Shown: piece after piece, positions 1 through 64,000 of the stretch
How the letters are laid out: the number at the start of each line of letters is the position of its first letter
How positions within the stretch are numbered: the stretch's first letter is position 1
DNA from: a virus
DNA: 64,000 bases
IMG/VR virus record: IMGVR_UViG_3300044843_000566
Span: 1-64,000 of that record
Reading direction: 5' to 3' (one strand)
Made by a program: the position numbers and the translations under genes
Notes under the pieces: model-generated
What the model saw: only the letters and a program-made list of their open reading frames with translations
Database searches by the model: none
Told to the model about the DNA's origin: nothing

Positions 1-757
1 CAGCGTCTTTTGTAATTGCGTATTTTTCTTTACGCTTACCGTATAGTTTGACAATTTCTTTAATGTCGCCCTTTTGTGGGCCAGTTACATTTGGATCGTA
101 ATAAGGCGCCATTAAATTGCCAGAATTTAAATGTGGCAAACCAAGCGCGTGCCCAAGTTCGTGGCAGATCACCGCTACGGCCATATTAAATGACCACGGC
201 TCGGCCTCGTCGAACATCTGATCTAATTGCACGTTTTCAGTTACGCCGCACGGTAATTCGCTCCAGGCCAGCGTGCCGCCCTTGTTATCTAATCCGCTAG
301 CACGGCCAACGCCTGATCGAGCATAAATGTTTGCTTTATCTGAGCCGTCAACGCGGGTCGGCTCAATATCGCAAACTTCGGCCCACTGCGAAAAAGCAAT
401 GTCGTACGCTTCTTTAACCTGCTCGTCTGTTACGCCTGGAAGCGTAATGTCGTGATAGTACGTAATCTTTTTATGCAGCCACTTGCACGGAGCACCGCCA
501 GGCGCCGTCAGATTAAAATCTGGTAGCCCGCATCGCGGCCTGTGAATGCGACTAGCAGTGCGTGGCTCAACGGCGCCGGTCGGCTCCAGGCCGTTAAACT
601 CCTGATAGGCTTTTACAGCCCGCGATAAATCGGCCCCGCGAATTGTCTTAACCTTCGCCCACGGTGTTTCACCAAAGTAACCAAGGTCAAAGAGTTTTTT
701 CAGTGTTTCATTAGCGGAGAGAATTTCGTTTTTTTGTTTTTTTGGCGTCCTTGCCAT
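1..757 (-). CDS. Matrixin-type zinc metalloprotease with cysteine switch (3' end outside window)
   Basis: The reading frame starts at ATG 757 behind a good ribosome site (AAAGGTGA) and is still open at base 1, so the C-terminus is missing. Residues about 15-65 look like a peptidoglycan-binding-type pro-domain (FDLGYFG, then VKAYQEFNGL). RPRCGLPD at about 73-80 matches the matrix metalloprotease cysteine switch, whose Cys holds the zinc in the latent enzyme. HELGHALGLPH starts near residue 199 and supplies the three zinc His and the catalytic Glu; LMAPYY follows as the Met-turn. The catalytic domain therefore looks complete and the enzyme should be made as a zymogen. Possible roles are release or entry through a protein-rich cell envelope, or cleavage of virion proteins. 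No signal peptide is visible. The family call is firm; the role is inference. Confidence 0.88.
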   Translation of the reverse strand, partial: MARTPKKQKNEILSANETLKKLFDLGYFGETPWAKVKTIRGADLSRAVKAYQEFNGLEPTGAVEPRTASRIHRPRCGLPDFNLTAPGGAPCKWLHKKITYYHDITLPGVTDEQVKEAYDIAFSQWAEVCDIEPTRVDGSDKANIYARSGVGRASGLDNKGGTLAWSELPCGVTENVQLDQMFDEAEPWSFNMAVAVICHELGHALGLPHLNSGNLMAPYYDPNVTGPQKGDIKEIVKLYGKRKEKYAITKDA

Positions 758-769
758 ACTGTGTCACCT

Positions 770-1174
770 TTATTGTTCTTTCGCTAGTTCGATTAATTCG
801 TCCAGCGTGGCGTCATCAGCCGACTCGCCCAGTTCGTAAAGTGCCGTCAAAATAGGGTTAGCGTCGTGCCGGCTGTCCTGTTTGTCCGCACAACAGTCGC
901 GCCACAAAAGGTTTGCCCGGCGCCGCAAACGAATTAGTTTGCGGGCGGGCAACGATCGAATGTCTTTGATGTCTTGTTTAATCTCGTCGGGTTTTCGCAA
1001 CTCTCGGCAGTAATAGATAATCTGCAGCATCAACGAAATAATCGCGAGTACCAAAAGCGGGTCGAACTGAACTGAGTTGTCAGCCCGAAACACCAACTCG
1101 TTTGTAAGTCGATCCCGCAGTGCCGACAAACGCGGCGAAGCATCGACCCGCTTTTGGAGATCTCCGTTTGTCAT
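770..1174 (-). CDS. Hypothetical protein with one membrane segment
   Basis: 134 residues. The N-terminal third is charged. One strongly hydrophobic stretch lies at about residues 38-56 (DPLLVLAIISLMLQIIYY), followed by a basic, Arg-rich region and an acidic helical tail ending in LDELIELAKEQ. The gene sits 1 bp after the upstream membrane-protein gene and 12 bp before the metalloprotease, so the three are probably cotranscribed. The family is not recognised. A role at the membrane next to a protease gene is possible, but nothing in the sequence proves it. Confidence 0.65.
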   Translation of the reverse strand: MTNGDLQKRVDASPRLSALRDRLTNELVFRADNSVQFDPLLVLAIISLMLQIIYYCRELRKPDEIKQDIKDIRSLPARKLIRLRRRANLLWRDCCADKQDSRHDANPILTALYELGESADDATLDELIELAKEQ

Positions 1175-1175
1175 G

Positions 1176-1550
1176 TTATTGCTGTGCGGTCATCCGCATT
1201 TTTTCAATGGTGGTCGCTTCCAAATAGTGGTAGCGATGGCTCAGGATAGTCGCCCGCAGTTGATTGCGGTTCGACAGATACTTCCACACCAATGCCGCGT
1301 TCACAACAATGACCTGCGTCGCACCCACGACGGCGGTCAACGCCTGCGTCAGCTCAGCAGCTGTTGTGTTGCTGACCCAGCCAATAAGCACAGCCACAGC
1401 CACAAGATTAGCCACAGCCGAACCAGCCATTGTCCAAAAATCAGACGACATCCAGTTTCCAACGCCCGTTTCGGCGGTGTTGTTGGCCGCCTCATTTAAC
1501 ATCCGCATTTCTTCGCGGACAGTATCAACGCTTACTTTACGTGTCGACAT
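1176..1550 (-). CDS. Small two-segment membrane protein
   Basis: 124 residues. A charged N-terminus (MSTRKVSVDTVREEMRML) is followed by two hydrophobic stretches at about 40-60 and 67-90, then a basic C-terminus. The shape, with two membrane helices and a polar tail, resembles some phage holins, but no family signature is seen. AGGAGG lies just upstream of the ATG. A hairpin followed by T residues precedes the gene at 1567-1591, so it probably begins a new unit with 770-1174 and the metalloprotease. Confidence 0.65.
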   Translation of the reverse strand: MSTRKVSVDTVREEMRMLNEAANNTAETGVGNWMSSDFWTMAGSAVANLVAVAVLIGWVSNTTAAELTQALTAVVGATQVIVVNAALVWKYLSNRNQLRATILSHRYHYLEATTIEKMRMTAQQ

Positions 1551-1566
1551 AGAGCCTCCTAGAGTA

Positions 1567-1591
1567 AAAGCACAACACTATATTGTGCCTT
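1567..1591 (-). terminator. Probable intrinsic terminator after 1616-2608
   Basis: On the minus strand GCACAA and TTGTGC form a hairpin with a 7-nt loop, followed by TTTTA. It lies in the 65-bp gap between the end of the 1616 gene and the start of the 1550 gene. The T tract is short, so termination may be partial. Confidence 0.5.
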
Positions 1592-1615
1592 AACAGTTAC
1601 AAATTCGCAAGCACG

Positions 1616-2608
1616 TCAGCGCATGCCTAACATAGATGGCACAATAGCGTGCATCATTCCGCCCCATAACCCCATGTCCTGGAGTTTCTCTTGGGCTAGC
1701 GGCGTTAAGCCGGCCATTGCAGACAACGCTTTGCCGGCCATCGTCGCGGTGGCTAGGCCAACGCCGGCGGACGCGATACCGTTAATAACATCAGACGGCC
1801 TGATAATCGGCGACTGTAGACCAGTGCCTAAACCAGTCATCATGCCGCTTGCCGCAGCGGCATAAGCCGGCGGTGTGTGATTTTCAAACCCGTTATAAAA
1901 ACCTTTACGGGCGTCGTTCCAAACTGCGTTGTTAAATTGTTGGATATTAACCGACGGCGCCATGATGCCCGAGTCACCGGGAATAGCCGGATTCAATTCT
2001 GGCGCGTAAACGCCAAACTGCGAGTTTTTAATTGTCCAGCCACGCAAAAAACTTGTATTTTTGGCTCGCGCATTCGCTGCCGCATTGTTCGCCCCAAGGC
2101 CAACGCCGCCCAAGCCGCCGATAAGCGCCAGCGTATTTCGCAGCTTACCGCGCTCTAAGTAGCGCTCCGGGAATAAGTTTTCAATCAGTGTGCCGGCACC
2201 ATACCCAAGACCGCCAGCAGCCAAGCCCGTAACAATAGCGTTGGTCAGAGGGGTTGGCCCGCCAAGCGCGTTTTGTGCGGCATCAAATGTTGGCGCGATA
2301 CCGGTAATGCCTGCTTTTTTTACAACAATCTCTTCGGCAATGTTCAGGGGCGCTAAACGCTGAAATACACACGACCATTGCGGCATAGCCGCTGCGTACT
2401 TTTGTTGGGTTTCGCTGCTCGGGTCGTGACTCGCGTACACAGTCAGTGTATTGGTCGCCGGACGCCACGTGACAAAACTGGTGCTCAGTAAGCCGGTGTC
2501 TTTTACGGCGTCAACGTGGGCGGCTTTAATGTGTGCCACAACAGGCAGCAACGCAGCCACCCTGTTGGGTACCTGTTCCCACGCGGAAATATCGTGCGAC
2601 GGCTGCAT
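1616..2608 (-). CDS. Ala/Gly-rich probable virion protein
   Basis: 330 residues from the ATG that overlaps the upstream stop as TGATG; a GTG one codon earlier is also possible. Residues 1-100 look globular, with strands and a TWRPATNTLTVY segment. The rest is rich in Gly, Ala and Asn, with amphipathic stretches such as GLAAGGLGYGAGTLIENLFPE and GGLGGVGLGANNAAANARA. Similar Ala/Gly-rich, membrane-active-looking segments occur in several other proteins of this phage (14243, 14919, 21485, 22172, the C-terminus of 16770). This suggests virion or ejection proteins. No homologous family is recognised. Confidence 0.7.
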   Translation of the reverse strand: MQPSHDISAWEQVPNRVAALLPVVAHIKAAHVDAVKDTGLLSTSFVTWRPATNTLTVYASHDPSSETQQKYAAAMPQWSCVFQRLAPLNIAEEIVVKKAGITGIAPTFDAAQNALGGPTPLTNAIVTGLAAGGLGYGAGTLIENLFPERYLERGKLRNTLALIGGLGGVGLGANNAAANARAKNTSFLRGWTIKNSQFGVYAPELNPAIPGDSGIMAPSVNIQQFNNAVWNDARKGFYNGFENHTPPAYAAAASGMMTGLGTGLQSPIIRPSDVINGIASAGVGLATATMAGKALSAMAGLTPLAQEKLQDMGLWGGMMHAIVPSMLGMR

Positions 2609-2853
2609 CACGTTAACACTCGAAATAACTGCACGGCAAAAGCCAGAATTACGACAATCCAGGCAATCAGACCGCTGAGAGCTAAAAAAACAATAAACGA
2701 CGTCAGAGTCAATGCCGGGAACAATTTCTGAATAGGTATTTTACGAAACAGCAGCAATGCACGCATCCATTGCGGCGACGGCTTGTCCGGCGTTACGTCT
2801 GGTGTCGGCGAAGGTTTCGGCTTTGGCTGCCAGGGCCAGTTTATTTTGCTCAT
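2608..2853 (-). CDS. Small Pro-rich membrane protein
   Basis: 81 residues. The N-terminal 30 are Pro/Lys-rich (WPWQPKPKPSPTPD), followed by a basic segment and one long hydrophobic stretch at about 45-78 that could span the membrane once or twice. The start overlaps the end of the upstream gene (2850) and the stop overlaps the next start, so translation is probably coupled. The function is unknown. Confidence 0.65.
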   Translation of the reverse strand: MSKINWPWQPKPKPSPTPDVTPDKPSPQWMRALLLFRKIPIQKLFPALTLTSFIVFLALSGLIAWIVVILAFAVQLFRVLT

Positions 2854-4697
2854 CGCGGTGTTCCTAAAAAGTTGCCGCCAAACCGCTCGATTGTTTGATC
2901 TACGATTGATGGCTGCGGCATATTGCCGTGAAAAGCCTGCAGGGCTAATTGATGGCGATAAGCCGGGTTAATAAACGCCTGATACGACTGATTATTCCGC
3001 TGGGCTTGCAGCATCCAGTCGCCCCGTCTTTTAATTTCAGCCATGTGATTACGGATGTTCTCAAACACAGGCTTCTGCATGTCATACGCGAAAGGACCGC
3101 GGCCAAATACCGAGTTCCGCAGTTCATTTAAATACACGCTGTTCGCCGCGGCTTTTACGCCAGCCGGAATAACGGTCGGATCTATGTGGAGCCTGAAATT
3201 CGTGGGCCGGTGGGTAATGCCTTTGTATTTCGGCTTAGCGTCGTCGATTACCCAGTCATCAGGCGATTGTGCCATCAAGCGCCGAATGATCGCGGCCTTG
3301 TGGTCGTAGCGCTTGTTATCCGAATGTTCTTTTGCCGCTAAAAGGTCTTTGAGGATTTCGGGCTGCGCGGCTTTCTCTATTTTTTCTTGCTTGTCGTAGT
3401 AGGCCGCGTCTTCGGACAAGTGATCCTTGGCAATTTCTTTGGCGATTTGATCGTTGTCGGTGTGCTCGTGCTCATGCCGTGTTCCCCTAGTTAATTCTTT
3501 TTTCAAAAACTTATTATCGGCCTTGCCGTCGGCTTCGCCACCAGATAACAGATCCGCCTGTTTCTGCTGGCTTTGCAGTTTTTGCAGTAGGGCCGAAAGG
3601 TCTTGCCCTGGTTTGTATTTCAGCGTGCCCGGAAGTTTGTCATACGCCGCAATCGTGGGCGTGTGAAACTTATAGACAAGATCGGCAATACGCTTTTTTT
3701 CTTGCTCGACGTCCGGCGTCCATTTTTTTGCGGGGTCTTTTTCGTACCGCTGTTTTGTGCGGCTAAGGCGTTGTTCGTACGCCTGCTCGACAGGCGGGTT
3801 TACATGCACCCTTTTGTATTTGCTTAAAATCTCAGGCGGAAGATACGACAGCTGCACACCCTCGACCACGGCGGGCCCGTCGTTTTTCTCCAACGTTTGC
3901 ATAGCCGTTTGCCGCATCAGTGCCCGAAAGTCTTGTTCTTTGGGCGAGCCGGCTGGCAAATGATTATCCGGCGTATTGTCGTCAAGAAACTTTTGAAAAT
4001 TGGGATCTTGATCGACCGATACGCGCGGCAGTTTTAATTTTTCGGCTAGGGCTTTTGACAGCGTAGATTTGCCGGCCCCAGAATGCCCGCTTACGAGCAC
4101 AACCTGGCTCGGGTCCGCGGCAGCGGCTTTGCGTACCTCATTGTCGCCGAGCACGTTCTTTTTTCGTACTGCGACCGTGATGTGAAACGGATGGCCCTTC
4201 GGCAGCGGCGACAATCCGTAACTCTTGCGAATTGCGGTTAAGCCGGGGCTCGAGACTTGCACGGCCCAAACTTTGCTTACGCCGCTAATGCCTCGGACGG
4301 TTATTTCTTTTAACGGCCCAAGTGTGTAGCCAAAGTTGTGGCCACGCTCATTGATCTTATCGGCACCCACCGACTGCACTTCGTCGGCAGTCATCACAGA
4401 AATATGGGCGTTCAAAAGATCTGCGTCAACGTTGGGCACATTCATCGCGCCGGCCAACGGCAGTTCTGCCCCGGGCGCCACCAAGGCGTCAAATAATCCA
4501 CGGACTAACGCGTTTGGCACAGATAGCAGAAGCCATCCGCTTTTTGCCAGATACAAGCGGCCAGATAATGAATGATTTGCAGCCGTCTTTGTTCCCGTGC
4601 GGCCAAGCCAGCCAATGGCGTTGCCAAGCTGGTACACGGTTTGATCTTCCAACGATGTTTCCCACAACAGCGGATCAAGACTGAATAAGCTGTTCAT
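2850..4697 (-). CDS. 2H phosphoesterase fused to a P-loop kinase, multidomain
   Basis: 615 residues. Residues 1-195 contain two spaced H-x-S/T motifs, HISVM (about 97) and HITVA (about 172). This is the signature of 2H phosphoesterases such as LigT/CPDase, which act on 2',3'-cyclic or 2'-5' phosphodiesters. A P-loop kinase of the zeta-toxin/AAA type follows, with GHSGAGKST at about 204-212 and VSVDQD and VVEGVQ downstream. The rest (about 395-615) is Lys/Glu-rich and includes a piece (FLKKELTRGT to YYDKQEKIE) resembling a short domain (DUF5661-like, from memory) seen in other large-phage proteins. A phosphoesterase joined to a kinase recalls end-healing RNA repair enzymes, and could also degrade nucleotide second messengers. 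It lies 16 bp upstream of tRNA-Asn. The motifs are clear; the substrate is not known. Confidence 0.75.
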   Translation of the reverse strand: MNSLFSLDPLLWETSLEDQTVYQLGNAIGWLGRTGTKTAANHSLSGRLYLAKSGWLLLSVPNALVRGLFDALVAPGAELPLAGAMNVPNVDADLLNAHISVMTADEVQSVGADKINERGHNFGYTLGPLKEITVRGISGVSKVWAVQVSSPGLTAIRKSYGLSPLPKGHPFHITVAVRKKNVLGDNEVRKAAAADPSQVVLVSGHSGAGKSTLSKALAEKLKLPRVSVDQDPNFQKFLDDNTPDNHLPAGSPKEQDFRALMRQTAMQTLEKNDGPAVVEGVQLSYLPPEILSKYKRVHVNPPVEQAYEQRLSRTKQRYEKDPAKKWTPDVEQEKKRIADLVYKFHTPTIAAYDKLPGTLKYKPGQDLSALLQKLQSQQKQADLLSGGEADGKADNKFLKKELTRGTRHEHEHTDNDQIAKEIAKDHLSEDAAYYDKQEKIEKAAQPEILKDLLAAKEHSDNKRYDHKAAIIRRLMAQSPDDWVIDDAKPKYKGITHRPTNFRLHIDPTVIPAGVKAAANSVYLNELRNSVFGRGPFAYDMQKPVFENIRNHMAEIKRRGDWMLQAQRNNQSYQAFINPAYRHQLALQAFHGNMPQPSIVDQTIERFGGNFLGTPR

Positions 4698-4713
4698 GGG
4701 TTTTCCTTGTACG

Positions 4714-4785
4714 CTGCTCGGCTAGGATTCGAACCTAGAACCATCGCATTAACAGTGCGCCGCGCTACCGTTGCGCCACCGAGCA
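4714..4785 (-). tRNA. tRNA-Asn (GTT)
   Basis: A 72-nt cloverleaf with acceptor stem TGCTCGG/CCGAGCA, discriminator G, and T-arm with TTCGAAT loop closed by CTAGG/CCTAG. The anticodon loop CTGTTAA is closed by CGCA/TGCG, giving anticodon GTT. No CCA is encoded. It sits between the 2H/kinase gene and the lysis genes. Confidence 0.93.
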
Positions 4786-4790
4786 ATAAT

Positions 4791-4955
4791 TCAACGCGAG
4801 CCGCCGATCGCTTCAGCACTCGTGGCCGAAGACGCGTGGACAGCGGACACGCAATGGTTGACCATGGCCTGTGCGGACAGCAGCAGCAACACCGCACAGA
4901 ACGCACTGGCGCCCCACGCGGCGACACTCAATTGTTTACGGACGTTCATTGTCAT
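4791..4955 (-). CDS. Small membrane or secreted protein in the lysis cassette
   Basis: 54 residues from ATG 4955, chosen because GAGGAG lies 10 nt upstream; a second in-frame ATG at 4949 is also possible. A basic N-terminus (NVRKQL) precedes one hydrophobic segment (ASAFCAVLLLLSAQAM), followed by a short polar tail rich in Ser and Ala. It overlaps the end of the holin-like gene by 20 bp in another frame, an arrangement common for phage spanin or lysis accessory genes. No lipobox is present, so it is not a typical Rz1. Confidence 0.55.
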   Translation of the reverse strand: MTMNVRKQLSVAAWGASAFCAVLLLLSAQAMVNHCVSAVHASSATSAEAIGGSR

Positions 4956-5292
4956 GTTGATGCAACTCCTCATGATCACGTTCATGGTGGATGATGACTT
5001 TAATACCGGCACCAGATAACAACGAAATCGCCAAATCGGTTAGCGTCGAGCCGCCCATGCCGGCCAGCACGCAAATCCCAATTAGGCCGTATACATTTTC
5101 TGTCCGGCAGTAATTTTGATACCAAATCAGTGCGATGGCTAACCCCAGAAAACCGGCGTTAAGCATCGAGCTGATGACATTAAGTTTAGACAGTTTTTTG
5201 GCAAACCGCAAAAGAGTTGCCAAGCCTGCGAAGCCCGCGGCCCCGAAAGCACTGATAAATACGGCAATAGCGTGCAAATTTTCGTCAGACAT
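4936..5292 (-). CDS. Holin-like membrane protein (LydA-like architecture)
   Basis: 118 residues with three hydrophobic segments at about 8-27, 38-57 and 67-92 (the last containing GLIGICVLAGMGGSTLTDLAISLL). An acidic, His-rich C-terminal tail (HHERDHEELHQHD) follows. The G-rich third helix with a TDL motif resembles phage holins of the LydA/phage_holin_3 type, which insert in the inner membrane and trigger lysis. The gene lies just upstream of a second small membrane protein. Assignment rests on topology and a remembered pattern. Confidence 0.6.
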   Translation of the reverse strand: MSDENLHAIAVFISAFGAAGFAGLATLLRFAKKLSKLNVISSMLNAGFLGLAIALIWYQNYCRTENVYGLIGICVLAGMGGSTLTDLAISLLSGAGIKVIIHHERDHEELHQHDNERP

Positions 5293-5413
5293 GATGATAA
5301 CCGCTTGATATTGCTTGCTTTATGTTAAATGCGTCAAAAGCCCTCGCGATCCCCTTCCGCGAGACCGACCCTGATTTAAACCAGGGTTTTACGACGACTT
5401 ACAAAAGTAAAAT

Positions 5414-5614
5414 TTACTTTGTGTGGCATTCGCCGTACCTCCAACCGCGCTCACGACTATATCTGACCGCGGAACCTGCCGAACTTTGCCGCATCCCTGC
5501 GGTAAAAAACGACCCTAACCAGCCGGCCACCACGACTAACTTTTGACGCACTTCAATTTTAACAGTATTACCCTGGCCGCGATAATCGGGCTGGCAATAA
5601 AGATAGGTTGTCAA
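5414..5614 (-). CDS. Doubtful small ORF in the 5293-5657 gap
   Basis: The 365-bp gap between the holin-like gene and the GDPD-like gene has no convincing gene. The best reading frame would start at TTG 5614 or GTG 5551 without a ribosome site. It would give a short protein with one weak hydrophobic stretch (KLVVVAGWLGSFFTAGM). The same stretch contains TTGACA on the minus strand and AT-rich segments that could be a promoter for the lysis genes downstream. It is listed so that the gap is described, not because the gene is well supported. Confidence 0.25.
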   Translation of the reverse strand: MTTYLYCQPDYRGQGNTVKIEVRQKLVVVAGWLGSFFTAGMRQSSAGSAVRYSRERGWRYGECHTK

Positions 5615-5657
5615 AGATCGGTGGCTGGCAGTCTTTTACCGCCCGGCTGTCAGTACG

Positions 5658-6119
5658 TTAGATATATCGCATCGGCTCGTTGCTGCACAGGCCGGCTGGC
5701 TCGTAAAGTGCTAGCCAGTCTTCGCCGGCTGTCTCTGGAAATACAGCAATTGACCGAGATGTTAACTCGTGCCCCGGGAGCGTCCATACAAATTGTGCAC
5801 TTGTTAACGCCAAGCCCTGCGTATCTAAAAACGAGTGGGCGCTGACGTTACATAAAGCGTCCAGGGTGGCCGGATCGTGAGCGCGGCACCAGACGCGCTG
5901 CTTGGATAGCAGGGCAGGTGGCGCGGGATTAAAGCCGCCGTCGTAGGGCAAGATAAAAGTGCCGCAGTGGAATACGACATCGACACAGACATGCCAGCCG
6001 GCTTTGAGGGCTTTTTGAATATAGGCAAGTTTATTTTCATTGTCTGGCTGTCGCCCGTCGATGTTCCCGAGGTGCGAAATAATAATACCGTCAAACGGCG
6101 TCCTACTTCTTGCCGCCAT
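5658..6119 (-). CDS. GDPD-like phosphodiesterase-fold protein
   Basis: 153 residues from ATG 6119, which has AAGGA 6 nt upstream; the longer frame to 6224 would overlap the actin-like gene. The sequence opens with IIISHLGNIDG, then PDNENKLAYIQKAL, HVCVDV and LPYDGG. WCRAHDPATLDAL and VWTLPG appear later. This order matches small proteins of the glycerophosphodiester phosphodiesterase-like fold seen in phages and bacteria, in which the Arg of HRG is here Leu (HLG). Loss of that Arg may mean altered chemistry. It follows the actin-like gene by 77 bp. Confidence 0.55.
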   Translation of the reverse strand: MAARSRTPFDGIIISHLGNIDGRQPDNENKLAYIQKALKAGWHVCVDVVFHCGTFILPYDGGFNPAPPALLSKQRVWCRAHDPATLDALCNVSAHSFLDTQGLALTSAQFVWTLPGHELTSRSIAVFPETAGEDWLALYEPAGLCSNEPMRYI

Positions 6120-6196
6120 ATAACATCCTTGTAGCCAAAGCAGAAAACAACGGAGCCATCGTAGCGACCGACTTGCGGCCTGTCTACGGCCCTGCG

Positions 6197-7231
6197 TCAG
6201 AGAATCTTGGCTGCAATTAAGCAACCACGCGCGACGGCATGCAGGGGGTCATTGGCGTGCCGCACTTCTTTAATTGGTAATGGAAATCCGTTGTCGTCCA
6301 ATTTTTTTGCGAACACGTCAATAAAGCCTTTGGCCTGGCTGGTCCCTCCGGCAATTACAACCGGCAACGGATCTTTAAATTTGGGTAACGCCTTGTGGCC
6401 AGCAATCGCGTGCGCCAGCATTTTGGTCGTGTAGTCAATCAACCGCTCGTAATACGCACTTACAGCAGCCAGCACCGGATTATCGTTCTGTTCGCCAATC
6501 GTGAAGTCACCCTGCTCTTTCTCGGCCTGTACCACCGAGTCTTTTTCACCAGTAGCGACGGCGGCCATACGGTCAATCCAGTCGCCGGATTTGGTGGTGC
6601 TAAACATGACTGTCGGCTCACCATTGAGCATGATGCAGCAGTTCACCATGCCAGCGCCGCATGACAGTGCCACGCCGGTGTAGTCATCTTTCTCGAGTTC
6701 GGAATAGCACAGCGCCTCGGCTTCGTTGATCGCCCGGGCCATGTACCCGCATTCGGCCAAAATGGTCATAACCACGTCTTCGTGATACCCAACGTCAAAG
6801 TCTTCGTCTTCTTGGTCGACGGGCTGGGCCGGAACGCAAAACACAAGTTTTTCGTGGGGTTCGCTGGCCGTGCCGACGACTTCTTTCAGGATGTACGCCA
6901 GGATGCGCCGAGCGTCTTTTTCCTTGGCCGAAACAACGCCCCGGAACATGGGCCGTTTGGCTGACTCGTTGCGCTCGATGGCTTTTTCAATAGCGTCTTG
7001 CCCAAGAAGAATAAACGTGCCGTCAGCGTCTTTGACGAATAACTTGCCCTGCAGGCCTTTCTCAATCATCTTCGTGGCCACGGGGGTCGTCGGCTTGATG
7101 GCAAAGAACGCGTCACGCAGTTCCTTGTACTTCACGTAGTCGAACTTATCGTCGCTGGTGTAGCTAACGGGGGCTTCGGAGTCTGAAGCCAGGACAATGA
7201 ATGAAGTACCAACGTCTAAACCTTTGGCCAT
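6197..7231 (-). CDS. Actin-like ATPase (ParM/Alp type)
   Basis: 344 residues, normal length for a prokaryotic actin. GLDVGTSFIVLA at the N-terminus is the first phosphate loop, ALSCGAGMVNCCIM (about 190) the second phosphate loop, and VVIAGGTSQAKGF (about 295) the adenosine motif. An HxDE-like acidic stretch (DQEDEDFDVGYHEDVV) and INEAEAL (connect region) lie between them. Such proteins form filaments that segregate DNA or position phage genomes in the cell. The next gene downstream (7233-7562) is only 1 bp away on its upstream side and encodes a small membrane protein that could anchor the filament. Family membership is secure; the cellular role is inferred. Confidence 0.85.
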   Translation of the reverse strand: MAKGLDVGTSFIVLASDSEAPVSYTSDDKFDYVKYKELRDAFFAIKPTTPVATKMIEKGLQGKLFVKDADGTFILLGQDAIEKAIERNESAKRPMFRGVVSAKEKDARRILAYILKEVVGTASEPHEKLVFCVPAQPVDQEDEDFDVGYHEDVVMTILAECGYMARAINEAEALCYSELEKDDYTGVALSCGAGMVNCCIMLNGEPTVMFSTTKSGDWIDRMAAVATGEKDSVVQAEKEQGDFTIGEQNDNPVLAAVSAYYERLIDYTTKMLAHAIAGHKALPKFKDPLPVVIAGGTSQAKGFIDVFAKKLDDNGFPLPIKEVRHANDPLHAVARGCLIAAKIL

Positions 7232-7232
7232 T

Positions 7233-7562
7233 TTATTTACCCTTTAATTGTGCCAGTTTGGAAACCGAGGCATTAATGGTGTCTTGTTTTGCCGTGGTTG
7301 TCCCGAGCTCCACGTCCGAGGCTTTCTGCAGCCCGTCTGTATTAATCTTTGTCACGACTTTTGTTTCATTGATGTCAATTGTACTGATGTCTGGCTGCAG
7401 CACGGGCGTGGGCCGTCCAGATCGCGATGGCTTCGCGAGCGGAGATTGATATACCGGCCCAGCCGGGCCCGTAAGCCGACTCGCAATAATATCGAGGCGC
7501 CCAAGAATATAGCCAAGTGCGAAAGCCAGCAAAATGGACACATGTATGATGTAACTATCCAT
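7233..7562 (-). CDS. Membrane-anchored protein next to the actin-like gene
   Basis: 109 residues from ATG 7562; a TTG 6 codons earlier is less likely. One N-terminal hydrophobic helix ([20 protein letters not shown]) is followed by a Pro/Ser linker and a polar region with a coiled-coil-like end ([22 protein letters not shown]). It overlaps the HAD gene by 8 bp and precedes the actin-like gene by 1 bp, so the three are probably coupled. A role as membrane adaptor for the filament is a guess from context. Confidence 0.6.
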
Positions 7563-7992
7563 GAGACTCTGGTACCACAAGTTTCGGTTCCCAGACAGTA
7601 TAAGGGTTTACGGCTTTAGGCATAAATAACGGCAGCGTTTCGCAGACGTCAAACTGATCTTCTAGTTTTTTAAACTCTCGCGGATCTGTGGCACCGACGC
7701 CCTCCGGCAGGTCGTCAATCCAAATGTCGATTTTGTAGCCGCGTTGTAACGTCATTGCCCGCTTTGGACCGTGATTACAGAAAATACAGTCCTTTAAAAG
7801 TTTAAAAGTGTCTTCGCCAAATACGTGCAGAAGTTGCAGCCTATTAGCCGGCGAATCAGTACGCCCTGTCACGCAGATCACTGTGTGTCCGCGGCTCACA
7901 AACAACCGCAACATATACCGCCACATTTCCACGTCGCTGGTGAACGTGCGGTCAAAATCAATAGCGATCGTGGTGAGCCTGTACGGCGTCAT
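7555..7992 (-). CDS. HAD-superfamily phosphatase
   Basis: 145 residues from ATG 7992, which overlaps the upstream stop as [16 protein letters not shown] near the N-terminus is the HAD motif I (DxDxT) with the nucleophile Asp; [10 protein letters not shown] is motif [13 protein letters not shown] is motif III/IV with the acidic Mg ligands. There is no large cap domain, so it resembles small phage phosphatases such as 5'-nucleotidase-like or 3'-phosphatase domains acting on nucleotides or nucleic acid ends. Confidence 0.8.
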
Positions 7993-8249
7993 GCGTGCCA
8001 GTTGCTCATGTATTTCACGGCAATGTACGTGCCGATAAACGCCCCGCACGCTAGCGGAATGAGATACCACGGGTTGTGCAGATAGTTCATGACACCGTAA
8101 GCGCCCAAACTATACAACACGGCGCTAATTCCGCTGGCTTTCAAAGCCTGCTGACGACTGACGCAAATCACGTACAGGGCGTACAAAATGTCAAACAAAA
8201 TGTAGACGACAAATACTGTTCCGGCGGTGGCCCAACTGAAGTTTTCCAT
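7989..8249 (-). CDS. Small polytopic membrane protein
   Basis: 86 residues with three predicted hydrophobic segments at about 8-28, 37-53 and 58-80. Features include [14 protein letters not shown] and [22 protein letters not shown]. The last segment resembles small conserved phage membrane proteins that I recall but cannot name. It overlaps the HAD phosphatase start by 4 bp. The function is unknown. Confidence 0.65.
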
Positions 8250-8268
8250 GGCAGTACTGTCTCGTGTG

Positions 8269-8745
8269 TTAAGGTCGCGAGTTGACCGCCCGGAAAGCGT
8301 GCGCCAGCGTATCGCCTAAAATCTGTCGAATACGCTCACAGTCTTCATAACTATCTTGCAACTGATCTTCATAAAAAATACGCAAGTACGTCGCCTCGAT
8401 GGGGTTGTTGATCATCAGTGCGTCAAGTTGTGCAAGACGCGTGGCGTAGTTCTTGATGACTTCTTCTTCTAGCTTTAAAGCCTCAACCAGTGCCGACTCC
8501 GTATTACGACAAAGCGGAAACTGTTTGCCGCTGGAATTTGGCAGATTAAAGTGCAGCCCAAACAGCCGATCTAGAAACTGCTGGACATGCTGCATTTCCC
8601 CTTTGGCGGACTCCAAGAAAAACTCTCGGTATTCGGCCGCGTGGATGCCGATTACAGATGACGCGTGATAAAGATAAAACTGCAAATGCGTCCATTCGTT
8701 CTGTAAGTCCGCGTTCATCAGGTCTAAAAACTGCGGGAGCGTCAT
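8269..8745 (-). CDS. Ferritin-like/bacterioferritin-like diiron protein
   Basis: 158 residues, all helical. ADLQNEWTHLQFYLYHAS supplies the first Glu of a ferritin-like site. EFFLESAKGEMQHVQQFLD has the ExxH pair of the second helix. LEEEVIKNYATRL and YEDQLQDSYEDCERI supply acidic residues of helices three and four. The length fits bacterioferritin or Dps-like proteins that oxidise and store iron or protect DNA. A phage copy could guard against oxidative stress or occupy iron in the infected cell. The four-helix pattern and metal ligands are visible; the activity is inferred. Confidence 0.7.
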   Translation of the reverse strand: MTLPQFLDLMNADLQNEWTHLQFYLYHASSVIGIHAAEYREFFLESAKGEMQHVQQFLDRLFGLHFNLPNSSGKQFPLCRNTESALVEALKLEEEVIKNYATRLAQLDALMINNPIEATYLRIFYEDQLQDSYEDCERIRQILGDTLAHAFRAVNSRP

Positions 8746-8775
8746 GCTGGTCTCCTATTTAATAGCGTGTTAAAG

Positions 8776-9021
8776 TCAGTCAATGTCGGTGTCGTTATCC
8801 AATTCGCCGTTCGAGACGACGTGCTCAAAGATGTCCATGGTTTTTTTGCAGCGCATCTCGTGCAGCAACTCGATGCCCATTACCGCGTTGGCAATTTTGT
8901 CCGTGTCCAGTGCGTCTTCTGTGACCATCTCAGATAAGAGCTGCAGGTCGTCTACCGTCTGCCAGCACGCCATGAGGGCCTGCTCTAAATCAAACCGGTC
9001 GTACGTTGCTTTAATTGACAT
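8776..9021 (-). CDS. Hypothetical small acidic protein
   Basis: 81 residues from ATG 9021, chosen because AAGGAG lies 10 nt upstream; the GTG at 9030 sits too close to that site. The protein is acidic and helical (FDLEQALMACWQTVDDLQLL; ends LDNDTDID). It overlaps the nuclease gene upstream by 11 bp. I recall similar short proteins in other phages but no function. Confidence 0.65.
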   Translation of the reverse strand: MSIKATYDRFDLEQALMACWQTVDDLQLLSEMVTEDALDTDKIANAVMGIELLHEMRCKKTMDIFEHVVSNGELDNDTDID

Positions 9022-9511
9022 GATGTTCACGCTCCTTTTTTAAAACCCACCACGCATTTTGCCATTGCTGCCGCACACTATCGCTGAATGTCACTGATGT
9101 CTGGCCGGGCAAGATTTTACTGGCCGGAAGAATATAAAACAGCCGTAGTTCCGTATGCACAAAAATAAATGCGTCTAGTTCGTTTTTGCGATAACTCGTC
9201 GTAACGCCGTTTGTACTTCGCCGCAGGTCGAATACGTAACTCTTGTCTGTGCGACGTTTCTTGGTTTCCTGCCCTTTAACCTGCACGCGTTTAATTACGT
9301 CGCCAAAGTACGTGATGCGGTCGACGCCGATATCAAACCGCGGCACGCAAGGCATAATGCCGTGGCGGAACATCTCGTTCTCCGCCATGTTTTCCGCAAT
9401 TGCCGCGATCACATGCGCGTCTGGCAATTTAGAAAAGTTTGGCCCCAGCGTCTCGACGTCTGGCACCGGCGGCACGAGCACCTTCGACGTGAACCGGTTT
9501 TTTGCATCCAT
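9011..9511 (-). CDS. PD-(D/E)XK nuclease-like protein
   Basis: 166 residues. AENMAENEMFRHG carries an acidic helix, FDIGVDRITYFGDVIKRVQVKG gives the D...QxK core, and FIFVHTELRLFYILPASKI matches the later strands. The order Glu helix, Asp strand, QVK strand and YxxP is that of small PD-(D/E)XK endonucleases such as intron-homing or very-short-patch-like enzymes. It may be a free-standing homing or recombination nuclease. The core motif is visible but not perfect (GVD in place of PD). Confidence 0.6.
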   Translation of the reverse strand: MDAKNRFTSKVLVPPVPDVETLGPNFSKLPDAHVIAAIAENMAENEMFRHGIMPCVPRFDIGVDRITYFGDVIKRVQVKGQETKKRRTDKSYVFDLRRSTNGVTTSYRKNELDAFIFVHTELRLFYILPASKILPGQTSVTFSDSVRQQWQNAWWVLKKEREHHVN

Positions 9512-9527
9512 GCAAAACGACCAGGGG

Positions 9528-9824
9528 TTATTTGTAGGTGTAACGTTTCGTTGGATCGCGGGGCGGTGGATCTGTGAAACAAACCGTCAGTAAATCAAAC
9601 ACGGCCGACGTAAGGATCGGGGCCAGGCAAAACAACATCACACCGCCGCAAATAAAAGCACCGATGTCGCCGAAGAATAACACCAACGGAAAAAACGTTA
9701 GTACGCAAAGCAGCATGCAACCAAATGCCCGTCGGTGCAGCCGTTCTCGCTGTGCCCACCTTTTGTTTTTTTTGACGGTCGCATGTTCGTCGAGCAAGCG
9801 GTCGAGTTCAGGTACGGCGCTCAT
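9528..9824 (-). CDS. Small two-helix membrane protein
   Basis: 98 residues with a basic N-terminal third (VKKNKRWAQRERLHRRAF), two hydrophobic helices at about 34-50 and 54-74, and a Pro-rich C-terminus (DPPPRDPTKRYTYK). It starts 3 bp after the methyltransferase stop. No family is recognised. Confidence 0.6.
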   Translation of the reverse strand: MSAVPELDRLLDEHATVKKNKRWAQRERLHRRAFGCMLLCVLTFFPLVLFFGDIGAFICGGVMLFCLAPILTSAVFDLLTVCFTDPPPRDPTKRYTYK

Positions 9825-9827
9825 GAG

Positions 9828-10397
9828 TCATCTGCGTGCAAATACTAAGGCTGACCGCGCAATGTGGTGGGCACTATCAAGTGCCGAGTACTGCCGCACA
9901 CGCGCACTGTCTTCGGGAAGCATATTAAACCCGGCAACGTTAAATTGGTCAACCCAATATTTATCGTCTTTACAGTTTACATGGTGGTAACCGCCCTGCT
10001 CCGGAACGGCGTGCGAAAGCATGACAAACTTCGCCCCCTGAAACGTCGCCATTAAGTTCGGCACGTACGGCTCAGCAATGTGCTCGACGACTTCGACGCA
10101 GTAAATTAAATCTACAGCACAGTACAGCGGGGCATGCGTTATGTCATGTAAAATTGTTGGAAAACTTGACATTTCGACGTTCTTTTTTAACCCGTCGACG
10201 GCTACGACTAGCGGCCCAAGTTTGGAGAAAAAATGGGCACTGTAGCCCAGTCCGGAGCCTAAATCCAACAGCGTCCGCACAGCAAACCGGTCTACGAGAT
10301 ACCGCCACGTCGTCGGAGAATATGTAAACGGATCGCCTTCGTTGATATTGCCGCCCAGGTGCGGATTAGCGTCGTCTGTAACGAACGTGTAGGTCAT
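9828..10397 (-). CDS. Class I SAM-dependent methyltransferase
   Basis: 189 residues. LLDLGSGLGYSAHFF (about 43-57) is the SAM-binding motif I, VVAVDG the acidic end of strand 2, and LIYCVEVVEHIAEP the motif around strand 4 typical of type 11/23 methyltransferases. No DNA-specific target motif (DPPY/NPPY) is present, so small molecules, glycans or proteins are more likely substrates. It overlaps the next methyltransferase by 4 bp, which suggests a pair acting in one pathway. Confidence 0.8.
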   Translation of the reverse strand: MTYTFVTDDANPHLGGNINEGDPFTYSPTTWRYLVDRFAVRTLLDLGSGLGYSAHFFSKLGPLVVAVDGLKKNVEMSSFPTILHDITHAPLYCAVDLIYCVEVVEHIAEPYVPNLMATFQGAKFVMLSHAVPEQGGYHHVNCKDDKYWVDQFNVAGFNMLPEDSARVRQYSALDSAHHIARSALVFARR

Positions 10398-10993
10398 GCC
10401 TGCTCCGGCCGGCTAAAGACGCCGACATAAAACTCGCCGTTGAGGCCATCGGCATCGGCGACACCTTGAAAATGGAAGTCTGTGTGCCAGCCTGCTTCTT
10501 TGAACGGTGCCATAAGCATGGGCGCCGTGAGCGTGTGCAAATGCCCTGTGTATGGCGGCAAATTAATCCACTCAAATAGCCGTACTCGTTTGGCTACTCG
10601 GATTGACTGCTGAAGGACGGCAGTCGGATCTTCGACGTGCTGCAAGCAGTTGTAGATCCATGCCTCGTCAAACTTGGCACCAGGAAGTATGTCGCTGAGT
10701 TCTTCCCCGCGGCAGAACACACGCGAAATAGCTGCCGCCGTATAGCCCAGCTCCAAAGAGCCGTAATTAATCGGGTCAACCGCACAGCCAAACCCGACCT
10801 GGACGCGCTGCAGAATAGAGAAGGGCCCGCAGCCAATATCGACCACAGCCAGGTCGGGAGAATCTTTGATACCCAGCCAGCCGGCAACCGTGTCGCCCTT
10901 TTTAATTTCTACACTGTACTGCTGCGGTGTGTTCAACCACCAGTCGCGCTCCCATTTCTGCGCCTTCTCCCACTCAACCTGATTGGGTCGCAT
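10394..10993 (-). CDS. Class I SAM-dependent methyltransferase
   Basis: 199 residues. VVDIGCGPFSIL (about 49-60) is SAM-binding motif I, FGCAVDPINYG strand 2, and DEAWIYNCLQHVEDP the strand-4 motif. The C-terminus has GWHTDFHFQGVADADG. It is a different subfamily from its neighbour 9828-10397, with which it overlaps by 4 bp. The substrate is not evident; sugar or lipid O-methylation is one possibility given the glycosyltransferases elsewhere in this phage. Confidence 0.78.
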   Translation of the reverse strand: MRPNQVEWEKAQKWERDWWLNTPQQYSVEIKKGDTVAGWLGIKDSPDLAVVDIGCGPFSILQRVQVGFGCAVDPINYGSLELGYTAAAISRVFCRGEELSDILPGAKFDEAWIYNCLQHVEDPTAVLQQSIRVAKRVRLFEWINLPPYTGHLHTLTAPMLMAPFKEAGWHTDFHFQGVADADGLNGEFYVGVFSRPEQA

Positions 10994-11056
10994 GTGTACT
11001 CCGTTGCGGGGTGTGCCGTAATCTACAGCGGTCCACCCAAACTAGTCAACGGGGCA

Positions 11057-11770
11057 TTACAACTTTTTCAAGATAGCGGCTACAAGCGGATGGCGCACCA
11101 CGTCATTTGTTGTGAATTTAATCGTGCTAATGCCGGCCACATCCTGAAGTCTAGCCACGACGTCGACCAGCGGCGGCGGGCTATACGGCAGGTCACTTTG
11201 AAACGGGTCACCGGTAACAATGACCTGGGTATTCTGCCCAAAGCGCGAAAGAAATAACTTGAGTTGCTGGTAGCTCGCGTTCTGCGCTTCGTCAAAAATG
11301 CAAATAGCGTTATTGAATGTTCGCCCGCGCATGTAGCACAGCGGCGCTAGCATAATGCTCTTATTGATGATTTCCCGTTTGGGGCCGCACTTACCAATCA
11401 AAGCGTCCATCGTGTCATACAACGGAGCCATGTACGGATTAACTTTCTCGCCGAACGTGCCGGGAAGATAACCCAGCCGCTCGCCCGCTTCAACGATGGG
11501 CCGCGTTAACACGATGAATTCGCGGCGCTTGTTTAATACTTCGTTGAGCGCATACGCCATAGCCAAGAACGTTTTGCCAGAGCCAGCCGACCCTAGCAAA
11601 AACGTCATGGGGCTTTTGCTCATCGTATTCCAGGCATGCTTCTGACTGGCGTTGCGCCACTCAATAATCAGCGATGCGCTTTTGTCTTGTTTCTCCAGTT
11701 GTTCTACTGCTTTGACTTTCCTCTTTGCTTTTCGCTCAGCCTTTCGAACCGACTTGTTGTTTGTTCGCAT
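11057..11770 (-). CDS. phoH: PhoH-like P-loop ATPase
   Basis: 237 residues. A basic coiled N-terminus (about 1-45) is followed by FLLGSAGSGKTFLAMAYAL (Walker A, about 57-70), IVLTRPIVEAGERLGYLPG, a motif diagnostic of PhoH, CIFDEAQN (Walker B) and VIVTGDPFQSDLP. PhoH proteins are predicted RNA-acting ATPases common in phages, though their function is not settled. The order and spacing of motifs are complete. Confidence 0.92.
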   Translation of the reverse strand: MRTNNKSVRKAERKAKRKVKAVEQLEKQDKSASLIIEWRNASQKHAWNTMSKSPMTFLLGSAGSGKTFLAMAYALNEVLNKRREFIVLTRPIVEAGERLGYLPGTFGEKVNPYMAPLYDTMDALIGKCGPKREIINKSIMLAPLCYMRGRTFNNAICIFDEAQNASYQQLKLFLSRFGQNTQVIVTGDPFQSDLPYSPPPLVDVVARLQDVAGISTIKFTTNDVVRHPLVAAILKKL

Positions 11771-11817
11771 TGCGGCGTTCCTTGCCTATTTTTTATCGCG
11801 GCTGGTTGTGCAATAAG

Positions 11818-13644
11818 TTACCTTACCGGTGTGGGTACTTTTGTTTTTACCGGCGTGACGCTTGCTACGCTGTTCGCCGGGGCCGTTGATTGCACAGGTT
11901 GTGGCTTAATGTTTGGCTGCAGCGGCGCAGGTGGCAAATAACCGTGATGCGCCCCAACCATAGATTGAAACGGGTTCATTTTTTGCCCCGGCCGCACTGT
12001 ACCTTTTCGGGTGTACAGGTTGTACAACTGCTGATCAGTGCTTTTTGGATTAAAGTGAATTCCGTGCTGCTTAAACGCGGCTTCGGCGTACGGGCGATCG
12101 AACGCCGTTTGGCTGAATTGTGATACTGGTTGTGCCGCCTTCTTCTCAGTCTTTTTTTTCTTGCTCTTACTTCCAGCCGGGCGGCACGAATTATTGCTAT
12201 ACGGCTTCTTCCCTGGAACCGGCTCGTAACCTTCCCAACACCGTGCGGCTTTTAAAGCAGCGTGTTTCAGTACAATTTTTTGTGCGATGTTCATAGAGGC
12301 ACGTGTTTCCTTCCCTTCTGTTGGCGCGAAAAATCCTCGTTCAGCCAGTTCAGCGTGCATGGCTGCGTCAGCGGCGGCATCAGTGTCGACGCCGAAAGCA
12401 TTGCCCAGTGCCATGCCCCAGCTACCTTTGCCGCCGCTTCTCGCTTCTTGCAGTCGTGCGTCGCGTTCTTTTTGTGCGGCTTGCAATGCTTGGTTGTACA
12501 AATAGCCTTGCTGCCCCGTCTCGTCATACTGTTGCTGAAGGCGTGCGAATAACGCCGCGGCTTCTTCTCGGGTCTTGGGCGCGTATTCGCCGTGCATGCC
12601 CATTAAATAACTATTGGCAAGTTCTGGGTTGGTAGCGTGCAGTTGCCGCAACTGCTCAAACTTCGCCCGTTCAGCGTCGAGCATCCGTTGACCAACAGCC
12701 GCACCCTGGCCTTGTGGTGCCGCCTTAATAGCATCTTGAATTTTTTGCTTTACAGCCGCGTCCGCACCGGGGGCAAACATACTTGAGTCCCGGGCTTCTT
12801 CAGGAATAGCGCCGAAAAAATTAGCAGCGTCGCCCAGCATGCGGCCCATACCAGCCTGTGTGTTTTCACCAAGCATGCCCATGGCACCGGCACCGACACC
12901 AAGAGCGCCGATGCCAAGACCGCCTAAGATCCCCATCAGCCCGTCACCCGATAAAAGACTGATTAATGCCGCAGGCACGCCGACCATAAACGCGGCCTGA
13001 CCTGTCGGACCTAACCCGTCCCACATTCCCATGGCCTGGCCGTACCATGTCGGGTCTTGTGTTTTCGTAGGATCTCCGCCGGCCTGATCTGTAATAAAGT
13101 TATCGCGGGCAGGTGCGGCGGCTTCGGTGTCGCCTTGCATGACACGGCTCGCCGCATCTAACGTCTCGGGTGTGGCGGTTGCTTTAACTTGTGCTGTCAC
13201 ATTCGGTACTAATTGTTTTTCAATTTCCGCTTTGGCTTCTGGTGTTTTAGCCGCAGAAAGCGTCGCCTGAGCGTGCTCGATTAACTTCGGCATCTTGTCA
13301 TTAGCCGGAGACGTTTGCGGGGCTTGATTAGCCGGCTGTGTCGGGGCAGGCGTTGGTGGTGCCTGCGGCGGCTTCATAACGTTCGGTACGGGTGCCGCGG
13401 GCGCTGGTGCAGGTGCTGGTGCTGGGGCAGGCACAGGCGGCATTGGTGCTGGTGCTGGGGCAGGCACAGGCGGCATTGGTGCTGGTGCCGGCGCGGGTGC
13501 CGCGGGAGGTAAACTCGCGGCGTTATTTCCAGCACCTGCCGGCGGGGCACCTAATGGTTTGATCGGTTGTGTACCGGCAGTCGGTTGAACTACCGGCTCG
13601 GCATACTTCTCAAGACCGCGACTAAGAATCTGCTTAATCTTCAT
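11818..13644 (-). CDS. Large Pro/Ala-rich probable virion protein
   Basis: 608 residues. Residues about 35-110 are a low-complexity Pro-Ala tract with a tandem APAPAPMPPVP unit. The middle (about 205-275) is Gly/Ala/Met-rich and hydrophobic, like other probable virion proteins here. Residues about 470-500 contain CWEGYEPVPGKKPYS...CRP followed by a Lys run; this short Cys motif is one I recall from proteins of large DNA viruses. The start overlaps the cupin gene stop by 11 bp. A structural or ejection role is inferred from composition. Confidence 0.65.
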   Translation of the reverse strand: MKIKQILSRGLEKYAEPVVQPTAGTQPIKPLGAPPAGAGNNAASLPPAAPAPAPAPMPPVPAPAPAPMPPVPAPAPAPAPAPAAPVPNVMKPPQAPPTPAPTQPANQAPQTSPANDKMPKLIEHAQATLSAAKTPEAKAEIEKQLVPNVTAQVKATATPETLDAASRVMQGDTEAAAPARDNFITDQAGGDPTKTQDPTWYGQAMGMWDGLGPTGQAAFMVGVPAALISLLSGDGLMGILGGLGIGALGVGAGAMGMLGENTQAGMGRMLGDAANFFGAIPEEARDSSMFAPGADAAVKQKIQDAIKAAPQGQGAAVGQRMLDAERAKFEQLRQLHATNPELANSYLMGMHGEYAPKTREEAAALFARLQQQYDETGQQGYLYNQALQAAQKERDARLQEARSGGKGSWGMALGNAFGVDTDAAADAAMHAELAERGFFAPTEGKETRASMNIAQKIVLKHAALKAARCWEGYEPVPGKKPYSNNSCRPAGSKSKKKKTEKKAAQPVSQFSQTAFDRPYAEAAFKQHGIHFNPKSTDQQLYNLYTRKGTVRPGQKMNPFQSMVGAHHGYLPPAPLQPNIKPQPVQSTAPANSVASVTPVKTKVPTPVR

Positions 13645-14035
13645 CGCTATCCTCAGCCGCGGGGTCGCCGTTGGAGTAGACGTCTTTGTCGTTATGGTGC
13701 GTGCTCAACTCAAGCAGCCGCGCCTCACTTGTTGCCTTAATGCTGTGATACATTCCAGGCGGAACGTGAAACGCAGCATCCGGCCCAAGTGTTAAATTTG
13801 ACGCCGTTGCAGTGTTTTCGTCATAGCCATATGTTAACACAACGTTCCCAGATTCGACGTACAGGACTTTGTCTTTAACGCGGTGATACGACCATGGCGT
13901 CGTTTTGCCCGCTTTAATGAGCAACTTTTTCCCGCAATACCGTCCGTTCCAAATCCAATCCTCGTGGCCCCAATCTTCTGCGACATAAACACGCTGCTCG
14001 GCGTTGAGAATAAACTTCTTGGCAGATTCAGCCAC
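13634..14035 (-). CDS. Cupin-domain protein
   Basis: 133 residues from GTG 14035, chosen because AGAGGAG lies 7 nt upstream; the longer frame to 14107 runs through the preceding gene. EDWIWNGRYCGKKLLIKAGKTTPWSYHRVKDKVLYV and GPDAAFHVPPGMYHSI carry the two conserved beta-barrel motifs of mannose-6-phosphate isomerase-type cupins, with H and E/K positions partly altered (YHRVKDKV). A metal-dependent sugar role is possible and would fit the glycosyltransferases. The acidic tail is EDSDED. Confidence 0.72.
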   Translation of the reverse strand: MAESAKKFILNAEQRVYVAEDWGHEDWIWNGRYCGKKLLIKAGKTTPWSYHRVKDKVLYVESGNVVLTYGYDENTATASNLTLGPDAAFHVPPGMYHSIKATSEARLLELSTHHNDKDVYSNGDPAAEDSDED

Positions 14036-14243
14036 GAGTGCACTCCTCTTGGGTGTTCTGGACTTTTGACATATACGCTTGTCGTGCCGGGGCCGTCTCT
14101 TCGACAAGTTTTTTCCAGCCTGCTACCGCCGGCCGACATTCACCGCCGTCGCAGCACGTCTCGACGATGATGTGGCAAAACGGACAGACGTGTTTTGAGC
14201 GAATCTCGACTAATGCGGATTCACATGCGGGGCAAAGTGCCAT
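14028..14243 (-). CDS. Small zinc-ribbon protein
   Basis: 71 residues. Two CxxC pairs (CPAC and CPFC, about 4-7 and 20-23) form a zinc ribbon, followed by CCDGGEC. The C-terminal half is helical. It overlaps the cupin start by 8 bp and its own ATG overlaps the stop of the upstream gene (TAATG). Possibly a nucleic-acid or protein binding accessory factor. Confidence 0.65.
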   Translation of the reverse strand: MALCPACESALVEIRSKHVCPFCHIIVETCCDGGECRPAVAGWKKLVEETAPARQAYMSKVQNTQEECTRG

Positions 14244-14869
14244 TACAGTTTAGCCTGTGCAAGAACTGAAGATGCCGGGACAGCCGACGCTATGTTTTTA
14301 ACAACCTCTGTCGGTCGCGGCAATGTCGGATACAAGCCAGACGTCCATCCGCTCGGGGCGCCCGTGACTGCGTTCATAGACGGCGGTTTCATACCAACCG
14401 CGCCCCAGTTCGGGCCTTTAATTCTGTCAAAGTTTCCCGTGCCCGCCGCATATAAATCATGGGCTGCGTCTCCCGGGCCGTAACCAACTCGCCGCAGAGC
14501 CGGCTCGACGCGCGACGAGTATGTGTGTGCGGCGTTTTGAGCCATGGCCGGCAAACGTTGCATTAGGTTTTGCCCCGCGGGTGTTTGCGAGGCTATGACG
14601 CCGCCAGTACCCGCAGTCGCCGCCGTACCGGTGCCCATGCCAGCAATCGTCGGGGCCGCAGCAACACCACCGGCCGCAGCACCTGCTGCCGCTCCAATTC
14701 CCATCGCGGCTTGGCCGGCCCGCATTAAACCCTTTTCGCCGCGTTCGTAATTGCGCTGTTTTGTAAACGGGTTATACCAGCGGTCTAAGACATTACCGTA
14801 AGACCGCAAAAAACTCGGCTCGGCAGCCAGTTTTTCGCCGAGGGCACGGCCAAAAGAAAAAGCCTGCAT
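14243..14869 (-). CDS. Ala/Gly-rich probable virion protein, paralogue of 14919-15734
   Basis: 208 residues. The N-terminus AFSFGRALGEKLAAE is a short tag seen, with changes, in other proteins of the phage. Residues about 18-75 (SYGNVLDRWYNPF, then KQRNYERGEKGLMRAGQ and a GIGAAAGAAAGGVAAA stretch) are almost identical to the neighbouring gene, showing a recent duplication. The rest is Pro/Gly/Ala-rich and unlike it. The hydrophobic Ala/Gly stretch could interact with membranes, as in ejected virion proteins. Confidence 0.65.
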   Translation of the reverse strand: MQAFSFGRALGEKLAAEPSFLRSYGNVLDRWYNPFTKQRNYERGEKGLMRAGQAAMGIGAAAGAAAGGVAAAPTIAGMGTGTAATAGTGGVIASQTPAGQNLMQRLPAMAQNAAHTYSSRVEPALRRVGYGPGDAAHDLYAAGTGNFDRIKGPNWGAVGMKPPSMNAVTGAPSGWTSGLYPTLPRPTEVVKNIASAVPASSVLAQAKL

Positions 14870-14918
14870 GTTATTTCTGCCCAGCGATTAATTTAAATGT
14901 ATTGACTGTATTCACAAC

Positions 14919-15734
14919 CTAGTGCACACCCGCATGCTCAACGCCACCGTGCCCGTGTCCGCCGCCTACAAAGTTATGCAGTGTGTGGTGTAAGCCGTGC
15001 GCCCCTTCATGCATACCTTCGTACGGCAGCGTAACGGAGTGCGGCAACAGCCCCATTAAATTACCAGACGTGTTCACCGGGTTCATGTGTTTTGCGATAC
15101 CCGTGTTGGGGTCCAAGGCTTGAGCAAAAGGATGGTGCTCTATCGTCTCATGAAACTCGCGTGCCGAGTGCGGCAATTTTTTCCATAGTGTGTTCTTCAG
15201 ATCATTGACCCGCATCGCCCCGTCAGTCGCAAATCGGTTAAAAGAGTTTGCCGCACTTGAAGCCGCGTTCGCCATCGTCGGGAACATTCGCTGTGCCGTG
15301 GGACTTTGTGTCGCAGCAGCACCGCCGGCCCCTGCACCGGCTACGGTGCCTGCCGCAGCGGCATTACCGGCAAAATACGCCGGCAGGCTGCTAACTGGCG
15401 TGGCGGCCAACGTGGGCGCGGCGGCAGCGACACCACCGGCCGCAGCCCCAGCTGCAGCACCAATACCCATAGCAGCCTGACCGGCCCGCATTAAACCTTT
15501 TTCGCCGCGCTCGTAATTACGCTGTTTTGTAAACGGGTTGTACCAGCGGTCTAAAACATTGCCGTAGGACTGCATAAAACTAGGGTTCGTGCTAGCCGAC
15601 GGTTTAGAACCCATTGGCTTGGGGCTCATTGGATTAGGGCCTTGAAGAGGCTTAGAGCCGCTGGTAATTAATCCGCCGGCTGGGCCAGCGGCTACTTTTT
15701 CTGCTACAAACCGCCCAAACGAAAATGCATTCAT
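14919..15734 (-). CDS. Ala/Gly-rich probable virion protein, paralogue of 14243-14869
   Basis: 271 residues from ATG 15734. The N-terminal tag AFSFGRFVAEKVAAG and a block of about 50 residues (YNPFTKQRNYERGEKGLM and the following Ala/Gly run) match the downstream neighbour. The C-terminal 90 residues are His-rich (HEGAHGLHHTLHNFVGGGHGHGG), which could bind metal. A leader with a TGCTATACT promoter-like box lies upstream. Confidence 0.65.
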   Translation of the reverse strand: MNAFSFGRFVAEKVAAGPAGGLITSGSKPLQGPNPMSPKPMGSKPSASTNPSFMQSYGNVLDRWYNPFTKQRNYERGEKGLMRAGQAAMGIGAAAGAAAGGVAAAAPTLAATPVSSLPAYFAGNAAAAGTVAGAGAGGAAATQSPTAQRMFPTMANAASSAANSFNRFATDGAMRVNDLKNTLWKKLPHSAREFHETIEHHPFAQALDPNTGIAKHMNPVNTSGNLMGLLPHSVTLPYEGMHEGAHGLHHTLHNFVGGGHGHGGVEHAGVH

Positions 15735-15799
15735 GGTGTTGTTCCGCAATTGTATTACAGTTTGTATATCAGGTTGACACGCAACGGCACGAAGTTACG

Positions 15800-15822
15800 C
15801 GGGGGCAAAGTCACAGTATAGC
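15800..15822 (-). promoter_or_regulatory. Extended -10 promoter-like box TGCTATACT
   Basis: On the minus strand TGCTATACTGTGA lies about 75 bp upstream of the 14919-15734 start, in a 126-bp gap. The same TGCTATACT box occurs before the 1850-residue fibre gene (about 57157-57165). No good -35 is visible, which fits an extended -10 promoter read by host sigma70-type polymerase. Confidence 0.45.
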
Positions 15823-15860
15823 ATTCCGCGCCCCGCCAAGGGACCGTATCAGCAGCCGGA

Positions 15861-16241
15861 TTACTTAGCATAACCCGTGTCCGTTTTGTACAGGCAAAAT
15901 TTGCGGTGCTTGGCCCGACGATACTCAGCCACCATCTTGCGTACTTGTAAATTACAGCAATGATAGTCCATGTAATGACCGAATACGATGTGGCAAGGAT
16001 CTTTGCACAGCGTCAGTAAATTGTCTGGGTCCAGTTCACGCTTCGGATCAAAACTCACCGGGATCACATGGTGCACGATTAAATTTTTCGTTCTCCCGCA
16101 GGCTTGGCAGCACGGCTCTTTCGCTAGATGTGCTTTCCGCACAGTAAGCCACTCACCAGCCCGTTGTCGCTGAGCAAGGATGTACCGCGGACGCCAAGAC
16201 ATCGGTATCCGCTGCCACAACCATGCCAGGACGTTTTTCAT
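15861..16241 (-). CDS. HNH endonuclease
   Basis: 126 residues. CCQACGRTKNLIVHHVIPV (about 48-66) contains the first CxxC and the HH of the HNH motif; NLLTLC and CHIVFGH complete it with the Asn and the second metal-binding Cys/His pair. The N-terminus is basic and Trp-rich. It may be a homing nuclease or take part in packaging; terminase genes are not in the window. It overlaps the small Cys-rich gene upstream by 4 bp. Confidence 0.85.
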   Translation of the reverse strand: MKNVLAWLWQRIPMSWRPRYILAQRQRAGEWLTVRKAHLAKEPCCQACGRTKNLIVHHVIPVSFDPKRELDPDNLLTLCKDPCHIVFGHYMDYHCCNLQVRKMVAEYRRAKHRKFCLYKTDTGYAK

Positions 16242-16363
16242 GGCGGAACCTTTGTGCTGCCTTTTACATGCTTCGGCTCATAGGGACAATTAACACAGCG
16301 GCGCCCACAACAGGATTTCTTGGCCAATAAAACTTCGCGGGGCAACGGCTTGTATTTTCCCAT
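16238..16363 (-). CDS. 41-residue Cys-cluster protein (DUF5522-like)
   Basis: This short gene starts at ATG 16363, overlapping the stop of the SprT-like gene (TAATG), and ends in an ATGA overlap with the HNH gene. KKSCCGRRCVNCPYEPKH gives the CCGxxCxNCPY pattern that I recall from DUF5522, a small presumed metal-binding family. Coupled translation on both sides makes it very likely real. Confidence 0.75.
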   Translation of the reverse strand: MGKYKPLPREVLLAKKSCCGRRCVNCPYEPKHVKGSTKVPP

Positions 16364-16713
16364 TATTTCAAGGCTTGCGTAAAGTGCTGCTCATACGCTG
16401 AATAAATCTCCGCGTACGCCACGCCCCACGCCGCATCATGGGATAACTTGTTAAACTGCTCGTCGGTGGTGGCAGAATCCAGGCGATGATTCCACGCGCG
16501 TGCATGCGCCCACTCATGGACCAGCACGTCCATGGCTTTGTTTTCATCCAGTCGAGAGTCGATCTGAATGTGAAACTGCTTACCCGTCTTCCAGCACCGA
16601 CCTTCAAGCCGGGCCGTAATCCGCATGCGCCGGACTGAGACAGGGAAGCCGGCCGCAAACTTGGTCTTGAGCAGCCGCAACAATGCGTGATAATTCTTGT
16701 ACCGTGCCGCCAT
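16363..16713 (-). CDS. SprT-like zinc metalloprotease domain protein
   Basis: 116 residues from ATG 16713, which has GGGAGGA 7 nt upstream. VHEWAHARAW (about 65-74) is an HExxH zinc site, preceded by DSRLDENKAMDVL, the usual SprT-type lead-in. The rest is helical. SprT/Spartan domains cut DNA-protein crosslinks or act as DNA-linked proteases; phage copies are poorly known. Confidence 0.68.
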   Translation of the reverse strand: MAARYKNYHALLRLLKTKFAAGFPVSVRRMRITARLEGRCWKTGKQFHIQIDSRLDENKAMDVLVHEWAHARAWNHRLDSATTDEQFNKLSHDAAWGVAYAEIYSAYEQHFTQALK

Positions 16714-16769
16714 ACCGCAGTCCTCCCTGACTGACGCTGTAGGCGACATCCATGCCGCCGGAGCGTTAA

Positions 16770-19700
16770 TTATAACTGGGAGGGCGTCGCTTGTCGGCCT
16801 GCCTTTTGGGCGGCGGCTTTTTGCTGTAAAAATGGGATGTTAATTTTGCTCAAATCTGGCTGAAGGTCTTTTAATGCTGGCAACGACCAGGACTCTTCAT
16901 CCTCCGTGCCGCCCGACTCATTGTTTTCTGGCTTTGTCACTGGTTTACGGGTCGCCCGGCGGAGCACGCGCTTTTTCGTCTTTTTGACCTTCCCTGCCGC
17001 CGGTTTCCGTTTTCGACGGACCACCTTCTTCACGGCTTCTTCCTCGGCGGTCTGGTTGTTCATGGCACCGAGCACCCGCTGATACAGTTTTTTACCCAGT
17101 GCATTGCCGCCGTAAATACCCAAGGCGGGCAAGCCAGCATGTAAAAGCAAGTTGGCAAGACCCGGATCTTCAATTCTGTTATCGAACTTAGATATCAATT
17201 TACGTGCGTGGCCGGCCGCGGTGTTGCCGCCAAAAAATCCAAGGCCGGCGCCGGTGCCCGCCGCGAAGTTTTCTGGATTCTTGGTCAAACCGCCATAAGC
17301 AGCCCCAAGCAGGGCCGACGCGCCGAGTGCCCGAGAACCCTGCACAAGTGGATTCTTCGTGACAGCGGCTTGGTCTTTAATATTGCTGAATGTGGGTACG
17401 CCGCCGATGACGCTGTTGTGAATATAGTTGATATACCCAGGCACGCCTTCATACACGACGTGCGGCAACGAGTCTTGAAAAAACGTTTTAGTTTGAAAAC
17501 GCAATTTATCGGCCGTCGTAGCGTTGGGGTGTTCTTTCGCATACCGGGCTACCTGCATGCTTAGGCTCGGCCAGTTGTCCTCGTGAAAAATCCAGTTCTT
17601 GCCGTGCCGATGAAAGTGCATGCCGGTATACGGATGCCGTAACGTGCGGAATTGCGTCTGCCCGCGCTCTGGCACGGCGACATACGACGGCAAAAACCCA
17701 AGTGCTTTCAAATCTTTTTCAGCAAAAGACGACGCTGGTAAAAAACTTCGCGGCAACGAGCCGATCATGTCAGAGGAAATATCTGGTGTTTTGCGGTGCT
17801 TCATTAAGGAGTTTAATAGCGTTCGGCGCGTGGCCTCTATCTGTGCAGCACGTACTGGAGGCCGCGGGACTTCTGTCGCATACGCCTTAAACACGCTATC
17901 TAAATCACTTCGGGACGGTTTAATATCTCGGCTATTCAGTCGTTGCGGTAATTTTGATAGCCAGCCTGCAGCGCCTCGGGCAGCAGTTGCTGTTCCCCGG
18001 GCGGCGTCGCCCATTGTGTTCTTTGCGTCGCCGAACGCCTCCATGGCGTCAGCCGCTTTCTCGGCAAACCACGTAGCAACGCCGGCAACGGGATCAATGT
18101 AATTTGAGTTTTTCACGCTACCCTCTTCGCGCAGGATCTTGCGGAAGACTTCGTTCAGGCGTTCTTTATCAGCAGTTAAATGCTCTAACACTTCATCACC
18201 TGTGCGTTCGCGTTGGTAACCCATCAGTTTACCCAACCACGACGGATCTTCAGAACTAGAGATATACCGCTGCACGGCGACGTTCTTCAGTTCTTCGGGC
18301 AAGTCTTGATGGCTGTCAAATCGTAAACCCCGGCCCTTGGCTTGTTGGCTGCGAGACTCGTGCCAGTGCGGGTCTAACAGCTGTATTAAACTCGTGCCCT
18401 TGGTGGAGATACCCTCGGCTGCGGCTGGGCCTAACAGCAATGCCCGCAGTTTGCCCTCGTTGTAATCTTTGAGGGCCTGCTGGCGTTGCTTTACCGGAAT
18501 GCTACCGTGGAAAATACCGTGCGGAATCTTGGCTTTCTCTAACGCCGAACTGTATGGCTTCAGGCCAGAGTCAATAAAGTTGGAATAAATGATGGCTTTT
18601 TTACGGGGGTCTGAGTCCAGCACGCCTTGCAGGTTTTTCATGGCCGTCTGTAACTTGGACGATTGCCCGAACGCGCGGCCTGGATCTTTGTCATATCGAA
18701 ATGGCTGCGTAGACAACGAGACTTGGCGAAGGCCCGTGAGAAAACTATTTAACTTGGCCAATTCATCGCGGGACATGGGAAACTCTTTGTCGAGTTTCCA
18801 GAGAAAGCCCGGCGGGATCTTCGTACGAATGGCTTTCTGAATCTTTTGCTGGTCGGGCGACAGGGGCACGCGAATGACTTCTTCATTCACGTTGACGCCT
18901 TCTGGAGTCTTACTGGGCTGATAATCAATCTTGCCCCGTAGCAAACCCCGTAACTGGTCTTCGTTCTTGACAACTCCTCGCTCACCAGGCGCCACACCGC
19001 GAAACCAATTGACCACGCCGGGGTTCACACTCTCGTAGTCAATAAAACGCTTCTCAAAGTCTTCGGGCGTAATGTTCTTGTTGTGCAGCATGCCCAGCAA
19101 GTTAGCCAGGTCACTCGGCGAATTCGTGACGGGCGAGCCAGTCAGTAGCAGCAAGTTTTTGGCATTCCGGGCTACGCGCTTTGCCGCCTGACCACTAGCC
19201 GACCCAGGATTCCGCAACCGGTGGGCTTCGTCCATGATGACCGTGTCGGGCTGCTCAGCGAAGTTCTTGCCTAACGCCAGCCCCGTATACGACATGATCT
19301 CTGGGCTTGAGTTCGTAGTGAACTTGCCTACTTCTTTTTCGAAGTTGCCCTTGAGTGCCGCCGGGACCACGATGCCGTAATCGTCTTTGTATTTCTTCTT
19401 GGCCGCCTCAGCAGCAGCAATCGCCGAGAGCGACTTGCCAGAACCCAGCCCGTGATACACCAGCAAGCGCGACTCGTCGTTCGTTACGCGGTCTGCAATG
19501 CGTTGCTGATGGTCCTGCAGTTTTATGTCAGGATTAAGATCGGCTGTTTTGAGAATTGACGGTGATGGCGCGAGAGACGGATAGCCCGCTGTTTCGCGAA
19601 ACTTTTTGAGCCGGGCTGCCAGCAACTCTTTTTGTTTTTGACTCCGCAACCACGCCTGCGAGATCAACGCTAAGTCCGTCATCTCTTTGTCGATATTACC

Positions 19701-20225
19701 TTGCGTCGACAATGCCGTTTGCGTGTCGGTCAGGTGCTGCGGCAATGCAGCTAAAAGGTGGGCCCGGTCACTCCACTTAGGGGCAAATTTAGTCAGGTCA
19801 TTGGCTTGCTTTTGTGCCACGTACTTTTGCATCGCCTTGGCCTTGTAGGCGTCCAGCATCTCAGTCGTGGCTTGGCTCTGATCGGGTGCTACTAACTTAG
19901 CTGGATCGACGCCCCAATTCCGTAAGGCCCAGCCGCGGCGGGGTGTGGGGCTTTTTTTAAACGGGCCGCCGTGGCGAGCTTTAAAACTCAGCCAGCGTTT
20001 GATCTGCCTGTCGTCCTCGCCTTGAATCCTGCGCCCAGACGAATAACGCTTGTACCACTGAGCCCAGCCCTTGGGGTCGTGCTCGCTGATCCATTCGGGC
20101 TTCCAGGCCCCAAGACTGGCTAACCGCGGACCTTGGCCCCGGTAGAGCGAGTCGTACACGCCGAGGTTCTCTAATTGCTCGGGTGTGTAATCAGGTTGGA
20201 ATTGGGCGTGCAGGTCGTCGGACAT
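16770..20225 (-). CDS. SNF2-type superfamily 2 helicase with virion-like C-terminal extension
   Basis: 1151 residues from ATG 20225 (AAAGG 7 nt upstream, TGATG overlap with the upstream stop). Residues about 1-90 have the DPKGWAQWYKRYSSGRR pattern seen in other large-phage proteins. The helicase core follows: YHGLGSGKSL (Walker A), DEAHRLRNPGS (DEAH), LLTGSPVTNSP (motif III), AIIYSNF, GIFHGSI, GISTKGTSLIQLL and QAKGRGLRF (motif VI). Residues from about 770 on are unlike helicases: a long region ending in Gly/Ala-rich hydrophobic segments like the probable virion proteins, then a Lys/Arg-rich stretch (VKKVVRRKRKPAAGKVKKTK). That tail suggests the enzyme is packaged and injected, but this is inference. 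Confidence 0.85.
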   Translation of the reverse strand: MSDDLHAQFQPDYTPEQLENLGVYDSLYRGQGPRLASLGAWKPEWISEHDPKGWAQWYKRYSSGRRIQGEDDRQIKRWLSFKARHGGPFKKSPTPRRGWALRNWGVDPAKLVAPDQSQATTEMLDAYKAKAMQKYVAQKQANDLTKFAPKWSDRAHLLAALPQHLTDTQTALSTQGNIDKEMTDLALISQAWLRSQKQKELLAARLKKFRETAGYPSLAPSPSILKTADLNPDIKLQDHQQRIADRVTNDESRLLVYHGLGSGKSLSAIAAAEAAKKKYKDDYGIVVPAALKGNFEKEVGKFTTNSSPEIMSYTGLALGKNFAEQPDTVIMDEAHRLRNPGSASGQAAKRVARNAKNLLLLTGSPVTNSPSDLANLLGMLHNKNITPEDFEKRFIDYESVNPGVVNWFRGVAPGERGVVKNEDQLRGLLRGKIDYQPSKTPEGVNVNEEVIRVPLSPDQQKIQKAIRTKIPPGFLWKLDKEFPMSRDELAKLNSFLTGLRQVSLSTQPFRYDKDPGRAFGQSSKLQTAMKNLQGVLDSDPRKKAIIYSNFIDSGLKPYSSALEKAKIPHGIFHGSIPVKQRQQALKDYNEGKLRALLLGPAAAEGISTKGTSLIQLLDPHWHESRSQQAKGRGLRFDSHQDLPEELKNVAVQRYISSSEDPSWLGKLMGYQRERTGDEVLEHLTADKERLNEVFRKILREEGSVKNSNYIDPVAGVATWFAEKAADAMEAFGDAKNTMGDAARGTATAARGAAGWLSKLPQRLNSRDIKPSRSDLDSVFKAYATEVPRPPVRAAQIEATRRTLLNSLMKHRKTPDISSDMIGSLPRSFLPASSFAEKDLKALGFLPSYVAVPERGQTQFRTLRHPYTGMHFHRHGKNWIFHEDNWPSLSMQVARYAKEHPNATTADKLRFQTKTFFQDSLPHVVYEGVPGYINYIHNSVIGGVPTFSNIKDQAAVTKNPLVQGSRALGASALLGAAYGGLTKNPENFAAGTGAGLGFFGGNTAAGHARKLISKFDNRIEDPGLANLLLHAGLPALGIYGGNALGKKLYQRVLGAMNNQTAEEEAVKKVVRRKRKPAAGKVKKTKKRVLRRATRKPVTKPENNESGGTEDEESWSLPALKDLQPDLSKINIPFLQQKAAAQKAGRQATPSQL

Positions 20226-20479
20226 CAGGCGGCCTTTTTCACGGATAATACGACGGCACACAGGCCACAGGCGGCTGACGCCAACCCGAGGAATCTCGCC
20301 CATGTGTACACGTCAATATACCATGAAAAGCCCAGCACGACTGCCATCGACCCTACAATAAACGCCAAGATGTAGCGTTTAAAGTAATACAGAGTTAACG
20401 CCACGGGGCCGCACAAAAAAATCGAGCAAAATACGCCCACCATGAGTGTGACCATCACAAGCGTGGTTAAACTTTCCAT
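20225..20479 (-). CDS. Small polytopic membrane protein
   Basis: 84 residues, mostly hydrophobic, with three likely membrane helices (about 5-30, 35-52, 60-80) and a KKAA end. It is translated between the exported protease and the helicase, with TGATG overlap to the helicase and no gap to the protease stop. The function is unknown. Confidence 0.6.
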   Translation of the reverse strand: MESLTTLVMVTLMVGVFCSIFLCGPVALTLYYFKRYILAFIVGSMAVVLGFSWYIDVYTWARFLGLASAACGLCAVVLSVKKAA

Positions 20480-21361
20480 TTATTTCTCCGCCACGTCAGG
20501 CCCTAGGGTTGTCTGACCAAGAATAAACCGCTCGTGCTTTTCAATCTGCTCGGCAATCCAGTCTGTGTACAGGCTTACGCGTGTAAACGCTGCTTCGTCG
20601 CCGTAGGTGCCGTCTGGCTTTTTATCTACGGCCATTAAGAACGAATTAATACCGGCTAATTTGTTGCCAATGAACATGCCGCCCCCAGAGTCCCCAGGTG
20701 CAATCATGAACTCCAGCGGGAACCTGTCATGTGTCACGCTCGGAGTGCAAATCAGAATCGTGCGTTCGCTGGAATCAATGCGGTTGTGGCCGGCTCGTTT
20801 CTTATTGTCGTCAAAGACATGGCCGGTGTGAAACGTACCGCGGCGGCCATAACCAGCAATTGTGGCGGCCTTGCCTGTCTCATCTAAGTCTTCATATAGC
20901 GGTATGTAAAAGGGCAACTCAAATGGCTTCGCCGAGTAGCACAGCGCAATATCGTGAAAGCCAAACTTCTCGTCTTCAAACAAGTGATGAATAATGACCT
21001 TGTCGACGGGGTATTTAATTTTGTCGTCTGTTTCGGCGACGGTAAGCGTAGCCCCGTGCACAACATGGGCCGCCGTTAGCATCCAGTGCGGCTTGATGAC
21101 GACCGCAGAACCCACCTGGAATTCAACGTCAGGTGATATGTCGCTGTCTGGTTTCGGAACCAACGAGAGCGTTTCAATCTGCTCAGGATCTTTGTCGAGA
21201 ACTAGGGTGCGAAGGCGGACGACAGTAGGAAAACTTTTACCGAACTCGAGATATTTTTCGTCAGGTGTGTTGGGATCGATCGTGCCCGCTAGCGCTCTAT
21301 GCAACGTTAGTGACAAAATCAAAAACGTAATAAGTCGTCGAAATAGTTCGTATCCGTCCAT
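20480..21361 (-). CDS. Exported trypsin-like serine protease (S1 family)
   Basis: 293 residues. The N-terminus has a signal peptide (LITFLILSLTLHRALA, cut near residue 25). The catalytic triad is visible: TAAHVVHG (His), HDIALCY (Asp) and APGDSGGGMF (Ser with oxyanion Gly). IAGYGRRG is a further S1 landmark. The protein should be secreted to the host periplasm or outside. Phage-encoded S1 proteases with signal peptides are unusual; targets could be envelope proteins. The operon context includes the 84-residue membrane protein. Confidence 0.85.
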   Translation of the reverse strand: MDGYELFRRLITFLILSLTLHRALAGTIDPNTPDEKYLEFGKSFPTVVRLRTLVLDKDPEQIETLSLVPKPDSDISPDVEFQVGSAVVIKPHWMLTAAHVVHGATLTVAETDDKIKYPVDKVIIHHLFEDEKFGFHDIALCYSAKPFELPFYIPLYEDLDETGKAATIAGYGRRGTFHTGHVFDDNKKRAGHNRIDSSERTILICTPSVTHDRFPLEFMIAPGDSGGGMFIGNKLAGINSFLMAVDKKPDGTYGDEAAFTRVSLYTDWIAEQIEKHERFILGQTTLGPDVAEK

Positions 21362-21484
21362 GGGATGTTTCTCCTGCTATACATATAGCCCCCGAAGTAA
21401 CCCGTCGGATTTATTTTACACCACGCTGTTATTCACAACACTACGCCCAGGTTCTCGTCACTTGGGCGGATAGCCCATCCTGCA

Positions 21485-22162
21485 TCAGTAAAATTTCTTG
21501 TTTTTGTCGAAGTAAACTTTCTTAAAACGCGCCCATTCTTCTTTTACCGGGTCCCATTTGAAACCGCGGGCGAGTTCTTCTTTTGCCACCGCAGGGTCAA
21601 CGGCTTGACCAGCACGGACCCCGACGGTAGGCGGACTAGCAATCCACTTGCCGCTATCGTCTTTCATTTGATTCATGTACTCGTAAAAATCGTCATTTCT
21701 GGGGCCGGCAATCAAAGTTTTTTCTTCAAAGGTTTCATCGAGTGTACGCGGATGTATTTTATTGATCGTGCTATACACCGGATTTTTTATGCCTTTCTGG
21801 GGCATGCGCCGTGCGTAACGTTCAATTTCTTTAAACCGAGCAAAGTCTCGTTTCGTGTGGGTCGGTGCTTGACCAATAATCGCGTCACGCCAGTCTAAAG
21901 AACGATAGTCTGGCATAAGTGCGTCTTCTAATTTGTATTTAAGCGCTAATCCCAGCCCGGGAGTTTTGTACTCAGCAAGTCCGCCGGTTAAACCGCCGGC
22001 GCCAGCACCAATCAACGCGTTACGCAGCCGATGCTTTTTAGATGTCAAAGCCCCGGCACCCGCGCCGACCGCGGTACCTGCTAACGGCAATAGCAAATTT
22101 GGTGCGACCATAGGAGCACGCAAACTTGAAGCGATTTTCTGCCCAAAAGAATATGGTGTCAT
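21485..22162 (-). CDS. Ala/Gly-rich probable virion protein
   Basis: 225 residues. The N-terminal tag PYSFGQKIASSLRAP recalls the SFG tag of 14243 and 14919. Residues 20-60 contain two Gly/Ala blocks (GTAVGAGAGALTSKKHRLRNALIGAGAG without other domains). The C-terminal half is charged and looks globular (DYRSLDWRDAIIGQAP; VKEEWARFKKVYF). Probably a structural or ejection protein, judged by shared features only. Confidence 0.62.
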   Translation of the reverse strand: MTPYSFGQKIASSLRAPMVAPNLLLPLAGTAVGAGAGALTSKKHRLRNALIGAGAGGLTGGLAEYKTPGLGLALKYKLEDALMPDYRSLDWRDAIIGQAPTHTKRDFARFKEIERYARRMPQKGIKNPVYSTINKIHPRTLDETFEEKTLIAGPRNDDFYEYMNQMKDDSGKWIASPPTVGVRAGQAVDPAVAKEELARGFKWDPVKEEWARFKKVYFDKNKKFY

Positions 22163-22171
22163 GTTTTTACT

Positions 22172-22705
22172 TCACGCGTGGGGATCACCGGGGCCCATCG
22201 GTCCGTCGTTGGACGACGCATCAAAATCAGACGCGTTAGGGAAGCGAATATCAATCGGCCTGTCGGGTCCGAACTGCGGCTTCGGCGGCGGCATCCGCAA
22301 GGCCGGCGCTTTAATACGCTGGCCAATCGTCCTAGCCTGCCGGTCAACGCTTTGACCCATCGGTGTTAACTTAGCCACATTGTCGCCACGAGTCAGTTCA
22401 GCCTTTGATTTGCCGGTAAACAATCCGCGGGCAAAGTTGTAGGCGTCATTCGTAGCGTTCGGTGCATACTGATCGGCTGCGACGCCGCCAGCACCGCCCA
22501 AAAGACCGCCGCCTAATGCACCACGCAGCATAGCCGCCAAACGGCTTCGGGGCTGCTTGCTCATCAGCCGGCCCTCATCGTCATACTCTTCTTCAGAGCC
22601 AGGGGCAGCGAAACCATACAGGCCGCCCAGTGCAGCACCTAAGCCAGCACCCGGAAGAACGTTCGAGCCAAACTTATAAGCAGCGGTCTTTTCTTTTTCT
22701 TTCAC
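22172..22705 (-). CDS. Ala/Gly-rich probable virion protein
   Basis: 177 residues from GTG 22705, which has AAAGGAG 6 nt upstream; the longer frame from 22729 places that site inside the gene. The N-terminus is Lys/Glu-rich, then TAAYKFGSNVLPGAGLGAALGG repeats the FG tag plus Gly/Ala pattern of its neighbours. RGALGGGLLGGAGGVAADQY is a second hydrophobic block. Its stop lies 10 bp before the next similar gene, so these were probably made as a set. Confidence 0.6.
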   Translation of the reverse strand: MKEKEKTAAYKFGSNVLPGAGLGAALGGLYGFAAPGSEEEYDDEGRLMSKQPRSRLAAMLRGALGGGLLGGAGGVAADQYAPNATNDAYNFARGLFTGKSKAELTRGDNVAKLTPMGQSVDRQARTIGQRIKAPALRMPPPKPQFGPDRPIDIRFPNASDFDASSNDGPMGPGDPHA

Positions 22706-22738
22706 GGCTTTCTCCTTTGATGTATTCACTCAACTAGT

Positions 22739-25700
22739 TTACACGTTCGTTGGCTCTGTACCGTCTAAATACAGCGTGCCGATGATATTTGCCGATACGC
22801 AGCAACCCCCCACGTCGCCGTTTTCTTGCGGGGCTAATATTTCTTGAGGCGTTTCATTTGGCACCCAGACCGGAGCACTTTGCATAGACATGGCATTAGC
22901 GGCTGGGCGCTCTGCTGTTTCCATAAAATGTGCCTTAAATGTTTCGTTTGTCTGGCACAGCCGATAACCCATGTCAAGCAAAGCGCCAACCGATACATTT
23001 GTTCGCACATTATTATTGCGATCATATGACATGAGTTCGCCAGGCACGCCGGGTAGCCAAGATTGGCAGTTTGTAGACGCGTGCTCCCAGTGCAAACCAA
23101 CAGCCCCCGACAGGCTGTAAGGCCATACCGAAAGTAACGGGATGTGAGTAAAAACGCGCCTATCAAGCGAGTTGCGTAATCGCACGTGTTCTTGATAGCC
23201 GATGAGTGCGTTTTTAAAAATTGTGCCAGAAAGAAGATATTTGCTAGGGCACCACGTCGGCTGTGTTACGCCGGTATTCCACGTAGACGATGAGCCAATA
23301 CCCAGCGCATGCCCCAACTCATGCGCCAGTACCGCAGTACTTTGGGTGTACGCTAAATTTCGAGTAATCATACACGAGACAGGCACAACATAACCGCCAC
23401 TTGCCGTAACAATTAGGGCGAAGCTGGCCGCGCAGTTTGCTGCCCAGTACTGGCCCGGCTCATTCGTATCTTGGCTGCTGATAACAACGCCAGAAAAACT
23501 AAGATAACCCGCTAACGCGGTATACACGGCAGCCGGTAACGCTACTACGGTATTCCAGTAGCCGCCGGCACTTATGTAATCCCGTTTAAGTTGCGCCGCG
23601 CTGGAAGGCATCGCGTTAATGTTTACAAAATTCCAAAGTGGTCGTGGCACGATGTTCGTAAACGTCTGCAGCGGTTGCCCGTAACCAGAGAATTTACCTG
23701 CGTTCACGCCCAGGCCTAAAAACGACGGAACAATTCGGAAGTCATACGATCTGTTATTTTCCAGCGGTGCCCCGGCATGTGACGTTACATCAATCCAGGT
23801 TGTCTGCGGCGGCACAGTTCTAAGGCGAGTGTAAATCGCAGCCTGATCATTTGCCGCAGGTGATATTCGCGAAAAAATGTCATAGCCACTAAAGTTGGAC
23901 GGCATCGGGGCATTCGGCGCTTCCCACGCGAGCAGAACGCGCTTATCCCCGTGATGCCAACGTGCGTTTCTAGGTCGGCTAGAGAACGACATAGATTTAC
24001 CCTGCGAGACAAACAAACCAGCGCCGGTATCTTGATATGGGCCGATGTGCAAGTGCCCGGGAGCCGCACCGACGTTGACATTATTTAATTGCATTCCACT
24101 GGGGTAATTGAAGTATTGCAGGCCTACTTCAAGTGAAATCGAATTTAAATTGAAAGCCCGCATACGGCCAGGAGTTCGCCAGCCAGAGTTGTAGTACGCA
24201 TTTTCAAGGCAGTAGATTAAGCCGTTCTCGTCAAGGCCGACGCCGGTCACATTGCCGTTAAAATTTTTCTTCCCTACGATATCGTTTGACGTGCAGTTAA
24301 TTACAAACAACGAGCCATTTTTCATGGTACGAATTGGTGTGCCGGACGAATCATTTGCAATAATCTCTTCAGGGTTATTGCGTCCGCCAGCAATCAGAAG
24401 ATTTCTCGCCTCGGCCAGGCTCAGATACAGCCCGCGTGTTTTGCCGTAGCCATACACGCCGTCTGAGGGCAGCACAATTGTCGATACGCCTGTGCCGGCC
24501 GCGCCTCCGCTAAACGCCGTTGCTAAGTTAATGACTTTAATGCCGGCGTCTTCGGTTGCTACATAAAGCCGATTCAATGCTTTATGCACGCACACGTCGT
24601 ACAGAGCTACGCCCAGATCAATTGAACCTACGATCTGTTTCGTTGCCACATTAATGGCTTTGATTGTGCCGTAATTTCTTTCTGTGACATACAATATGCC
24701 TGTCGCTGTGTTGTACGACACACCGCTATACAACTCAGTGCGGCCGGCTGTTTTAACGTCAATTGTGTCGGTTACAGCCGAAGTGGCTACGTCAACGATA
24801 GAAACAGTCCCGTCTCCGCTATTGACGACAAAGACTTTTTGATTGGGCTGATTTACCCCGTCGGCGCCAATGACGCCTTCCAGTGTTGTCGTCATGCCGC
24901 GAAACGGCGGATACGCATCAGAGCCACGGCCAACAGTGATGGTCGTGCCGCCGGTCCAACTCAAAGTTGTTCCGCCGCGCCGAACAACCAACGTGTTCCC
25001 GGTTAAAGGAAGTTGGTACAGCCGGTGCGGCAACTGGTCGATTGTCGTACCGGCAGGCAACGAAGGCCGCGTGATGTGCTTGGTCGTAACAATAGGGAGC
25101 ACAGTATTTATCGGCGGGTTCGGCAGTTGCGCCGAGTACATTGGATAGTGCCAGACAACATTGCTACTGAGCGTGTATCGGGTTGTAAATCCGGCACTGG
25201 TTGGTGGTTCTTCACCGACGTTGGTGCCTACCATCACCCACGGCCCCATTATTGTCGGTTGCGTGGGCTCGCTGAACGCCGCAAGTAATTCACCTGGCCG
25301 AGGATTCGTGCTTGTTACCGGCGGCGTGTATTTACGCTGTACAGCAAAAATGTAATTTGTGAAGTTCTGCAGTCCGCTGACCAAAGTACCCTCGTTGGAG
25401 ACTATAGCGTTGCGGACAGCCAGCCGCCATGGCTTTGACAGCGCTGTGGTGTAGTAAATATCTGCAAGCGTCACAGGCGTCCGGGCTGAATAATAACCGT
25501 CGCCGCCCGTAGGGCCTGAAACCCAGCGAACGCGTATGCCGCCAGGGGCAGGCGTAGCCGTTACGTTTGTAGCCGGTGAAAGGCTCGCCGCTAGCGGGGC
25601 CACTTCAATCGGGTCGCTATAGTTGTTGCCGCACTCGCTGTTACGGGAGACGCGCACTCTGTACGTCGCCGGTTTGCCATTGATGGTTTTCGCCCAAAGT

Positions 25701-26479
25701 CGTAATCGCACGCCAAGACCCGGCGTTATGAAGGTGCCGCCTATGTTCGGCGGATTTGGAATTACATTGCCGCCAATGACCTCCGCGTCTAACCACGTAT
25801 TGGGCAGCGCCGGATCTTCGTACCAAACGCGATATGACTTGATGTCTTCAGCAATAGGCTGGTCAGGCGGTAACCACGTGAGGTCAACAGCGTTCAATAA
25901 CGAAAAAGTGTTCGACCAGCGCGGCTTCGAGGGGGGAACACTGCACGGCGGCGGCGGAAGTGAACTTACGGGAGTCAACGGTACAGTCCAAACTGGCACT
26001 TCGGGAGACAATGCGCTTTCAATTTGCACGTCTTCGTTGTCGATCACAGCGCTCACGGCAGCGTACTGCAGCAGCCGCTCGGGCCAGCCTTGGCTAGACG
26101 TGCGTTCTGCCATCAGCGTCCAGCCAGCCGGATATGCCGCCGGATTAAAACTGGCGGTTGAACTGCAGTCTGCTAATGTTGGCGCGTAAAAACCGTTGCA
26201 CTCAACATTAAAATTGACGGCTGCGATATAGCTGCTTCCGGCATACTGCACGATGTCATTCACGCTGTAAGATGTCTCTGCGTCCCATTCGCCACGAGCG
26301 GGGTACAGCAATCCCATGTCGATAAGGTCGGCTTCCGCGACAGTATCGTGCAGGGTGTACGCAGTCGTTGACGGTAAACGCTTATAGACTTTGTAATGCG
26401 TGGCACCAGGCACAGCCGTCCACGTGGTACCCAAGAACTCAACAGACGTAATTGTCGGGGCAGCAATAAAGTCAGACAT
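22739..26479 (-). CDS. Large surface protein: FnIII domains, beta-propeller, M8-like metalloprotease
   Basis: 1246 residues. The N-terminal third holds fibronectin type III-like modules (TTWTAVPGATHYKVYKR; AVDLTWLPPDQP; GIRVRWVSG). Residues about 560-730 are YVTN/NHL-like beta-propeller repeats (KVFVVNSGDGTVSIVDV; LNRLYVATEDAGIKVINL). Near residue 1045 VLAHELGHALGIGSS carries the HExxH zinc motif. ELMSYDRN gives the Met-turn, and LLDMGYRL ends the domain, as in bacterial leishmanolysin-like (M8) enzymes. The last zinc His is probably the HW of GLHWEH. It is likely a host-binding and envelope-degrading virion protein. Confidence 0.78.
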   Translation of the reverse strand: MSDFIAAPTITSVEFLGTTWTAVPGATHYKVYKRLPSTTAYTLHDTVAEADLIDMGLLYPARGEWDAETSYSVNDIVQYAGSSYIAAVNFNVECNGFYAPTLADCSSTASFNPAAYPAGWTLMAERTSSQGWPERLLQYAAVSAVIDNEDVQIESALSPEVPVWTVPLTPVSSLPPPPCSVPPSKPRWSNTFSLLNAVDLTWLPPDQPIAEDIKSYRVWYEDPALPNTWLDAEVIGGNVIPNPPNIGGTFITPGLGVRLRLWAKTINGKPATYRVRVSRNSECGNNYSDPIEVAPLAASLSPATNVTATPAPGGIRVRWVSGPTGGDGYYSARTPVTLADIYYTTALSKPWRLAVRNAIVSNEGTLVSGLQNFTNYIFAVQRKYTPPVTSTNPRPGELLAAFSEPTQPTIMGPWVMVGTNVGEEPPTSAGFTTRYTLSSNVVWHYPMYSAQLPNPPINTVLPIVTTKHITRPSLPAGTTIDQLPHRLYQLPLTGNTLVVRRGGTTLSWTGGTTITVGRGSDAYPPFRGMTTTLEGVIGADGVNQPNQKVFVVNSGDGTVSIVDVATSAVTDTIDVKTAGRTELYSGVSYNTATGILYVTERNYGTIKAINVATKQIVGSIDLGVALYDVCVHKALNRLYVATEDAGIKVINLATAFSGGAAGTGVSTIVLPSDGVYGYGKTRGLYLSLAEARNLLIAGGRNNPEEIIANDSSGTPIRTMKNGSLFVINCTSNDIVGKKNFNGNVTGVGLDENGLIYCLENAYYNSGWRTPGRMRAFNLNSISLEVGLQYFNYPSGMQLNNVNVGAAPGHLHIGPYQDTGAGLFVSQGKSMSFSSRPRNARWHHGDKRVLLAWEAPNAPMPSNFSGYDIFSRISPAANDQAAIYTRLRTVPPQTTWIDVTSHAGAPLENNRSYDFRIVPSFLGLGVNAGKFSGYGQPLQTFTNIVPRPLWNFVNINAMPSSAAQLKRDYISAGGYWNTVVALPAAVYTALAGYLSFSGVVISSQDTNEPGQYWAANCAASFALIVTASGGYVVPVSCMITRNLAYTQSTAVLAHELGHALGIGSSSTWNTGVTQPTWCPSKYLLSGTIFKNALIGYQEHVRLRNSLDRRVFTHIPLLSVWPYSLSGAVGLHWEHASTNCQSWLPGVPGELMSYDRNNNVRTNVSVGALLDMGYRLCQTNETFKAHFMETAERPAANAMSMQSAPVWVPNETPQEILAPQENGDVGGCCVSANIIGTLYLDGTEPTNV

Positions 26480-26509
26480 AAGCCATCCTTGCTAAAGATT
26501 GGGTTTCAA

Positions 26510-27118
26510 TTAGTTGCGGGCTTGGGCAACTAACTGCCCAAAGGCAAACGCGCTGAGTTTCTTCATCATGGGCTGCGGAACTGCCTTCATCGGCGGATTC
26601 TTTTGCTCAGCCGGTGCGGTCGCCGAATCTGGTTTCCGCGGCGTGCCCTGCGAACCCTGCCAGTTCTTAGCCGTCGCATCAGACTTCGGCAACGTACGGG
26701 AACCAATCAAGCCACCCGGACCAGTCTTTGAGTAATCAAAGCCTTTCCAGTTTTCGTTTCCCGCGCCCATCTTATTGAAGATGCCTTTGTTTACAGGGGC
26801 TGGTACGGGTTTCGGGGCAGCTGCTCCAGGTTGCGGCACGCCAACTGGAGACGTTGCAGGCTTGGGCTGGAACATGCTACTGAAAATGCTGGGTTGCTGG
26901 TTCTTCGGTGCCTGGCCCGCTTGTGCCGCTGCGGCTGCACCCAGAGCTAACGGCGCCCGGCGGCCAGCAAAATTACCGCCTTCTTTGTTCATGCCAAATT
27001 CGCCCGGCGTGCATTGCTTGTGCGACTCATACACTTCCTTGGGCTTTCCGCCTTCAACGCTTTCAGCGGCTTCGTAAACTTTGGCGGCTTTGGTTAACAG
27101 TTTGGGATCGATGGGCAT
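26510..27118 (-). CDS. Pro/Ala-rich probable virion protein with C-terminal FG tag
   Basis: 202 residues. The N-terminus is helical with CTPGEFGMNKEGG; the middle is rich in Pro, Gln and Ala. The end, KKLSAFAFGQLVAQARN, carries the same FSFG-like tag that other proteins of this phage have at the N-terminus. No domain is recognised. It lies 30 bp after the start region of the large metalloprotease protein. Confidence 0.6.
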   Translation of the reverse strand: MPIDPKLLTKAAKVYEAAESVEGGKPKEVYESHKQCTPGEFGMNKEGGNFAGRRAPLALGAAAAAQAGQAPKNQQPSIFSSMFQPKPATSPVGVPQPGAAAPKPVPAPVNKGIFNKMGAGNENWKGFDYSKTGPGGLIGSRTLPKSDATAKNWQGSQGTPRKPDSATAPAEQKNPPMKAVPQPMMKKLSAFAFGQLVAQARN

Positions 27119-27148
27119 GGTAGTTCCTTTTTTTAGATGTCAGACGTT

Positions 27149-28741
27149 TCAGTGTACTAAATATTGCAGATACTTTGCGACAGATTCTGGCTCCGGCTTT
27201 GGTTCTTTCTTCGGCGGCTCAACATACTTGTCATGTAAGTTGTTATAAATCCCGGCCGTTACGGCACCAGCTAAGGCGATCGGTGCCTTGCCCGCGATAA
27301 AGTTTACAAACTCATGGTTGCCGGCATTTTCGCTGGCTGTTTGCAGTTTCCAGCCGGGATAGCCCCCCAAAAGCAACCCACCGCCCGTCGAGGCCAGGGC
27401 AGTACCGAGCAGACGGCCCATAGACGCGCCAGCTTGTTTCTGTGCATACGTTGCCAGGCTTGCTTTAAACAGGGTGGCCGCACTGCATTTGCAATTCCAT
27501 TTCCGCAGTGATTTGTTAATCCGCGAATCAGGATCTTTCTTGGTTTTAGCACCAGTGTTTACGCGCTTCATGCCGCACATGCGTGAGCAGAACGAGTTTT
27601 GCCGCTTGTCTCGTTCGCCTTTAGGATTGGACTCTGTGACCGGGGCTTTGAGATTGCCACCGGTAGCGTTGTTGTAACTCGCCCGGCCCTTGGCGTTCAG
27701 GCCGCCTTCTTCGTTCTTGCCAGCACTGCGTTGCCAGGCTGGAGTGCCAGCACTCTTCATCCGCTCGTCATAGTCTAGGTCTTCAGGATCAGGGATGTTG
27801 GAATTATCAAGACTCATCAGCCACGCCAGCACCTCGTTATTGTTAGCCTGTTTCTTGAGGCCGTAGCATGAGCCATTCTTTTGTCGGCACGAGCACGACG
27901 CAGGGCAGGTGCATTCGTTTACTTTTTGGCCACAGCCGCAGGAGCACTTCTGGGCGGCCATCTTCGCGCCCGGAGCATTGGCTGTTCCTAAAGACGCATT
28001 GCCATTGAATGCACCGGACATCGAGATCCCGCCAAAAGAGTTGATGGGATTCGACTGGGGAGAGCCGCCCTTACCATTCACAGAAGGCAGCCCGTTTTGC
28101 TGGGGCTGTGGCGGCTGGGCTTGCTGTGGTGCTGCAGGCTGGGCTGGGGCAGGAGCCTGTGCCATACCAATAGGGGGAGGAATATTCGCCGAGGGCATAG
28201 CGTATCGCTTGACGTTAACATTTTGCGGCACACGGACGGCATCTCGGGCCGCTTCTCTTGCCCGAGCATCTTCAATCATCTGTTGAATTCTCGGCGCCAA
28301 GACAGCCGCCAACTTATTTACAAGCGGTGTTTCTTGCATACTTGGCGGAGTGGCTGTGGCGTTCTCCGTGCGGGACTGCCCAATACTGCCCTCATCTTCC
28401 GCCTCTGGTTTTGGCGCTTTCTCAATATGTTTTTCACCTGCAGAAGACGGTTCATGACCCGTTGGCATCACGATATGTTCCATCTTTGAGTTAGCTAACT
28501 TCGTGCCGAGGATACTTTCAGATGTATAAACCTGGTTTTGGGCATTTGTTAAATTATTTCCGATTGCAGCCCGAAGAACTGCGAAAACATCGGCTTTTTT
28601 CATGGTTTCATCCTCGGAATTAACTTTAGCGTACATGGGCAGGTTTTTATTTGATTCTGGATAGTCCTTGGCCCACTTCTTAGCGAGTTCGGGATGCGTA
28701 GCCCAGAGGTAACGGCGCTGCTTTTCAGACCTAAACGGCAT
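27149..28741 (-). CDS. Cys-rich modular probable virion protein
   Basis: 530 residues from ATG 28741; an upstream TTG is unlikely. The N-terminus MPFRSEKQRRYLWATHPELA is a short motif I recall at the start of many phage proteins. Residues about 265-300 are a Cys-rich cluster (CSCGCGQK, CTCPASCSC). Near residue 395, FCSRMCGMKRVN...SRINKSLRKWNC resembles a short conserved segment (DUF6321-like, from memory). The C-terminus has Ala/Gly hydrophobic blocks. Two metal-binding clusters plus membrane-like stretches suggest a virion or maturation protein. Confidence 0.65.
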   Translation of the reverse strand: MPFRSEKQRRYLWATHPELAKKWAKDYPESNKNLPMYAKVNSEDETMKKADVFAVLRAAIGNNLTNAQNQVYTSESILGTKLANSKMEHIVMPTGHEPSSAGEKHIEKAPKPEAEDEGSIGQSRTENATATPPSMQETPLVNKLAAVLAPRIQQMIEDARAREAARDAVRVPQNVNVKRYAMPSANIPPPIGMAQAPAPAQPAAPQQAQPPQPQQNGLPSVNGKGGSPQSNPINSFGGISMSGAFNGNASLGTANAPGAKMAAQKCSCGCGQKVNECTCPASCSCRQKNGSCYGLKKQANNNEVLAWLMSLDNSNIPDPEDLDYDERMKSAGTPAWQRSAGKNEEGGLNAKGRASYNNATGGNLKAPVTESNPKGERDKRQNSFCSRMCGMKRVNTGAKTKKDPDSRINKSLRKWNCKCSAATLFKASLATYAQKQAGASMGRLLGTALASTGGGLLLGGYPGWKLQTASENAGNHEFVNFIAGKAPIALAGAVTAGIYNNLHDKYVEPPKKEPKPEPESVAKYLQYLVH

Positions 28742-28833
28742 GACTGTATTTCCCAAGCTAGAGTGCCGCCATTTTCGCAAATACAGCGGGAAAAGAAAAG
28801 GGAGATGTTATAGTTAGTTAAAAGGAGTTACCA

Positions 28834-29169
28834 ATGAAAGTGCTTAGAATGTTATTGGTGGCCCTGATAGCGAATGTCTGTGGGGGCGGGGAATCGCTGG
28901 TTGTGTTCAGTGCCTCGTGGTGCGGTCCTTGCCAGCAATTTAAACAAGACCTCGTTGAAGATCCCGAACTAATAGCCGGCTACGAAATAGACGTTATTGA
29001 CGTAGATCTGCTCCCCGATATGGCTGCAGACTTTACTGTTAAATCCTATCCCACGTTTATTGTTGTCAAAGTAGACGACGACATATTAAAGCCAGAGAAT
29101 GAAATCCGGCGCGAAATCGGGTACACAGGGCCAGGGAAGTTTAAACGCTGGCTGCTGCGAAACCGCTGA
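28834..29169 (+). CDS. Thioredoxin-like protein with hydrophobic N-terminus
   Basis: 111 residues on the plus strand, with AAAAGGAG 6 nt before the ATG and TTATAG upstream as a possible -10. Residues 3-15 are hydrophobic (VLRMLLVALIANV) and could be a signal or anchor. FSASWCGPCQQFK has the WCGPC active site; SYPTFIVVK has the cis-Pro; the end is GYTGPGKFKRWLL. It is a thioredoxin-fold disulfide oxidoreductase, perhaps acting outside the cytoplasm. It ends in TGATAG, which overlaps the minus-strand terminator element. Confidence 0.85.
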   Translation: MKVLRMLLVALIANVCGGGESLVVFSASWCGPCQQFKQDLVEDPELIAGYEIDVIDVDLLPDMAADFTVKSYPTFIVVKVDDDILKPENEIRREIGYTGPGKFKRWLLRNR

Positions 29170-29205
29170 TAGCTAAAAAAAACCGCCCAAGTGTTAGTTG
29201 GGCGG
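29167..29205 (-). terminator. Terminator with conserved AGCTATCA tail (copy 1)
   Basis: On the minus strand CCGCCCAA and TTGGGCGG form a hairpin with a 7-nt loop, followed by eight T residues and AGCTATCA. It ends the 29230-29433 gene. The TGATAG on the other strand also supplies the stop codons of the thioredoxin gene. Confidence 0.85.
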
Positions 29206-29229
29206 CGGTGGTTAGTGGTGCCGTAGTGC

Positions 29230-29433
29230 TTACTTCGCCACCACGGTTTTTCTCAGATCGACAATTTGCTGCTGGAGGTGACCGATCTCCAGAAACAACT
29301 TGTCAATTAACTGCCGGTCACGTTCACTCCGATCAATCAACTGAAGGATAGCCCTAGTAGCCGTCATCGGTGTGTGCCGAGTGTGGCCCGTAATCACGTC
29401 CACACCGCACCACTCAATCATATTGTTAGACAT
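29230..29433 (-). CDS. Small coiled-coil hypothetical protein
   Basis: 67 residues. The C-terminal two thirds (RAILQLIDRSERDRQLIDKL, then IGHLQQQIVDLRKTVV) form a clear coiled-coil heptad pattern. It is a single-gene unit with its own promoter-like element (29465-29499) and terminator (29167-29205). No family is recognised. Confidence 0.6.
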   Translation of the reverse strand: MSNNMIEWCGVDVITGHTRHTPMTATRAILQLIDRSERDRQLIDKLFLEIGHLQQQIVDLRKTVVAK

Positions 29434-29464
29434 GCATATGTCTCCTGTGATGGTTAAGGGGCCT

Positions 29465-29499
29465 CATAACATATGCCAGGTTTTTACCCGTTATTTAAC
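29465..29499 (-). promoter_or_regulatory. Phage promoter-like element (copy 1)
   Basis: On the minus strand TTAAATAAC is followed about 14 nt later by GGCATATGTTATGA. The same two blocks, TAAATAA and GGCATATNTWATG, recur at 30681, 31355 and 36412, each time upstream of a gene or RNA and usually just after a terminator. It precedes the 29230-29433 start by about 35 bp. Confidence 0.65.
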
Positions 29500-29506
29500 T
29501 AATCGT

Positions 29507-29548
29507 TGATAGCTAAAAAAAGGGGTGAGCACACGTGACGCCCACCCC
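29507..29548 (-). terminator. Terminator with conserved AGCTATCA tail (copy 2)
   Basis: GGGGTG and CACCCC pair on the minus strand around a loop of about 15 nt, followed by seven T residues and AGCTATCA. It ends the 29581-29961 gene. Confidence 0.85.
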
Positions 29549-29580
29549 AATCGAAGTTTAACCGCTTCGACGGCTGCCGC

Positions 29581-29961
29581 TTACGCGGACGGGATCTGCT
29601 CCAGGGCAGCTTCCACCCGGCGAAGATGCCGAAGCATCTCTTCCTTGCGGATCTCTGCCCGCCGCTCGGCGGCTGCGAGTTCGTTGGCAAGGATTTCGTG
29701 GTTCCGGCTGAGATTGACGATATCCCGTTTGAGCTCGTCCATCTCGGCTGCGACGGCGTCACTGCCGAAAAGAATGGCCGCGCATCGTGCGAGGCGATGC
29801 ACCGCGACTTCCGCCAGATTGACGAAGTCGTGGCTACGCCGCCTTACGAATCCGATCGTCTCCTCGCGGCCGAAGACGTACGTTGCGACCCATATGGTCG
29901 CGAGCACCCACCACGCCAGGCACGCCATCGGGATCAGCGTATCGACAATCGACTCGACCAT
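29581..29961 (-). CDS. Membrane-anchored coiled-coil protein
   Basis: 126 residues from ATG 29961, which has GGAGG 8 nt upstream. An N-terminal membrane helix (TLIPMACLAWWVLATIWVATY) is followed by a long charged coiled coil (AEMDELKRDIVNLSR; LAAAERRAEIRKEEMLRHL). Its codons are more GC-rich than those of most genes in the window, as is also true of 30795-31268. It lies directly downstream of the gene-free structured stretch 30013-30676 and may share its transcript. Confidence 0.62.
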   Translation of the reverse strand: MVESIVDTLIPMACLAWWVLATIWVATYVFGREETIGFVRRRSHDFVNLAEVAVHRLARCAAILFGSDAVAAEMDELKRDIVNLSRNHEILANELAAAERRAEIRKEEMLRHLRRVEAALEQIPSA

Positions 29962-30012
29962 GGGATCGTCCTCCACAAGGCACCGAGCTAATCTGTTGTT
30001 AACGCACAACAG

Positions 30013-30676
30013 AGTCCGCTTTTGGGATTCGAACCCATAGCCCCACAGGTTGCCCTGCTGGCTCGCGGAAAGTTCCTGTACGGCAGACTTACGTCCACCG
30101 CGTCGAGTTTCAAAACTTCGCTGGCGTGTAGGAATCCACGCTGCGCAAGTCCGTCCCTCGACTCCGATGTGAACAAGGTCTTACCCTTGCCGTGCGTTCC
30201 GCTAAAATTGATCGATTCAGCGTTCCGTGGGAACGACTTATGAACCGGCCACTTTAAACGGTGAATTCTGCGGAAGTACAGAATCCAGCACAATTTGCCA
30301 ATGAGCACTCTTCGGTTCGACACCCCGTGGGAGTGACTTACGAACCTAGCTCACCAACAAACTCACGTTGCTCGTCACCGCATATAAGAAGCGGCAGCGG
30401 CTTCTGCCCGGCTTGTGACCGGATACAGAACACCGCAGCGACGAACCGCCTACTAACTAACTTGCGTTAGCGTTCGGTACACAGGCGCTCTAGAACAGCA
30501 CGCCCATGTCGGGAAAAACGCTCTTGGCGTTTTCGCGGTGGTGATTCCTCACACACCCCATACACGAATTGTGCTTTAAGCCGCACAGCCTTGTATGACA
30601 GGCTAGGCCGTTGAGAGTTTCACTCAACCCCTCCCTTTTTAACGTGGCTAGGTCCCCCACGGATGACACCTAGGGT
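30013..30676 (-). ncRNA. Candidate large structured noncoding RNA
   Basis: No convincing gene lies between 29962 and 30794. A promoter-like element (30681-30714) would start a minus-strand RNA near 30675. The RNA opens with CTAGGT...ACCTAG pairing and a GTTGAG/CTCTCAAC hairpin. It contains three copies of a hairpin with an internal TAAGTC loop (30314-30346, 30213-30247, 30064-30102). It ends in a tRNA-like junction (30015-30069) with a TTCGAAT loop. Two copies of the hairpin keep the same shape with different bases, which is evidence of selection on structure. Size, phage setting and nearness to tRNA/tmRNA genes recall the GOLLD and ROOL classes of giant phage RNAs. I cannot confirm membership, and this may be a new class. 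Confidence 0.55.
30015..30069 (-). ncRNA. tRNA-like 3' domain of the candidate RNA
   Basis: TCCGC and GCGGA close a three-way junction of 55 nt. One arm is AGCC/GGCT stacked on CAGG-GCAA-CCTG, a GNRA tetraloop. The other is TGGG-TTCGAAT-CCCA, identical in form to a tRNA T-arm. There is no D-arm and no normal anticodon arm, so it is not a working tRNA. Its 5' strand also takes part in an alternative CGCGG/CCGCG pairing with the third TAAGTC hairpin. Confidence 0.45.
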
Positions 30677-30680
30677 GCCC

Positions 30681-30714
30681 TCATTAGATATGCCGTGATT
30701 TATGCTGTTATTTA
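30681..30714 (-). promoter_or_regulatory. Phage promoter-like element (copy 2)
   Basis: Minus-strand CTAAATAACAGC, then CGGCATATCTAATGA. It lies between the copy-3 terminator and the structured RNA stretch, and is nearly identical to copy 3 at 31355-31388. Confidence 0.7.
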
Positions 30715-30723
30715 GATACCCGC

Positions 30724-30764
30724 TGATAGCTAAGAAAAACCGCAAGCGCGGGGCTTTCGCCCTG
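30724..30764 (-). terminator. Terminator with conserved AGCTATCA tail (copy 3)
   Basis: On the minus strand GGGC-GAAA-GCCC and CCGC-GCTT-GCGG hairpins are followed by TTTTTCTT and AGCTATCA. It ends the 30795-31268 gene. Confidence 0.78.
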
Positions 30765-30794
30765 CAACTTTTGGTTTCTCCCGCAGCGGGCGGA

Positions 30795-31268
30795 TTAACG
30801 ACCGAACTTGTCGATCGCCGCCGCCTTGGTGATCCGGTCCGCCATGATCACCGTGCCGACCTTGGTGAACATGGGCCAACCGCCCACAACCTCGTCGAGC
30901 ACGTGGGCCTCGCGGAGCGCCTGCAGCAGCGGGAACGGAATCAAGATCAGATCCACGTCCCACGACTCCTGCAGGTCGGCGAGTGCCCGCATCACCACGT
31001 AGGTGAGCACGAACACCGGCTTCACCGCCATGACCGTACCGGCGACGTTGTGGAGAGGCCCAGCCCACGGCGTCTCCGCGTCTTTGCGGTCCATCGACAG
31101 CACCTTGCTCCGCTCCTCGTCGCAGGCCGGCAGAACCGACCCGTCGACGAAGTTGAAGGGGTGCGGCGAACTGAAGTTCGCCACCCTGAGCCCGTTGCTC
31201 AGGTTGATGACCGGGGCCTCGATCAGGGTGCCCAGAACGCCATCGGAAGAAAGGATGGTCGCGTTCAT
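30795..31268 (-). CDS. Hypothetical protein, GC-rich codon use
   Basis: 157 residues with AAGGAGG 7-8 nt before the ATG. The sequence looks globular and mixed alpha/beta (LIEAPVINLSNGLRVANF; FVLTYVVMRALADLQ; DLILIPFPLLQALREAHV). The third codon position is strongly G/C, unlike most neighbours, which suggests recent transfer or selection for high expression. It is a single-gene unit with its own promoter-like element and terminator, and an 85-nt leader containing GCCGG/CCGGC pairing. No family is recognised. Confidence 0.62.
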   Translation of the reverse strand: MNATILSSDGVLGTLIEAPVINLSNGLRVANFSSPHPFNFVDGSVLPACDEERSKVLSMDRKDAETPWAGPLHNVAGTVMAVKPVFVLTYVVMRALADLQESWDVDLILIPFPLLQALREAHVLDEVVGGWPMFTKVGTVIMADRITKAAAIDKFGR

Positions 31269-31354
31269 ACTCTGCCCTCCTTAAGGCAAAGGCCGGATTC
31301 TGCCGGCACAGGATGTCACCGCGTGTCAGTACACACCAACAGCTAACGGCTCCA

Positions 31355-31388
31355 TCATTAGATATGCCGTAATTTATGCTGTTATTTA
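31355..31388 (-). promoter_or_regulatory. Phage promoter-like element (copy 3)
   Basis: Minus-strand GCTAAATAACAGC, then CGGCATATCTAATGA, differing from copy 2 at few positions. It lies about 90 bp before the 30795-31268 start and just after the copy-4 terminator. Confidence 0.7.
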
Positions 31389-31396
31389 GCACTGCC

Positions 31397-31429
31397 TGAT
31401 AGCTAAAAAAGGGGCCCAAGGGCGGCCCC
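31397..31429 (-). terminator. Terminator with conserved AGCTATCA tail (copy 4)
   Basis: GGGGCC and GGCCCC pair on the minus strand around a 7-nt loop, followed by six T residues and AGCTATCA. It ends the 31438-31725 gene and the unit upstream of it. Confidence 0.87.
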
Positions 31430-31437
31430 GAAGTCAT

Positions 31438-31725
31438 TTACTTTTTAGCTTTGGCCGCACCCTTAGCGGGTACTGGCGGCAACGCAGATACGCGGGCTAT
31501 GACCTCGACTACGTCACCGAAGTCGAGGCGACCTAGAACATCGCGCGTGAGCGGCGTGTCGTACACAATTTTGTCATCACGCAGAATGGCAATTTCAAAC
31601 AAACCTTTTTCATTGCCATACGAGAATTCATGCCAGACGATGGACACGCCATAACCGTTGGCAAATTGCAGTGTGCGATGATACGCATTGCGATCGTGTC
31701 GTTCGAACTTGTCTTCAACGATCAT
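31438..31725 (-). CDS. Conserved phage hypothetical protein
   Basis: 95 residues. ANGYGVSIVWHEFSYGNEKG, LFEIAIL and VYDTPLTRDVLGRLDFGDV form a pattern I recall from short proteins of T4-like and cyanobacterial phages, of unknown function. The C-terminus is Ala/Lys-rich (PAKGAAKAKK). Its start overlaps the zinc-ribbon gene stop by 4 bp. Confidence 0.65.
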   Translation of the reverse strand: MIVEDKFERHDRNAYHRTLQFANGYGVSIVWHEFSYGNEKGLFEIAILRDDKIVYDTPLTRDVLGRLDFGDVVEVIARVSALPPVPAKGAAKAKK

Positions 31726-32168
31726 GTTTTCTTAAACCTGTGCCACTTGTGCTTGCAGTCGGGGCATTCCCAATAAGCCACCCCGTCATAGTACCCGCGA
31801 ATCTCAACGCCAACGATGCGCGAGAAAGACTTTGGCTTTTCTTTCGTCCAGCCATAGTTATTCGCGTGCTGCTCGATTTCTTCGTCTGTCTTGTCTTTCC
31901 AGAAAGCGTCGCCATTAGCACGCATATCTTTAAAGACTTCGAAAATATCGCCGTCGCTCCAGTTAGCGTCGCACTCGGGGCATGTGCCTTGGAAATCAGG
32001 AAGGTCTGTGTTTGGCTCAAGCGTAGCGCGGGCCATAAGTTCTTTCCTTGTCGTACGTAGGTCGAACAGCAGGCGAATAAGTTCCGACGGGCAAAGGTTT
32101 ATACCTGTGTCTGTCGGCTGCTGCTGAAGAATATCGATCCATGGTTCGAGTTTGTCAACGACTGCCAT
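31722..32168 (-). CDS. Zinc-ribbon protein
   Basis: 148 residues. GTCPECDANW (about 62) and YWECPDCKHKWHRF (about 132) form two CxxC knuckles of one zinc ribbon separated by about 70 residues of acidic helical insert. The N-terminal 50 residues are helical (CPSELIRLLFDLRTTRKELM). Such proteins may bind RNA polymerase or nucleic acid. It is the first gene after the tmRNA/tRNA stretch. Confidence 0.62.
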   Translation of the reverse strand: MAVVDKLEPWIDILQQQPTDTGINLCPSELIRLLFDLRTTRKELMARATLEPNTDLPDFQGTCPECDANWSDGDIFEVFKDMRANGDAFWKDKTDEEIEQHANNYGWTKEKPKSFSRIVGVEIRGYYDGVAYWECPDCKHKWHRFKKT

Positions 32169-32189
32169 AAACCTCCGAGAAAAAGAAAA

Positions 32190-32261
32190 GCGCGGCCCGA
32201 GAATTGCACCCGAGTGGTTTAGGTATCACTATCCAACGTATAACCCCGTTGGCAACCGCAC
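32190..32261 (-). tRNA. tRNA-like element, possibly a decayed tRNA-His
   Basis: 72 nt with a 7-bp acceptor stem (GTGCGGT/GCCGCGC, two wobble pairs) and a T-arm TCGGG/CTCGG around TGCAATT, which departs from the usual TTC. A CCAAC/GTTGG stem takes the D-arm place. TTGGATAGTGATACC is close to the usual His anticodon loop, but U33 is replaced and the stem has mismatches. It is probably a non-functional or highly unusual tRNA. Confidence 0.4.
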
Positions 32262-32330
32262 CATTCTTTCAGGCAGCGGTTTATCGTAATAGGTTATCCC
32301 TTCCAGTCACTAGACGCGCGCATAAACAAG

Positions 32331-32684
32331 TGGACCCGGCGGGAGTCGAACCCGCGTCCGGAGAAGTGCCCAGTTAAAACATCTACGTGTGTATGCCATT
32401 ATCTTTCACCAACGGCCAATGCTATCCGCACACTTAGCGGAGTCACGTGGACTACCACGATCTCGTCCGATTACTTTGCCGGACCGACGCAAGTGACTTA
32501 TCACTATCAGCCTGATTGGGCGATGAGGTCCAGGCAACCCCACAAGCCACCTAACCGAGGTCAGGCAGCGAGGGCCGGAGCATAAGCGCCAGCTAGAAAC
32601 TTAATCGAGTTTTAACGCGGCCTCTCGATCAACCGCGACACGCAGTCAGAACCTTCTTCCTCCCGTCGATACCAGTACGGGCCC
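32331..32684 (-). ncRNA. ssrA: tmRNA (trans-translation RNA), tag GAYAPALAA
   Basis: The 354-nt RNA starts GGGCCCGTACTGGTATCGACGGG, with the conserved GG-TTCGAC-type D-loop region. It ends with a T-arm (CGGGTTCGACTCCCG) and GGGTCCA; the ends pair as an acceptor stem. After TCTAGCT the reading frame GGC GCT TAT GCT CCG GCC CTC GCT GCC TGA encodes GAYAPALAA, the normal degradation-tag form ending in ALAA. CCA is not encoded. tmRNA frees stalled ribosomes and marks their products for proteolysis. SmpB is not seen in the window. All landmarks are in order, so the call is firm. Confidence 0.95.
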
Positions 32685-32687
32685 GTT

Positions 32688-32758
32688 TTAAGTGGCTGGT
32701 TGAGCAGGCAACCATTTAACCAAGCCCAACACCTAGCGAATGCGTTGGCACCACTTAA
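32688..32758 (-). ncRNA. 71-nt three-stem element between tRNA-Glu and tmRNA
   Basis: TTAAGTGG and CCACTTAA close the element. Inside are a CCAAC/GTTGG hairpin and a TGGTTG/CAACCA hairpin. The size equals a tRNA and it fits exactly between tRNA-Glu and tmRNA, but there is no T-loop. The CCAAC/GTTGG stem also occurs in the His-like element. It may be a decayed tRNA or a processing signal. Confidence 0.4.
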
Positions 32759-32759
32759 T

Positions 32760-32831
32760 TGACCCCACGGGGACTCGAACCCCGGTTACAGCCGTGAAAG
32801 GGCCGTGTCCTAACCGCTAGACGATGGGGCC
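32760..32831 (-). tRNA. tRNA-Glu (TTC)
   Basis: A 72-nt cloverleaf with acceptor GGCCCCA/TGGGGTC, discriminator A, T-arm CGGGG-TTCGAGT-CCCCG and anticodon loop CTTTCAC closed by GGC/GCT-type pairing. The D-arm TCTAGCGGTTAGGA is normal for Glu. No CCA is encoded. Confidence 0.93.
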
Positions 32832-32943
32832 GTCGAAAGGGCGGGTGCCGCAGCCTTGGGCCAACTGCAGCACCCGCCCAGAACGACCTGTGAAAGTGTG
32901 CGCGACCGAGTTCCCCGATCCTTACGCTTCACAGGTTTGCTAT

Positions 32944-33255
32944 TCAATGATAGCGTACACAAGCAAACCAGCCACGTCGACCTCGGGCAATCCCGATGTC
33001 ACGAGCCGGCCGTGTTCCCCAGTAGCAGCAGTTCCGTTTGGCTGCTTCGGGAGAACTGGAGGAGTAGCCCACGCCTTCATACCCTCCGGTAGGATTGCCG
33101 TAATGGCGACACTGTCCGTCGGCCGCCATTCGCTCGGCAACGCCTTGGGCGGTGGTCGTCGTGTAAGCAGAACACTTACCGTTCGAACACACCGGGCTTT
33201 GTGCCTGCACGCTCACACTGCACAGACAAAGAATCGTAAACAGAACGGAACGCAT
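32944..33255 (-). CDS. Small secreted Cys-rich protein
   Basis: 103 residues with a signal peptide (SVLFTILCLCSVSVQAQ). The mature part has six Cys and ends in GYEGVGYSSSSPEAAKRNCC, YWGTRP, DIGIARG and GWFACVRY. I recall this C-terminal pattern from small exported proteins of Planctomycetes. It therefore hints at the host and may have been acquired from it. AAGGAGG precedes the ATG, and a CATCAGG/CCTGATG hairpin lies upstream at about 33269-33292. Confidence 0.68.
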   Translation of the reverse strand: MRSVLFTILCLCSVSVQAQSPVCSNGKCSAYTTTTAQGVAERMAADGQCRHYGNPTGGYEGVGYSSSSPEAAKRNCCYWGTRPARDIGIARGRRGWFACVRYH

Positions 33256-33325
33256 ACAACCTCCTTGTTGCCCATCAGGGATGCGCCTGATGTCAGAAAA
33301 ATGAAACCCCGCACCGGGCAGCAGA

Positions 33326-33613
33326 TTACCGGCGGTAGCCAGTAACCTTCTCTACCTCTGCCTTGTTTTCAATTAACAGCCAAGTCTTTGGCCGATCATC
33401 GTCAACACGGCTGAATTGTTGAAACTCCTCTTGTCTGTAGCAGTACGCTGCAGCCTCAAAGAGCCCATTATCAACGACACAGACGACGGCACAGTCTTGG
33501 CACGCGGTCAGAGCCTTTTCAGCTTCAGACTGCGTGACAACAATGCCACCGAGTCGTTCCAGGATTAAATTAGCCTTGTCCCTGGACGTGCCCGTTTCAA
33601 TGTAATAACCCAT
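33326..33613 (-). CDS. Hypothetical protein
   Basis: 95 residues of mixed alpha/beta type. ANLILERLGGIVVTQSEAEKAL and AVVCVVDNGLFEAAAYCYRQEEF suggest a small compact domain. The gene starts 9 bp after the cREC-domain gene stop and probably belongs to the same unit. No family is recognised. Confidence 0.6.
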   Translation of the reverse strand: MGYYIETGTSRDKANLILERLGGIVVTQSEAEKALTACQDCAVVCVVDNGLFEAAAYCYRQEEFQQFSRVDDDRPKTWLLIENKAEVEKVTGYRR

Positions 33614-33622
33614 GGTCGCCCT

Positions 33623-33931
33623 TTATGTAGCGTAGTGTCGGGCCCAGTATTTCTTGCACTTCTGCACACAGGCGTCGATATTCTTGCGCCCTACCGGGTT
33701 AGCAGAGTGCACAAGAATTTCCATCGGTGGGATTGTGCCGCGGTAGGCTCCCTCTTCAATGACACAAGCTACGTCATAACCAGTCTTGGCATCCGGATCG
33801 CCAAGATCGTGGTCAAGAGAAATGACCGTCACGCCACCCGTGCGGATTACATTAATCGCTGTAGCGGCATTTGTAATCCAGATGTCAAATTCGTCCGGCT
33901 TGGGTCGAACATCATCGAGCCACACTTTCAT
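33623..33931 (-). CDS. cREC-like cyclic-phosphate-processing receiver domain
   Basis: 102 residues. MKVWLDDVRPKPDEF at the start, VISLDHDLGD in the middle and VHSANPVGRKNI near the end are the landmarks of the stand-alone receiver-like domain that comparative genomics links to cyclic-phosphate ends on RNA or NAD-related chemistry. The Asp of LDDVRP replaces the usual receiver pocket. With the 2H/kinase protein (2850-4697) it could belong to RNA end repair. It overlaps the next gene upstream by 20 bp. Confidence 0.7.
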   Translation of the reverse strand: MKVWLDDVRPKPDEFDIWITNAATAINVIRTGGVTVISLDHDLGDPDAKTGYDVACVIEEGAYRGTIPPMEILVHSANPVGRKNIDACVQKCKKYWARHYAT

Positions 33932-34106
33932 TCTTGTCTCGCTTTCGTGCCAGCGCCTGCTCGACCTCTTCCTTCGGGTAGAACCGCGTGAAGTCGCCCT
34001 TGATCGTTAGCACACCTCGACTCTGAATGCCCACTACCTTCCCGCCGCCGAACTCACTGCCCATCCGTATGACCGGCGTGACTGTATTGCTCGTTTCAGT
34101 CGTCAT
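33912..34106 (-). CDS. Hypothetical small protein
   Basis: 64 residues from ATG 34106, which overlaps the stop of the upstream gene by 11 bp; the longer frame in the same phase is a shadow of that gene. MGSEFGGGKVVGIQSRGVLTIKG and FTRFYPKEEVEQAL suggest a small beta barrel followed by a helix. No family is recognised. Confidence 0.6.
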   Translation of the reverse strand: MTTETSNTVTPVIRMGSEFGGGKVVGIQSRGVLTIKGDFTRFYPKEEVEQALARKRDKNESVAR

Positions 34107-34338
34107 CTGTGTTTTCTCGCTGTGCAAGGATCTGACGTGCATTTGTATAAATACTGTAGAGCACGTCCCTACTGATGGTTGGATCGTTTGCCTTAATTGT
34201 GATTTTAAAGACAGCATTACCGTCTTTGATGTCCAGCACGCAAGGCAAGTTTTTTTCTTCCAACTGCTTTGCGATACGGACCAGATCTTTTTCTTCCAGG
34301 CTTTCGCCGATGCCGACGACAATTTCAACGCTATCCAT
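34096..34338 (-). CDS. Hypothetical small alpha/beta protein
   Basis: 80 residues. DSVEIVVGIGESLEEKDLVRI and FKITIKANDPTISRDVLYSI alternate strands and helices in a ferredoxin-like way. It is the first gene after the Ile/Val tRNA pair and overlaps the next gene. The function is unknown. Confidence 0.58.
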   Translation of the reverse strand: MDSVEIVVGIGESLEEKDLVRIAKQLEEKNLPCVLDIKDGNAVFKITIKANDPTISRDVLYSIYTNARQILAQRENTDDD

Positions 34339-34351
34339 AAAGCCTCTCTAG

Positions 34352-34422
34352 TAGCCCGCCGAGGAGTCGAACCCCGCGTTGCGAGTTAATAAGACTCGCT
34401 TGCCAACCGGTTTCCGCGGGCC
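34352..34422 (-). tRNA. tRNA, probably Ile (TAT)
   Basis: 71 nt. The acceptor GGCCCGC/GCGGGCT, discriminator A and T-arm CGGGG-TTCGACT-CCTCG are good. The anticodon stem GCGAGT/ACTCGC encloses CTTATTA, giving TAT, but base 37 would be T where a purine is usual. The D-arm (GGAAACCGGTTGGCAAGCG) is unusual and lacks T8. The amino acid assignment is therefore uncertain. Confidence 0.6.
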
Positions 34423-34426
34423 GTAA

Positions 34427-34500
34427 TAGCCGCAGAGGGACTCGAACCCCCAACCCCCTGCGTGTAAAGCAGGTGCTCTAACCAATTGAGCTATGCGGCC
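34427..34500 (-). tRNA. tRNA-Val (TAC)
   Basis: A 74-nt cloverleaf with acceptor GGCCGCA/TGCGGCT, discriminator A, D-arm AGCTCAATTGGTTAGAGC, anticodon stem CCTGC/GCAGG around TTTACAC (anticodon TAC), and T-arm TTCGAGT. No CCA is encoded. It is 4 bp upstream of the Ile-like tRNA. Confidence 0.93.
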
Positions 34501-34509
34501 GACTGCGTG

Positions 34510-34857
34510 TTATGCGTTGTAACCCGTACGCAGGTGACGAGTTGTATACCAGTTGTACCAGTCGATACAGCGCTGGACCCGTTTTCGGCACGAGCGTTGT
34601 ATCCGGAGCCAGGGCGTGTTTAAACCGTTTTCTTTCAAGTACCTGTTGTACGACCACACAACGGCCTCGTCACTACCGCCGTCGGTTACGGCGATGTTAC
34701 AAGTTTCGCAGCGGTGGCAGGGGACGTGCTTGACGGGAACCTGGTGTATTTGCCCGTCAATTCGCATACTCCATATGTCGTTAAACCAATACGCCCGCAT
34801 TGTCTCACCGCATTGATAGCACGCCACAGGGCGATACTGTGCAGTATCATTCGGCAT
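34510..34857 (-). CDS. Zinc-finger protein (YgiT/MqsA-like pattern)
   Basis: 115 residues from ATG 34857, which has GAGGAGG 6 nt upstream; the longer frame is a shadow of the next gene. ACYQCGETM and VKHVPCHRCETCN supply the two CxxC pairs in the spacing of YgiT-type zinc fingers, with the middle strand RIDGQIHQVPVKHVP. A C-terminal basic, Trp/Tyr-rich tail (QRCIDWYNWYTTRHL) is added. A DNA- or RNA-binding role is likely. Confidence 0.6.
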   Translation of the reverse strand: MPNDTAQYRPVACYQCGETMRAYWFNDIWSMRIDGQIHQVPVKHVPCHRCETCNIAVTDGGSDEAVVWSYNRYLKENGLNTPWLRIQRSCRKRVQRCIDWYNWYTTRHLRTGYNA

Positions 34858-35134
34858 CGCTGTCCTCCTCATCAGGAAACATTTCGTTCCAGCATTTACC
34901 GCAAATACCGGAAATAAGGAACTCCCGTTGATCGGCTGACAACGTTGGGAAACAGTCCTGGGCAAAACCGCCTTCACGAAATTTAATAGCGGCCTCAGCG
35001 TCTAGCCGGATGGATTGCTCGGTGCCACAGTAAATACAAGGACCGGTTACGCGCAGTGTTTGTCGTTCACCAACGGCACCCCATGTTAGTGAGCAGCAAC
35101 CGTCGCGAAATGCGTATTTTTTGATTAGCGACAC
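34847..35134 (-). CDS. Conserved phage zinc-binding hypothetical protein
   Basis: 95 residues. GPCIYCGTEQSIRL, FAQDCFPTLSADQREFLISG and ICGKCWNEMF form a pattern I recall from many phages, of unknown role, with two CxxC pairs as a zinc site. The acidic end (PDEEDSDAE) overlaps the next gene by 11 bp. Confidence 0.7.
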   Translation of the reverse strand: MSLIKKYAFRDGCCSLTWGAVGERQTLRVTGPCIYCGTEQSIRLDAEAAIKFREGGFAQDCFPTLSADQREFLISGICGKCWNEMFPDEEDSDAE

Positions 35135-35138
35135 GCGG

Positions 35139-35321
35139 TCACTCCGTTACCTGAAAAATGTGTTTGCCGCATGTGATGCGTACCGGCGGCGCCACTCTAG
35201 CTGCCGGATCGTCAACGACGTCGCCGTCAACGCGCACGCGGCCCTCGACAATGACCCGCCGGGCTTCGGACGTGTCGAGCACCGTGAGGTTCGATAGAAT
35301 ATCTACGAGAGGCATCATCAT
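35139..35321 (-). CDS. Small S4-like RNA-binding protein
   Basis: 60 residues from the first of three adjacent ATGs (35321), with CGGAG 7 nt upstream. PLVDILSNLTVLDTSEARR, then VIVEGRVRVDGDVVDDPAARV, is the alpha-L motif of S4 RNA-binding domains, as at the end of tyrosyl-tRNA synthetase. A free-standing S4 domain close to tRNA-Leu and tRNA-Lys may act on tRNA or ribosomes. Confidence 0.68.
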   Translation of the reverse strand: MMMPLVDILSNLTVLDTSEARRVIVEGRVRVDGDVVDDPAARVAPPVRITCGKHIFQVTE

Positions 35322-35352
35322 TAAGTACTCCGAAAAAAAGTAAAAAACCAAA

Positions 35353-35425
35353 TAGGAGCGGCGGGACTCGAACCCGCACTTGAAGGATTTTAAGTCCTTT
35401 GTCTCTGCCGTTGGACTACGCTCCC
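35353..35425 (-). tRNA. tRNA with TAA anticodon (Leu codon UUA), short variable arm
   Basis: A 73-nt cloverleaf with acceptor GGGAGCG/CGCTCCT, discriminator A, anticodon stem AAGGA/TCCTT around CTTAAAA (anticodon TAA), and T-arm GCGGG-TTCGAGT-CCCGC. The variable loop is short, whereas Leu tRNAs normally have a long variable arm. Either this is an unusual tRNA-Leu or it is charged with another amino acid. Confidence 0.85.
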
Positions 35426-35482
35426 AAAGAGCATTTGACGCAAGTTGTCATGGCGTAACATTTCACGTCAAATGCCTTGTTT

Positions 35483-35764
35483 TTACTCGCCGGCTAGCCA
35501 AGCCTTGTAGTTCTCCGGGCTGCCCCAGCATCCGCCCGGGGCGACGTTATAGAACCACTTCACGTAGGTTGGCAGCAGTTGCAGGTTATCAGCGTCTGCG
35601 CGTCCGCAAGCGTCGCGTAGGTCGTTGCTGATGACTGCCTGCAAGAAGTTACCGGGCGCCACGCGGTCTACAACGTACCGCGTGAGGGCTTCCTGCATGT
35701 GGAGCGGAATCTTGTCATACTCGCCCGTGAAGTATAGGTCGAAAAGAGGTGTTTTAGTTGGCAC
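35483..35764 (-). CDS. Conserved phage hypothetical protein
   Basis: 93 residues. YDKIPLHMQEALTRYVVDRV, GNFLQAVISNDLRDACGRAD and WFYNVAPGGCWGSPENYKAWL form a motif series I recall from small proteins of many phages and plasmids, with no known role. It overlaps the next gene by 11 bp. Confidence 0.68.
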   Translation of the reverse strand: MPTKTPLFDLYFTGEYDKIPLHMQEALTRYVVDRVAPGNFLQAVISNDLRDACGRADADNLQLLPTYVKWFYNVAPGGCWGSPENYKAWLAGE

Positions 35765-35954
35765 TATTGTTCTCCTGCCAGACGTACCACTGCCCGTGCT
35801 CTAACTTCCACCATCGGCCCTCGTGGTACGTAATGTAGGGCTGTGGTTGGGCCTGTTGATGAATTTTAGCCGACATGCGCTGCACTCCATTTTGCAGCAC
35901 AGGTTGGACGACAGGCATAAATATTGAAACCAGAACCATAACTAACCAGTTCAT
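35754..35954 (-). CDS. Small membrane-anchored protein
   Basis: 66 residues from ATG 35954, which has GGAGG 5 nt upstream. One N-terminal membrane helix (WLVMVLVSIFMPVVQPVL) is followed by a polar tail with YITYHEGRWWKLEHGQWYVW, which is Trp/Tyr-rich. The function is unknown. Confidence 0.62.
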   Translation of the reverse strand: MNWLVMVLVSIFMPVVQPVLQNGVQRMSAKIHQQAQPQPYITYHEGRWWKLEHGQWYVWQENNSAN

Positions 35955-35987
35955 GTTCTCCTCCGTGAAAATGAACAATCGACATAG

Positions 35988-36061
35988 TGGACCCCCTGGG
36001 ATTCGAACCCAGGACCAACGGATTAAAAGTCCGATGCTCTAACCAACTGAGCTAGGGGTCC
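35988..36061 (-). tRNA. tRNA-Lys (TTT)
   Basis: A 74-nt cloverleaf with acceptor GGACCCC/GGGGTCC, discriminator A, D-arm AGCTCAGTTGGTTAGAGC, anticodon stem CGGA/TCCG around CTTTTAA (anticodon TTT), and T-arm CTGGG-TTCGAAT-CCCAG. No CCA is encoded. Confidence 0.95.
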
Positions 36062-36109
36062 AGCGTGTCACCGAGAGGCTACTCTGGGTGACAAGAGTTT
36101 TGCAAGCCC

Positions 36110-36193
36110 TCAAGCAGCGGCACCAAAAAGTGCCTTTGCGAGGTAGCACGCCAGCAGTACGCCAACTGCCCAGGCGCAAATTTTTTGAATCAT
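36110..36193 (-). CDS. 27-residue membrane peptide
   Basis: ATG 36193 overlaps the stop of the upstream gene as ATGA, so translation is probably coupled. The peptide is one hydrophobic helix (CAWAVGVLLACYLAKALFGA) with a Lys near each end. There is no separate ribosome site. Short coupled membrane peptides of this type occur in phage lysis and accessory regions. Confidence 0.45.
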   Translation of the reverse strand: MIQKICAWAVGVLLACYLAKALFGAAA

Positions 36194-36366
36194 TGGCGAT
36201 CACTATGAAGACAATGGTGCACAAAGCCGCCGCCAGCAGCCATGCCCGCAAACGAAAACAATAGTTGTACGTCTTGGGGGCATGACATCCCTGCGGCGTA
36301 CCCAACAAGCGTGCCACCCACGACGCCAACGAACATCGCGAGTTGTCTGAAGAATCTGAGAGGCAT
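36190..36366 (-). CDS. Small membrane protein
   Basis: 58 residues from ATG 36366, which has AAAGGA 5-6 nt upstream; the longer frame to 36414 lacks such a site. Two hydrophobic helices (LAMFVGVVGGTLVGYAAGM and LLFSFAGMAAGGGFV) are joined by a short loop. It has its own promoter-like element at 36412-36445. The function is unknown. Confidence 0.6.
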   Translation of the reverse strand: MPLRFFRQLAMFVGVVGGTLVGYAAGMSCPQDVQLLFSFAGMAAGGGFVHHCLHSDRQ

Positions 36367-36411
36367 AGATTCCTTTCTGTGCTTCAGCGTTAAATGCACG
36401 CAAGAGGCGTA

Positions 36412-36445
36412 CATAAAATATGCCCGGCTAATAGAAATTATTTAG
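36412..36445 (-). promoter_or_regulatory. Phage promoter-like element (copy 4)
   Basis: Minus-strand TCTAAATAA, then about 14 nt, then GGGCATATTTTATG. It matches copies at 29465, 30681 and 31355 and precedes the small membrane-protein gene by about 50 bp. Confidence 0.6.
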
Positions 36446-36458
36446 ACGGATTTTACGA

Positions 36459-37574
36459 CTAACTTTTTTCTTTTTTCAGCCGTTTAAAGCGCTCGGGCAG
36501 CGTGTACCAGCCATCGCCATGCAGTTCGGACAGCGTGGTGAACGCTTGATCGTATAACTTGCCGCACGCCTGCAGACTGTACTTAGCCCTGGCCTGTTCC
36601 GCAATAACTTTTCTATCTAAGGCTGATACTTTTTCAAGTGCCTCTAGCCAGTCACGCAAGGTCTTACATCGGAAACCATTTACCCCGTGCTGCACTGTTT
36701 CCGAGAACGCCCCATAATCCGCGGCAACCAATGGCGTGCCGCACAATAAGCCCTCGACACCAGAGCCGCCAAACGGCTCAACAAAGCGCGTGGGCATTAA
36801 CGAACAAATTGCGTTTTGCATAAACATGCTACGACTTGTTCCGCTAATCGGGCCCCAGTACTCAATGTTTGGATGCTCCCAGCGTTTGTGATCGCCTTGG
36901 CCGCAAAGCACAATCTTTTTGTCGCCGATGTACTTGGCGATCTCGTAAATTGTGTCTAGCCCTTTGCACTCTGAAATACGACCCAAGAAAGCGTAATACT
37001 GTCCGGGTTCGTATTTGGGCTGCCAGTCGTCAATTTCAAAATAGTTTGGAATTACCCACTCATACGTCGTACCGTTTTGGTTAGCTTTGCCGGCGTGATA
37101 ATGCCGCCAAGCGTAGCTCTCAAAGATCCTGAAACTACCGTCCATCAACGTCGGATAGCCGATGCCAGTCTCGACATGGATATTTGATGGAAATAAGCGG
37201 CAGACTTCCGTGTGTGCGTGACCAAATGGGTGGCAAATGATGTCAGTTTTTTTGACCCTCTTTTGCATCTCAGGCAAAAGTTTGGCCTCAAAAGCACTAT
37301 GCCACGGCGTACCCATTGTTGCCAGGTTTGCGTAGAACTCGGTCTTTTCGCGTTTGCCCGTGAGTGCGTCAAGCGCTTTGCGAGAAAGAATCTGCACTTT
37401 CTCAACGGCGTCGCTTTCGCTGCCTTCGTTGGCGTACTCTACAACGTTGTAGCCGTACATCTGCAGCATCTTGGAAAACCGCAGGGCTTTTCCAGTGAAC
37501 GCACAGTGTGAGTAATCTTGGCTATGAACAGTATGGAAAATTCCAATAAGGTGCAGCGTAGGCTTATCGTTCAT
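36459..37574 (-). CDS. Glycosyltransferase, GT-B fold (GT4-like)
   Basis: 371 residues from ATG 37574, which has GGGAG upstream. GQYYAFLGRISECKGLDTI marks the start of the C-terminal nucleotide-sugar domain, IVLCGQGDHK follows, and EPFGGSGVEGLLCGTPLVAA is the conserved E(x7)E loop region that binds the donor sugar. The N-terminal half (FHTVHSQDYSHCAFTGKAL) is the acceptor domain. It should move a sugar from a nucleotide donor to an acceptor such as a virion protein or host glycan. Confidence 0.85.
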   Translation of the reverse strand: MNDKPTLHLIGIFHTVHSQDYSHCAFTGKALRFSKMLQMYGYNVVEYANEGSESDAVEKVQILSRKALDALTGKREKTEFYANLATMGTPWHSAFEAKLLPEMQKRVKKTDIICHPFGHAHTEVCRLFPSNIHVETGIGYPTLMDGSFRIFESYAWRHYHAGKANQNGTTYEWVIPNYFEIDDWQPKYEPGQYYAFLGRISECKGLDTIYEIAKYIGDKKIVLCGQGDHKRWEHPNIEYWGPISGTSRSMFMQNAICSLMPTRFVEPFGGSGVEGLLCGTPLVAADYGAFSETVQHGVNGFRCKTLRDWLEALEKVSALDRKVIAEQARAKYSLQACGKLYDQAFTTLSELHGDGWYTLPERFKRLKKEKS

Positions 37575-37596
37575 GGCCACTCCCTTGGCGCAAAAA

Positions 37597-38025
37597 TTAT
37601 TTGACAACCTCAACAAACTGAAACTGCATCTGCTGCGGAACTGTATAGGTTATAGCCGCAGCACCAGACAATTGATCCGCAGCTGTTCTGAATTGCTGGC
37701 TTAAAATTGCACGTTGCTCGCCGGTGACGGCCGGCAGGGTTAACGCATATACATTGTCTGGGCCAAATTTGATAAGCACGTCTGTGTGCGTAACAGTAAC
37801 TGTGGGATCTGTTTTCTTTGCCACTTTCTTAAACAGATTTAAGTCCGCTGCGAGTTTGATAATTGTCGTGGCCAGTTCGCGTACAGTCGCGTCTGTCGAA
37901 ATGAGGCGGCTGAGATCACCTGTCCTGGCGATTTCAATAAGTTGTGCAATGACGTCCAGACTAGGGCCAATTGAGAGTTCTTCTTTTTTGTTGTCGCAGG
38001 GTGTGTTTTTGTTGCAGCACGACAC
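37597..38025 (-). CDS. Hypothetical protein with Cys-rich start
   Basis: 142 residues. A Cys-rich N-terminus (SCCNKNTPCDNKK) is followed by a helical region (LDVIAQLIEIARTGDLSRL) and a beta-rich end (TVTVTHTDVLIKFG). It precedes the glycosyltransferase by about 20 bp. No family is recognised. Confidence 0.58.
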   Translation of the reverse strand: MSCCNKNTPCDNKKEELSIGPSLDVIAQLIEIARTGDLSRLISTDATVRELATTIIKLAADLNLFKKVAKKTDPTVTVTHTDVLIKFGPDNVYALTLPAVTGEQRAILSQQFRTAADQLSGAAAITYTVPQQMQFQFVEVVK

Positions 38026-38039
38026 GGCAGCACTCCTTG

Positions 38040-38633
38040 TTACTTTGCGGCGTTTAATTGTTGCGAATAACAGTCAGCACACGCGGGTAAATACTTTTCT
38101 TCGCAGCCAAGTTCAACAGACGGCCCCAGCACAGTAGCCCGCCCGTCGAGCAGTTTAAGGTTGAACACAGCCTTCTGCAAGCAGTAGTAGCAGATCGTTT
38201 TGATTTCTTCAATAGTGTCCGCCAGCTCAAGTAGCCGCTGTGCTGCGGGAAACAAATGCGTGCGAAAGTCCGTCCGTAAACCGTAACAGATAACTGGAAT
38301 ACCTTTTGGGCTTGCTGGCGCCACAGCGGAGTGGGCAATGTGATGCAACTGATCAATCGCCGGCACAGATAAGAACTGCGCCTCGTCTACCAGCACGCAA
38401 GCCACGTTATCAAGTGCCGGTATGGTCATTGGCCCTGTCGGCGGTGCAAGCACGTCGGCGTCCATTTGCAGGCCCGCACGTGTTTTAATTACGCCTGAAC
38501 CAAAGCGAGTGTCGAGTTCAGGTTTAATGAGCAAAACTTCTTTGCCCTGCTGTCGGTAGTTGTGTGCGACAGCAAGCAGATTTAACGTCTTGGCACTACC
38601 GACAGTACCGTGACGAAAATAGAGTTTAGCCAT
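38040..38633 (-). CDS. tdk: Thymidine kinase (type II)
   Basis: 197 residues from ATG 38633; a GTG 8 codons earlier is also possible. GTVGSAKTLNLLAVAHNYR is the P-loop (usual GPMFSGKT altered), VACVLVDEAQFLS the Walker B motif, and VICYGLRTDFRTHLFPAA the lasso and thymidine-binding region. CYYC and CADCY supply the zinc Cys pairs. It phosphorylates thymidine to dTMP and works with the thymidylate kinase at 62287. Confidence 0.9.
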   Translation of the reverse strand: MAKLYFRHGTVGSAKTLNLLAVAHNYRQQGKEVLLIKPELDTRFGSGVIKTRAGLQMDADVLAPPTGPMTIPALDNVACVLVDEAQFLSVPAIDQLHHIAHSAVAPASPKGIPVICYGLRTDFRTHLFPAAQRLLELADTIEEIKTICYYCLQKAVFNLKLLDGRATVLGPSVELGCEEKYLPACADCYSQQLNAAK

Positions 38634-38673
38634 TACGTTACTTAGAGAAGCCGGCACTAACGAAAATTACACT

Positions 38674-39219
38674 TCAAATGGGAATCGGATCAGTATCAGG
38701 ATCGTCAGGGCAGATGTCAATCCCGACGGGCGACTCACCGCAAACGCCGTTGAACAACTCTTTCCCGTCACTGTTGCGTGAAACACGCAGTGCCGCCACG
38801 TCGCTATGGCAGCCGCTGTCTAATTCGCATTTAAGCCGCACATAAAGCGTACAGCAGTTTGTTTTATTTTCGCGTTTTTTAATGATGCGATTAATAAGCG
38901 CTTCGTTTATGTACGTTGCTGGAGCATATGTGCAGGGAGGTGGAGTTGCCAGACTTGTATTTAAATTAACGCGGCCAATACGCGTCCATTTAGACGTATC
39001 TGGAAATGGATCAAAAGACACGAGAACACCGAACACAGCGCGTTCGCAGCCGTGGCACGCCGAGTACTCTAAAGTCATTTCTTCAAATGTATCTTCTTCG
39101 CATTCGCTGCAGCAGCAGTCTTTATCGCTGCCAGTTTTTGGCGACATAATAGCCGGACCGCCGCAGTAATCAACGCGTATTTTGTTTCTAACAAGCGTAA
39201 ATTTAACAGCGTCTGGCAT
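38674..39219 (-). CDS. Cys-rich hypothetical protein
   Basis: 181 residues with about a dozen Cys, including CCCSEC, CHGCE, NCCTLYVRLKC and a GVCGESP end. The sequence is otherwise beta-rich (KFTLVRNKIRVDY; DVAALRVSRNS). Cys spacing suggests disulfides or metal binding in a surface-exposed structural protein next to the fibre genes. No family is recognised. Confidence 0.58.
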   Translation of the reverse strand: MPDAVKFTLVRNKIRVDYCGGPAIMSPKTGSDKDCCCSECEEDTFEEMTLEYSACHGCERAVFGVLVSFDPFPDTSKWTRIGRVNLNTSLATPPPCTYAPATYINEALINRIIKKRENKTNCCTLYVRLKCELDSGCHSDVAALRVSRNSDGKELFNGVCGESPVGIDICPDDPDTDPIPI

Positions 39220-39233
39220 GTTTTTACGCGCTA

Positions 39234-40970
39234 CTAAGTTGGTACAGTATTTGTAATGATTACGCGACTTGTGGAAGAAATATCATTACAACGTACAACA
39301 ACACGCCAACCCTGTACGTCAGACTCAGCCGCAGTCTGTAACACAAACGTATTGCTAAAAACTAACTCGGCTACGGATAGAGGTGATTGACCTGAGCTCA
39401 TATTATTTACTTCGCCGTTGGCTCCGGGGATGTCTTGCCAAAATTCTTCATCTGGTTGCGTGATAGGGTTAGCGTTAGTTTGCCACTGATAAGAGAACAC
39501 GCCGCCCAAGAAGTTACTGATGTAAGCCCGTGCTTTGACTGTATAAAGCCCTGGCGTAATTGTGTAGTAATGCGCGGGAGCGTAAGTAGTCGTGTCTGTG
39601 GCCAAAATAAACGGCCCCGAAAAAGTGCCAAGGTTCTCCCACGCAAATTGTGCGATCGTAATAGTAATAGTAGCCGGATCGCTGTACTGTGCTCTAAGTG
39701 CGCCGAGTTGTACGTATACACGGTATTTCGTTCCGTTGTCTGCAGTCGTTAAGCCGGTCAAATTAAGACTTGCACCTTGGGATGTGATCTCGTCGCGAAG
39801 TATCCCGCCGACATAAAGACGCCATGTATTAAATTGTTTTGATACCGCAATGTGGTAATAAACAGTGTTTGTAATTGGACCGTATTTGAGGATTTTGGTT
39901 GTGTTGGGAATTTTTACATTTACAAAACCAATTGCCCCATTTTGCGGTGTAAAATAAATGCAGATACCGTCTGTGGCGTCTTTGTTTGTGCGTGTGTCTA
40001 TGAAAATTGATTCTGAGCCGGCGCTATCGTTGTATGAATGCAGAAACCGCCGTACGCGCACATACCCTTCGTAACAGCAATCATCAAGATAGACTGCGAA
40101 GTCGTACGGTACGGTCAAACTGCTATTTGTAATACGAAGATAGTTGAAGTGTGTCCCCAACCCCCCGGCTACGCTACCAGCGGCGGGCGGCGGGTCGACG
40201 TAATTTTTTGTACTCGTTACAAACTGCACTGCAGATGTGTTGCTGCCGTAGCCAAAAAATGCTGCGCTTTGTGTGACAGGAAAAAGGTTGTCCCACGTGC
40301 TGTTAATGCCCGGCGTAGTAGTGACACGAATATTTTGCGAATTACCAGCACTACCAATACTAGGCGTCCAAACGTTAATTACGGGACTGAATACTGTTCT
40401 TGTGCCTGGGCTGCCAAGGTTTACACCTAATTTTGTGTAATTATCGGCTAGGTCAGCCGTTGCAGTCGCCGGGTTATAGCCCGAAATAACGCCCGCCGTG
40501 TAGCGCGGTATTCCCTTTGTTACACGCACAGAGTCGACATATCCGTAAAACTGGTTTGCTGCGTTTACTGTCCCGTCACTAGCCTCAGCGTTGCCGATTG
40601 TTATTTTTTTGCTTGTTAAATTGTAGGCGCTTTTTGTAACAGGCTGCCATGTGTTGCCACCGTCTGTTGACACTTCCCAAAAATACAGCGGCGTATAATT
40701 AAAAAAATTGCTGTTGTTGCATGGCTGGCTCACCTGACTTTCTAACGTTACAGAATTCACGCAGCGTAGTTCAACATTGGGCAGCGGCGAAACCGTAAAA
40801 TATGATGACGGCCAACGTCCTTCGGCTATGTAGTTCGCTGCTTCCGCCAGCGTCCACAGCCCAGTCGACTGGTTGCATGCCGACGGCGGTACGTAGTTAG
40901 CCCCGTGTGCGCTCACCAGGGAGTCGTACTGATTGATGAAAAGTAGGCGGCCCGGACCTGATGAACGCAT
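39234..40970 (-). CDS. Fibre/adhesion protein with LamG-like domain
   Basis: 578 residues, Ser/Thr/Asn-rich and beta-structured. Residues about 265-400 (FIDTRTNKDATDGICIYFTP, then YYHIAVSKQFNTWRLYVGG) match a LamG/concanavalin-like carbohydrate-binding fold. A C-terminal Ig-like part (YTVKARAYISNFLGGVFSYQ, then LQTAAESDVQGWRVVVRC) follows. The ATG overlaps the stop of the upstream fibre gene (TAATG). It is probably a receptor-binding virion protein. Confidence 0.68.
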   Translation of the reverse strand: MRSSGPGRLLFINQYDSLVSAHGANYVPPSACNQSTGLWTLAEAANYIAEGRWPSSYFTVSPLPNVELRCVNSVTLESQVSQPCNNSNFFNYTPLYFWEVSTDGGNTWQPVTKSAYNLTSKKITIGNAEASDGTVNAANQFYGYVDSVRVTKGIPRYTAGVISGYNPATATADLADNYTKLGVNLGSPGTRTVFSPVINVWTPSIGSAGNSQNIRVTTTPGINSTWDNLFPVTQSAAFFGYGSNTSAVQFVTSTKNYVDPPPAAGSVAGGLGTHFNYLRITNSSLTVPYDFAVYLDDCCYEGYVRVRRFLHSYNDSAGSESIFIDTRTNKDATDGICIYFTPQNGAIGFVNVKIPNTTKILKYGPITNTVYYHIAVSKQFNTWRLYVGGILRDEITSQGASLNLTGLTTADNGTKYRVYVQLGALRAQYSDPATITITIAQFAWENLGTFSGPFILATDTTTYAPAHYYTITPGLYTVKARAYISNFLGGVFSYQWQTNANPITQPDEEFWQDIPGANGEVNNMSSGQSPLSVAELVFSNTFVLQTAAESDVQGWRVVVRCNDISSTSRVIITNTVPT

Positions 40971-43000
40971 TATAAGACTCCGTCACCCGTCGCTGTCGCG
41001 GTAACCGCACTCGGCGGCGTGTTTGAGCGTGTAGCGTACTCCCAGTAACCAGCCTGCGTGCCGCCGCCTTTGTAAAACGCGGCTTTAAACCATTCGTGCG
41101 TTGTCGGCAGAACGTATTTCGCACCGGTTTTACGCACTAACGTAAGATCAGAGTCAGAGCCGTCGTTTTCGGGCGTGGCAGCGTAGTTTGTAAAATCACC
41201 CGCCGGCGTATCGTCGCCAGTTGGGAATGCAGACGAGAATTGATACGAGCCGTTTTCTGTGGTACCCGGACCAGTCCGTCCGTTGTGCAGCCAGTTAGCG
41301 TAACGTATCGCAGAGTACCATGAAACAAAATTAACAGGCTTCGCCGCCATGTTTTGTCTTATTTCGTACCGTGCCCCCGCTGATCCGGCCGCGTTATACA
41401 CAATACCGCCGTGCACATTACTTGCCATGTTAGCGTCGTAAAGCCCTAAAGTATTTGCACCGGTTGGATCTACGTTGTTTAAAAAATCAACATACTCCGC
41501 ATTTGAGACTTCGTATTTCTGTATTTTGTAGGCATACGCGACGGCACCAAAACTACGGAAAAGAAATCCGTTTGAAGCCGCGTTTGAATTACCTATGTCG
41601 CCAACATCCATAAAGATATTGCTATGCAAAATAACGGGGCTAGTCTCAAAACTTACCAGTCTAAAGCCGCATGTCGGCGTCTTTGCCGTGACGGATAAAT
41701 ACTGTTGAGTGTTTAAGCCAGAACCACTAGATATAAATCCTGTGCTGGCGAGTTTATCGAGGAGCACGTCGGTAAACGCGCCGCCTGGCGTATAAGCGTC
41801 AGCACTTGAACTTGCCTCAACCGAGCGCGTTTCTAACCATTCATTTACGTTGCCGTTCATGTCATATAACCCGTACGCGCTAGTACTGCCCGACGTGCCT
41901 ACAGACAACAAATTACCGTTAGTCGTGGCGTTCCAGTTTGCCGCACCCGCATAATTTGCAGAATTAATCGGAGCAGGAGGCGAACTGCTTAACGGGATTA
42001 CTTGTGTAGACGGTATGCTCCAAATACCCGCAGTATTTGCCGCTATGCCGCGTACACTAAATACATACGGTATGTTGTTCTGCAAATTTAAAATTGTTTT
42101 TGCAGTAGTAACGCTGCCAGTCAAAATACCATTACGACTGGGCAACCATGTTTGACCGTCGTCTATAGACCAACGTACAGCATACTGTGTAATTACCACG
42201 CCGCTCGGAATGCTGCCTGGCGTGCTCCAGTTTATAAGTGCAGACGCGTTATAAGCCGTGGCAGTCAGATTGCTTGGAGCAGCAAAACTTGTTGGCGTGA
42301 CGATATCGGTCACGTTGCTCCACGCACCAACACCTAAACCATTTAACGCCCCGACCCGAAACCTATACTCGTGCCCGTTTGTTGCTGCTAACGAAAACGA
42401 TCGTGCCGCAGATTCTGGTTTAGTTAAGGTAGTGAATACAGGCCACGCCGTAGACGAGTCAGGCCGCGAAGAAACTTGAATAACGTAATCAAAAACTGGT
42501 GTACCGCCGTTTGCAGCTGGTTCGCTCCAGTACAACGAAATAGTCGCGTTACCTGGTTCTGCCGTTAGATTAAGCGGCGCTGACGGCACTGTAAGCGTTG
42601 GCGGGACAACTACGGTGTCGGCAATAAACTCATACGAAACGGTGGCGTCTGCTCGAGCATCTATACCGGCTCTAACTTGAACCATATCTCCTGATTCAAG
42701 ATAAATTGGGTTGTCGCGGCACACGGCAATAAGCGTTGCGTCGCGCGGTACCGTAATGGATTTGGCTAGATAAAAAGACTTTACTTCCGCGTACGCACCC
42801 GAGCCGACAATACGCACAATACGAACATCAATGTCGACTGCGTAGTTTTCGTCTTTATTCGCGATAAATAGCGAGTTAATTTTGTATATGACGCCGGACT
42901 CGGGAGGATTCGCGACTAAAATTTGGTTGTAGTCTGTGACGTTTAAATAGTTCGTACGCCCATAAAGCGTCGTTGTATTTGCAATATTTGACTCGGCCAT
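40970..43000 (-). CDS. Fibre protein: FnIII domains plus circularly permuted FGE-sulfatase-like domain
   Basis: 676 residues from ATG 43000, which has GGAGG 6 nt upstream. Residues 1-125 match the small protein at 50390 (DNPIYLESGDMVQVRAG). Two FnIII-like domains follow (PSAPLNLTAEPGNATISLYW; PSNLTATAYNASALINW). The last 330 residues are an FGE/SUMF1-type domain (C-type lectin-like fold), but with its halves swapped. AYGLYDMNGNVNEWLE...CGFRLV, normally last, comes before YKIQKYEVSNAEYVDFLNN...VLPTTHEWFKAAFYK, normally first. The fold is common in receptor-binding tips. No catalytic Cys pair for formylglycine chemistry is evident, so binding is more likely. Confidence 0.78.
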   Translation of the reverse strand: MAESNIANTTTLYGRTNYLNVTDYNQILVANPPESGVIYKINSLFIANKDENYAVDIDVRIVRIVGSGAYAEVKSFYLAKSITVPRDATLIAVCRDNPIYLESGDMVQVRAGIDARADATVSYEFIADTVVVPPTLTVPSAPLNLTAEPGNATISLYWSEPAANGGTPVFDYVIQVSSRPDSSTAWPVFTTLTKPESAARSFSLAATNGHEYRFRVGALNGLGVGAWSNVTDIVTPTSFAAPSNLTATAYNASALINWSTPGSIPSGVVITQYAVRWSIDDGQTWLPSRNGILTGSVTTAKTILNLQNNIPYVFSVRGIAANTAGIWSIPSTQVIPLSSSPPAPINSANYAGAANWNATTNGNLLSVGTSGSTSAYGLYDMNGNVNEWLETRSVEASSSADAYTPGGAFTDVLLDKLASTGFISSGSGLNTQQYLSVTAKTPTCGFRLVSFETSPVILHSNIFMDVGDIGNSNAASNGFLFRSFGAVAYAYKIQKYEVSNAEYVDFLNNVDPTGANTLGLYDANMASNVHGGIVYNAAGSAGARYEIRQNMAAKPVNFVSWYSAIRYANWLHNGRTGPGTTENGSYQFSSAFPTGDDTPAGDFTNYAATPENDGSDSDLTLVRKTGAKYVLPTTHEWFKAAFYKGGGTQAGYWEYATRSNTPPSAVTATATGDGVL

Positions 43001-43002
43001 TT

Positions 43003-44688
43003 TCAACCTCCAAAGATAAATGACGGCCAGATTACTCTAGGCCCTGTAGCGCCCGTAACGCCTGACTCGCCGCCTGGTGTGCCCGGTGGACCTGACGGGC
43101 CTGTGCCCCCTGTATCGCCTTTAGGGCCAGTCGGACCTGACGGGCCTGTTTGCCCGACAGCGGCAATGACGCGTACGCCATTAATGAATACCGCTGAAGG
43201 ATCTGTCGGATCGATAACAACAGTCGGGCCAGGGCCTGTAACCCCAGTTACACCAGTCATACCGGTGACGCCGACACCAGTAGCGCCTGTAACGCCAGCG
43301 CCGGCTGGGCCTGTAACCCCAGTTACACCAGTCATACCGGTGACGCCGACACCAGAAACACCGGTTACGCCTGTTTCGCCGGGCATCCCTGGCACGCCTG
43401 ACGGGCCGTCAAGACCTGTGACGCCAGTAGGCCCTTCAACACCGCTAAAACCTTGTAAACCAGATACGCCGGTTGCACCAATGTCACCGCTAGGACCTGT
43501 AGGCCCCGTGGGGCCAGTTAAACCAGGGCCACCTGTTGCACCTGTTGCACCCGTTACACCCGTTAAGCCGGTTACACCAGACGCACCAGTTGCACCCGTT
43601 TCGCCCGCTGGCCCGGTTAGGCCTGTAACACCAGTAAAACCGGCTGGCCCTGTAATGCCCGTAGACCCCTCCGGACCAGTAATGCCCGTGGCACCTGTGA
43701 TGCCAGTAACCCCAGTGACGCCTTTTGCACCAGAAGCGCCCGTTATACCGACGCCCGTAACACCTGTAACGCCAGTGATTCCGGTGATGCCCGTGACGCC
43801 AGTTAAGCCCGTAACGCCTGTGGGCCCGCGTGTGCCAGATATACCGGATATGCCTGTCGCACCTGTTAAGCCAGTAGCGCCCATCTGCCCGATACCGGTT
43901 GGGCCTGTAATGCCGGTGGGTCCAGCCGGACCAGTAACGCCTGAAAGCCCCTGAAAGCCTGACACGCCAGTAGGGCCCGTCATACCAGTTACACCGCTCG
44001 GACCCGCAGGGCCCGTTGGTCCAGTAACACCAGTGAACCCAGTAGCACCACTAGAGCCCTGGTCGCCTTTTCTGCCATCAAAACCAGTGGCACCGATGCT
44101 ACCCGCAGGGCCGGTGACGCCGGTAACGCCCGTTAAACCAGTAGCACCTGTCTGACCGGTTACACCAGAAATGCCAGTGACACCAGTTAAACCAGTTGCG
44201 CCGGCAGACCCAGTTACACCAGTGACACCTGTAACACCCGTGACACCTTTTGTGCCTGTGACGCCGGTTACACCGGTCGTGCCGCCTGGGCCAGTAGAGC
44301 CTGTTACGCCAGTAATACCGGCGGGCCCTGACAGGCCAGAAGCGCCTGTAACACCAGTGACACCTTTTGTGCCTGTGGGGCCAGTAACGCCCGTCATGCC
44401 ACGACCACCGCCCGGACCCGTAGGCCCTGGTGGCCCGCTAGGGCCGGTAGCGCCAGCTAACTCTGCTGGCAGTTGCGTTGCCGGAACTTTGCCAGACGAA
44501 TCTAATCCGGCTACACCGCCCGGCTGCCCTATTAAGGAAGTCGTAATTGCACTTACAAGATCCAGGATCGCGCCGAGCGTTGTCTTTTTTGTTGTCGGCG
44601 GCGAGACCTGCTGGTCAACAATCGCAACTAAGTCGTCACGACTAGGGTTCGCCTTGCCGGGCAAATCCGATATGCGTTTTTGTGCCAT
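43003..44688 (-). CDS. Collagen-like fibre protein with Gly-X-Thr repeats
   Basis: 561 residues. The N-terminus ([12 protein letters not shown]..., [19 protein letters not shown]) is shared with the protein at 60251 and is probably the virion attachment head. From about residue 78 to 550 the sequence is an almost unbroken run of Gly-X-Y triplets ([10 protein letters not shown] style), in which Y is mostly Thr and X is Pro, Val, Ala or Ile. This predicts a collagen triple helix with many Thr that could carry sugars. It ends in a short C-terminal segment. A glycosyltransferase lies 81 bp upstream of it. Confidence 0.88.
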
Positions 44689-44714
44689 GGGCGATCTCGC
44701 AGCAAACGAAGGAG

Positions 44715-44727
44715 CAGCCTATAAAAT
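44715..44727 (-). promoter_or_regulatory. Promoter-like -10 TGCTATTTTATAG
   Basis: On the minus strand TGCTATTTTATAG lies about 30 bp upstream of the collagen-like gene start, with an AT-rich stretch before it. It resembles the TGCTATACT boxes at 15800-15822 and about 57160. Confidence 0.4.
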
Positions 44728-44769
44728 AGCATAATTTTGCCGGTTTACATACCGCGGGCAAGTATTACG

Positions 44770-45411
44770 CTAGTGGTGCATAAACCACTCGTCTGACGAG
44801 ACAAAGGAATGAAACACGTTGTGCACCGGATAGCCAGTCACAATATTTTTATGCCCCTGCAGCGCGTAATTAAATGCGTGCATATCGTTTAAACCCGTGC
44901 ACACGCTATTTAAACTACCGAGCCGCAGCATAAATTTTACGATGTCTATGCCGCCTACGATGCCGCAATTGTAAAGATTTTTTGGTTTTTCCATATGCCC
45001 CCAAAAAGGGCACCCGTGAGCAAACTGTGCCAGCCAATTCCAATGATTAAATTCAAGCGACTCTGAGCCGGCATATAAAAAACCCGGAGCTGGTTTTGGT
45101 TTATTTAACATGACGACATCACGTACGTCTGTGCACCATAGTTCTCCGTTAATCGGATGCCGCTTTAAATACGCTGCAATAACCACAAAACGATAAGTAT
45201 GCGGTAGGCCTCGGCACACAACCGGCACCTGAGTTACAGGTAAAAAACTACAGTCGGCATCTGTGAAGAGAACAGGCTGGTAGCCGTGATCGTTTACGGA
45301 TTCTGCCCACGCACGCCCCATCTCCGGCGTCATTCGTTTATCGTGACTACCAGAATTTGGAATTTCACCCTTAGTGAACAGCGCCCCGAGAACATAACCA
45401 GTAGGCGGCAT
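44770..45411 (-). CDS. Glycosyltransferase-like, GT-A fold
   Basis: 213 residues. VLGALFTKG at the start, PVLFTDADCSFLP, ELWCTDVRDVVML (a DxD-type motif, about 93-98) and LYNCGIVGGIDIVKFMLRL are typical of short GT-A enzymes such as GT8/galactosyltransferase-like proteins. NHWNWLAQ and HNVFHSF are late landmarks. It points away from the plus-strand pair at 45494 and lies directly upstream of the collagen-like gene. Confidence 0.65.
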   Translation of the reverse strand: MPPTGYVLGALFTKGEIPNSGSHDKRMTPEMGRAWAESVNDHGYQPVLFTDADCSFLPVTQVPVVCRGLPHTYRFVVIAAYLKRHPINGELWCTDVRDVVMLNKPKPAPGFLYAGSESLEFNHWNWLAQFAHGCPFWGHMEKPKNLYNCGIVGGIDIVKFMLRLGSLNSVCTGLNDMHAFNYALQGHKNIVTGYPVHNVFHSFVSSDEWFMHH

Positions 45412-45493
45412 TTGGAAGCTCCCGGCGGCGTATTGCAGATTTTTACGGCATACATAGACTAGTGTTAGTTTAACAGACAGGCCCGCGCTAACT

Positions 45494-46360
45494 ATGCCGC
45501 ACTACTTAGCCGTACTAGCCGTTTTTAGGAATGAGGCTAGTTTTATGTCCGCCTGGTTAGAGCATTATTTTATGCGCGGCGTAGAGCACATATACCTATT
45601 AGACGACGGCAGCACAGATGATTTCTACACGCCTACATTTAACAAGTATTTAAACGCTGGCCAGATCACGCTACGGCATGTCGCGCCAGAGGACTATGAC
45701 AACAAAAAAATGGAGCGCCAGCGGTACCTGTACAACAAGTACTTTGGTGACGTCGTAAGCCAGACTTTTTGGCTGGGAATCCTAGACTTAGACGAATTTT
45801 ACTACTCGCCCGTGGAGAAGAGTTTAGCCACGCTGCTGAGCCAATATGAAACTAGTTCGTACCAGGAAATTCTTGCAGATTGGTACTGGTTCGGATCTGC
45901 GGGGTACATACAGCAGCCAACTGATACTGTGGGTTCTTTTTTATATCGGTCGGCTGGCCTGTCTCGCACGTACAATTACCACGCCGAGGGCTACCACCAC
46001 GAATGGTGTTGCAAGTCATTCAGCAAAACAAAAACAATCGCACAACTTAGTCATCATTTCAACTATTATCGCAGGCACCGCACGGCAAATTTTTGCACGC
46101 AAGGTAAAGCTGGCAACGAAGATTTTAGTTTTAATCTATCACGCCACGGCCTAGGTTTTATCAACCACTACATTGGTGCACGAGATTATTACGCAACTAA
46201 AAAAACACGGGGTTCTTGCAACAACAGCGCTATCGTGCGAGACGAAACGCTATACGACAAACTTAATAAAAACGACATCTTCGATCCACGTTTAGCAGAG
46301 CAAACTAATGCCAGACCGTTTACCGATTCTCGTGATCCAAAACACGTGGTATCACTTTGA
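45494..46360 (+). CDS. Glycosyltransferase family 92-like (GT-A)
   Basis: 288 residues on the plus strand. LAVFRNEASFMSAWLEHYFMRG at the start, HIYLLDDGSTDD, RQRYLYNKYF, and LGILDLDEFYYSP (DxD motif) are the landmarks of GT92/DUF23 enzymes, some of which transfer galactose. The ATG is fixed by conserved NRN-type residues close behind. It overlaps the next gene by 53 bp, so the two are coupled. Confidence 0.82.
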   Translation: MPHYLAVLAVFRNEASFMSAWLEHYFMRGVEHIYLLDDGSTDDFYTPTFNKYLNAGQITLRHVAPEDYDNKKMERQRYLYNKYFGDVVSQTFWLGILDLDEFYYSPVEKSLATLLSQYETSSYQEILADWYWFGSAGYIQQPTDTVGSFLYRSAGLSRTYNYHAEGYHHEWCCKSFSKTKTIAQLSHHFNYYRRHRTANFCTQGKAGNEDFSFNLSRHGLGFINHYIGARDYYATKKTRGSCNNSAIVRDETLYDKLNKNDIFDPRLAEQTNARPFTDSRDPKHVVSL

Positions 46361-47324
46361 AACTACCATCGCCATATACCAGTTACTTGAAGACGCAGGC
46401 TACAAACCTTACGTTTATCGGTGCGCCCCCGGCGAAGATGTTTTTAACCAGGCTATATTTTTAAAAGAGAAAAACATTGCCGTAGCCAATAATGACGTAA
46501 TTAAAAAAGCCGCCGCTGGTATAGTTATCTCGGCGTATCCGAACCCGCATGTTGATAAAAAAGAAGCGATTCCTAACGCGGCGCATCTTTGCCTGCCGCC
46601 TGAGTTGCGAAACAAACTGCTGTTTATTTCGCATCGGTTTCGTCGCTTAGATGATTACGTAAATAACTTGTTTGGAATTACGGCCAAAAACACGTTCTGC
46701 CTGTCGCCCAATTCGGAGCGCATAGGAATTGATTACTTGTTTTTAGTCGCCAGTCCCGTAACACCGGAGACTGTGCCGTATACGCGGCCGTTAAAATTGG
46801 CCGTGCAGGGGCACCTAGAACTTGAGAACAGGCGTATCGAGTGGCTATCTGCGGCCCTCAAAAAAAGAACATGCGCCGAGTTTGCGTTACAAATTATCGG
46901 CACACATGCGGGCACGATAGCCGGACCTCATTTTGAAAACTGCAACGACGTAACGTTTGTTCACGGGCCGAGCGAACAAGAATTTTATTCTCGCTTATCG
47001 CGCGACACTCATTTTTTGCTGCCGCTAATAGACGGCGAAATGAAACGAAAAACTTATGTTATCGAGCGGTACAGCAGCAATTTTATGCTGGCATGGGCGC
47101 TGGAAAAACCAGTGTTCTGCCATGAGGTATTCAAAGACATTTACAATACGCCAGGTATTTACTACAACTACGGCAACGTAGCTGAACAGTTTGACGAGTT
47201 GCTGGCCACAAGTGAGACGACTTACGGCTTATTATTAAAGCGTATGCGTGACCAAAAAAAAATACACCAACAAAGTAACACAATAAAATTGCGTGAAAAA
47301 TTAACGCAAATTATTCAGGGTTAA
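46308..47324 (+). CDS. Glycosyltransferase-like protein, GT-B type
   Basis: 338 residues on the plus strand. LPILVIQNTWYHFETTIAIY at the start suggests an N-terminal Rossmann fold. LKLAVQGHLELENRRIEWL, QIIGTHAGTI, VTFVHGPSEQEFYSRL, FLLPLID and YSSNFMLAWALEKPVFCHE follow the order of the C-terminal domain of GT-B enzymes (linker, phosphate loop, donor region). It is coupled to the GT92 gene and ends convergent with 47311, overlapping it by 14 bp. Confidence 0.68.
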   Translation: MPDRLPILVIQNTWYHFETTIAIYQLLEDAGYKPYVYRCAPGEDVFNQAIFLKEKNIAVANNDVIKKAAAGIVISAYPNPHVDKKEAIPNAAHLCLPPELRNKLLFISHRFRRLDDYVNNLFGITAKNTFCLSPNSERIGIDYLFLVASPVTPETVPYTRPLKLAVQGHLELENRRIEWLSAALKKRTCAEFALQIIGTHAGTIAGPHFENCNDVTFVHGPSEQEFYSRLSRDTHFLLPLIDGEMKRKTYVIERYSSNFMLAWALEKPVFCHEVFKDIYNTPGIYYNYGNVAEQFDELLATSETTYGLLLKRMRDQKKIHQQSNTIKLREKLTQIIQG

Positions 47325-47649
47325 CGGGCGGCGAGATATTCAGCGACCCGTCTTCGTTGTATGTAAACTCGCCTACAACGGAGAGCCCCGGGATTACAGA
47401 TTCAGGCTTAATCTCTGCCAGCAGAGCCCCGATCTTGGCATGGAGTTGGAAGAGTTCTACGCCGTCTGTGCCTAGCGCCGCGGCAATCTCTTGCGGAGTT
47501 GCCTGCGGATTCTGCCAAAACAGTTTGGAGTTTTGCGAGAAAGCCCCCGTAAGATTTCGGAATATATTGCGGGCGTTTTGTTTAAGTTGGTTGGCAATGC
47601 GCGTAGCTGGGTCAATGGCCGGAGATGTTTCTGGGTCGAGAACGCTCAT
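47311..47649 (-). CDS. Hypothetical protein among fibre genes
   Basis: 112 residues. The N-terminal half is helical (ATRIANQLKQNARNIFRNL), the middle has ATPQEIAAALGTDGVELFQL, and the end is beta-like (LSVVGEFTYNEDGSLNI). The pattern resembles small structural proteins of phage baseplates or fibres, without a firm match. Confidence 0.58.
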   Translation of the reverse strand: MSVLDPETSPAIDPATRIANQLKQNARNIFRNLTGAFSQNSKLFWQNPQATPQEIAAALGTDGVELFQLHAKIGALLAEIKPESVIPGLSVVGEFTYNEDGSLNISPPVNPE

Positions 47650-47679
47650 GGTTAGTCCTTTGTTTAAAAATAGCGTAAA

Positions 47680-48426
47680 TCAAAGATTCGCCGTTGTCGC
47701 TAGTACCGGTGCCGGCGTCGTGTCCGGAGTAAACACATAACCCGGCTCAGTAATATTATCAAATAATTGCTGGTCTGCCGAGTAATACAGCCGCACAGCA
47801 GTTTCTTGTTCTTCTGTTAACACGGCTTTTTTTCGCTTTGCCTTGTTTGCTTCCGGTATTGGCGCCGCGATCTCAAGAAACTCCCAAGCGGCTTTCATGT
47901 CGCGGGGGAACTTAAAGCAGGTGGTCGGCCCTACGGCGTATTCGTGCTGATGGAGAAAGTGTACGTTGTCGCGCAAGAACCCAAAGCGAGGCGGTTTTTT
48001 TCCTCGGGCTATCATCTGGTTCGCTGTGCGGGTATTTTGCCGCGTTCGGTAATCCAGTTGTTTTTGCCACTGCGCGGCGGGTAAATTGCTTGGTTTGGGG
48101 CGGAGACACTGCACGTCAGCGATGATCGAGTCTATGGCGTTTTGGATATTGCCGGGTTTAATGTTTATCTGCTGGCACGCGGACACAAAACGATCAACCG
48201 GGTCACGGACAAGTAGCACCACAGGCTTTGTCGGCGTCGGCGATCCGCTACACATCCAATGCCACAATTCAGTTTCAGGTGATTTGCCTTCTGGATACGC
48301 TGCAGTACGTATCAGCCAATCTTGCCGCGGATAAAACTGCTGGATAATAGCCCGCGCCATGCTGCTCGAACCAACTTTGGCGTTAAGCGCAACAGAGTAT
48401 TTTGGCGTGCCGTAATAGAAAATCAT
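47680..48426 (-). CDS. Sulfotransferase-like protein
   Basis: 248 residues. ALNAKVGSSSMARAIIQQF near the start is the 5'-phosphosulfate-binding loop (KxGSSS, compare KTGTT/KSGSS), and VVLLVRDPVDRFVSACQQI is the 3'-phosphate-binding motif of PAPS-dependent sulfotransferases. FGFLRDNVHFLHQH and TCFKFPRDMKAAWEFLE fit the carbohydrate sulfotransferase family. It would move sulfate from PAPS to a sugar hydroxyl. A phage-borne copy among glycosyltransferases and collagen-like fibres points to sulfated virion glycans. Confidence 0.8.
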   Translation of the reverse strand: MIFYYGTPKYSVALNAKVGSSSMARAIIQQFYPRQDWLIRTAAYPEGKSPETELWHWMCSGSPTPTKPVVLLVRDPVDRFVSACQQINIKPGNIQNAIDSIIADVQCLRPKPSNLPAAQWQKQLDYRTRQNTRTANQMIARGKKPPRFGFLRDNVHFLHQHEYAVGPTTCFKFPRDMKAAWEFLEIAAPIPEANKAKRKKAVLTEEQETAVRLYYSADQQLFDNITEPGYVFTPDTTPAPVLATTANL

Positions 48427-50390
48427 TATAGTGCCGTAAGTTGCGCAGTCGGTGGCGTGAAGGTAGCCGTGTAAAGAGCGGTACCGCGAGTCAGCCGGAT
48501 GTCGTCAAGATAACTATTGGCGGTCATACGTGTTGCGGTGTTGTTGGCCTGCGCACCGATCGATATCTGACCATTCGAGCCGATTACCGTGTTTGCGGGC
48601 AGGGTGACAGAGAGCCGCTGCACTCCGCCAGCGTATACGCGCACATTATCGTTCTCTCTAACGAGCGCTACGTGCGTCCACGTCGATAACGGAACATGCG
48701 TCGCCGGCGACCAATTGTATGAGCCGCCTGCGATGAAAAGACTAGTTGAGTCGCTCCCCACGCGCCACAAAATTTGGCCGTCGAGATCAAAAATAGGCGT
48801 CGCTGCCCCACGGGACGCCAAGTAAACCCACATTTCTATCGTAAAGTTTTCGGTGCCCAAAACATTGGCAGAATTGCCGCTGGAGTTGTCGAGCCAATTG
48901 CTGCCGTTGAAAAGAATCGAAGCCGAACCATACTTAAACTGCGTTGTGCTTGTAACGGGCCCGGAACTGCTTTGATGAACGCGGCGGATAGTTTGTGCTG
49001 TTACGCTAGAGTCTGTAATCGTGATTCCGTTATTGTCCCCGTTGCCGTTTAACAAGAGTGTCGTGGCCGGAGGCACGCTACCAAATACCGTATAGCCCTT
49101 CGCGGTGGCTATAGAGGGCGTGTCGGATGATATGCCGGGGTTGCCCTGCACGCTCAAAATACCGTCGTCGCAAGCGCCGAGATCTGTATAGAACTGATTC
49201 AAATCAGCGGCCGCGAGATCGTTGTTCTTTAAACTTGCAAATTCTGGCGGGCCGGGAACCCACTGTGGAGTATACCGATTGTAATAATACGGATATCCGA
49301 CATACGTGTATATCCAGTTGTTAGTGCCGGGGCCGCGATCGATTGTGAGGCTTTCTCCCCGCAACTTGGTAATGTTGTTAGACGACACGTCGAAGCCGTC
49401 AAACTGACCGATTGGTGTAAATACGAAGTCTGTATTGAAGTTGTACAGGAGTGCCGTGTTGGCGATTGCGGTGAGGGGTGCCGTAGGCGGCGTAAAGTTG
49501 GCTGTGTACACAGCAGCCTGCGTCTGCCGGAAATCGTCAATGAAACCTTCGATATAAGCATCGTAGTTCGGGGCGCCTCCGATTGAGATAATGTTATTCG
49601 TTACGGTCGCCGAGTAGTCTTGCGTGCTCGTTCCAACGCTGGTGCCGTCAATGTACAGCGTGTTCGTGCCACTGTTCCGCACTAAGGCAATATGAACCCA
49701 TGTGTTTAACGCCGGAACTGATCCGCCAGCGATGCCCGAGGAGATTCCGTTGCTAACCTGCATCTGACCGCTTAAATAATACATATGCAGGCCGCCCTGC
49801 CCGCTCTGGATATCGCCGGCTTCGTAAAAGGTAGGAAAACTGTTACCGCCATCGCCGGAACGCCGAAACCAAAATTCTATCGTGAAGTTTGACGAGTAGT
49901 TAAACGCAATAGATGTCCTGAGATAGTCGCCGTTGCCGTCAAAATAAGCGCTCGCCCCGCCATGCTTGCTTTGTGCGGTGCTGATAGCGACGTCGCCGTG
50001 TTTGTATGCCAACGCCGCACTGCTAGACGAATCGGTAATCGCCAGCCGCACCGGGTAAATCTCAAACGCGCGATAGCCACCCGCGGCGGCTTTGCTGAAC
50101 GTGTCACCTGAAAGATAGTTTGAAATAGTGTTGTCCCACCATTTCACGTTATAGCGCCCGGTGTCAGTTGCAGCCGTGCCCGTGACTAGCCCAGAAGACT
50201 TTGTCGTTAAGCCCCACAAGCGCGTATAGCCAACAGTCGAGAACGCTGGCGTAGCCGTGCCTTCGACCGGCCACGTACCGGCGGCCCGATTGGCGTATAC
50301 ATCGCGAGGCGTCCATATCCCCGCAGCCGCATTAGCACTTGGTACGGGCGTTACGAAACCAGCCGCGTAACCACCTGACGGGCGGGGCAT
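48426..50390 (-). CDS. Fibre/adhesion protein with two LamG-like domains
   Basis: 654 residues. Two LamG/concanavalin-like modules are plain. Residues about 140-310 contain SKHGGASAYFDGNGDYL, FTIEFWFRR, TWVHIALVRNSGTNTLYIDG and FIDDFRQTQAAVYTANFTPP. The final 210 residues contain FKYGSASILFNGSNWL, FTIEMWVYL, TWTHVALVREN and YLDDIRLTRGTALYTATFTPP. These folds bind sugars. The ATG overlaps the neighbouring gene stop. It is probably a receptor-binding structure. Confidence 0.8.
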   Translation of the reverse strand: MPRPSGGYAAGFVTPVPSANAAAGIWTPRDVYANRAAGTWPVEGTATPAFSTVGYTRLWGLTTKSSGLVTGTAATDTGRYNVKWWDNTISNYLSGDTFSKAAAGGYRAFEIYPVRLAITDSSSSAALAYKHGDVAISTAQSKHGGASAYFDGNGDYLRTSIAFNYSSNFTIEFWFRRSGDGGNSFPTFYEAGDIQSGQGGLHMYYLSGQMQVSNGISSGIAGGSVPALNTWVHIALVRNSGTNTLYIDGTSVGTSTQDYSATVTNNIISIGGAPNYDAYIEGFIDDFRQTQAAVYTANFTPPTAPLTAIANTALLYNFNTDFVFTPIGQFDGFDVSSNNITKLRGESLTIDRGPGTNNWIYTYVGYPYYYNRYTPQWVPGPPEFASLKNNDLAAADLNQFYTDLGACDDGILSVQGNPGISSDTPSIATAKGYTVFGSVPPATTLLLNGNGDNNGITITDSSVTAQTIRRVHQSSSGPVTSTTQFKYGSASILFNGSNWLDNSSGNSANVLGTENFTIEMWVYLASRGAATPIFDLDGQILWRVGSDSTSLFIAGGSYNWSPATHVPLSTWTHVALVRENDNVRVYAGGVQRLSVTLPANTVIGSNGQISIGAQANNTATRMTANSYLDDIRLTRGTALYTATFTPPTAQLTAL

Positions 50391-50761
50391 TAGGCAACCT
50401 CTTCATACGAGCAAACAACGTCAAGAATACTTGCTGTGCCAGCTGTAACTGTGATGCGCTTGTTTTCTTCCAGCCACACCGGATTTTCTTTGCCAACTAA
50501 AATAACAACAGCGCCTACGGGTACAGTTACCGTAGCGGCAAGGGCGTAACCCGTACCAGCGCTCGCGGCCGTATAGATTTTTGCGGCAATAGACGCGCTG
50601 GTGGTAGCAGAAGTGTTCGCTACGGTTATGTTAGCAATACGTAGTGCTTTATTGCTAGACGCAGCGTTTGACAGCAGCGTCGTTTCGCTCGTTGAAGACA
50701 AGGACACGTACGTCGTCTTGCCAGTGACTGTTGTCGGAGCCTGTAGATTTGGTGCAGCCAT
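50390..50761 (-). CDS. Small fibre or baseplate protein
   Basis: 123 residues, all beta (TTYVSLSSTSETTLLSN; ATVTVPVGAVVILVGKENPVWLEENKRI). The ENPVWLEENKRI segment matches DNPIYLESGDM in the N-terminal domain of the 40970 fibre, so both probably belong to one family that sits on the virion. It is translated between two fibre genes with tiny gaps. Confidence 0.65.
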   Translation of the reverse strand: MAAPNLQAPTTVTGKTTYVSLSSTSETTLLSNAASSNKALRIANITVANTSATTSASIAAKIYTAASAGTGYALAATVTVPVGAVVILVGKENPVWLEENKRITVTAGTASILDVVCSYEEVA

Positions 50762-50764
50762 TGT

Positions 50765-51487
50765 TTATCCAAAAAAGATTCCAGCACAATACCCAGAAAG
50801 CCTGTTGCCGGTAGGTAGTCTCTCGTTCGCGACAGTACCTGTTGTGATGTCGGCGGCAGAATGTGTGTGCACGTCGACCGGTAACTTATACCAGCCGCCA
50901 CCAAGGCCGGAAACGTACTGATACGTAACTTTTTGCCCGGCCGCTGAAAGAACGTCTGTCCCGGTTTGGGCGCCGGATACCGTCAAAGAACCGGAAGCAT
51001 ACGTTCCAACTAAAATGCACACAATATCGCCATTTAATAGACTTGCCGTCGGTAGCGTTATTGTGACAGGCGAAATAACAGTGTATCTATAAAACGCGTC
51101 ACGGGCAGCAGTCAATGTAACTGTGTTCGCATTGATGGCGGTAAATGACTGCGCTGCGGCAAAGGCACTCGCGTGCTGGCCGTCTACGGTATCAGCATTT
51201 AAGTTCGTGCAGACAGTGGTAGAGGTAACCGCAAGCGGCGCGGTACCCACGGCCACGCTCGACGTGAGTGTAGAACCTGCGACATTACCGGTAGCCCCGA
51301 CAGACGCCGGCGTAATAGCCTGCCCGCTGATGCTGGTAACGGGAAGATTAACGACAGTCCCGGCAGAGTTCTTGGCGAACAACCTGCCGTCGGCTGTATT
51401 GATAGCCAGTTCGCCCGCAGAGAGTTGCCCGGCGGTAGGCTGAGCAGCAGCGGTACTGCTTTTCTTGATAAGAATCGTGTTAGACAT
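50765..51487 (-). CDS. Tail fibre-like protein
   Basis: 240 residues. The N-terminus ILIKKSSTAAAQPTAGQLSAGELAINTADGRLFAKNSAG is a standard phage fibre head (also in the 1850-residue protein as VLRIKRRASN...LAFNEASNTLYYGRG). A Thr/Ala-rich beta region with TVDGQHASAFAAA and a final module follow. It is probably a short fibre attached through this head. Confidence 0.75.
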   Translation of the reverse strand: MSNTILIKKSSTAAAQPTAGQLSAGELAINTADGRLFAKNSAGTVVNLPVTSISGQAITPASVGATGNVAGSTLTSSVAVGTAPLAVTSTTVCTNLNADTVDGQHASAFAAAQSFTAINANTVTLTAARDAFYRYTVISPVTITLPTASLLNGDIVCILVGTYASGSLTVSGAQTGTDVLSAAGQKVTYQYVSGLGGGWYKLPVDVHTHSAADITTGTVANERLPTGNRLSGYCAGIFFG

Positions 51488-51566
51488 ACAGCTCTTTTAC
51501 CTCCGCTTTTCCGAATATTAACCGGAATAAGCAAAAGCATCAAGGGCTATTTTTAAGGTCTAAAAC

Positions 51567-54500
51567 TTAGAAAGTTCCGCCGTCAATAGTGCAATCGGCG
51601 TTAGCAAAAGCCGTGCAAAAATTGGTAGTAGACGCTGTTGTAAGGACAGTGCCGGTCTCGTCAGGCAGCGTTAATGTTCTCGCCGTCGTTAACGTCGTCG
51701 GCTGCATGGTTACGCGAAGCGTTCCCGAGCCGCCGGCTCGTCCGGCAATGATTACGCCGTCCTGTGCAGCCGTCGCGGTGCCAAATGTTTGCCCAGTCGC
51801 GTTGTAGAAGGTGTTCGCGCCGGTAAACGCGTTGTTTGACGCTACGGCGGCGGCACCAGACACCGCAGCTACCCCAATAGCGATCGCTGTTGTGGACGCA
51901 GCCGTTAAACGACCCTTAACGTCGACCGTAAAAGTAGCAACGCTGGAAGCACTACCATAAGATGCGGCCGTAACACCACTGTTGGCCAACGTCAGGGCAG
52001 ACGAACCAGCAGTGCTGGTGGCGTCGCCACTAAACGCCGGGAGTCGAAGTGCATTAAGAGTGCCGCTGGAGATATTAGAGGCATTCGTGGTGTCGGTCGT
52101 GGCCGAGGCGGCTAAACCGGATACAGCGCTAGAGGCGATGGCGATCGTAGTCGAAGCAGCGGCGGTTAACTGCCCCTGCGAGTTGACGGTGAACGTAGCA
52201 ACCTGCGACGCAGAACCGTATGCTGCACCGGTGACCGTCGTGTTGGCGATGCTGAGCGTATTACCAGACTTTGAAAGCCCCGTACCGGCCGTAATTTGCC
52301 CAGCACCGCTAAACTGCGAGAACGTAATAGCATTAGACCCTACTGTACCGCCTGCGTCAGCAGTGCATACCCAACCGCTGTCAGCATTTGTTGTTCCCTG
52401 CTCGACAAACGTAAACGCGCCTGGAACTTCTGTCCATACGTCAAAGTCGGTGGCGCGTGTCCACGCACCGGCTGCTACGACGTAAATACCGTTTTGATTT
52501 GTTGTTGTCTGGTCTTTAACAAGCACACGGTCGCCGGCAACGAGAGAAACGCCGTCGACAGTTTGTGCGCCTGACAACGACGCGATGTTAGCAGTCGTTG
52601 ATGCCTTCACAGACGCTTTTACATCCAGACCCTGTACGAGCGCGTCAACTTGAGCAGCCGTGTAAGCATCCGTAATACCGTAACCCGAAAGCGTTGTCGG
52701 GTTTGTACCGGCGGTGACACGACCCTTAGCGTCTACCGTTACAGATCGATAAGTACCGGCTGTGGCACCAGAATTAGAAAGCGTGGCTGCAAAGCTACCC
52801 GTACCGCTACCTGTTACGTCACCAGTCAGTGTAATAGTCTGGTCGCCGGTATTTGTTCCCGCCACAGAAGCAGTTGAAGAAACAGTAAAATCGCCGCTGA
52901 GCGATATTGTGCGGTTAGCGTCGTTGACGTTTACGCTTAACGACCGAGCAGCCGTTAGGTTTGCCGAATTTGTAACCTGCAGGTAATGCGACGGCGAACT
53001 GTCGTCATAAAGGTAAATGTCGCCGAAGTAACCGTTTTGAACCGAAGTGGTGCTGTTAGACAACGCGTCCGTAATACCATAACCCGAAAGCGTTGTCGGG
53101 TTTGTGCCAGCGGTAACGCGACCCTTAGCGTCTACCGTTACAGAGCGGTAGGTGCCGCCCGTGACGCCACTGTTAGCAAGCGTGACGGTAATACTTGTTG
53201 TTCCGGAACCGGTAGCATCGCCAGTCAGCGTAATATTTTGATTTGCAGTTAAATAGCCGGCGGTATCGAGTGTCCACGTATCCGCAGCTGTCTTTTTAAG
53301 AAAGCCGCTCGTTCCGGTTAAACCAGCAATAGCCGTCAGGTCACCGTCCAGCGGTTGTGCGTCCGTAATGCCATAGCCAGCAAGTGTCGACGGATTCGTA
53401 CCGCTCGTGACTCGGCCTTTAACGTCTATAGTTACCGACTTGTAAGTGCCGGCAGAGGCAACTGTAGCTAAAGTTAAGGCAGATGAACCAGCAGTGCTGG
53501 TAGCGTCCCCAGAGAAAGCCGGGAGTCGAAGTGCGTTGAGCGTACCACTGGAGATATTAGAGGCGTTGGTTGTATCAGTGGTAGCCGATGCAGCAAGCCC
53601 CGATACAGCGCCAGCGGAGATAGCGATCGCTGTTGTGGACGCAGCCGTTAAACGACCCTTAACGTCGACCGTAAAAGTAGCAACGCTAGAAGCACTACCA
53701 TAAGCCGCGGCCGTGACACCACTGTTGGCCAACGTCAGGGCAGACGAACCAGCAGTGCTGGTGGCGTCGCCACTAAACGCTGGGAGCCGAAGTGCGTTAA
53801 GCGTGCCACTAGAAATGTTACTAGCATTCGTGGTGTCAGTAGTGGCCGAGGCCGCTAAACCGGATACAGCACCAGACGCAATAGCGATCGCGACGTTAGC
53901 AGCGGCTGTTAACTGCCCCTGCGAGTTGACGGTGAACGTAGCAACCTGCGACGCAGAACCGTATGCTGCACCGGTGACCGTCGTGTTGGAAATGTTAAGA
54001 GTGTTGCCAGACTTTGAAAGCCCCGTACCGGCCGTAATTTGCCCAGCACCGCTGAACTGCGAAAATGTAACGGCGGTAGAACCTAGTGTGCCGTTTGCGT
54101 CGGCCGTGCATACCCAGCCATTGTCGCCGTTTACTGTACCTTGCTCGACGAAGAAGAACGCACCCGGAATTTCTGTCCAAGCATCAAAATCAGTAGCCCG
54201 TGTCCACGCGCCAGCCGCTACCGAATAAATACCGTTCTGGTTTGTTGTTGTCTGGTCTTTAACAAGCACACGGTCGCCGGCAACGAGAGAAACGCCGTCG
54301 ACAGTTTGTGCGCCTGACAACGTCAGATTACCGGTAGACGCCGCTTTGACAGACGCCTTGACGTCTAGACCCTGTACGAGCGAGTCGACCTGGGCAGACG
54401 TGTAAGCGTCCGTAATGCCGTAACCCGAAAGTGTTGTCGGGTTTGTGCCAGCGGTGACACGACCCTTAGCGTCTACCGTTACAGAGCGGTAGGTGCCGGC

Positions 54501-57119
54501 TGTGGCACCAGAGGCAGAAAGCGTGGTTACAAAACTACCTGTGCCACTACCCGTTACGTCGCCAGTCAGCGTAATAGTTTGATCGCCGGTATTTGTTCCC
54601 GAAACCGTGGCGTCAGCCGAGGCGGTGAGATTGCCGCTGAGCGACAACGTGCGACTACCATCATTGACATTAATGCTGAACGTACGGGCGGCTGTTAAAT
54701 TAGCCGAATTTGTAACCTGCAGGTAATGCGACGGCGAACTGTCGTCATAAAGGTAAATGTCGCCGAAGTAACCGCTTTGCGTCGACGTAGCACTGTTCGA
54801 TAACGCATCTGTAATGCCATAGCCAGAAAGAGTTGTCGGGTTTGTGCCGGCAGTGACGCGACCGTAGGTGTCCACAGTTACGCTTCTGTACGTGCCGACG
54901 GTCGCAATGACGCTGCCAGTAAGGTTTATAGAGTTTGCACTTACCGTTAACGAGCCGTTGCCGGTAGAAGCAACGTCAATTGTGCCCGGAGTAGTTTGCG
55001 TTAAACCATTGCCCGCAGTGACTGTGGCAGCGGATGCCGCCGCATCGACATAAGCGGTGGTCGCAATTGCTGTGCTATTGTTATTTGCCGACTGGGTCGG
55101 CGCTGTGGGCGTGCCAGTCAACGCCGGGCTTTCAGAGAACACAAGATTGACGGTACCGGTGGTGTCGCCGGTAATGCCGTCTCCTACTACTGCATTGCGC
55201 AGGTCAGTAGCAGTAATAGTGTCTTTGCTCTCGGCAGTTACGCGACCGTACTTATCAGCGTGCACCAGTATGTAGGCCGTGCTGATATTCGCGGGATCTG
55301 TTGCGACAGTGATGTCGTTGAAAACGCCACCGTTAGGCATTTGTGCTAGATCGACACCAGTCTCATTGACAACGATACGATCCGAGCCGGCTGTCTTCAC
55401 ATAAAAAGTACGGTCGTTACGGCCGAGACCGAGACCGGCACGGAAGTCAAGCAAGGCCTGCGGAGACTCAAAAACAAGCGCGTCACCGCTTGCTGAATCA
55501 ATTACTAGCGGGTCAATGTTTGTGACCTGAACAAACCCGCTATTTTTATTTACGTTGCCGAACTTTACGCGAATATAAGTACCGTAAACAAGTTCACCGG
55601 TTGCATCAGCCGTAGAGTGACGAATCCAGGTAACATTTGCGGCGGTCTCAGGCGCCGTTGGTTTTGGAATGTAGTAGAGCCCGTTTGTTTTCGGCTCCAC
55701 TTCATTTTTTACGAGAATAACGCTGCCAAGACGTGTAATGTTGTTGCTACCATCGCGCTGCTCTTCGACAGTTTGGTAGCCGTCAATAATCGGAACACCG
55801 GCAAACGAACCAGTCGTGGCATTAAACGCGGTGGCGTTGTCAAACGTCGCAACATTTGAATCCATCACAAAAGACGGACCCGTCGTAATTGTGAATATGG
55901 TGTTCTTGTTTACCGCGCCCTCGCGAACCAGCACTTTGGTGTTGTGTGCTAACTGCAGTTCTTCGCTTGTGTTTAAATCACGTGCACGCACTATCACGTT
56001 GTACGGGTCACCGCCGGTCGACCTAGAGTAATTGACGCGATAAATACCCGCGCGAGCATTGTCGTATTCGCCGCCTTCGTCCCCGCTGCCTGCGCCGACG
56101 TAACCATATGCGGTCAGATTGTGCCCGCCCGGATTATTGTTTTTTGGCGTCCAGATGAAATGATCATTTTGATTGAGCGTTACGCCGTCTACAACAACTT
56201 TACCGTTAATAATTTGATAGTAATCGCTTTTTGCACGCGCAATACGCTTAAACAAAACTGCACCGCCGGCAGGCACACTACTCGGGGCGGTTGTTTTGTT
56301 TGCATTGAAATTAAGATTCGTAAAACCAAAAGGTACAGTGGCCGTCGGCTCCACGGGGCTCTGCGCTACTTCAAAAGTGTAATTAGCGTAAGTACCGTTT
56401 GTGACGAAAACACGTGCGCCGACCGCAAAGTTTGAAGCTTCTGTCTCGCCTGTCTCACGCGTCCAATCGCCGGTTGTTGCTGTCGCGCCGGCAGGTATTT
56501 TCCAAATACCTTTTTTCAGGGGATCTAAGTGCCCCATGATCAGTACGCGATCGCCTGCCACCAACGTTACCGATTGATTTGGGATTGTCGGCAGGCCGCG
56601 TAATTCGTACAGCGCTAGCCCGTCAGCCATAGACCCTGGTTGCGGTACCGCCACTTTTACGTTTGAGAAACCTTGCAGGTTGTCATACGGACTGCCCGCG
56701 ATAAGCGGCACTGTCGTCGCACAGTCTGCGGCCACAGGGTGCAACGACATACCCGCACCGGCACTACGTGCAACAGCGTCATCGACATACTCTGTAGTCG
56801 ACAACAGTTTTCCACCTTGTGCGCCCGTAGTGGCAGGCGGATATGTGTTCGTGTAGGCGTACGCCTCGTCGCCAACTGATAACTTACCAGTCGTATTTAC
56901 TGCACCGAAGGTGGCCGTGCCCGTCCATACGGCGCCGTCGCCCGTGATGGCTAACGGTATTGCGTTAGCGTTAGTCCCAGTAGCGTCGCCGCCGCGGCCG
57001 TAGTACAGCGTGTTAGACGCCTCGTTAAAGGCAAGTTCAGCATTACGTAAAACGTTGTTGCCAGGGGCCGCTGCTGACTGGTTTGACGCGCGACGCTTAA
57101 TACGTAATACGTTAGACAT
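51567..57119 (-). CDS. Giant tail fibre (1850 residues) with internal duplication
   Basis: The head VLRIKRRASNQSAAAPGNN, LAFNEASNTLYYGRG matches other fibre heads. The rest is Thr/Ser/Ala/Gly-rich and made of repeating modules: YRSVTVDAKGRVTAGTNPTTL with SGYGITDA, YFGDIYLYDDSSPSHYLQVTN, and VSGLAASATTDTTNASN. A block of over 400 residues occurs twice, with DNA copies about 1.74 kb apart. Fibre proteins of this type form long trimeric shafts. The C-terminus ends in DGGTF, also the end of the next gene's product. A TGCTATACT box lies 40 bp upstream of the start. Confidence 0.88.
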   Translation of the reverse strand: MSNVLRIKRRASNQSAAAPGNNVLRNAELAFNEASNTLYYGRGGDATGTNANAIPLAITGDGAVWTGTATFGAVNTTGKLSVGDEAYAYTNTYPPATTGAQGGKLLSTTEYVDDAVARSAGAGMSLHPVAADCATTVPLIAGSPYDNLQGFSNVKVAVPQPGSMADGLALYELRGLPTIPNQSVTLVAGDRVLIMGHLDPLKKGIWKIPAGATATTGDWTRETGETEASNFAVGARVFVTNGTYANYTFEVAQSPVEPTATVPFGFTNLNFNANKTTAPSSVPAGGAVLFKRIARAKSDYYQIINGKVVVDGVTLNQNDHFIWTPKNNNPGGHNLTAYGYVGAGSGDEGGEYDNARAGIYRVNYSRSTGGDPYNVIVRARDLNTSEELQLAHNTKVLVREGAVNKNTIFTITTGPSFVMDSNVATFDNATAFNATTGSFAGVPIIDGYQTVEEQRDGSNNITRLGSVILVKNEVEPKTNGLYYIPKPTAPETAANVTWIRHSTADATGELVYGTYIRVKFGNVNKNSGFVQVTNIDPLVIDSASGDALVFESPQALLDFRAGLGLGRNDRTFYVKTAGSDRIVVNETGVDLAQMPNGGVFNDITVATDPANISTAYILVHADKYGRVTAESKDTITATDLRNAVVGDGITGDTTGTVNLVFSESPALTGTPTAPTQSANNNSTAIATTAYVDAAASAATVTAGNGLTQTTPGTIDVASTGNGSLTVSANSINLTGSVIATVGTYRSVTVDTYGRVTAGTNPTTLSGYGITDALSNSATSTQSGYFGDIYLYDDSSPSHYLQVTNSANLTAARTFSINVNDGSRTLSLSGNLTASADATVSGTNTGDQTITLTGDVTGSGTGSFVTTLSASGATAGTYRSVTVDAKGRVTAGTNPTTLSGYGITDAYTSAQVDSLVQGLDVKASVKAASTGNLTLSGAQTVDGVSLVAGDRVLVKDQTTTNQNGIYSVAAGAWTRATDFDAWTEIPGAFFFVEQGTVNGDNGWVCTADANGTLGSTAVTFSQFSGAGQITAGTGLSKSGNTLNISNTTVTGAAYGSASQVATFTVNSQGQLTAAANVAIAIASGAVSGLAASATTDTTNASNISSGTLNALRLPAFSGDATSTAGSSALTLANSGVTAAAYGSASSVATFTVDVKGRLTAASTTAIAISAGAVSGLAASATTDTTNASNISSGTLNALRLPAFSGDATSTAGSSALTLATVASAGTYKSVTIDVKGRVTSGTNPSTLAGYGITDAQPLDGDLTAIAGLTGTSGFLKKTAADTWTLDTAGYLTANQNITLTGDATGSGTTSITVTLANSGVTGGTYRSVTVDAKGRVTAGTNPTTLSGYGITDALSNSTTSVQNGYFGDIYLYDDSSPSHYLQVTNSANLTAARSLSVNVNDANRTISLSGDFTVSSTASVAGTNTGDQTITLTGDVTGSGTGSFAATLSNSGATAGTYRSVTVDAKGRVTAGTNPTTLSGYGITDAYTAAQVDALVQGLDVKASVKASTTANIASLSGAQTVDGVSLVAGDRVLVKDQTTTNQNGIYVVAAGAWTRATDFDVWTEVPGAFTFVEQGTTNADSGWVCTADAGGTVGSNAITFSQFSGAGQITAGTGLSKSGNTLSIANTTVTGAAYGSASQVATFTVNSQGQLTAAASTTIAIASSAVSGLAASATTDTTNASNISSGTLNALRLPAFSGDATSTAGSSALTLANSGVTAASYGSASSVATFTVDVKGRLTAASTTAIAIGVAAVSGAAAVASNNAFTGANTFYNATGQTFGTATAAQDGVIIAGRAGGSGTLRVTMQPTTLTTARTLTLPDETGTVLTTASTTNFCTAFANADCTIDGGTF
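51862..54850. repeat. Long internal repeat of the giant fibre gene
   Basis: Two copies of about 1.25 kb (roughly 51862-53110 and 53602-54850) lie about 1740 bp apart. For example, AGGTAATGCGACGGCGAACT occurs at 52981 and 54721. A third, shorter copy of the AGCAGTGCTGGTAGCGTC part lies near 53480. The copies are close but not identical, so they can recombine to lengthen or shorten the fibre. Confidence 0.85.
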
Positions 57120-57156
57120 TGAAATACCTTTTTGTTGGGGTTACACACTACTAGCA

Positions 57157-57165
57157 GTATAGCAA
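57157..57165 (-). promoter_or_regulatory. Extended -10 promoter-like box TGCTATACT
   Basis: On the minus strand TGCTATACT lies about 40 bp before the giant-fibre start, right after the stop of the small fibre gene 57167. It matches the box near 15815. Confidence 0.45.
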
Positions 57166-57166
57166 A

Positions 57167-57447
57167 TTAGAACGTGCCGCCGTCTGTTTGTTCGGCTTCC
57201 CACTGGGGCGTATCTTGTCCAGCTATATTTAAAATTGCCGTGACGATCCAGTTCGTGCCCGTATCCATAGTTTTAACAATTGACCCAACCGCAAGCCGTG
57301 CAACCGGAATGGCATCACGGGCGGCAACACTGGGTACGGCCCGATAACCACCTTTACCGTATTGCGCATCATGCGTGGGAAAAATATCCTCTTCGGTAGC
57401 AGGCAAAATGGGCGCACCCAAATTGATGCCGCCAGAAATTGTCCCCA

Positions 57448-57448
<1 letters not shown>
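57167..57448 (-). CDS. Small fibre-associated protein with DGGTF end
   Basis: 93 residues. APILPATEEDIFPTHDAQYGKGGYRAV and VAARDAIPVARLAVGSIVKTM are typical of small phage fibre accessory domains. The last residues, QTDGGTF, repeat the C-terminal end of the giant fibre (TIDGGTF). It overlaps the start of the collagen-like gene stop by 1 bp. Confidence 0.65.
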
Positions 57449-60237
<2,789 letters not shown>

Positions 60238-60250
60238 TCAGGCTTTGCTG

Positions 60251-61231
60251 TTAGAAGAAACAAACAATACGCGCTGTGCCGTTCGTATCGCATGACACGA
60301 CAGAATTCGAAATACGAATTTTAAATGCTGTCGTTTTTGTTGCTCCTGTCATTGTTAGTTCGCTTGTGGATGTCGGATACCGTGCGTGCCACAAGTCTGT
60401 ACCGGCGGTGTAACCCCAATAAGTAACGTCTTTAACTTCTTTGCCGACAGTGTGCGTAATCGTCACGTCATTCGAAGAGATCGCTGATGACCACCCGGCT
60501 GGTAGGCCTGTAATAGTGCCGGGTGACGCACCGGAAAATGTCACGTTAAACTCAAACATAGAGTCTGCGGCACTTAAGCCTGTCACGCCTGTCGCGCCAA
60601 CTGGGCCTGTGACACCCGTAACGCCAGCTGGGCCCGTAGCACCTGTGACACCAGTAACGCCACTTACGCCGATACCCGTGGGACCGTTGACGCCGCTTAC
60701 GCCAGTAACACCTGTGACCCCAGCAGGACCTGTAGCGCCGCTCGGGCCTGTTACGCTAGCACCTGACGGACCCGTTAGTCCTGTAGCACCAGTAACCCCT
60801 GTCGCTCCGGCAGGCCCGGTAGCCCCTGTAGTGCCAGTAATGCCAACTGGGCCGGTAATGCTAGCACCTGACGGACCGGTTAGCCCGGTAAACCCTGTAG
60901 CACCAGTAACGCCGGCAGGGCCTGTAGCTCCTGTGACGCCAGTGATACCTTGTAAGCCTAGAAGCCCTTGAAGGCCAGACGGCCCCGTGGAACCTAAACC
61001 GATATCAGGTAATTGCGCCGTAGGGACTTTGCCGGAACTATTAAGCGTCGCCACGCCGTTAGGCACGCCCTTATCGCTAGACGGAATACCGCCAGTTAAC
61101 GCAACAATAGCCGATAACGTTGTGCGTTTTGTCGCCAGTCCACCCGCGTCTTGAGTGTCTACAAGCGGAATAATGTCATTTAAAATCGGCGTCAGCTTTT
61201 CGGGCAGTTCCGAAATCTTTTTTTCTGTCAT
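60251..61231 (-). CDS. Collagen-like fibre protein, paralogue of 43003-44688
   Basis: 326 residues. The head [53 protein letters not shown] matches the head of the collagen-like protein at 43003. About 45 Gly-X-Thr-type triplets follow, then a C-terminal beta domain ([18 protein letters not shown], then [16 protein letters not shown]). The shared head points to attachment to the same virion site. Confidence 0.88.
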
Positions 61232-61245
61232 TTAACCGGCTCCCA

Positions 61246-61551
61246 CTAGTAGTCATTTTCGTCTTCATTCTCTTCCCAGTGGCGCCGGGACTTTTTCTTC
61301 TTTTCGGTTTTAACGCCCTCCAAATCGTCAGCGACACGAAGTAGCCATTTTGCTAACTTTCGTGCGTCGGGCGGGAGGAGCAGCGGGGGGTCTTTTCCAA
61401 ATACATCCAGAACTATACCTGTTTCTTCGTTATTTCCGATTTGCCACGTACCGGCCTGGGCCGCAAAAGTTGGTACCTCATCTGCGGGCGTCTTGGACGC
61501 TAGATTCTTAAATTCTATGTGATCAGGCTGGTTTATAACAACTGTGGCCAC
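61246..61551 (-). CDS. Hypothetical protein with charged tail
   Basis: 101 residues. The N-terminal half is beta-like (TWQIGNNEETGIVLDVFG), then PDARKLAKWLLRVADDLEG, ending in a Lys run and acidic residues (KKKKSRRHWEENEDEND). It is one of a row of small genes between the fibres and thymidylate kinase. No family is recognised. Confidence 0.58.
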   Translation of the reverse strand: MATVVINQPDHIEFKNLASKTPADEVPTFAAQAGTWQIGNNEETGIVLDVFGKDPPLLLPPDARKLAKWLLRVADDLEGVKTEKKKKSRRHWEENEDENDY

Positions 61552-61556
61552 CGCGG

Positions 61557-61820
61557 TTACTCCCCCTGCGTATCGTCTAAAATTACTGGCGTATTGTCTG
61601 CCGCCCAGAGCCCAACAAATTTGCTCAAAAAATACTCTTCCGCGTCATCGGCCGATAAGCCGTCACGCATTAATTGAGCCAGCATAAGTTTTTTGCTGTA
61701 AATAGCCACTGGACTTAAATACCCCGCGGCCCCAAAACCAATGAGGGCCCCGTGCATATTGTCAAACAATACCGCGTCTGGATTCTCGTCATTCAGCTGA
61801 TTTAGAATGTGCTGCGTCAT
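61557..61820 (-). CDS. Hypothetical small protein
   Basis: 87 residues, helical, with DAVLFDNMHGALIGFGAAGY and DGLSADDAEEYFLSKFVGLW. I recall similar short proteins in other large phages without known function. It is 5 bp from the next gene. Confidence 0.6.
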   Translation of the reverse strand: MTQHILNQLNDENPDAVLFDNMHGALIGFGAAGYLSPVAIYSKKLMLAQLMRDGLSADDAEEYFLSKFVGLWAADNTPVILDDTQGE

Positions 61821-61832
61821 AATTGCTCACCC

Positions 61833-62321
61833 TCAAATGTCTTCGAGAAATGATATTGCGATGTCGCTGGCCCTACGATAGCCCTCACGTACGCCGCGCT
61901 GAAATTCCTGTGAACCTACTGCCGCTGGTTTATCCGTCAGATCTGCAATTGTAGCAAAACCGGCGATAGCCTTGTTCCGCAACTGCCGATGATCATTAGG
62001 CGGCGTAAGCATTTCGCTGTCGGAATTTACGGCGGCAGAAAAACGCTCATTAACATTTACAGTCAAACCCATTAGTTTTAACGTACTAGCGCAGCGAACT
62101 ATTTCAGCCGCGTCTGCAAAGGCGGCGGGGCCGTGCGGCACATATTTCTGTGCAAGCCGCAATAGATTGCCGCAAAGCTGGGTTAACTCATCGATAAACC
62201 CCGGCATCTGTGTTTTTTCATTTAACTGTTGATGCGCCGTTTCTGCCTTGCGCCTCGCACGCGTTAAAGCCTTTGACCTGTCTGCCTCAAGCCGCGTCGG
62301 TGTTGCAGCAACCGTCGTCAT
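61833..62321 (-). CDS. Helical hypothetical protein
   Basis: 162 residues, almost all helix, with an Ala/Arg-rich start (TRLEADRSKALTRARRKAETAHQ) and later FADAAEIVRCASTLKLMGLTV. It overlaps the end of the thymidylate kinase gene by 35 bp. No family is recognised. Confidence 0.6.
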   Translation of the reverse strand: MTTVAATPTRLEADRSKALTRARRKAETAHQQLNEKTQMPGFIDELTQLCGNLLRLAQKYVPHGPAAFADAAEIVRCASTLKLMGLTVNVNERFSAAVNSDSEMLTPPNDHRQLRNKAIAGFATIADLTDKPAAVGSQEFQRGVREGYRRASDIAISFLEDI

Positions 62322-62991
62322 CGTAGATCCTTTCTACAGTGGTAATCGATCCATCTTTCCCGCGACGCTCGGCGGCACGGGTATACGCGTTAAAAATACT
62401 GTTATGAATTCGCTCGCTCGGGAGCGTAGCGTTAACAATATGCAGGCCGTGCTTGGCGATCTCGGGCACGGCGACTTGTTTGCGGCTAAAGCCTGAGAAA
62501 CGCAAATAGGCGTCCCGCATTCTGCTGCGCGTTTTGTGATCAACACGCTCGTAACGGTCGCGACCCTGGCCCGTTCTTTTTGCCGACTCCTCTGGTGGCA
62601 AATCTAAAACAACGCAAAGATCAGGAGAAAGATTAGATGTCTGCCGAAACACAGACAAAATAAAATCATGGTCAATCTGATTTATTTCGCCCTGATACAC
62701 GAGCGTCGACAACAGCCACCGGTCACAAATCACTACAACGTTTTCAGATAACCGCTGTTTGATGTGTTCGGCGAGTTCAGTGCGTGCGGCAGAAAAAAGA
62801 AGCATCTGCGCCGCGTTAGATATCGGGGCGTCATTGTGCAAAAGAATCTGCCGGATAGCCGTGCCGATGCGTGTCGTGCCGGGATCTGCTACAAGTTCGG
62901 CCGTCGTGCCAAGATCATTTAATTTTTGCACCAGCATTCTGGCTTGTGTGCTTTTGCCAGCGCCGTCGATGCCTTCTAAACAGACAAACAC
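62287..62991 (-). CDS. tmk: Thymidylate kinase
   Basis: 234 residues. FVCLEGIDGAGKSTQARML is the P-loop; LVADPGTTRIGTAIRQIL the second motif; VVVICDRWLLSTLVYQG the DR(Y/W) motif; CVVLDLPPEESAKRTGQ, GRDRYERVD the LID region. It converts dTMP to dTDP, completing the salvage route with thymidine kinase at 38040. The C-terminal 35 residues (ERRGKDGSITTVERIYDDD) are longer than usual and overlap the next gene. Confidence 0.92.
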   Translation of the reverse strand: MFVCLEGIDGAGKSTQARMLVQKLNDLGTTAELVADPGTTRIGTAIRQILLHNDAPISNAAQMLLFSAARTELAEHIKQRLSENVVVICDRWLLSTLVYQGEINQIDHDFILSVFRQTSNLSPDLCVVLDLPPEESAKRTGQGRDRYERVDHKTRSRMRDAYLRFSGFSRKQVAVPEIAKHGLHIVNATLPSERIHNSIFNAYTRAAERRGKDGSITTVERIYDDDGCCNTDAA

Positions 62992-63013
62992 AGTACGTCC
63001 TTTATGACAACAA

Positions 63014-63334
63014 TTAACGTCCGGTAATCTGAAAACTTGTGTTTAAAACCTGTGGCGTATTCACAGCAAGTTTTGTGCTTGTACCGCCAATTTGCACATC
63101 AGTAGCCGCCGTCGTAGTGTCAGGCGCTGTTGAAAAAAGAATAAGCTCAGAGCCGTCGGCGAATCTGAGATTCAAGCCGTGCGCGGCGTGCCCGAGACCC
63201 AAGCAACTATGCTTAATTAACCACTGCGCCGCGTAATCGCAAAATTGCGTTAGCGCTGCACGGTCAGCATCTGAGCTGTTATTTTCGGTGGCGTAATCAT
63301 TGAGAATCGTCGTCAGCAGTTCGCTTTTTTGCAT
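63014..63334 (-). CDS. Hypothetical protein
   Basis: 106 residues from ATG 63334, which has AAAGGAG 8 nt upstream. The N-terminal half is helical (ALTQFCDYAAQWLIKHSCLG); the second half is beta-rich (LNLRFADGSELILFSTAPDT). It overlaps the HD-domain gene by 38 bp. No family is recognised. Confidence 0.6.
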   Translation of the reverse strand: MQKSELLTTILNDYATENNSSDADRAALTQFCDYAAQWLIKHSCLGLGHAAHGLNLRFADGSELILFSTAPDTTTAATDVQIGGTSTKLAVNTPQVLNTSFQITGR

Positions 63335-64000
63335 ACCGCACACTCCTTTTCTTTTTTACCGTAGTTGGCTTATCATTAGCCTTTGCCGCCAGTTTTTCTT
63401 TTAACCGTTGCATGCTGTTTGCCGCGTGCCGGGCCGTCTTAGCCTGGTGTTTGCATTCTTTAATTTTTTGGCTTATGTCGTTAAGCATGTTACGTGCAGC
63501 GTGCACATACAAACGCAGCATGTAATACCTGTTTGCGGCGTAGATTGCAAGTAGGTCGCCGTCTAGTTGCGTCAAGATTTTTTTGACGGCGGGCACGGCT
63601 GTTATGCCATTCGCCTCTAATACTTTGGCGGCTTCGCGGGCTGTACAAATAATATCAGCGGCCACGATGATTTGAGCGCCCACTGGGCTCTGACTGACAC
63701 GCCCCCGGAATTCCATGTCACGCTTTGTTTCGACGAGCCGGAAGTCGCGGCTTATGTCGGCGACCATGGCCGCTATCTGCACAGTCGTCGTCTCCGCGAC
63801 ATTTTCAAATGCACAGTCACTGACCTGAATTACGTCGTGGAGCAGCGACGCGTGCACAATAGCTGCAATGCTGTCTTTTGTGCTGTCCGGTAAAAAATCA
63901 ACCCGGACGTCTTGATACAACTTCTGCGCAATTAACTCGGCTTGCCGGGCGACCAAAATACAGTGGTCAATTAATGCTTGCCCAGAAAGAGTTTTTCTCT
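63297..64000 (-). CDS. HD-domain phosphohydrolase-like protein (5' end outside window)
   Basis: The frame is open to the right edge (64000), so the N-terminus is missing; about 234 residues are visible. IDHCILVARQAE, IVHASLLHDVI, MVADISRDFRLVETKRDMEF and AQIIVAADIICTAREA follow the order of HD-type (p)ppGpp hydrolases such as MESH1: H, HD, then the later D. The C-terminus is Lys/Arg-rich (TTVKKKRSVRYAKKR). It may lower alarmones or other nucleotides during infection. The family call rests on the HD pattern alone. Confidence 0.6.
   Translation of the reverse strand, partial: RKTLSGQALIDHCILVARQAELIAQKLYQDVRVDFLPDSTKDSIAAIVHASLLHDVIQVSDCAFENVAETTTVQIAAMVADISRDFRLVETKRDMEFRGRVSQSPVGAQIIVAADIICTAREAAKVLEANGITAVPAVKKILTQLDGDLLAIYAANRYYMLRLYVHAARNMLNDISQKIKECKHQAKTARHAANSMQRLKEKLAAKANDKPTTVKKKRSVRYAKKRTADDDSQ

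Follow-up and report, generated by a model that had tools for sequence, protein, structure and literature searches.

Glycosyltransferases of phages often modify DNA or host surface sugars, and collagen-like fibres are common in phages. The closest described counterpart to a collagen gene with its own glycosyltransferase gene comes from C. difficile, in which the gene for SgtA (358 aa) directly precedes the collagen-like bclA3 and the enzyme, according to the available text of that study, was shown to add GlcNAc to Thr of the BclA3 collagen repeats (PMC7157674). As in the phages described below, the neighbour of a Gly-Pro-Thr-rich collagen gene is a glycosyltransferase gene, but the C. difficile protein belongs to the spore coat and not to a virion. 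Mimivirus, like the phage proposed here, combines collagen-like proteins with an enzyme, L230, that glycosylates them; L230 differs, however, in joining a lysyl hydroxylase and a collagen glucosyltransferase in one protein, in acting on hydroxylysine, and in belonging to an amoeba virus, and in the accessible text collagen glucosylation is unconfirmed on Mimivirus particles (PMC9614988). Mycobacteriophages carry glycans on their own virions (Freeman 2023, as cited in PMC12619734), but these modify capsid and tail-tube proteins rather than collagen fibres. When produced in E. coli, a prophage collagen fibre was unglycosylated, though phage partners were absent (PMC3368898). Among the titles and openings of abstracts listed by searches of open-licence literature, we found no description of a link between phage collagen fibres and glycosyltransferases; the two kinds of gene are named separately within one phage genome (PMC7029224; PMC10202952), and are not joined in the accessible parts of PMC3368898, PMC12220804 and PMC9301287.

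The window, the whole stretch of 64,000 nucleotides analysed here, was taken from IMG/VR record IMGVR_UViG_3300044843_000566, and its genes are named by their first position (Table 1). A preliminary description of this DNA had reported three collagen-like proteins with Thr in most third triplet positions, and this was borne out: Thr occupied the Y position in 62%, 74% and 58% of the triplets scored in the 43003, 57448 and 60251 proteins (135, 121 and 45 triplets, respectively), with Pro at X in 21%, 12% and 24%. The 57448 protein consists of three collagen blocks with globular inserts, and the FGE-sulfatase-type domain of the 40970 protein is one that we take to be C-type-lectin-like. Y-position Thr was rejected as proof of glycosylation, and alone is no evidence of it, because bacterial collagens have Thr at Y more often than any other residue (31.6% across bacteria as a whole, 48.3% for Gram-positives, in the available text of PMC8968730). 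The proposed cassette layout held in that glycosyltransferase and sulfotransferase-like genes lie near the fibre genes, but 45494 and 46308 are on the opposite strand to those genes.

Table 1. Features of the fibre region, with positions in the window unless stated otherwise
Positions	Strand	Feature	Evidence
36459-37616	-	GT4 glycosyltransferase, 385 aa, from the phrog_3408 family linked to collagen	phrog_3408 E 6.6e-61; PF00534 E 1.1e-12
39234-40970	-	LamG-like fibre protein	Laminin_G_3 E 0.00045 (below family cut-off); phrog_38322 E 1.4e-07
40970-43006	-	Fibre protein with fn3 and FGE-sulfatase-type domains	PF03781 E 1.2e-17; fn3 E 3.3e-16
43003-44688	-	Collagen-like fibre protein 1, 561 aa	Pfam Collagen E 1.6e-55
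44770-45411	-	Glycosyltransferase of phrog_1579 type, 213 aa	phrog_1579 E 7.6e-10
45494-46360	+	GT2/GT92-type glycosyltransferase, 288 aa	PF13704 E 6.4e-11; PF01697 E 3.7e-06 (both above cut-off)
46308-47324	+	Proposed glycosyltransferase, 338 aa	PHROG match at E 0.045, uninformative
47311-47649	-	Protein downstream of the sulfotransferase, 112 aa	Relatives in 6 of 8 mapped loci; aligned
47680-48426	-	PAPS sulfotransferase-like protein, 248 aa	Conserved motifs; relative L029 above PF03567 cut-off
48426-50390	-	LamG (concanavalin-A-like) fibre protein, 654 aa	Laminin_G_3 E 1.2e-32
57448-60234	-	Collagen-like fibre protein 2, 928 aa	Pfam Collagen E 1e-52
60251-61231	-	Collagen-like fibre protein 3, 326 aa	Pfam Collagen E 3.3e-18
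64088-65164 of the same record, just past the window end		Further GT4-like ORF	PF00534 22.1 bits, below cut-off 26.4

The identification of 36459 as a glycosyltransferase was confirmed, with residues 16-374 aligned to positions 2-362 of the 363-position phrog_3408 profile, a whole-protein match. The enzyme belongs to GT4 and thus stands outside the SgtA-type class of GT2 with TPR. Five genes and 5.4 kb separate its gene from the nearest collagen gene, which is on the same strand, and both other lineages of the window's phage group keep it at 67-68% along with their collagens. Together with 19 of the 22 GT4s fetched from collagen-bearing records, 36459 forms a single phrog_3408-type family by BLAST, in which all 190 pairs are linked at a median identity of 33%. 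Close relatives in named phages were found in 51 records of three types, the cyanophages S-CBWM1, ACG-2014f and S-CAM7, and directly beside these relatives, on the same strand, lies a collagen-like ORF (at 6, 1,028 and 46 bp, respectively; one record per type). The genes are publicly recorded; of the three records read, only that of ACG-2014f labels the ORF as collagen, and in the literature text available we found no paper joining the collagen and GT4 neighbours. The six window proteins checked fit soluble enzymes, since none contains a strongly hydrophobic 19-residue stretch. Lipid-linked O-antigen modification clusters of the Gtr type have membrane glycosyltransferase or flippase partners. 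Of the enzymes considered, 36459 is the best candidate for a collagen glycosyltransferase.

The preliminary description had pointed, as a check, to co-occurrence of collagen-like fibres with GT92 and sulfotransferase genes in related phages. A survey of viral records found that collagen genes and glycosyltransferases of GT4 or GT2 occur together. Collagen loci were drawn by patterns of Gly-Val-Thr (GVT) or Gly-Pro-Thr (GPT) repeated three times, so their Thr richness is by construction; an ORF of at least 25 triplets was present in 150 of 239 loci among the matches listed. Fifty longer records (30 GVT and 20 GPT, each of at least 26.9 kb) were hand-picked before any glycosyltransferase search in them, a choice that left out other records of similar length, mostly GPT. 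The control comprised the 47 records of at least 25 kb among 80 listed loci drawn by the non-collagen fibre repeat DAKGRVTAG; it excludes the window's relatives L305 and L375 as well as L379, whose record is also in the GVT sample as L092, and includes one record, L318, without the fibre frame. Only matches above the family cut-off were counted, which dropped one of 37 PF13692 rows and five of 31 PF00535 rows, and distances were measured to one collagen ORF per record.

GT4 (PF13692) or GT2 (PF00535) was detected in 41 of the 50 collagen records, leaving nine without an over-cut-off match to either family, against 4 of the 47 control records (Fisher p 6e-14). Five control records themselves hold collagen above the cut-off, and six more only below it; within the control, a glycosyltransferase was found in three of these five collagen holders versus one of the 42 others (p 0.002). 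Median record length was 61 kb in the collagen sample versus 42 kb in the control, and glycosyltransferase matches per Mb were 15.0 versus 1.2. Part of this record-level contrast could reflect lineage, because the control records may represent different phage groups and hosts. Closeness within records is less open to such an effect, yet weak at 2 kb. In 20 of the 50 records the collagen ORF had a glycosyltransferase no more than 5 kb away, compared with a mean of 8.3 and a maximum of 18 in 5,000 trials of random placement, and all 20 enzymes were on the collagen strand. Within 2 kb there were eight records versus 3.5 expected, with a trial maximum of 12, and the nearest glycosyltransferase was more than 5 kb away in 21 of the 41 glycosyltransferase-holding records. 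The two families were distributed differently, GT4 being present in 23 of 30 GVT versus 6 of 20 GPT records (p 0.0015) and GT2 in 8 of 30 versus 11 of 20 (p 0.07). Prolyl hydroxylase was rejected as a general partner, with PF13640 matching in two of 50 records (46 surveyed collagen records, G000 of the window's phage group and three relatives).

The second collagen-linked family consists of twelve GT2 proteins with C-terminal TPR (phrog_13126), in which 40 of 66 pairs were linked by BLAST; there is no BLAST link between this family and the phrog_3408-type GT4s. These proteins share the domain order of SgtA, and six of the twelve have a nearly equal length (351-357 aa). For distant members in eight named phages, the flanks read, 8-15 kb per side, contained no collagen-like ORF.

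Three glycosyltransferases in the centre of the locus had been proposed. This assignment stands for 45494 and, on its phrog_1579 match, for 44770, which has no Pfam family at E <= 0.1; it is unconfirmed for 46308, which matched nothing in Pfam or NCBIfam and has a single PHROG match. A single-sequence fold of 46308 reached a mean pLDDT of 34.9, a genome scan with it returned zero relatives, and a scan reaching close relatives only gave three contigs, in all of which the protein is 100% identical. No TPR match was obtained for 45494 in the profile search, so it is not of the SgtA-type GT2 class; among named phages it has relatives in six records (30.8-31.8% in the five Synechococcus phages, 22% in the uncultured one), and the genome scan with the GT92 pair gave 13 relatives at 21-34%, 12 bacterial and one archaeal. 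A 62% relative of 44770 is present in L008-L010 and absent from L007, and mycobacteriophage Ariel has a 27.6% relative two genes past its major capsid gene. No useful match came from searching PDB sequences with 47680, A4, 46308 and 44770. All three genes come and go between relatives that retain their collagens: L007 is without the trio, and in the close-relative scans 45494 and 46308 occurred only in contigs 100% identical in them. The trio was therefore rejected as the core of the system, and 44770, 45494 and perhaps 46308 are probably lineage-specific additions that may extend or vary a glycan.

The product of 47680, described earlier as a sulfotransferase, is sulfotransferase-like, though its own PF03567 (Sulfotransfer_2) score, 14.4 bits, falls below the cut-off of 22. 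Five relatives scored 13.7, 21.4, 19.4, 25.4 (L029, above the cut-off) and 16.3 bits. KVGSS, near the N-terminus, and VR.P..RF were invariant in all seven aligned sulfotransferase-like proteins, and are presumably the 5' and 3' PAPS-binding motifs. A structure model (pLDDT 71.4) had no match in the PDB at E <= 0.001; all 50 VIA-align rows listed for it were sulfotransferases, the best (heparan sulfate 2-O) at Z 7.0, where values below 8 may indicate a common arrangement only, and its best match in BFVD was a cyanophage sulfotransferase (E 1.1e-04). A tblastn search with three of the sulfotransferases in named phages gave no match, and Pfam, PHROG and NCBIfam searches assigned no family to the neighbouring 47311 protein.

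We consider it fairly probable that the sulfotransferase serves the adjoining LamG fibre, sulfating a glycan that LamG binds or carries, and is unrelated to collagen. The two genes share one base (TAATG); among the rows listed, the overlap is one base in 12 of 14 and four bases in two, and LamG adjoins the sulfotransferase in all eight mapped loci. No collagen match was found in five of the 14 sulfotransferase-holding records, which are possibly fragments since each spans 19-72 kb. Gene coupling does not, however, reveal a substrate, and in the window's phage group all eight records (G000-G007) hold both sulfotransferase and collagen. Because of the LamG overlap, the five records without a collagen match and the presence of PF03567 in only one of the 50 collagen records, the sulfated collagen shafts suggested earlier are unsupported, and sulfated collagen was rejected as a general system on the last of these counts, a search confined to PF03567. 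A glycan on the LamG fibre or on the host is the more likely substrate.

The glycosyltransferases, with or without the sulfotransferase, might instead act on sugars of the host surface, blocking superinfection or changing a receptor, and their place in the fibre region would then reflect the clustering of host-recognition genes. Phage glycosyltransferases are usually read in this way, as in the available text on pelagimyophages (PMC7029224). In ACG-2014f, several glycosyltransferases and a pair of ORFs bearing sulfotransferase-like motifs lie in a sugar-biosynthesis cluster, and the variable central trio, with two genes on the opposite strand, resembles such cargo. We nevertheless regard it as unlikely: control records rarely hold these glycosyltransferases (4 of 47) and three of the four that do also carry collagen, the enzymes lie nearer to collagen than under random placement and are adjacent to it in each of the three named phage types examined, and the six proteins are without a strongly hydrophobic stretch, though soluble glycosyltransferases also build host surface sugars. 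More doubtful still is an accident of tail-module mosaicism, in which Y-position Thr is simply the bacterial collagen default. The bacterial preference for Thr and the differences in the local trio between lineages agree with it, but it is already weakened by the survey, in which glycosyltransferases were in excess both across and within records and two BLAST-unlinked families were both found with collagens.

Glycosylation of the phage's own collagen shafts by 36459 is the reading we favour, with a probability of roughly 0.6. Phage-made glycosylated shafts, as first proposed, gain strong comparative support because glycosyltransferase and collagen genes co-occur, lie closer than random and on the same strand, and involve two unlinked families; the enzyme so supported is 36459, and not the central cassette. 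Counting against it are the five genes between 36459 and the nearest collagen gene, the nine collagen records without either family, the collagen-free flanks of distant GT2 members with TPR, the unglycosylated prophage fibre and the frequent action of phage glycosyltransferases on DNA or host sugars. The analysis demonstrates which genes are present, how their families are linked, and that glycosyltransferase and collagen genes co-occur and lie close together across phages, whereas the substrate, linkage, sugar and purpose of the reaction are inferred. A tailed phage with collagen-like shafts would encode its own soluble GT4, which most likely uses a nucleotide-sugar donor to glycosylate Thr of the Gly-X-Thr repeats. 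Transfer would take place in the cytoplasm of the host, while the fibre is being assembled or earlier, and the sugar would make the proline-poor triple helix stiffer and more hydrated and could shield the fibre. The products of 44770, 45494 and perhaps 46308 might then extend or vary the glycan, and the sulfotransferase would go with the LamG fibre protein.

Collagen fibres are thus probably sugar-coated by the viruses that encode them. More tentatively, and a little short of even odds, glycosylated collagen may be general in tailed phages with collagen fibres, the phrog_3408 GT4 (with mostly Val/Ala-rich Gly-Val-Thr shafts) and the SgtA-like phrog_13126 GT2 with TPR (with Pro-rich Gly-Pro-Thr) each having been taken on as a dedicated collagen O-glycosyltransferase, with sugar replacing proline or hydroxyproline as triple-helix stabilizer; the window's phage would add further glycosyltransferases, and a sulfotransferase on the LamG fibre. 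If true, a dedicated collagen glycosyltransferase would explain how a proline-poor Gly-Val-Thr helix is stable without prolyl hydroxylase, and would offer small, soluble enzymes with which glycosylated collagens could be made. It would also establish self-modification of fibres by phages, which would bear on host range, stability and recognition.

The record is 69,349 bases long in full, and a long fibre module occupies the − strand of the window. In the window collagens, 58–74 % of the third (Y) positions of the Gly-X-Y triplets are Thr, and Val, Ala and Pro predominate at the second (X) positions, where the share of Pro is no more than 12–24 %.

Features of the fibre module and of other genes in the window and just past its end
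Feature	Coordinates	Strand	Remarks
Volactin-family protein	6197-7231	-	344 aa; Pfam match over nearly full length, E 1.9e-61; an actin-like family
Ferritin-like domain protein	8269-8745	-	PF00210, E 4.7e-09
Trypsin-like serine protease	20480-21361	-	PF00089, E 2e-17
tmRNA gene	32330-32684	-	short tag GAYAPALAA; four tRNA genes within 4 kb
GT4 glycosyltransferase	36459-37616	-	
Thymidine kinase	38040-38657	-	
LamG-like fibre	39234-40970	-	
fn3/FGE-sulfatase-type-fold fibre	40970-43006	-	likely receptor-binding tip
Collagen-like gene (third)	43003-44688	-	
Glycosyltransferase	44770-45411	-	
GT2/GT92 gene	45494-46360	inverted relative to module	between 44770 and 47311
ORF without family match	46308-47324	inverted relative to module	between 44770 and 47311
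112-aa gene	47311-47649	-	
Sulfotransferase-like gene	47680-48426	-	
LamG fibre	48426-50390	-	
Repeat fibre	51567-57119	-	1,850 aa
Collagen-like gene	57448-60234	-	
Collagen-like gene	60251-61231	-	
GT4-like gene	64088-65164	-	past window end (L041 1088-2164); under Pfam cut-off

To assess the co-occurrence of collagen fibres with glycosyltransferase (GT) genes, viral contigs were drawn by collagen codon patterns, their ORFs were checked, and 50 records were searched for GT4 and GT2 domains. The control set consisted of 47 records drawn by the non-collagen fibre repeat DAKGRVTAG, which may differ from the collagen records in host and lineage. Over-cut-off GT domains were detected in 41 of the 50 collagen records versus 4 of the 47 controls (Fisher 6e-14), or 15.0 versus 1.2 matches per Mb; the GT counts of both sets are minimum values, as the search covered two of the many GT families. 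Among records of 70 kb or less, the figures were 24/32 and 1/36 (the latter counted by hand). Five controls themselves contained over-cut-off collagen, and six more below-cut-off collagen only; GT domains were found in three of these five versus 1 of the 42 remaining controls (p 0.002). PF13704, which lies outside the GT counts, was detected in 15 of the 50 collagen records at E ≤ 0.001, and over cut-off in 5.

The GT genes also lie near the collagen ORFs. A GT within 5 kb was found in 20 of the 50 records, against a mean of 8.3 and a maximum of 18 in 5,000 trials of uniform placement, and all 20 shared the strand of the collagen. The corresponding values were 15 (mean 5.2, maximum 14) within 3 kb and 24 (mean 12.7, maximum 24) within 8 kb; the excess within 2 kb was weak (8; mean 3.5, maximum 12).

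Of the 36 GT4 matches over cut-off in the collagen records, 22 were fetched for classification, chiefly those nearest collagen. Nineteen of them formed, together with the window protein 36459, one BLAST-linked family (identity 25–77 %, median 33 %); when 42 sequences were compared, every one of its 190 pairs was linked at E ≤ 1e-8, a lenient setting. All four members tested had phrog_3408 as the best match, and not all members stand beside collagen, some being 9–26 kb or more distant. Two fetched GT4 proteins (G063 and G054b) and the window record's own 64088-65164 stayed unlinked, so the linkage is no general GT4 effect. A second group comprised eleven GT2 proteins and one protein fetched as GT4 (G029), with 40 of 66 pairs linked; all six tested matched phrog_13126, five of them with C-terminal TPR repeats. 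The GT2 proteins G026, G038 and G022 each stood by themselves. By BLAST or family profiles, 44770, 45494 and 46308, the three glycosyltransferases named first in the preliminary description, belonged to neither group; 45494 showed a weak phrog_13126 match (E 5.6e-05). The median proportion of Pro at X was lower in GT4-only records (0.21, n=22) than in GT2-only records (0.37, n=12; p 0.015), albeit in a sample itself drawn by Gly-Val-Thr or Gly-Pro-Thr triplets.

In the reverse direction, close relatives of 36459 were found in 51 of 50,697 named phage records, which fall into three types. In one record per type, the distance between the collagen-like ORF and the GT was 6 bp (S-CBWM1), 1,028 bp (ACG-2014f) and 46 bp (S-CAM7). 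A 2OG-Fe(II) oxygenase gene follows the collagen/GT4 pair by less than 1 kb in ACG-2014f (L459 16067-16660) and S-CAM7 (L460 16972-17568), and another stands beside collagen and GT4 genes in the viral record G020 (99874-100158); judging from this gene arrangement, phage collagen hydroxylation is possible. The GT2+TPR family was represented in 47 named records, and ten neighbourhoods were read. The two closest relatives lie near collagen (3.0–3.9 kb in DSL-LC01, 68 bp in MT838491), and no collagen was detected in the 20–31 kb of sequence read around the eight remoter ones (27–34 % identity). In DSL-LC01 a tryptophan halogenase gene separates the GT2+TPR gene from the collagen genes (L461 13433-16077). 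The GT2+TPR relatives in jumbo phages (Lu11, HRDY3, Erwinia, Dickeya, NCTB) and Afa-NA1 (L463-L466, L468, L469) lie a short way past a DNA ligase gene; where annotation exists, prohead protease and capsid genes come after them, and no collagen was seen. No collagen was observed around the 44770 family (five loci) or the GT92 family (one locus).

The comparison extended to two more lineages from the window's phage group, L007/G004 and L008-L010/G005-G007. Both retain the collagens, the LamG fibre (81 %), the sulfotransferase (85–86 %), the 112-aa gene (76–77 %) and GT4 36459 (67–68 %, read in G004 and G005), and ORFs resembling 64088-65164 occupy the corresponding position in G004 and G005. A 62 % relative of 44770 is present in L008-L010 and absent from L007. 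In scans reaching close relatives, 45494 and 46308 were found in three contigs only, with 100 % identical proteins. Pro at X reached 36–43 % in three scored G005 collagens and 49 % in the single scored L007 collagen, above the window values. The least Pro was found in the lineage with the most GTs, a suggestive pattern among three lineages only.

The sulfotransferase-like protein 47680 retains its KVGSS and VR.P..RF motifs invariant across seven aligned proteins. The Pfam Sulfotransfer_2 cut-off was passed by one of five relatives scanned, the window protein scoring below it. Using the structure model (pLDDT 71), Foldseek gave no match in the PDB at E ≤ 0.001; the 50 VIA-align matches listed were sulfotransferases, heparan sulfate enzymes first, with a best Z of 7.0, where values under 8 can reflect merely a common arrangement. 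Among 14 rows compared, the start of the gene and the LamG stop share one base in 12 and four bases in two. LamG adjoins it in all eight mapped loci of 13 found; of the other five, three encode a protein identical (100 %) to that of the window, and two come from the L024 lineage, which was itself mapped with LamG. Collagen was detected in 9 of 14 records with the gene, the five without a match being 19–72 kb and perhaps fragments. Given this overlap, neighbourhood and incomplete co-occurrence, the sulfotransferase associates with the LamG fibre, and the proposed sulfation of the collagen appears improbable. In Synechococcus phage S-SRM01 (L467 10539-13536), a sulfotransferase gene is found near a tail fibre gene, together with a GT2 relative and a nucleotide-sugar epimerase gene; checks of two stretches (record 205000-240842) revealed no collagen.

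According to PMC7157674, the 358-aa C. difficile enzyme SgtA has a GT2+TPR build, its gene lies directly upstream of collagen-like bclA3, and it attaches beta-O-GlcNAc to Thr in the collagen repeats. This pair is a direct precedent for a GT that acts on the collagen of an adjacent Gly-Pro-Thr-rich gene. Similarly, a putative GT gene lies two genes upstream of a collagen-like spore fibre gene of Bacillus thuringiensis, according to a preprint (PMC11952670). Since 36459 is a GT4 enzyme of a different family, it would resemble SgtA in its working and not in membership. According to PMC9614988 and PMC12619734, on Mimivirus L230 and mycobacteriophage virion glycosylation, viral enzymes modify viral proteins, or virions carry glycosylated proteins. 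It is possible that the phage GTs instead act on DNA or host sugars. Taking the gene associations together, the preliminary proposal that the phage makes its own glycosylated collagen shafts may hold, with a probability that we place somewhat above even.
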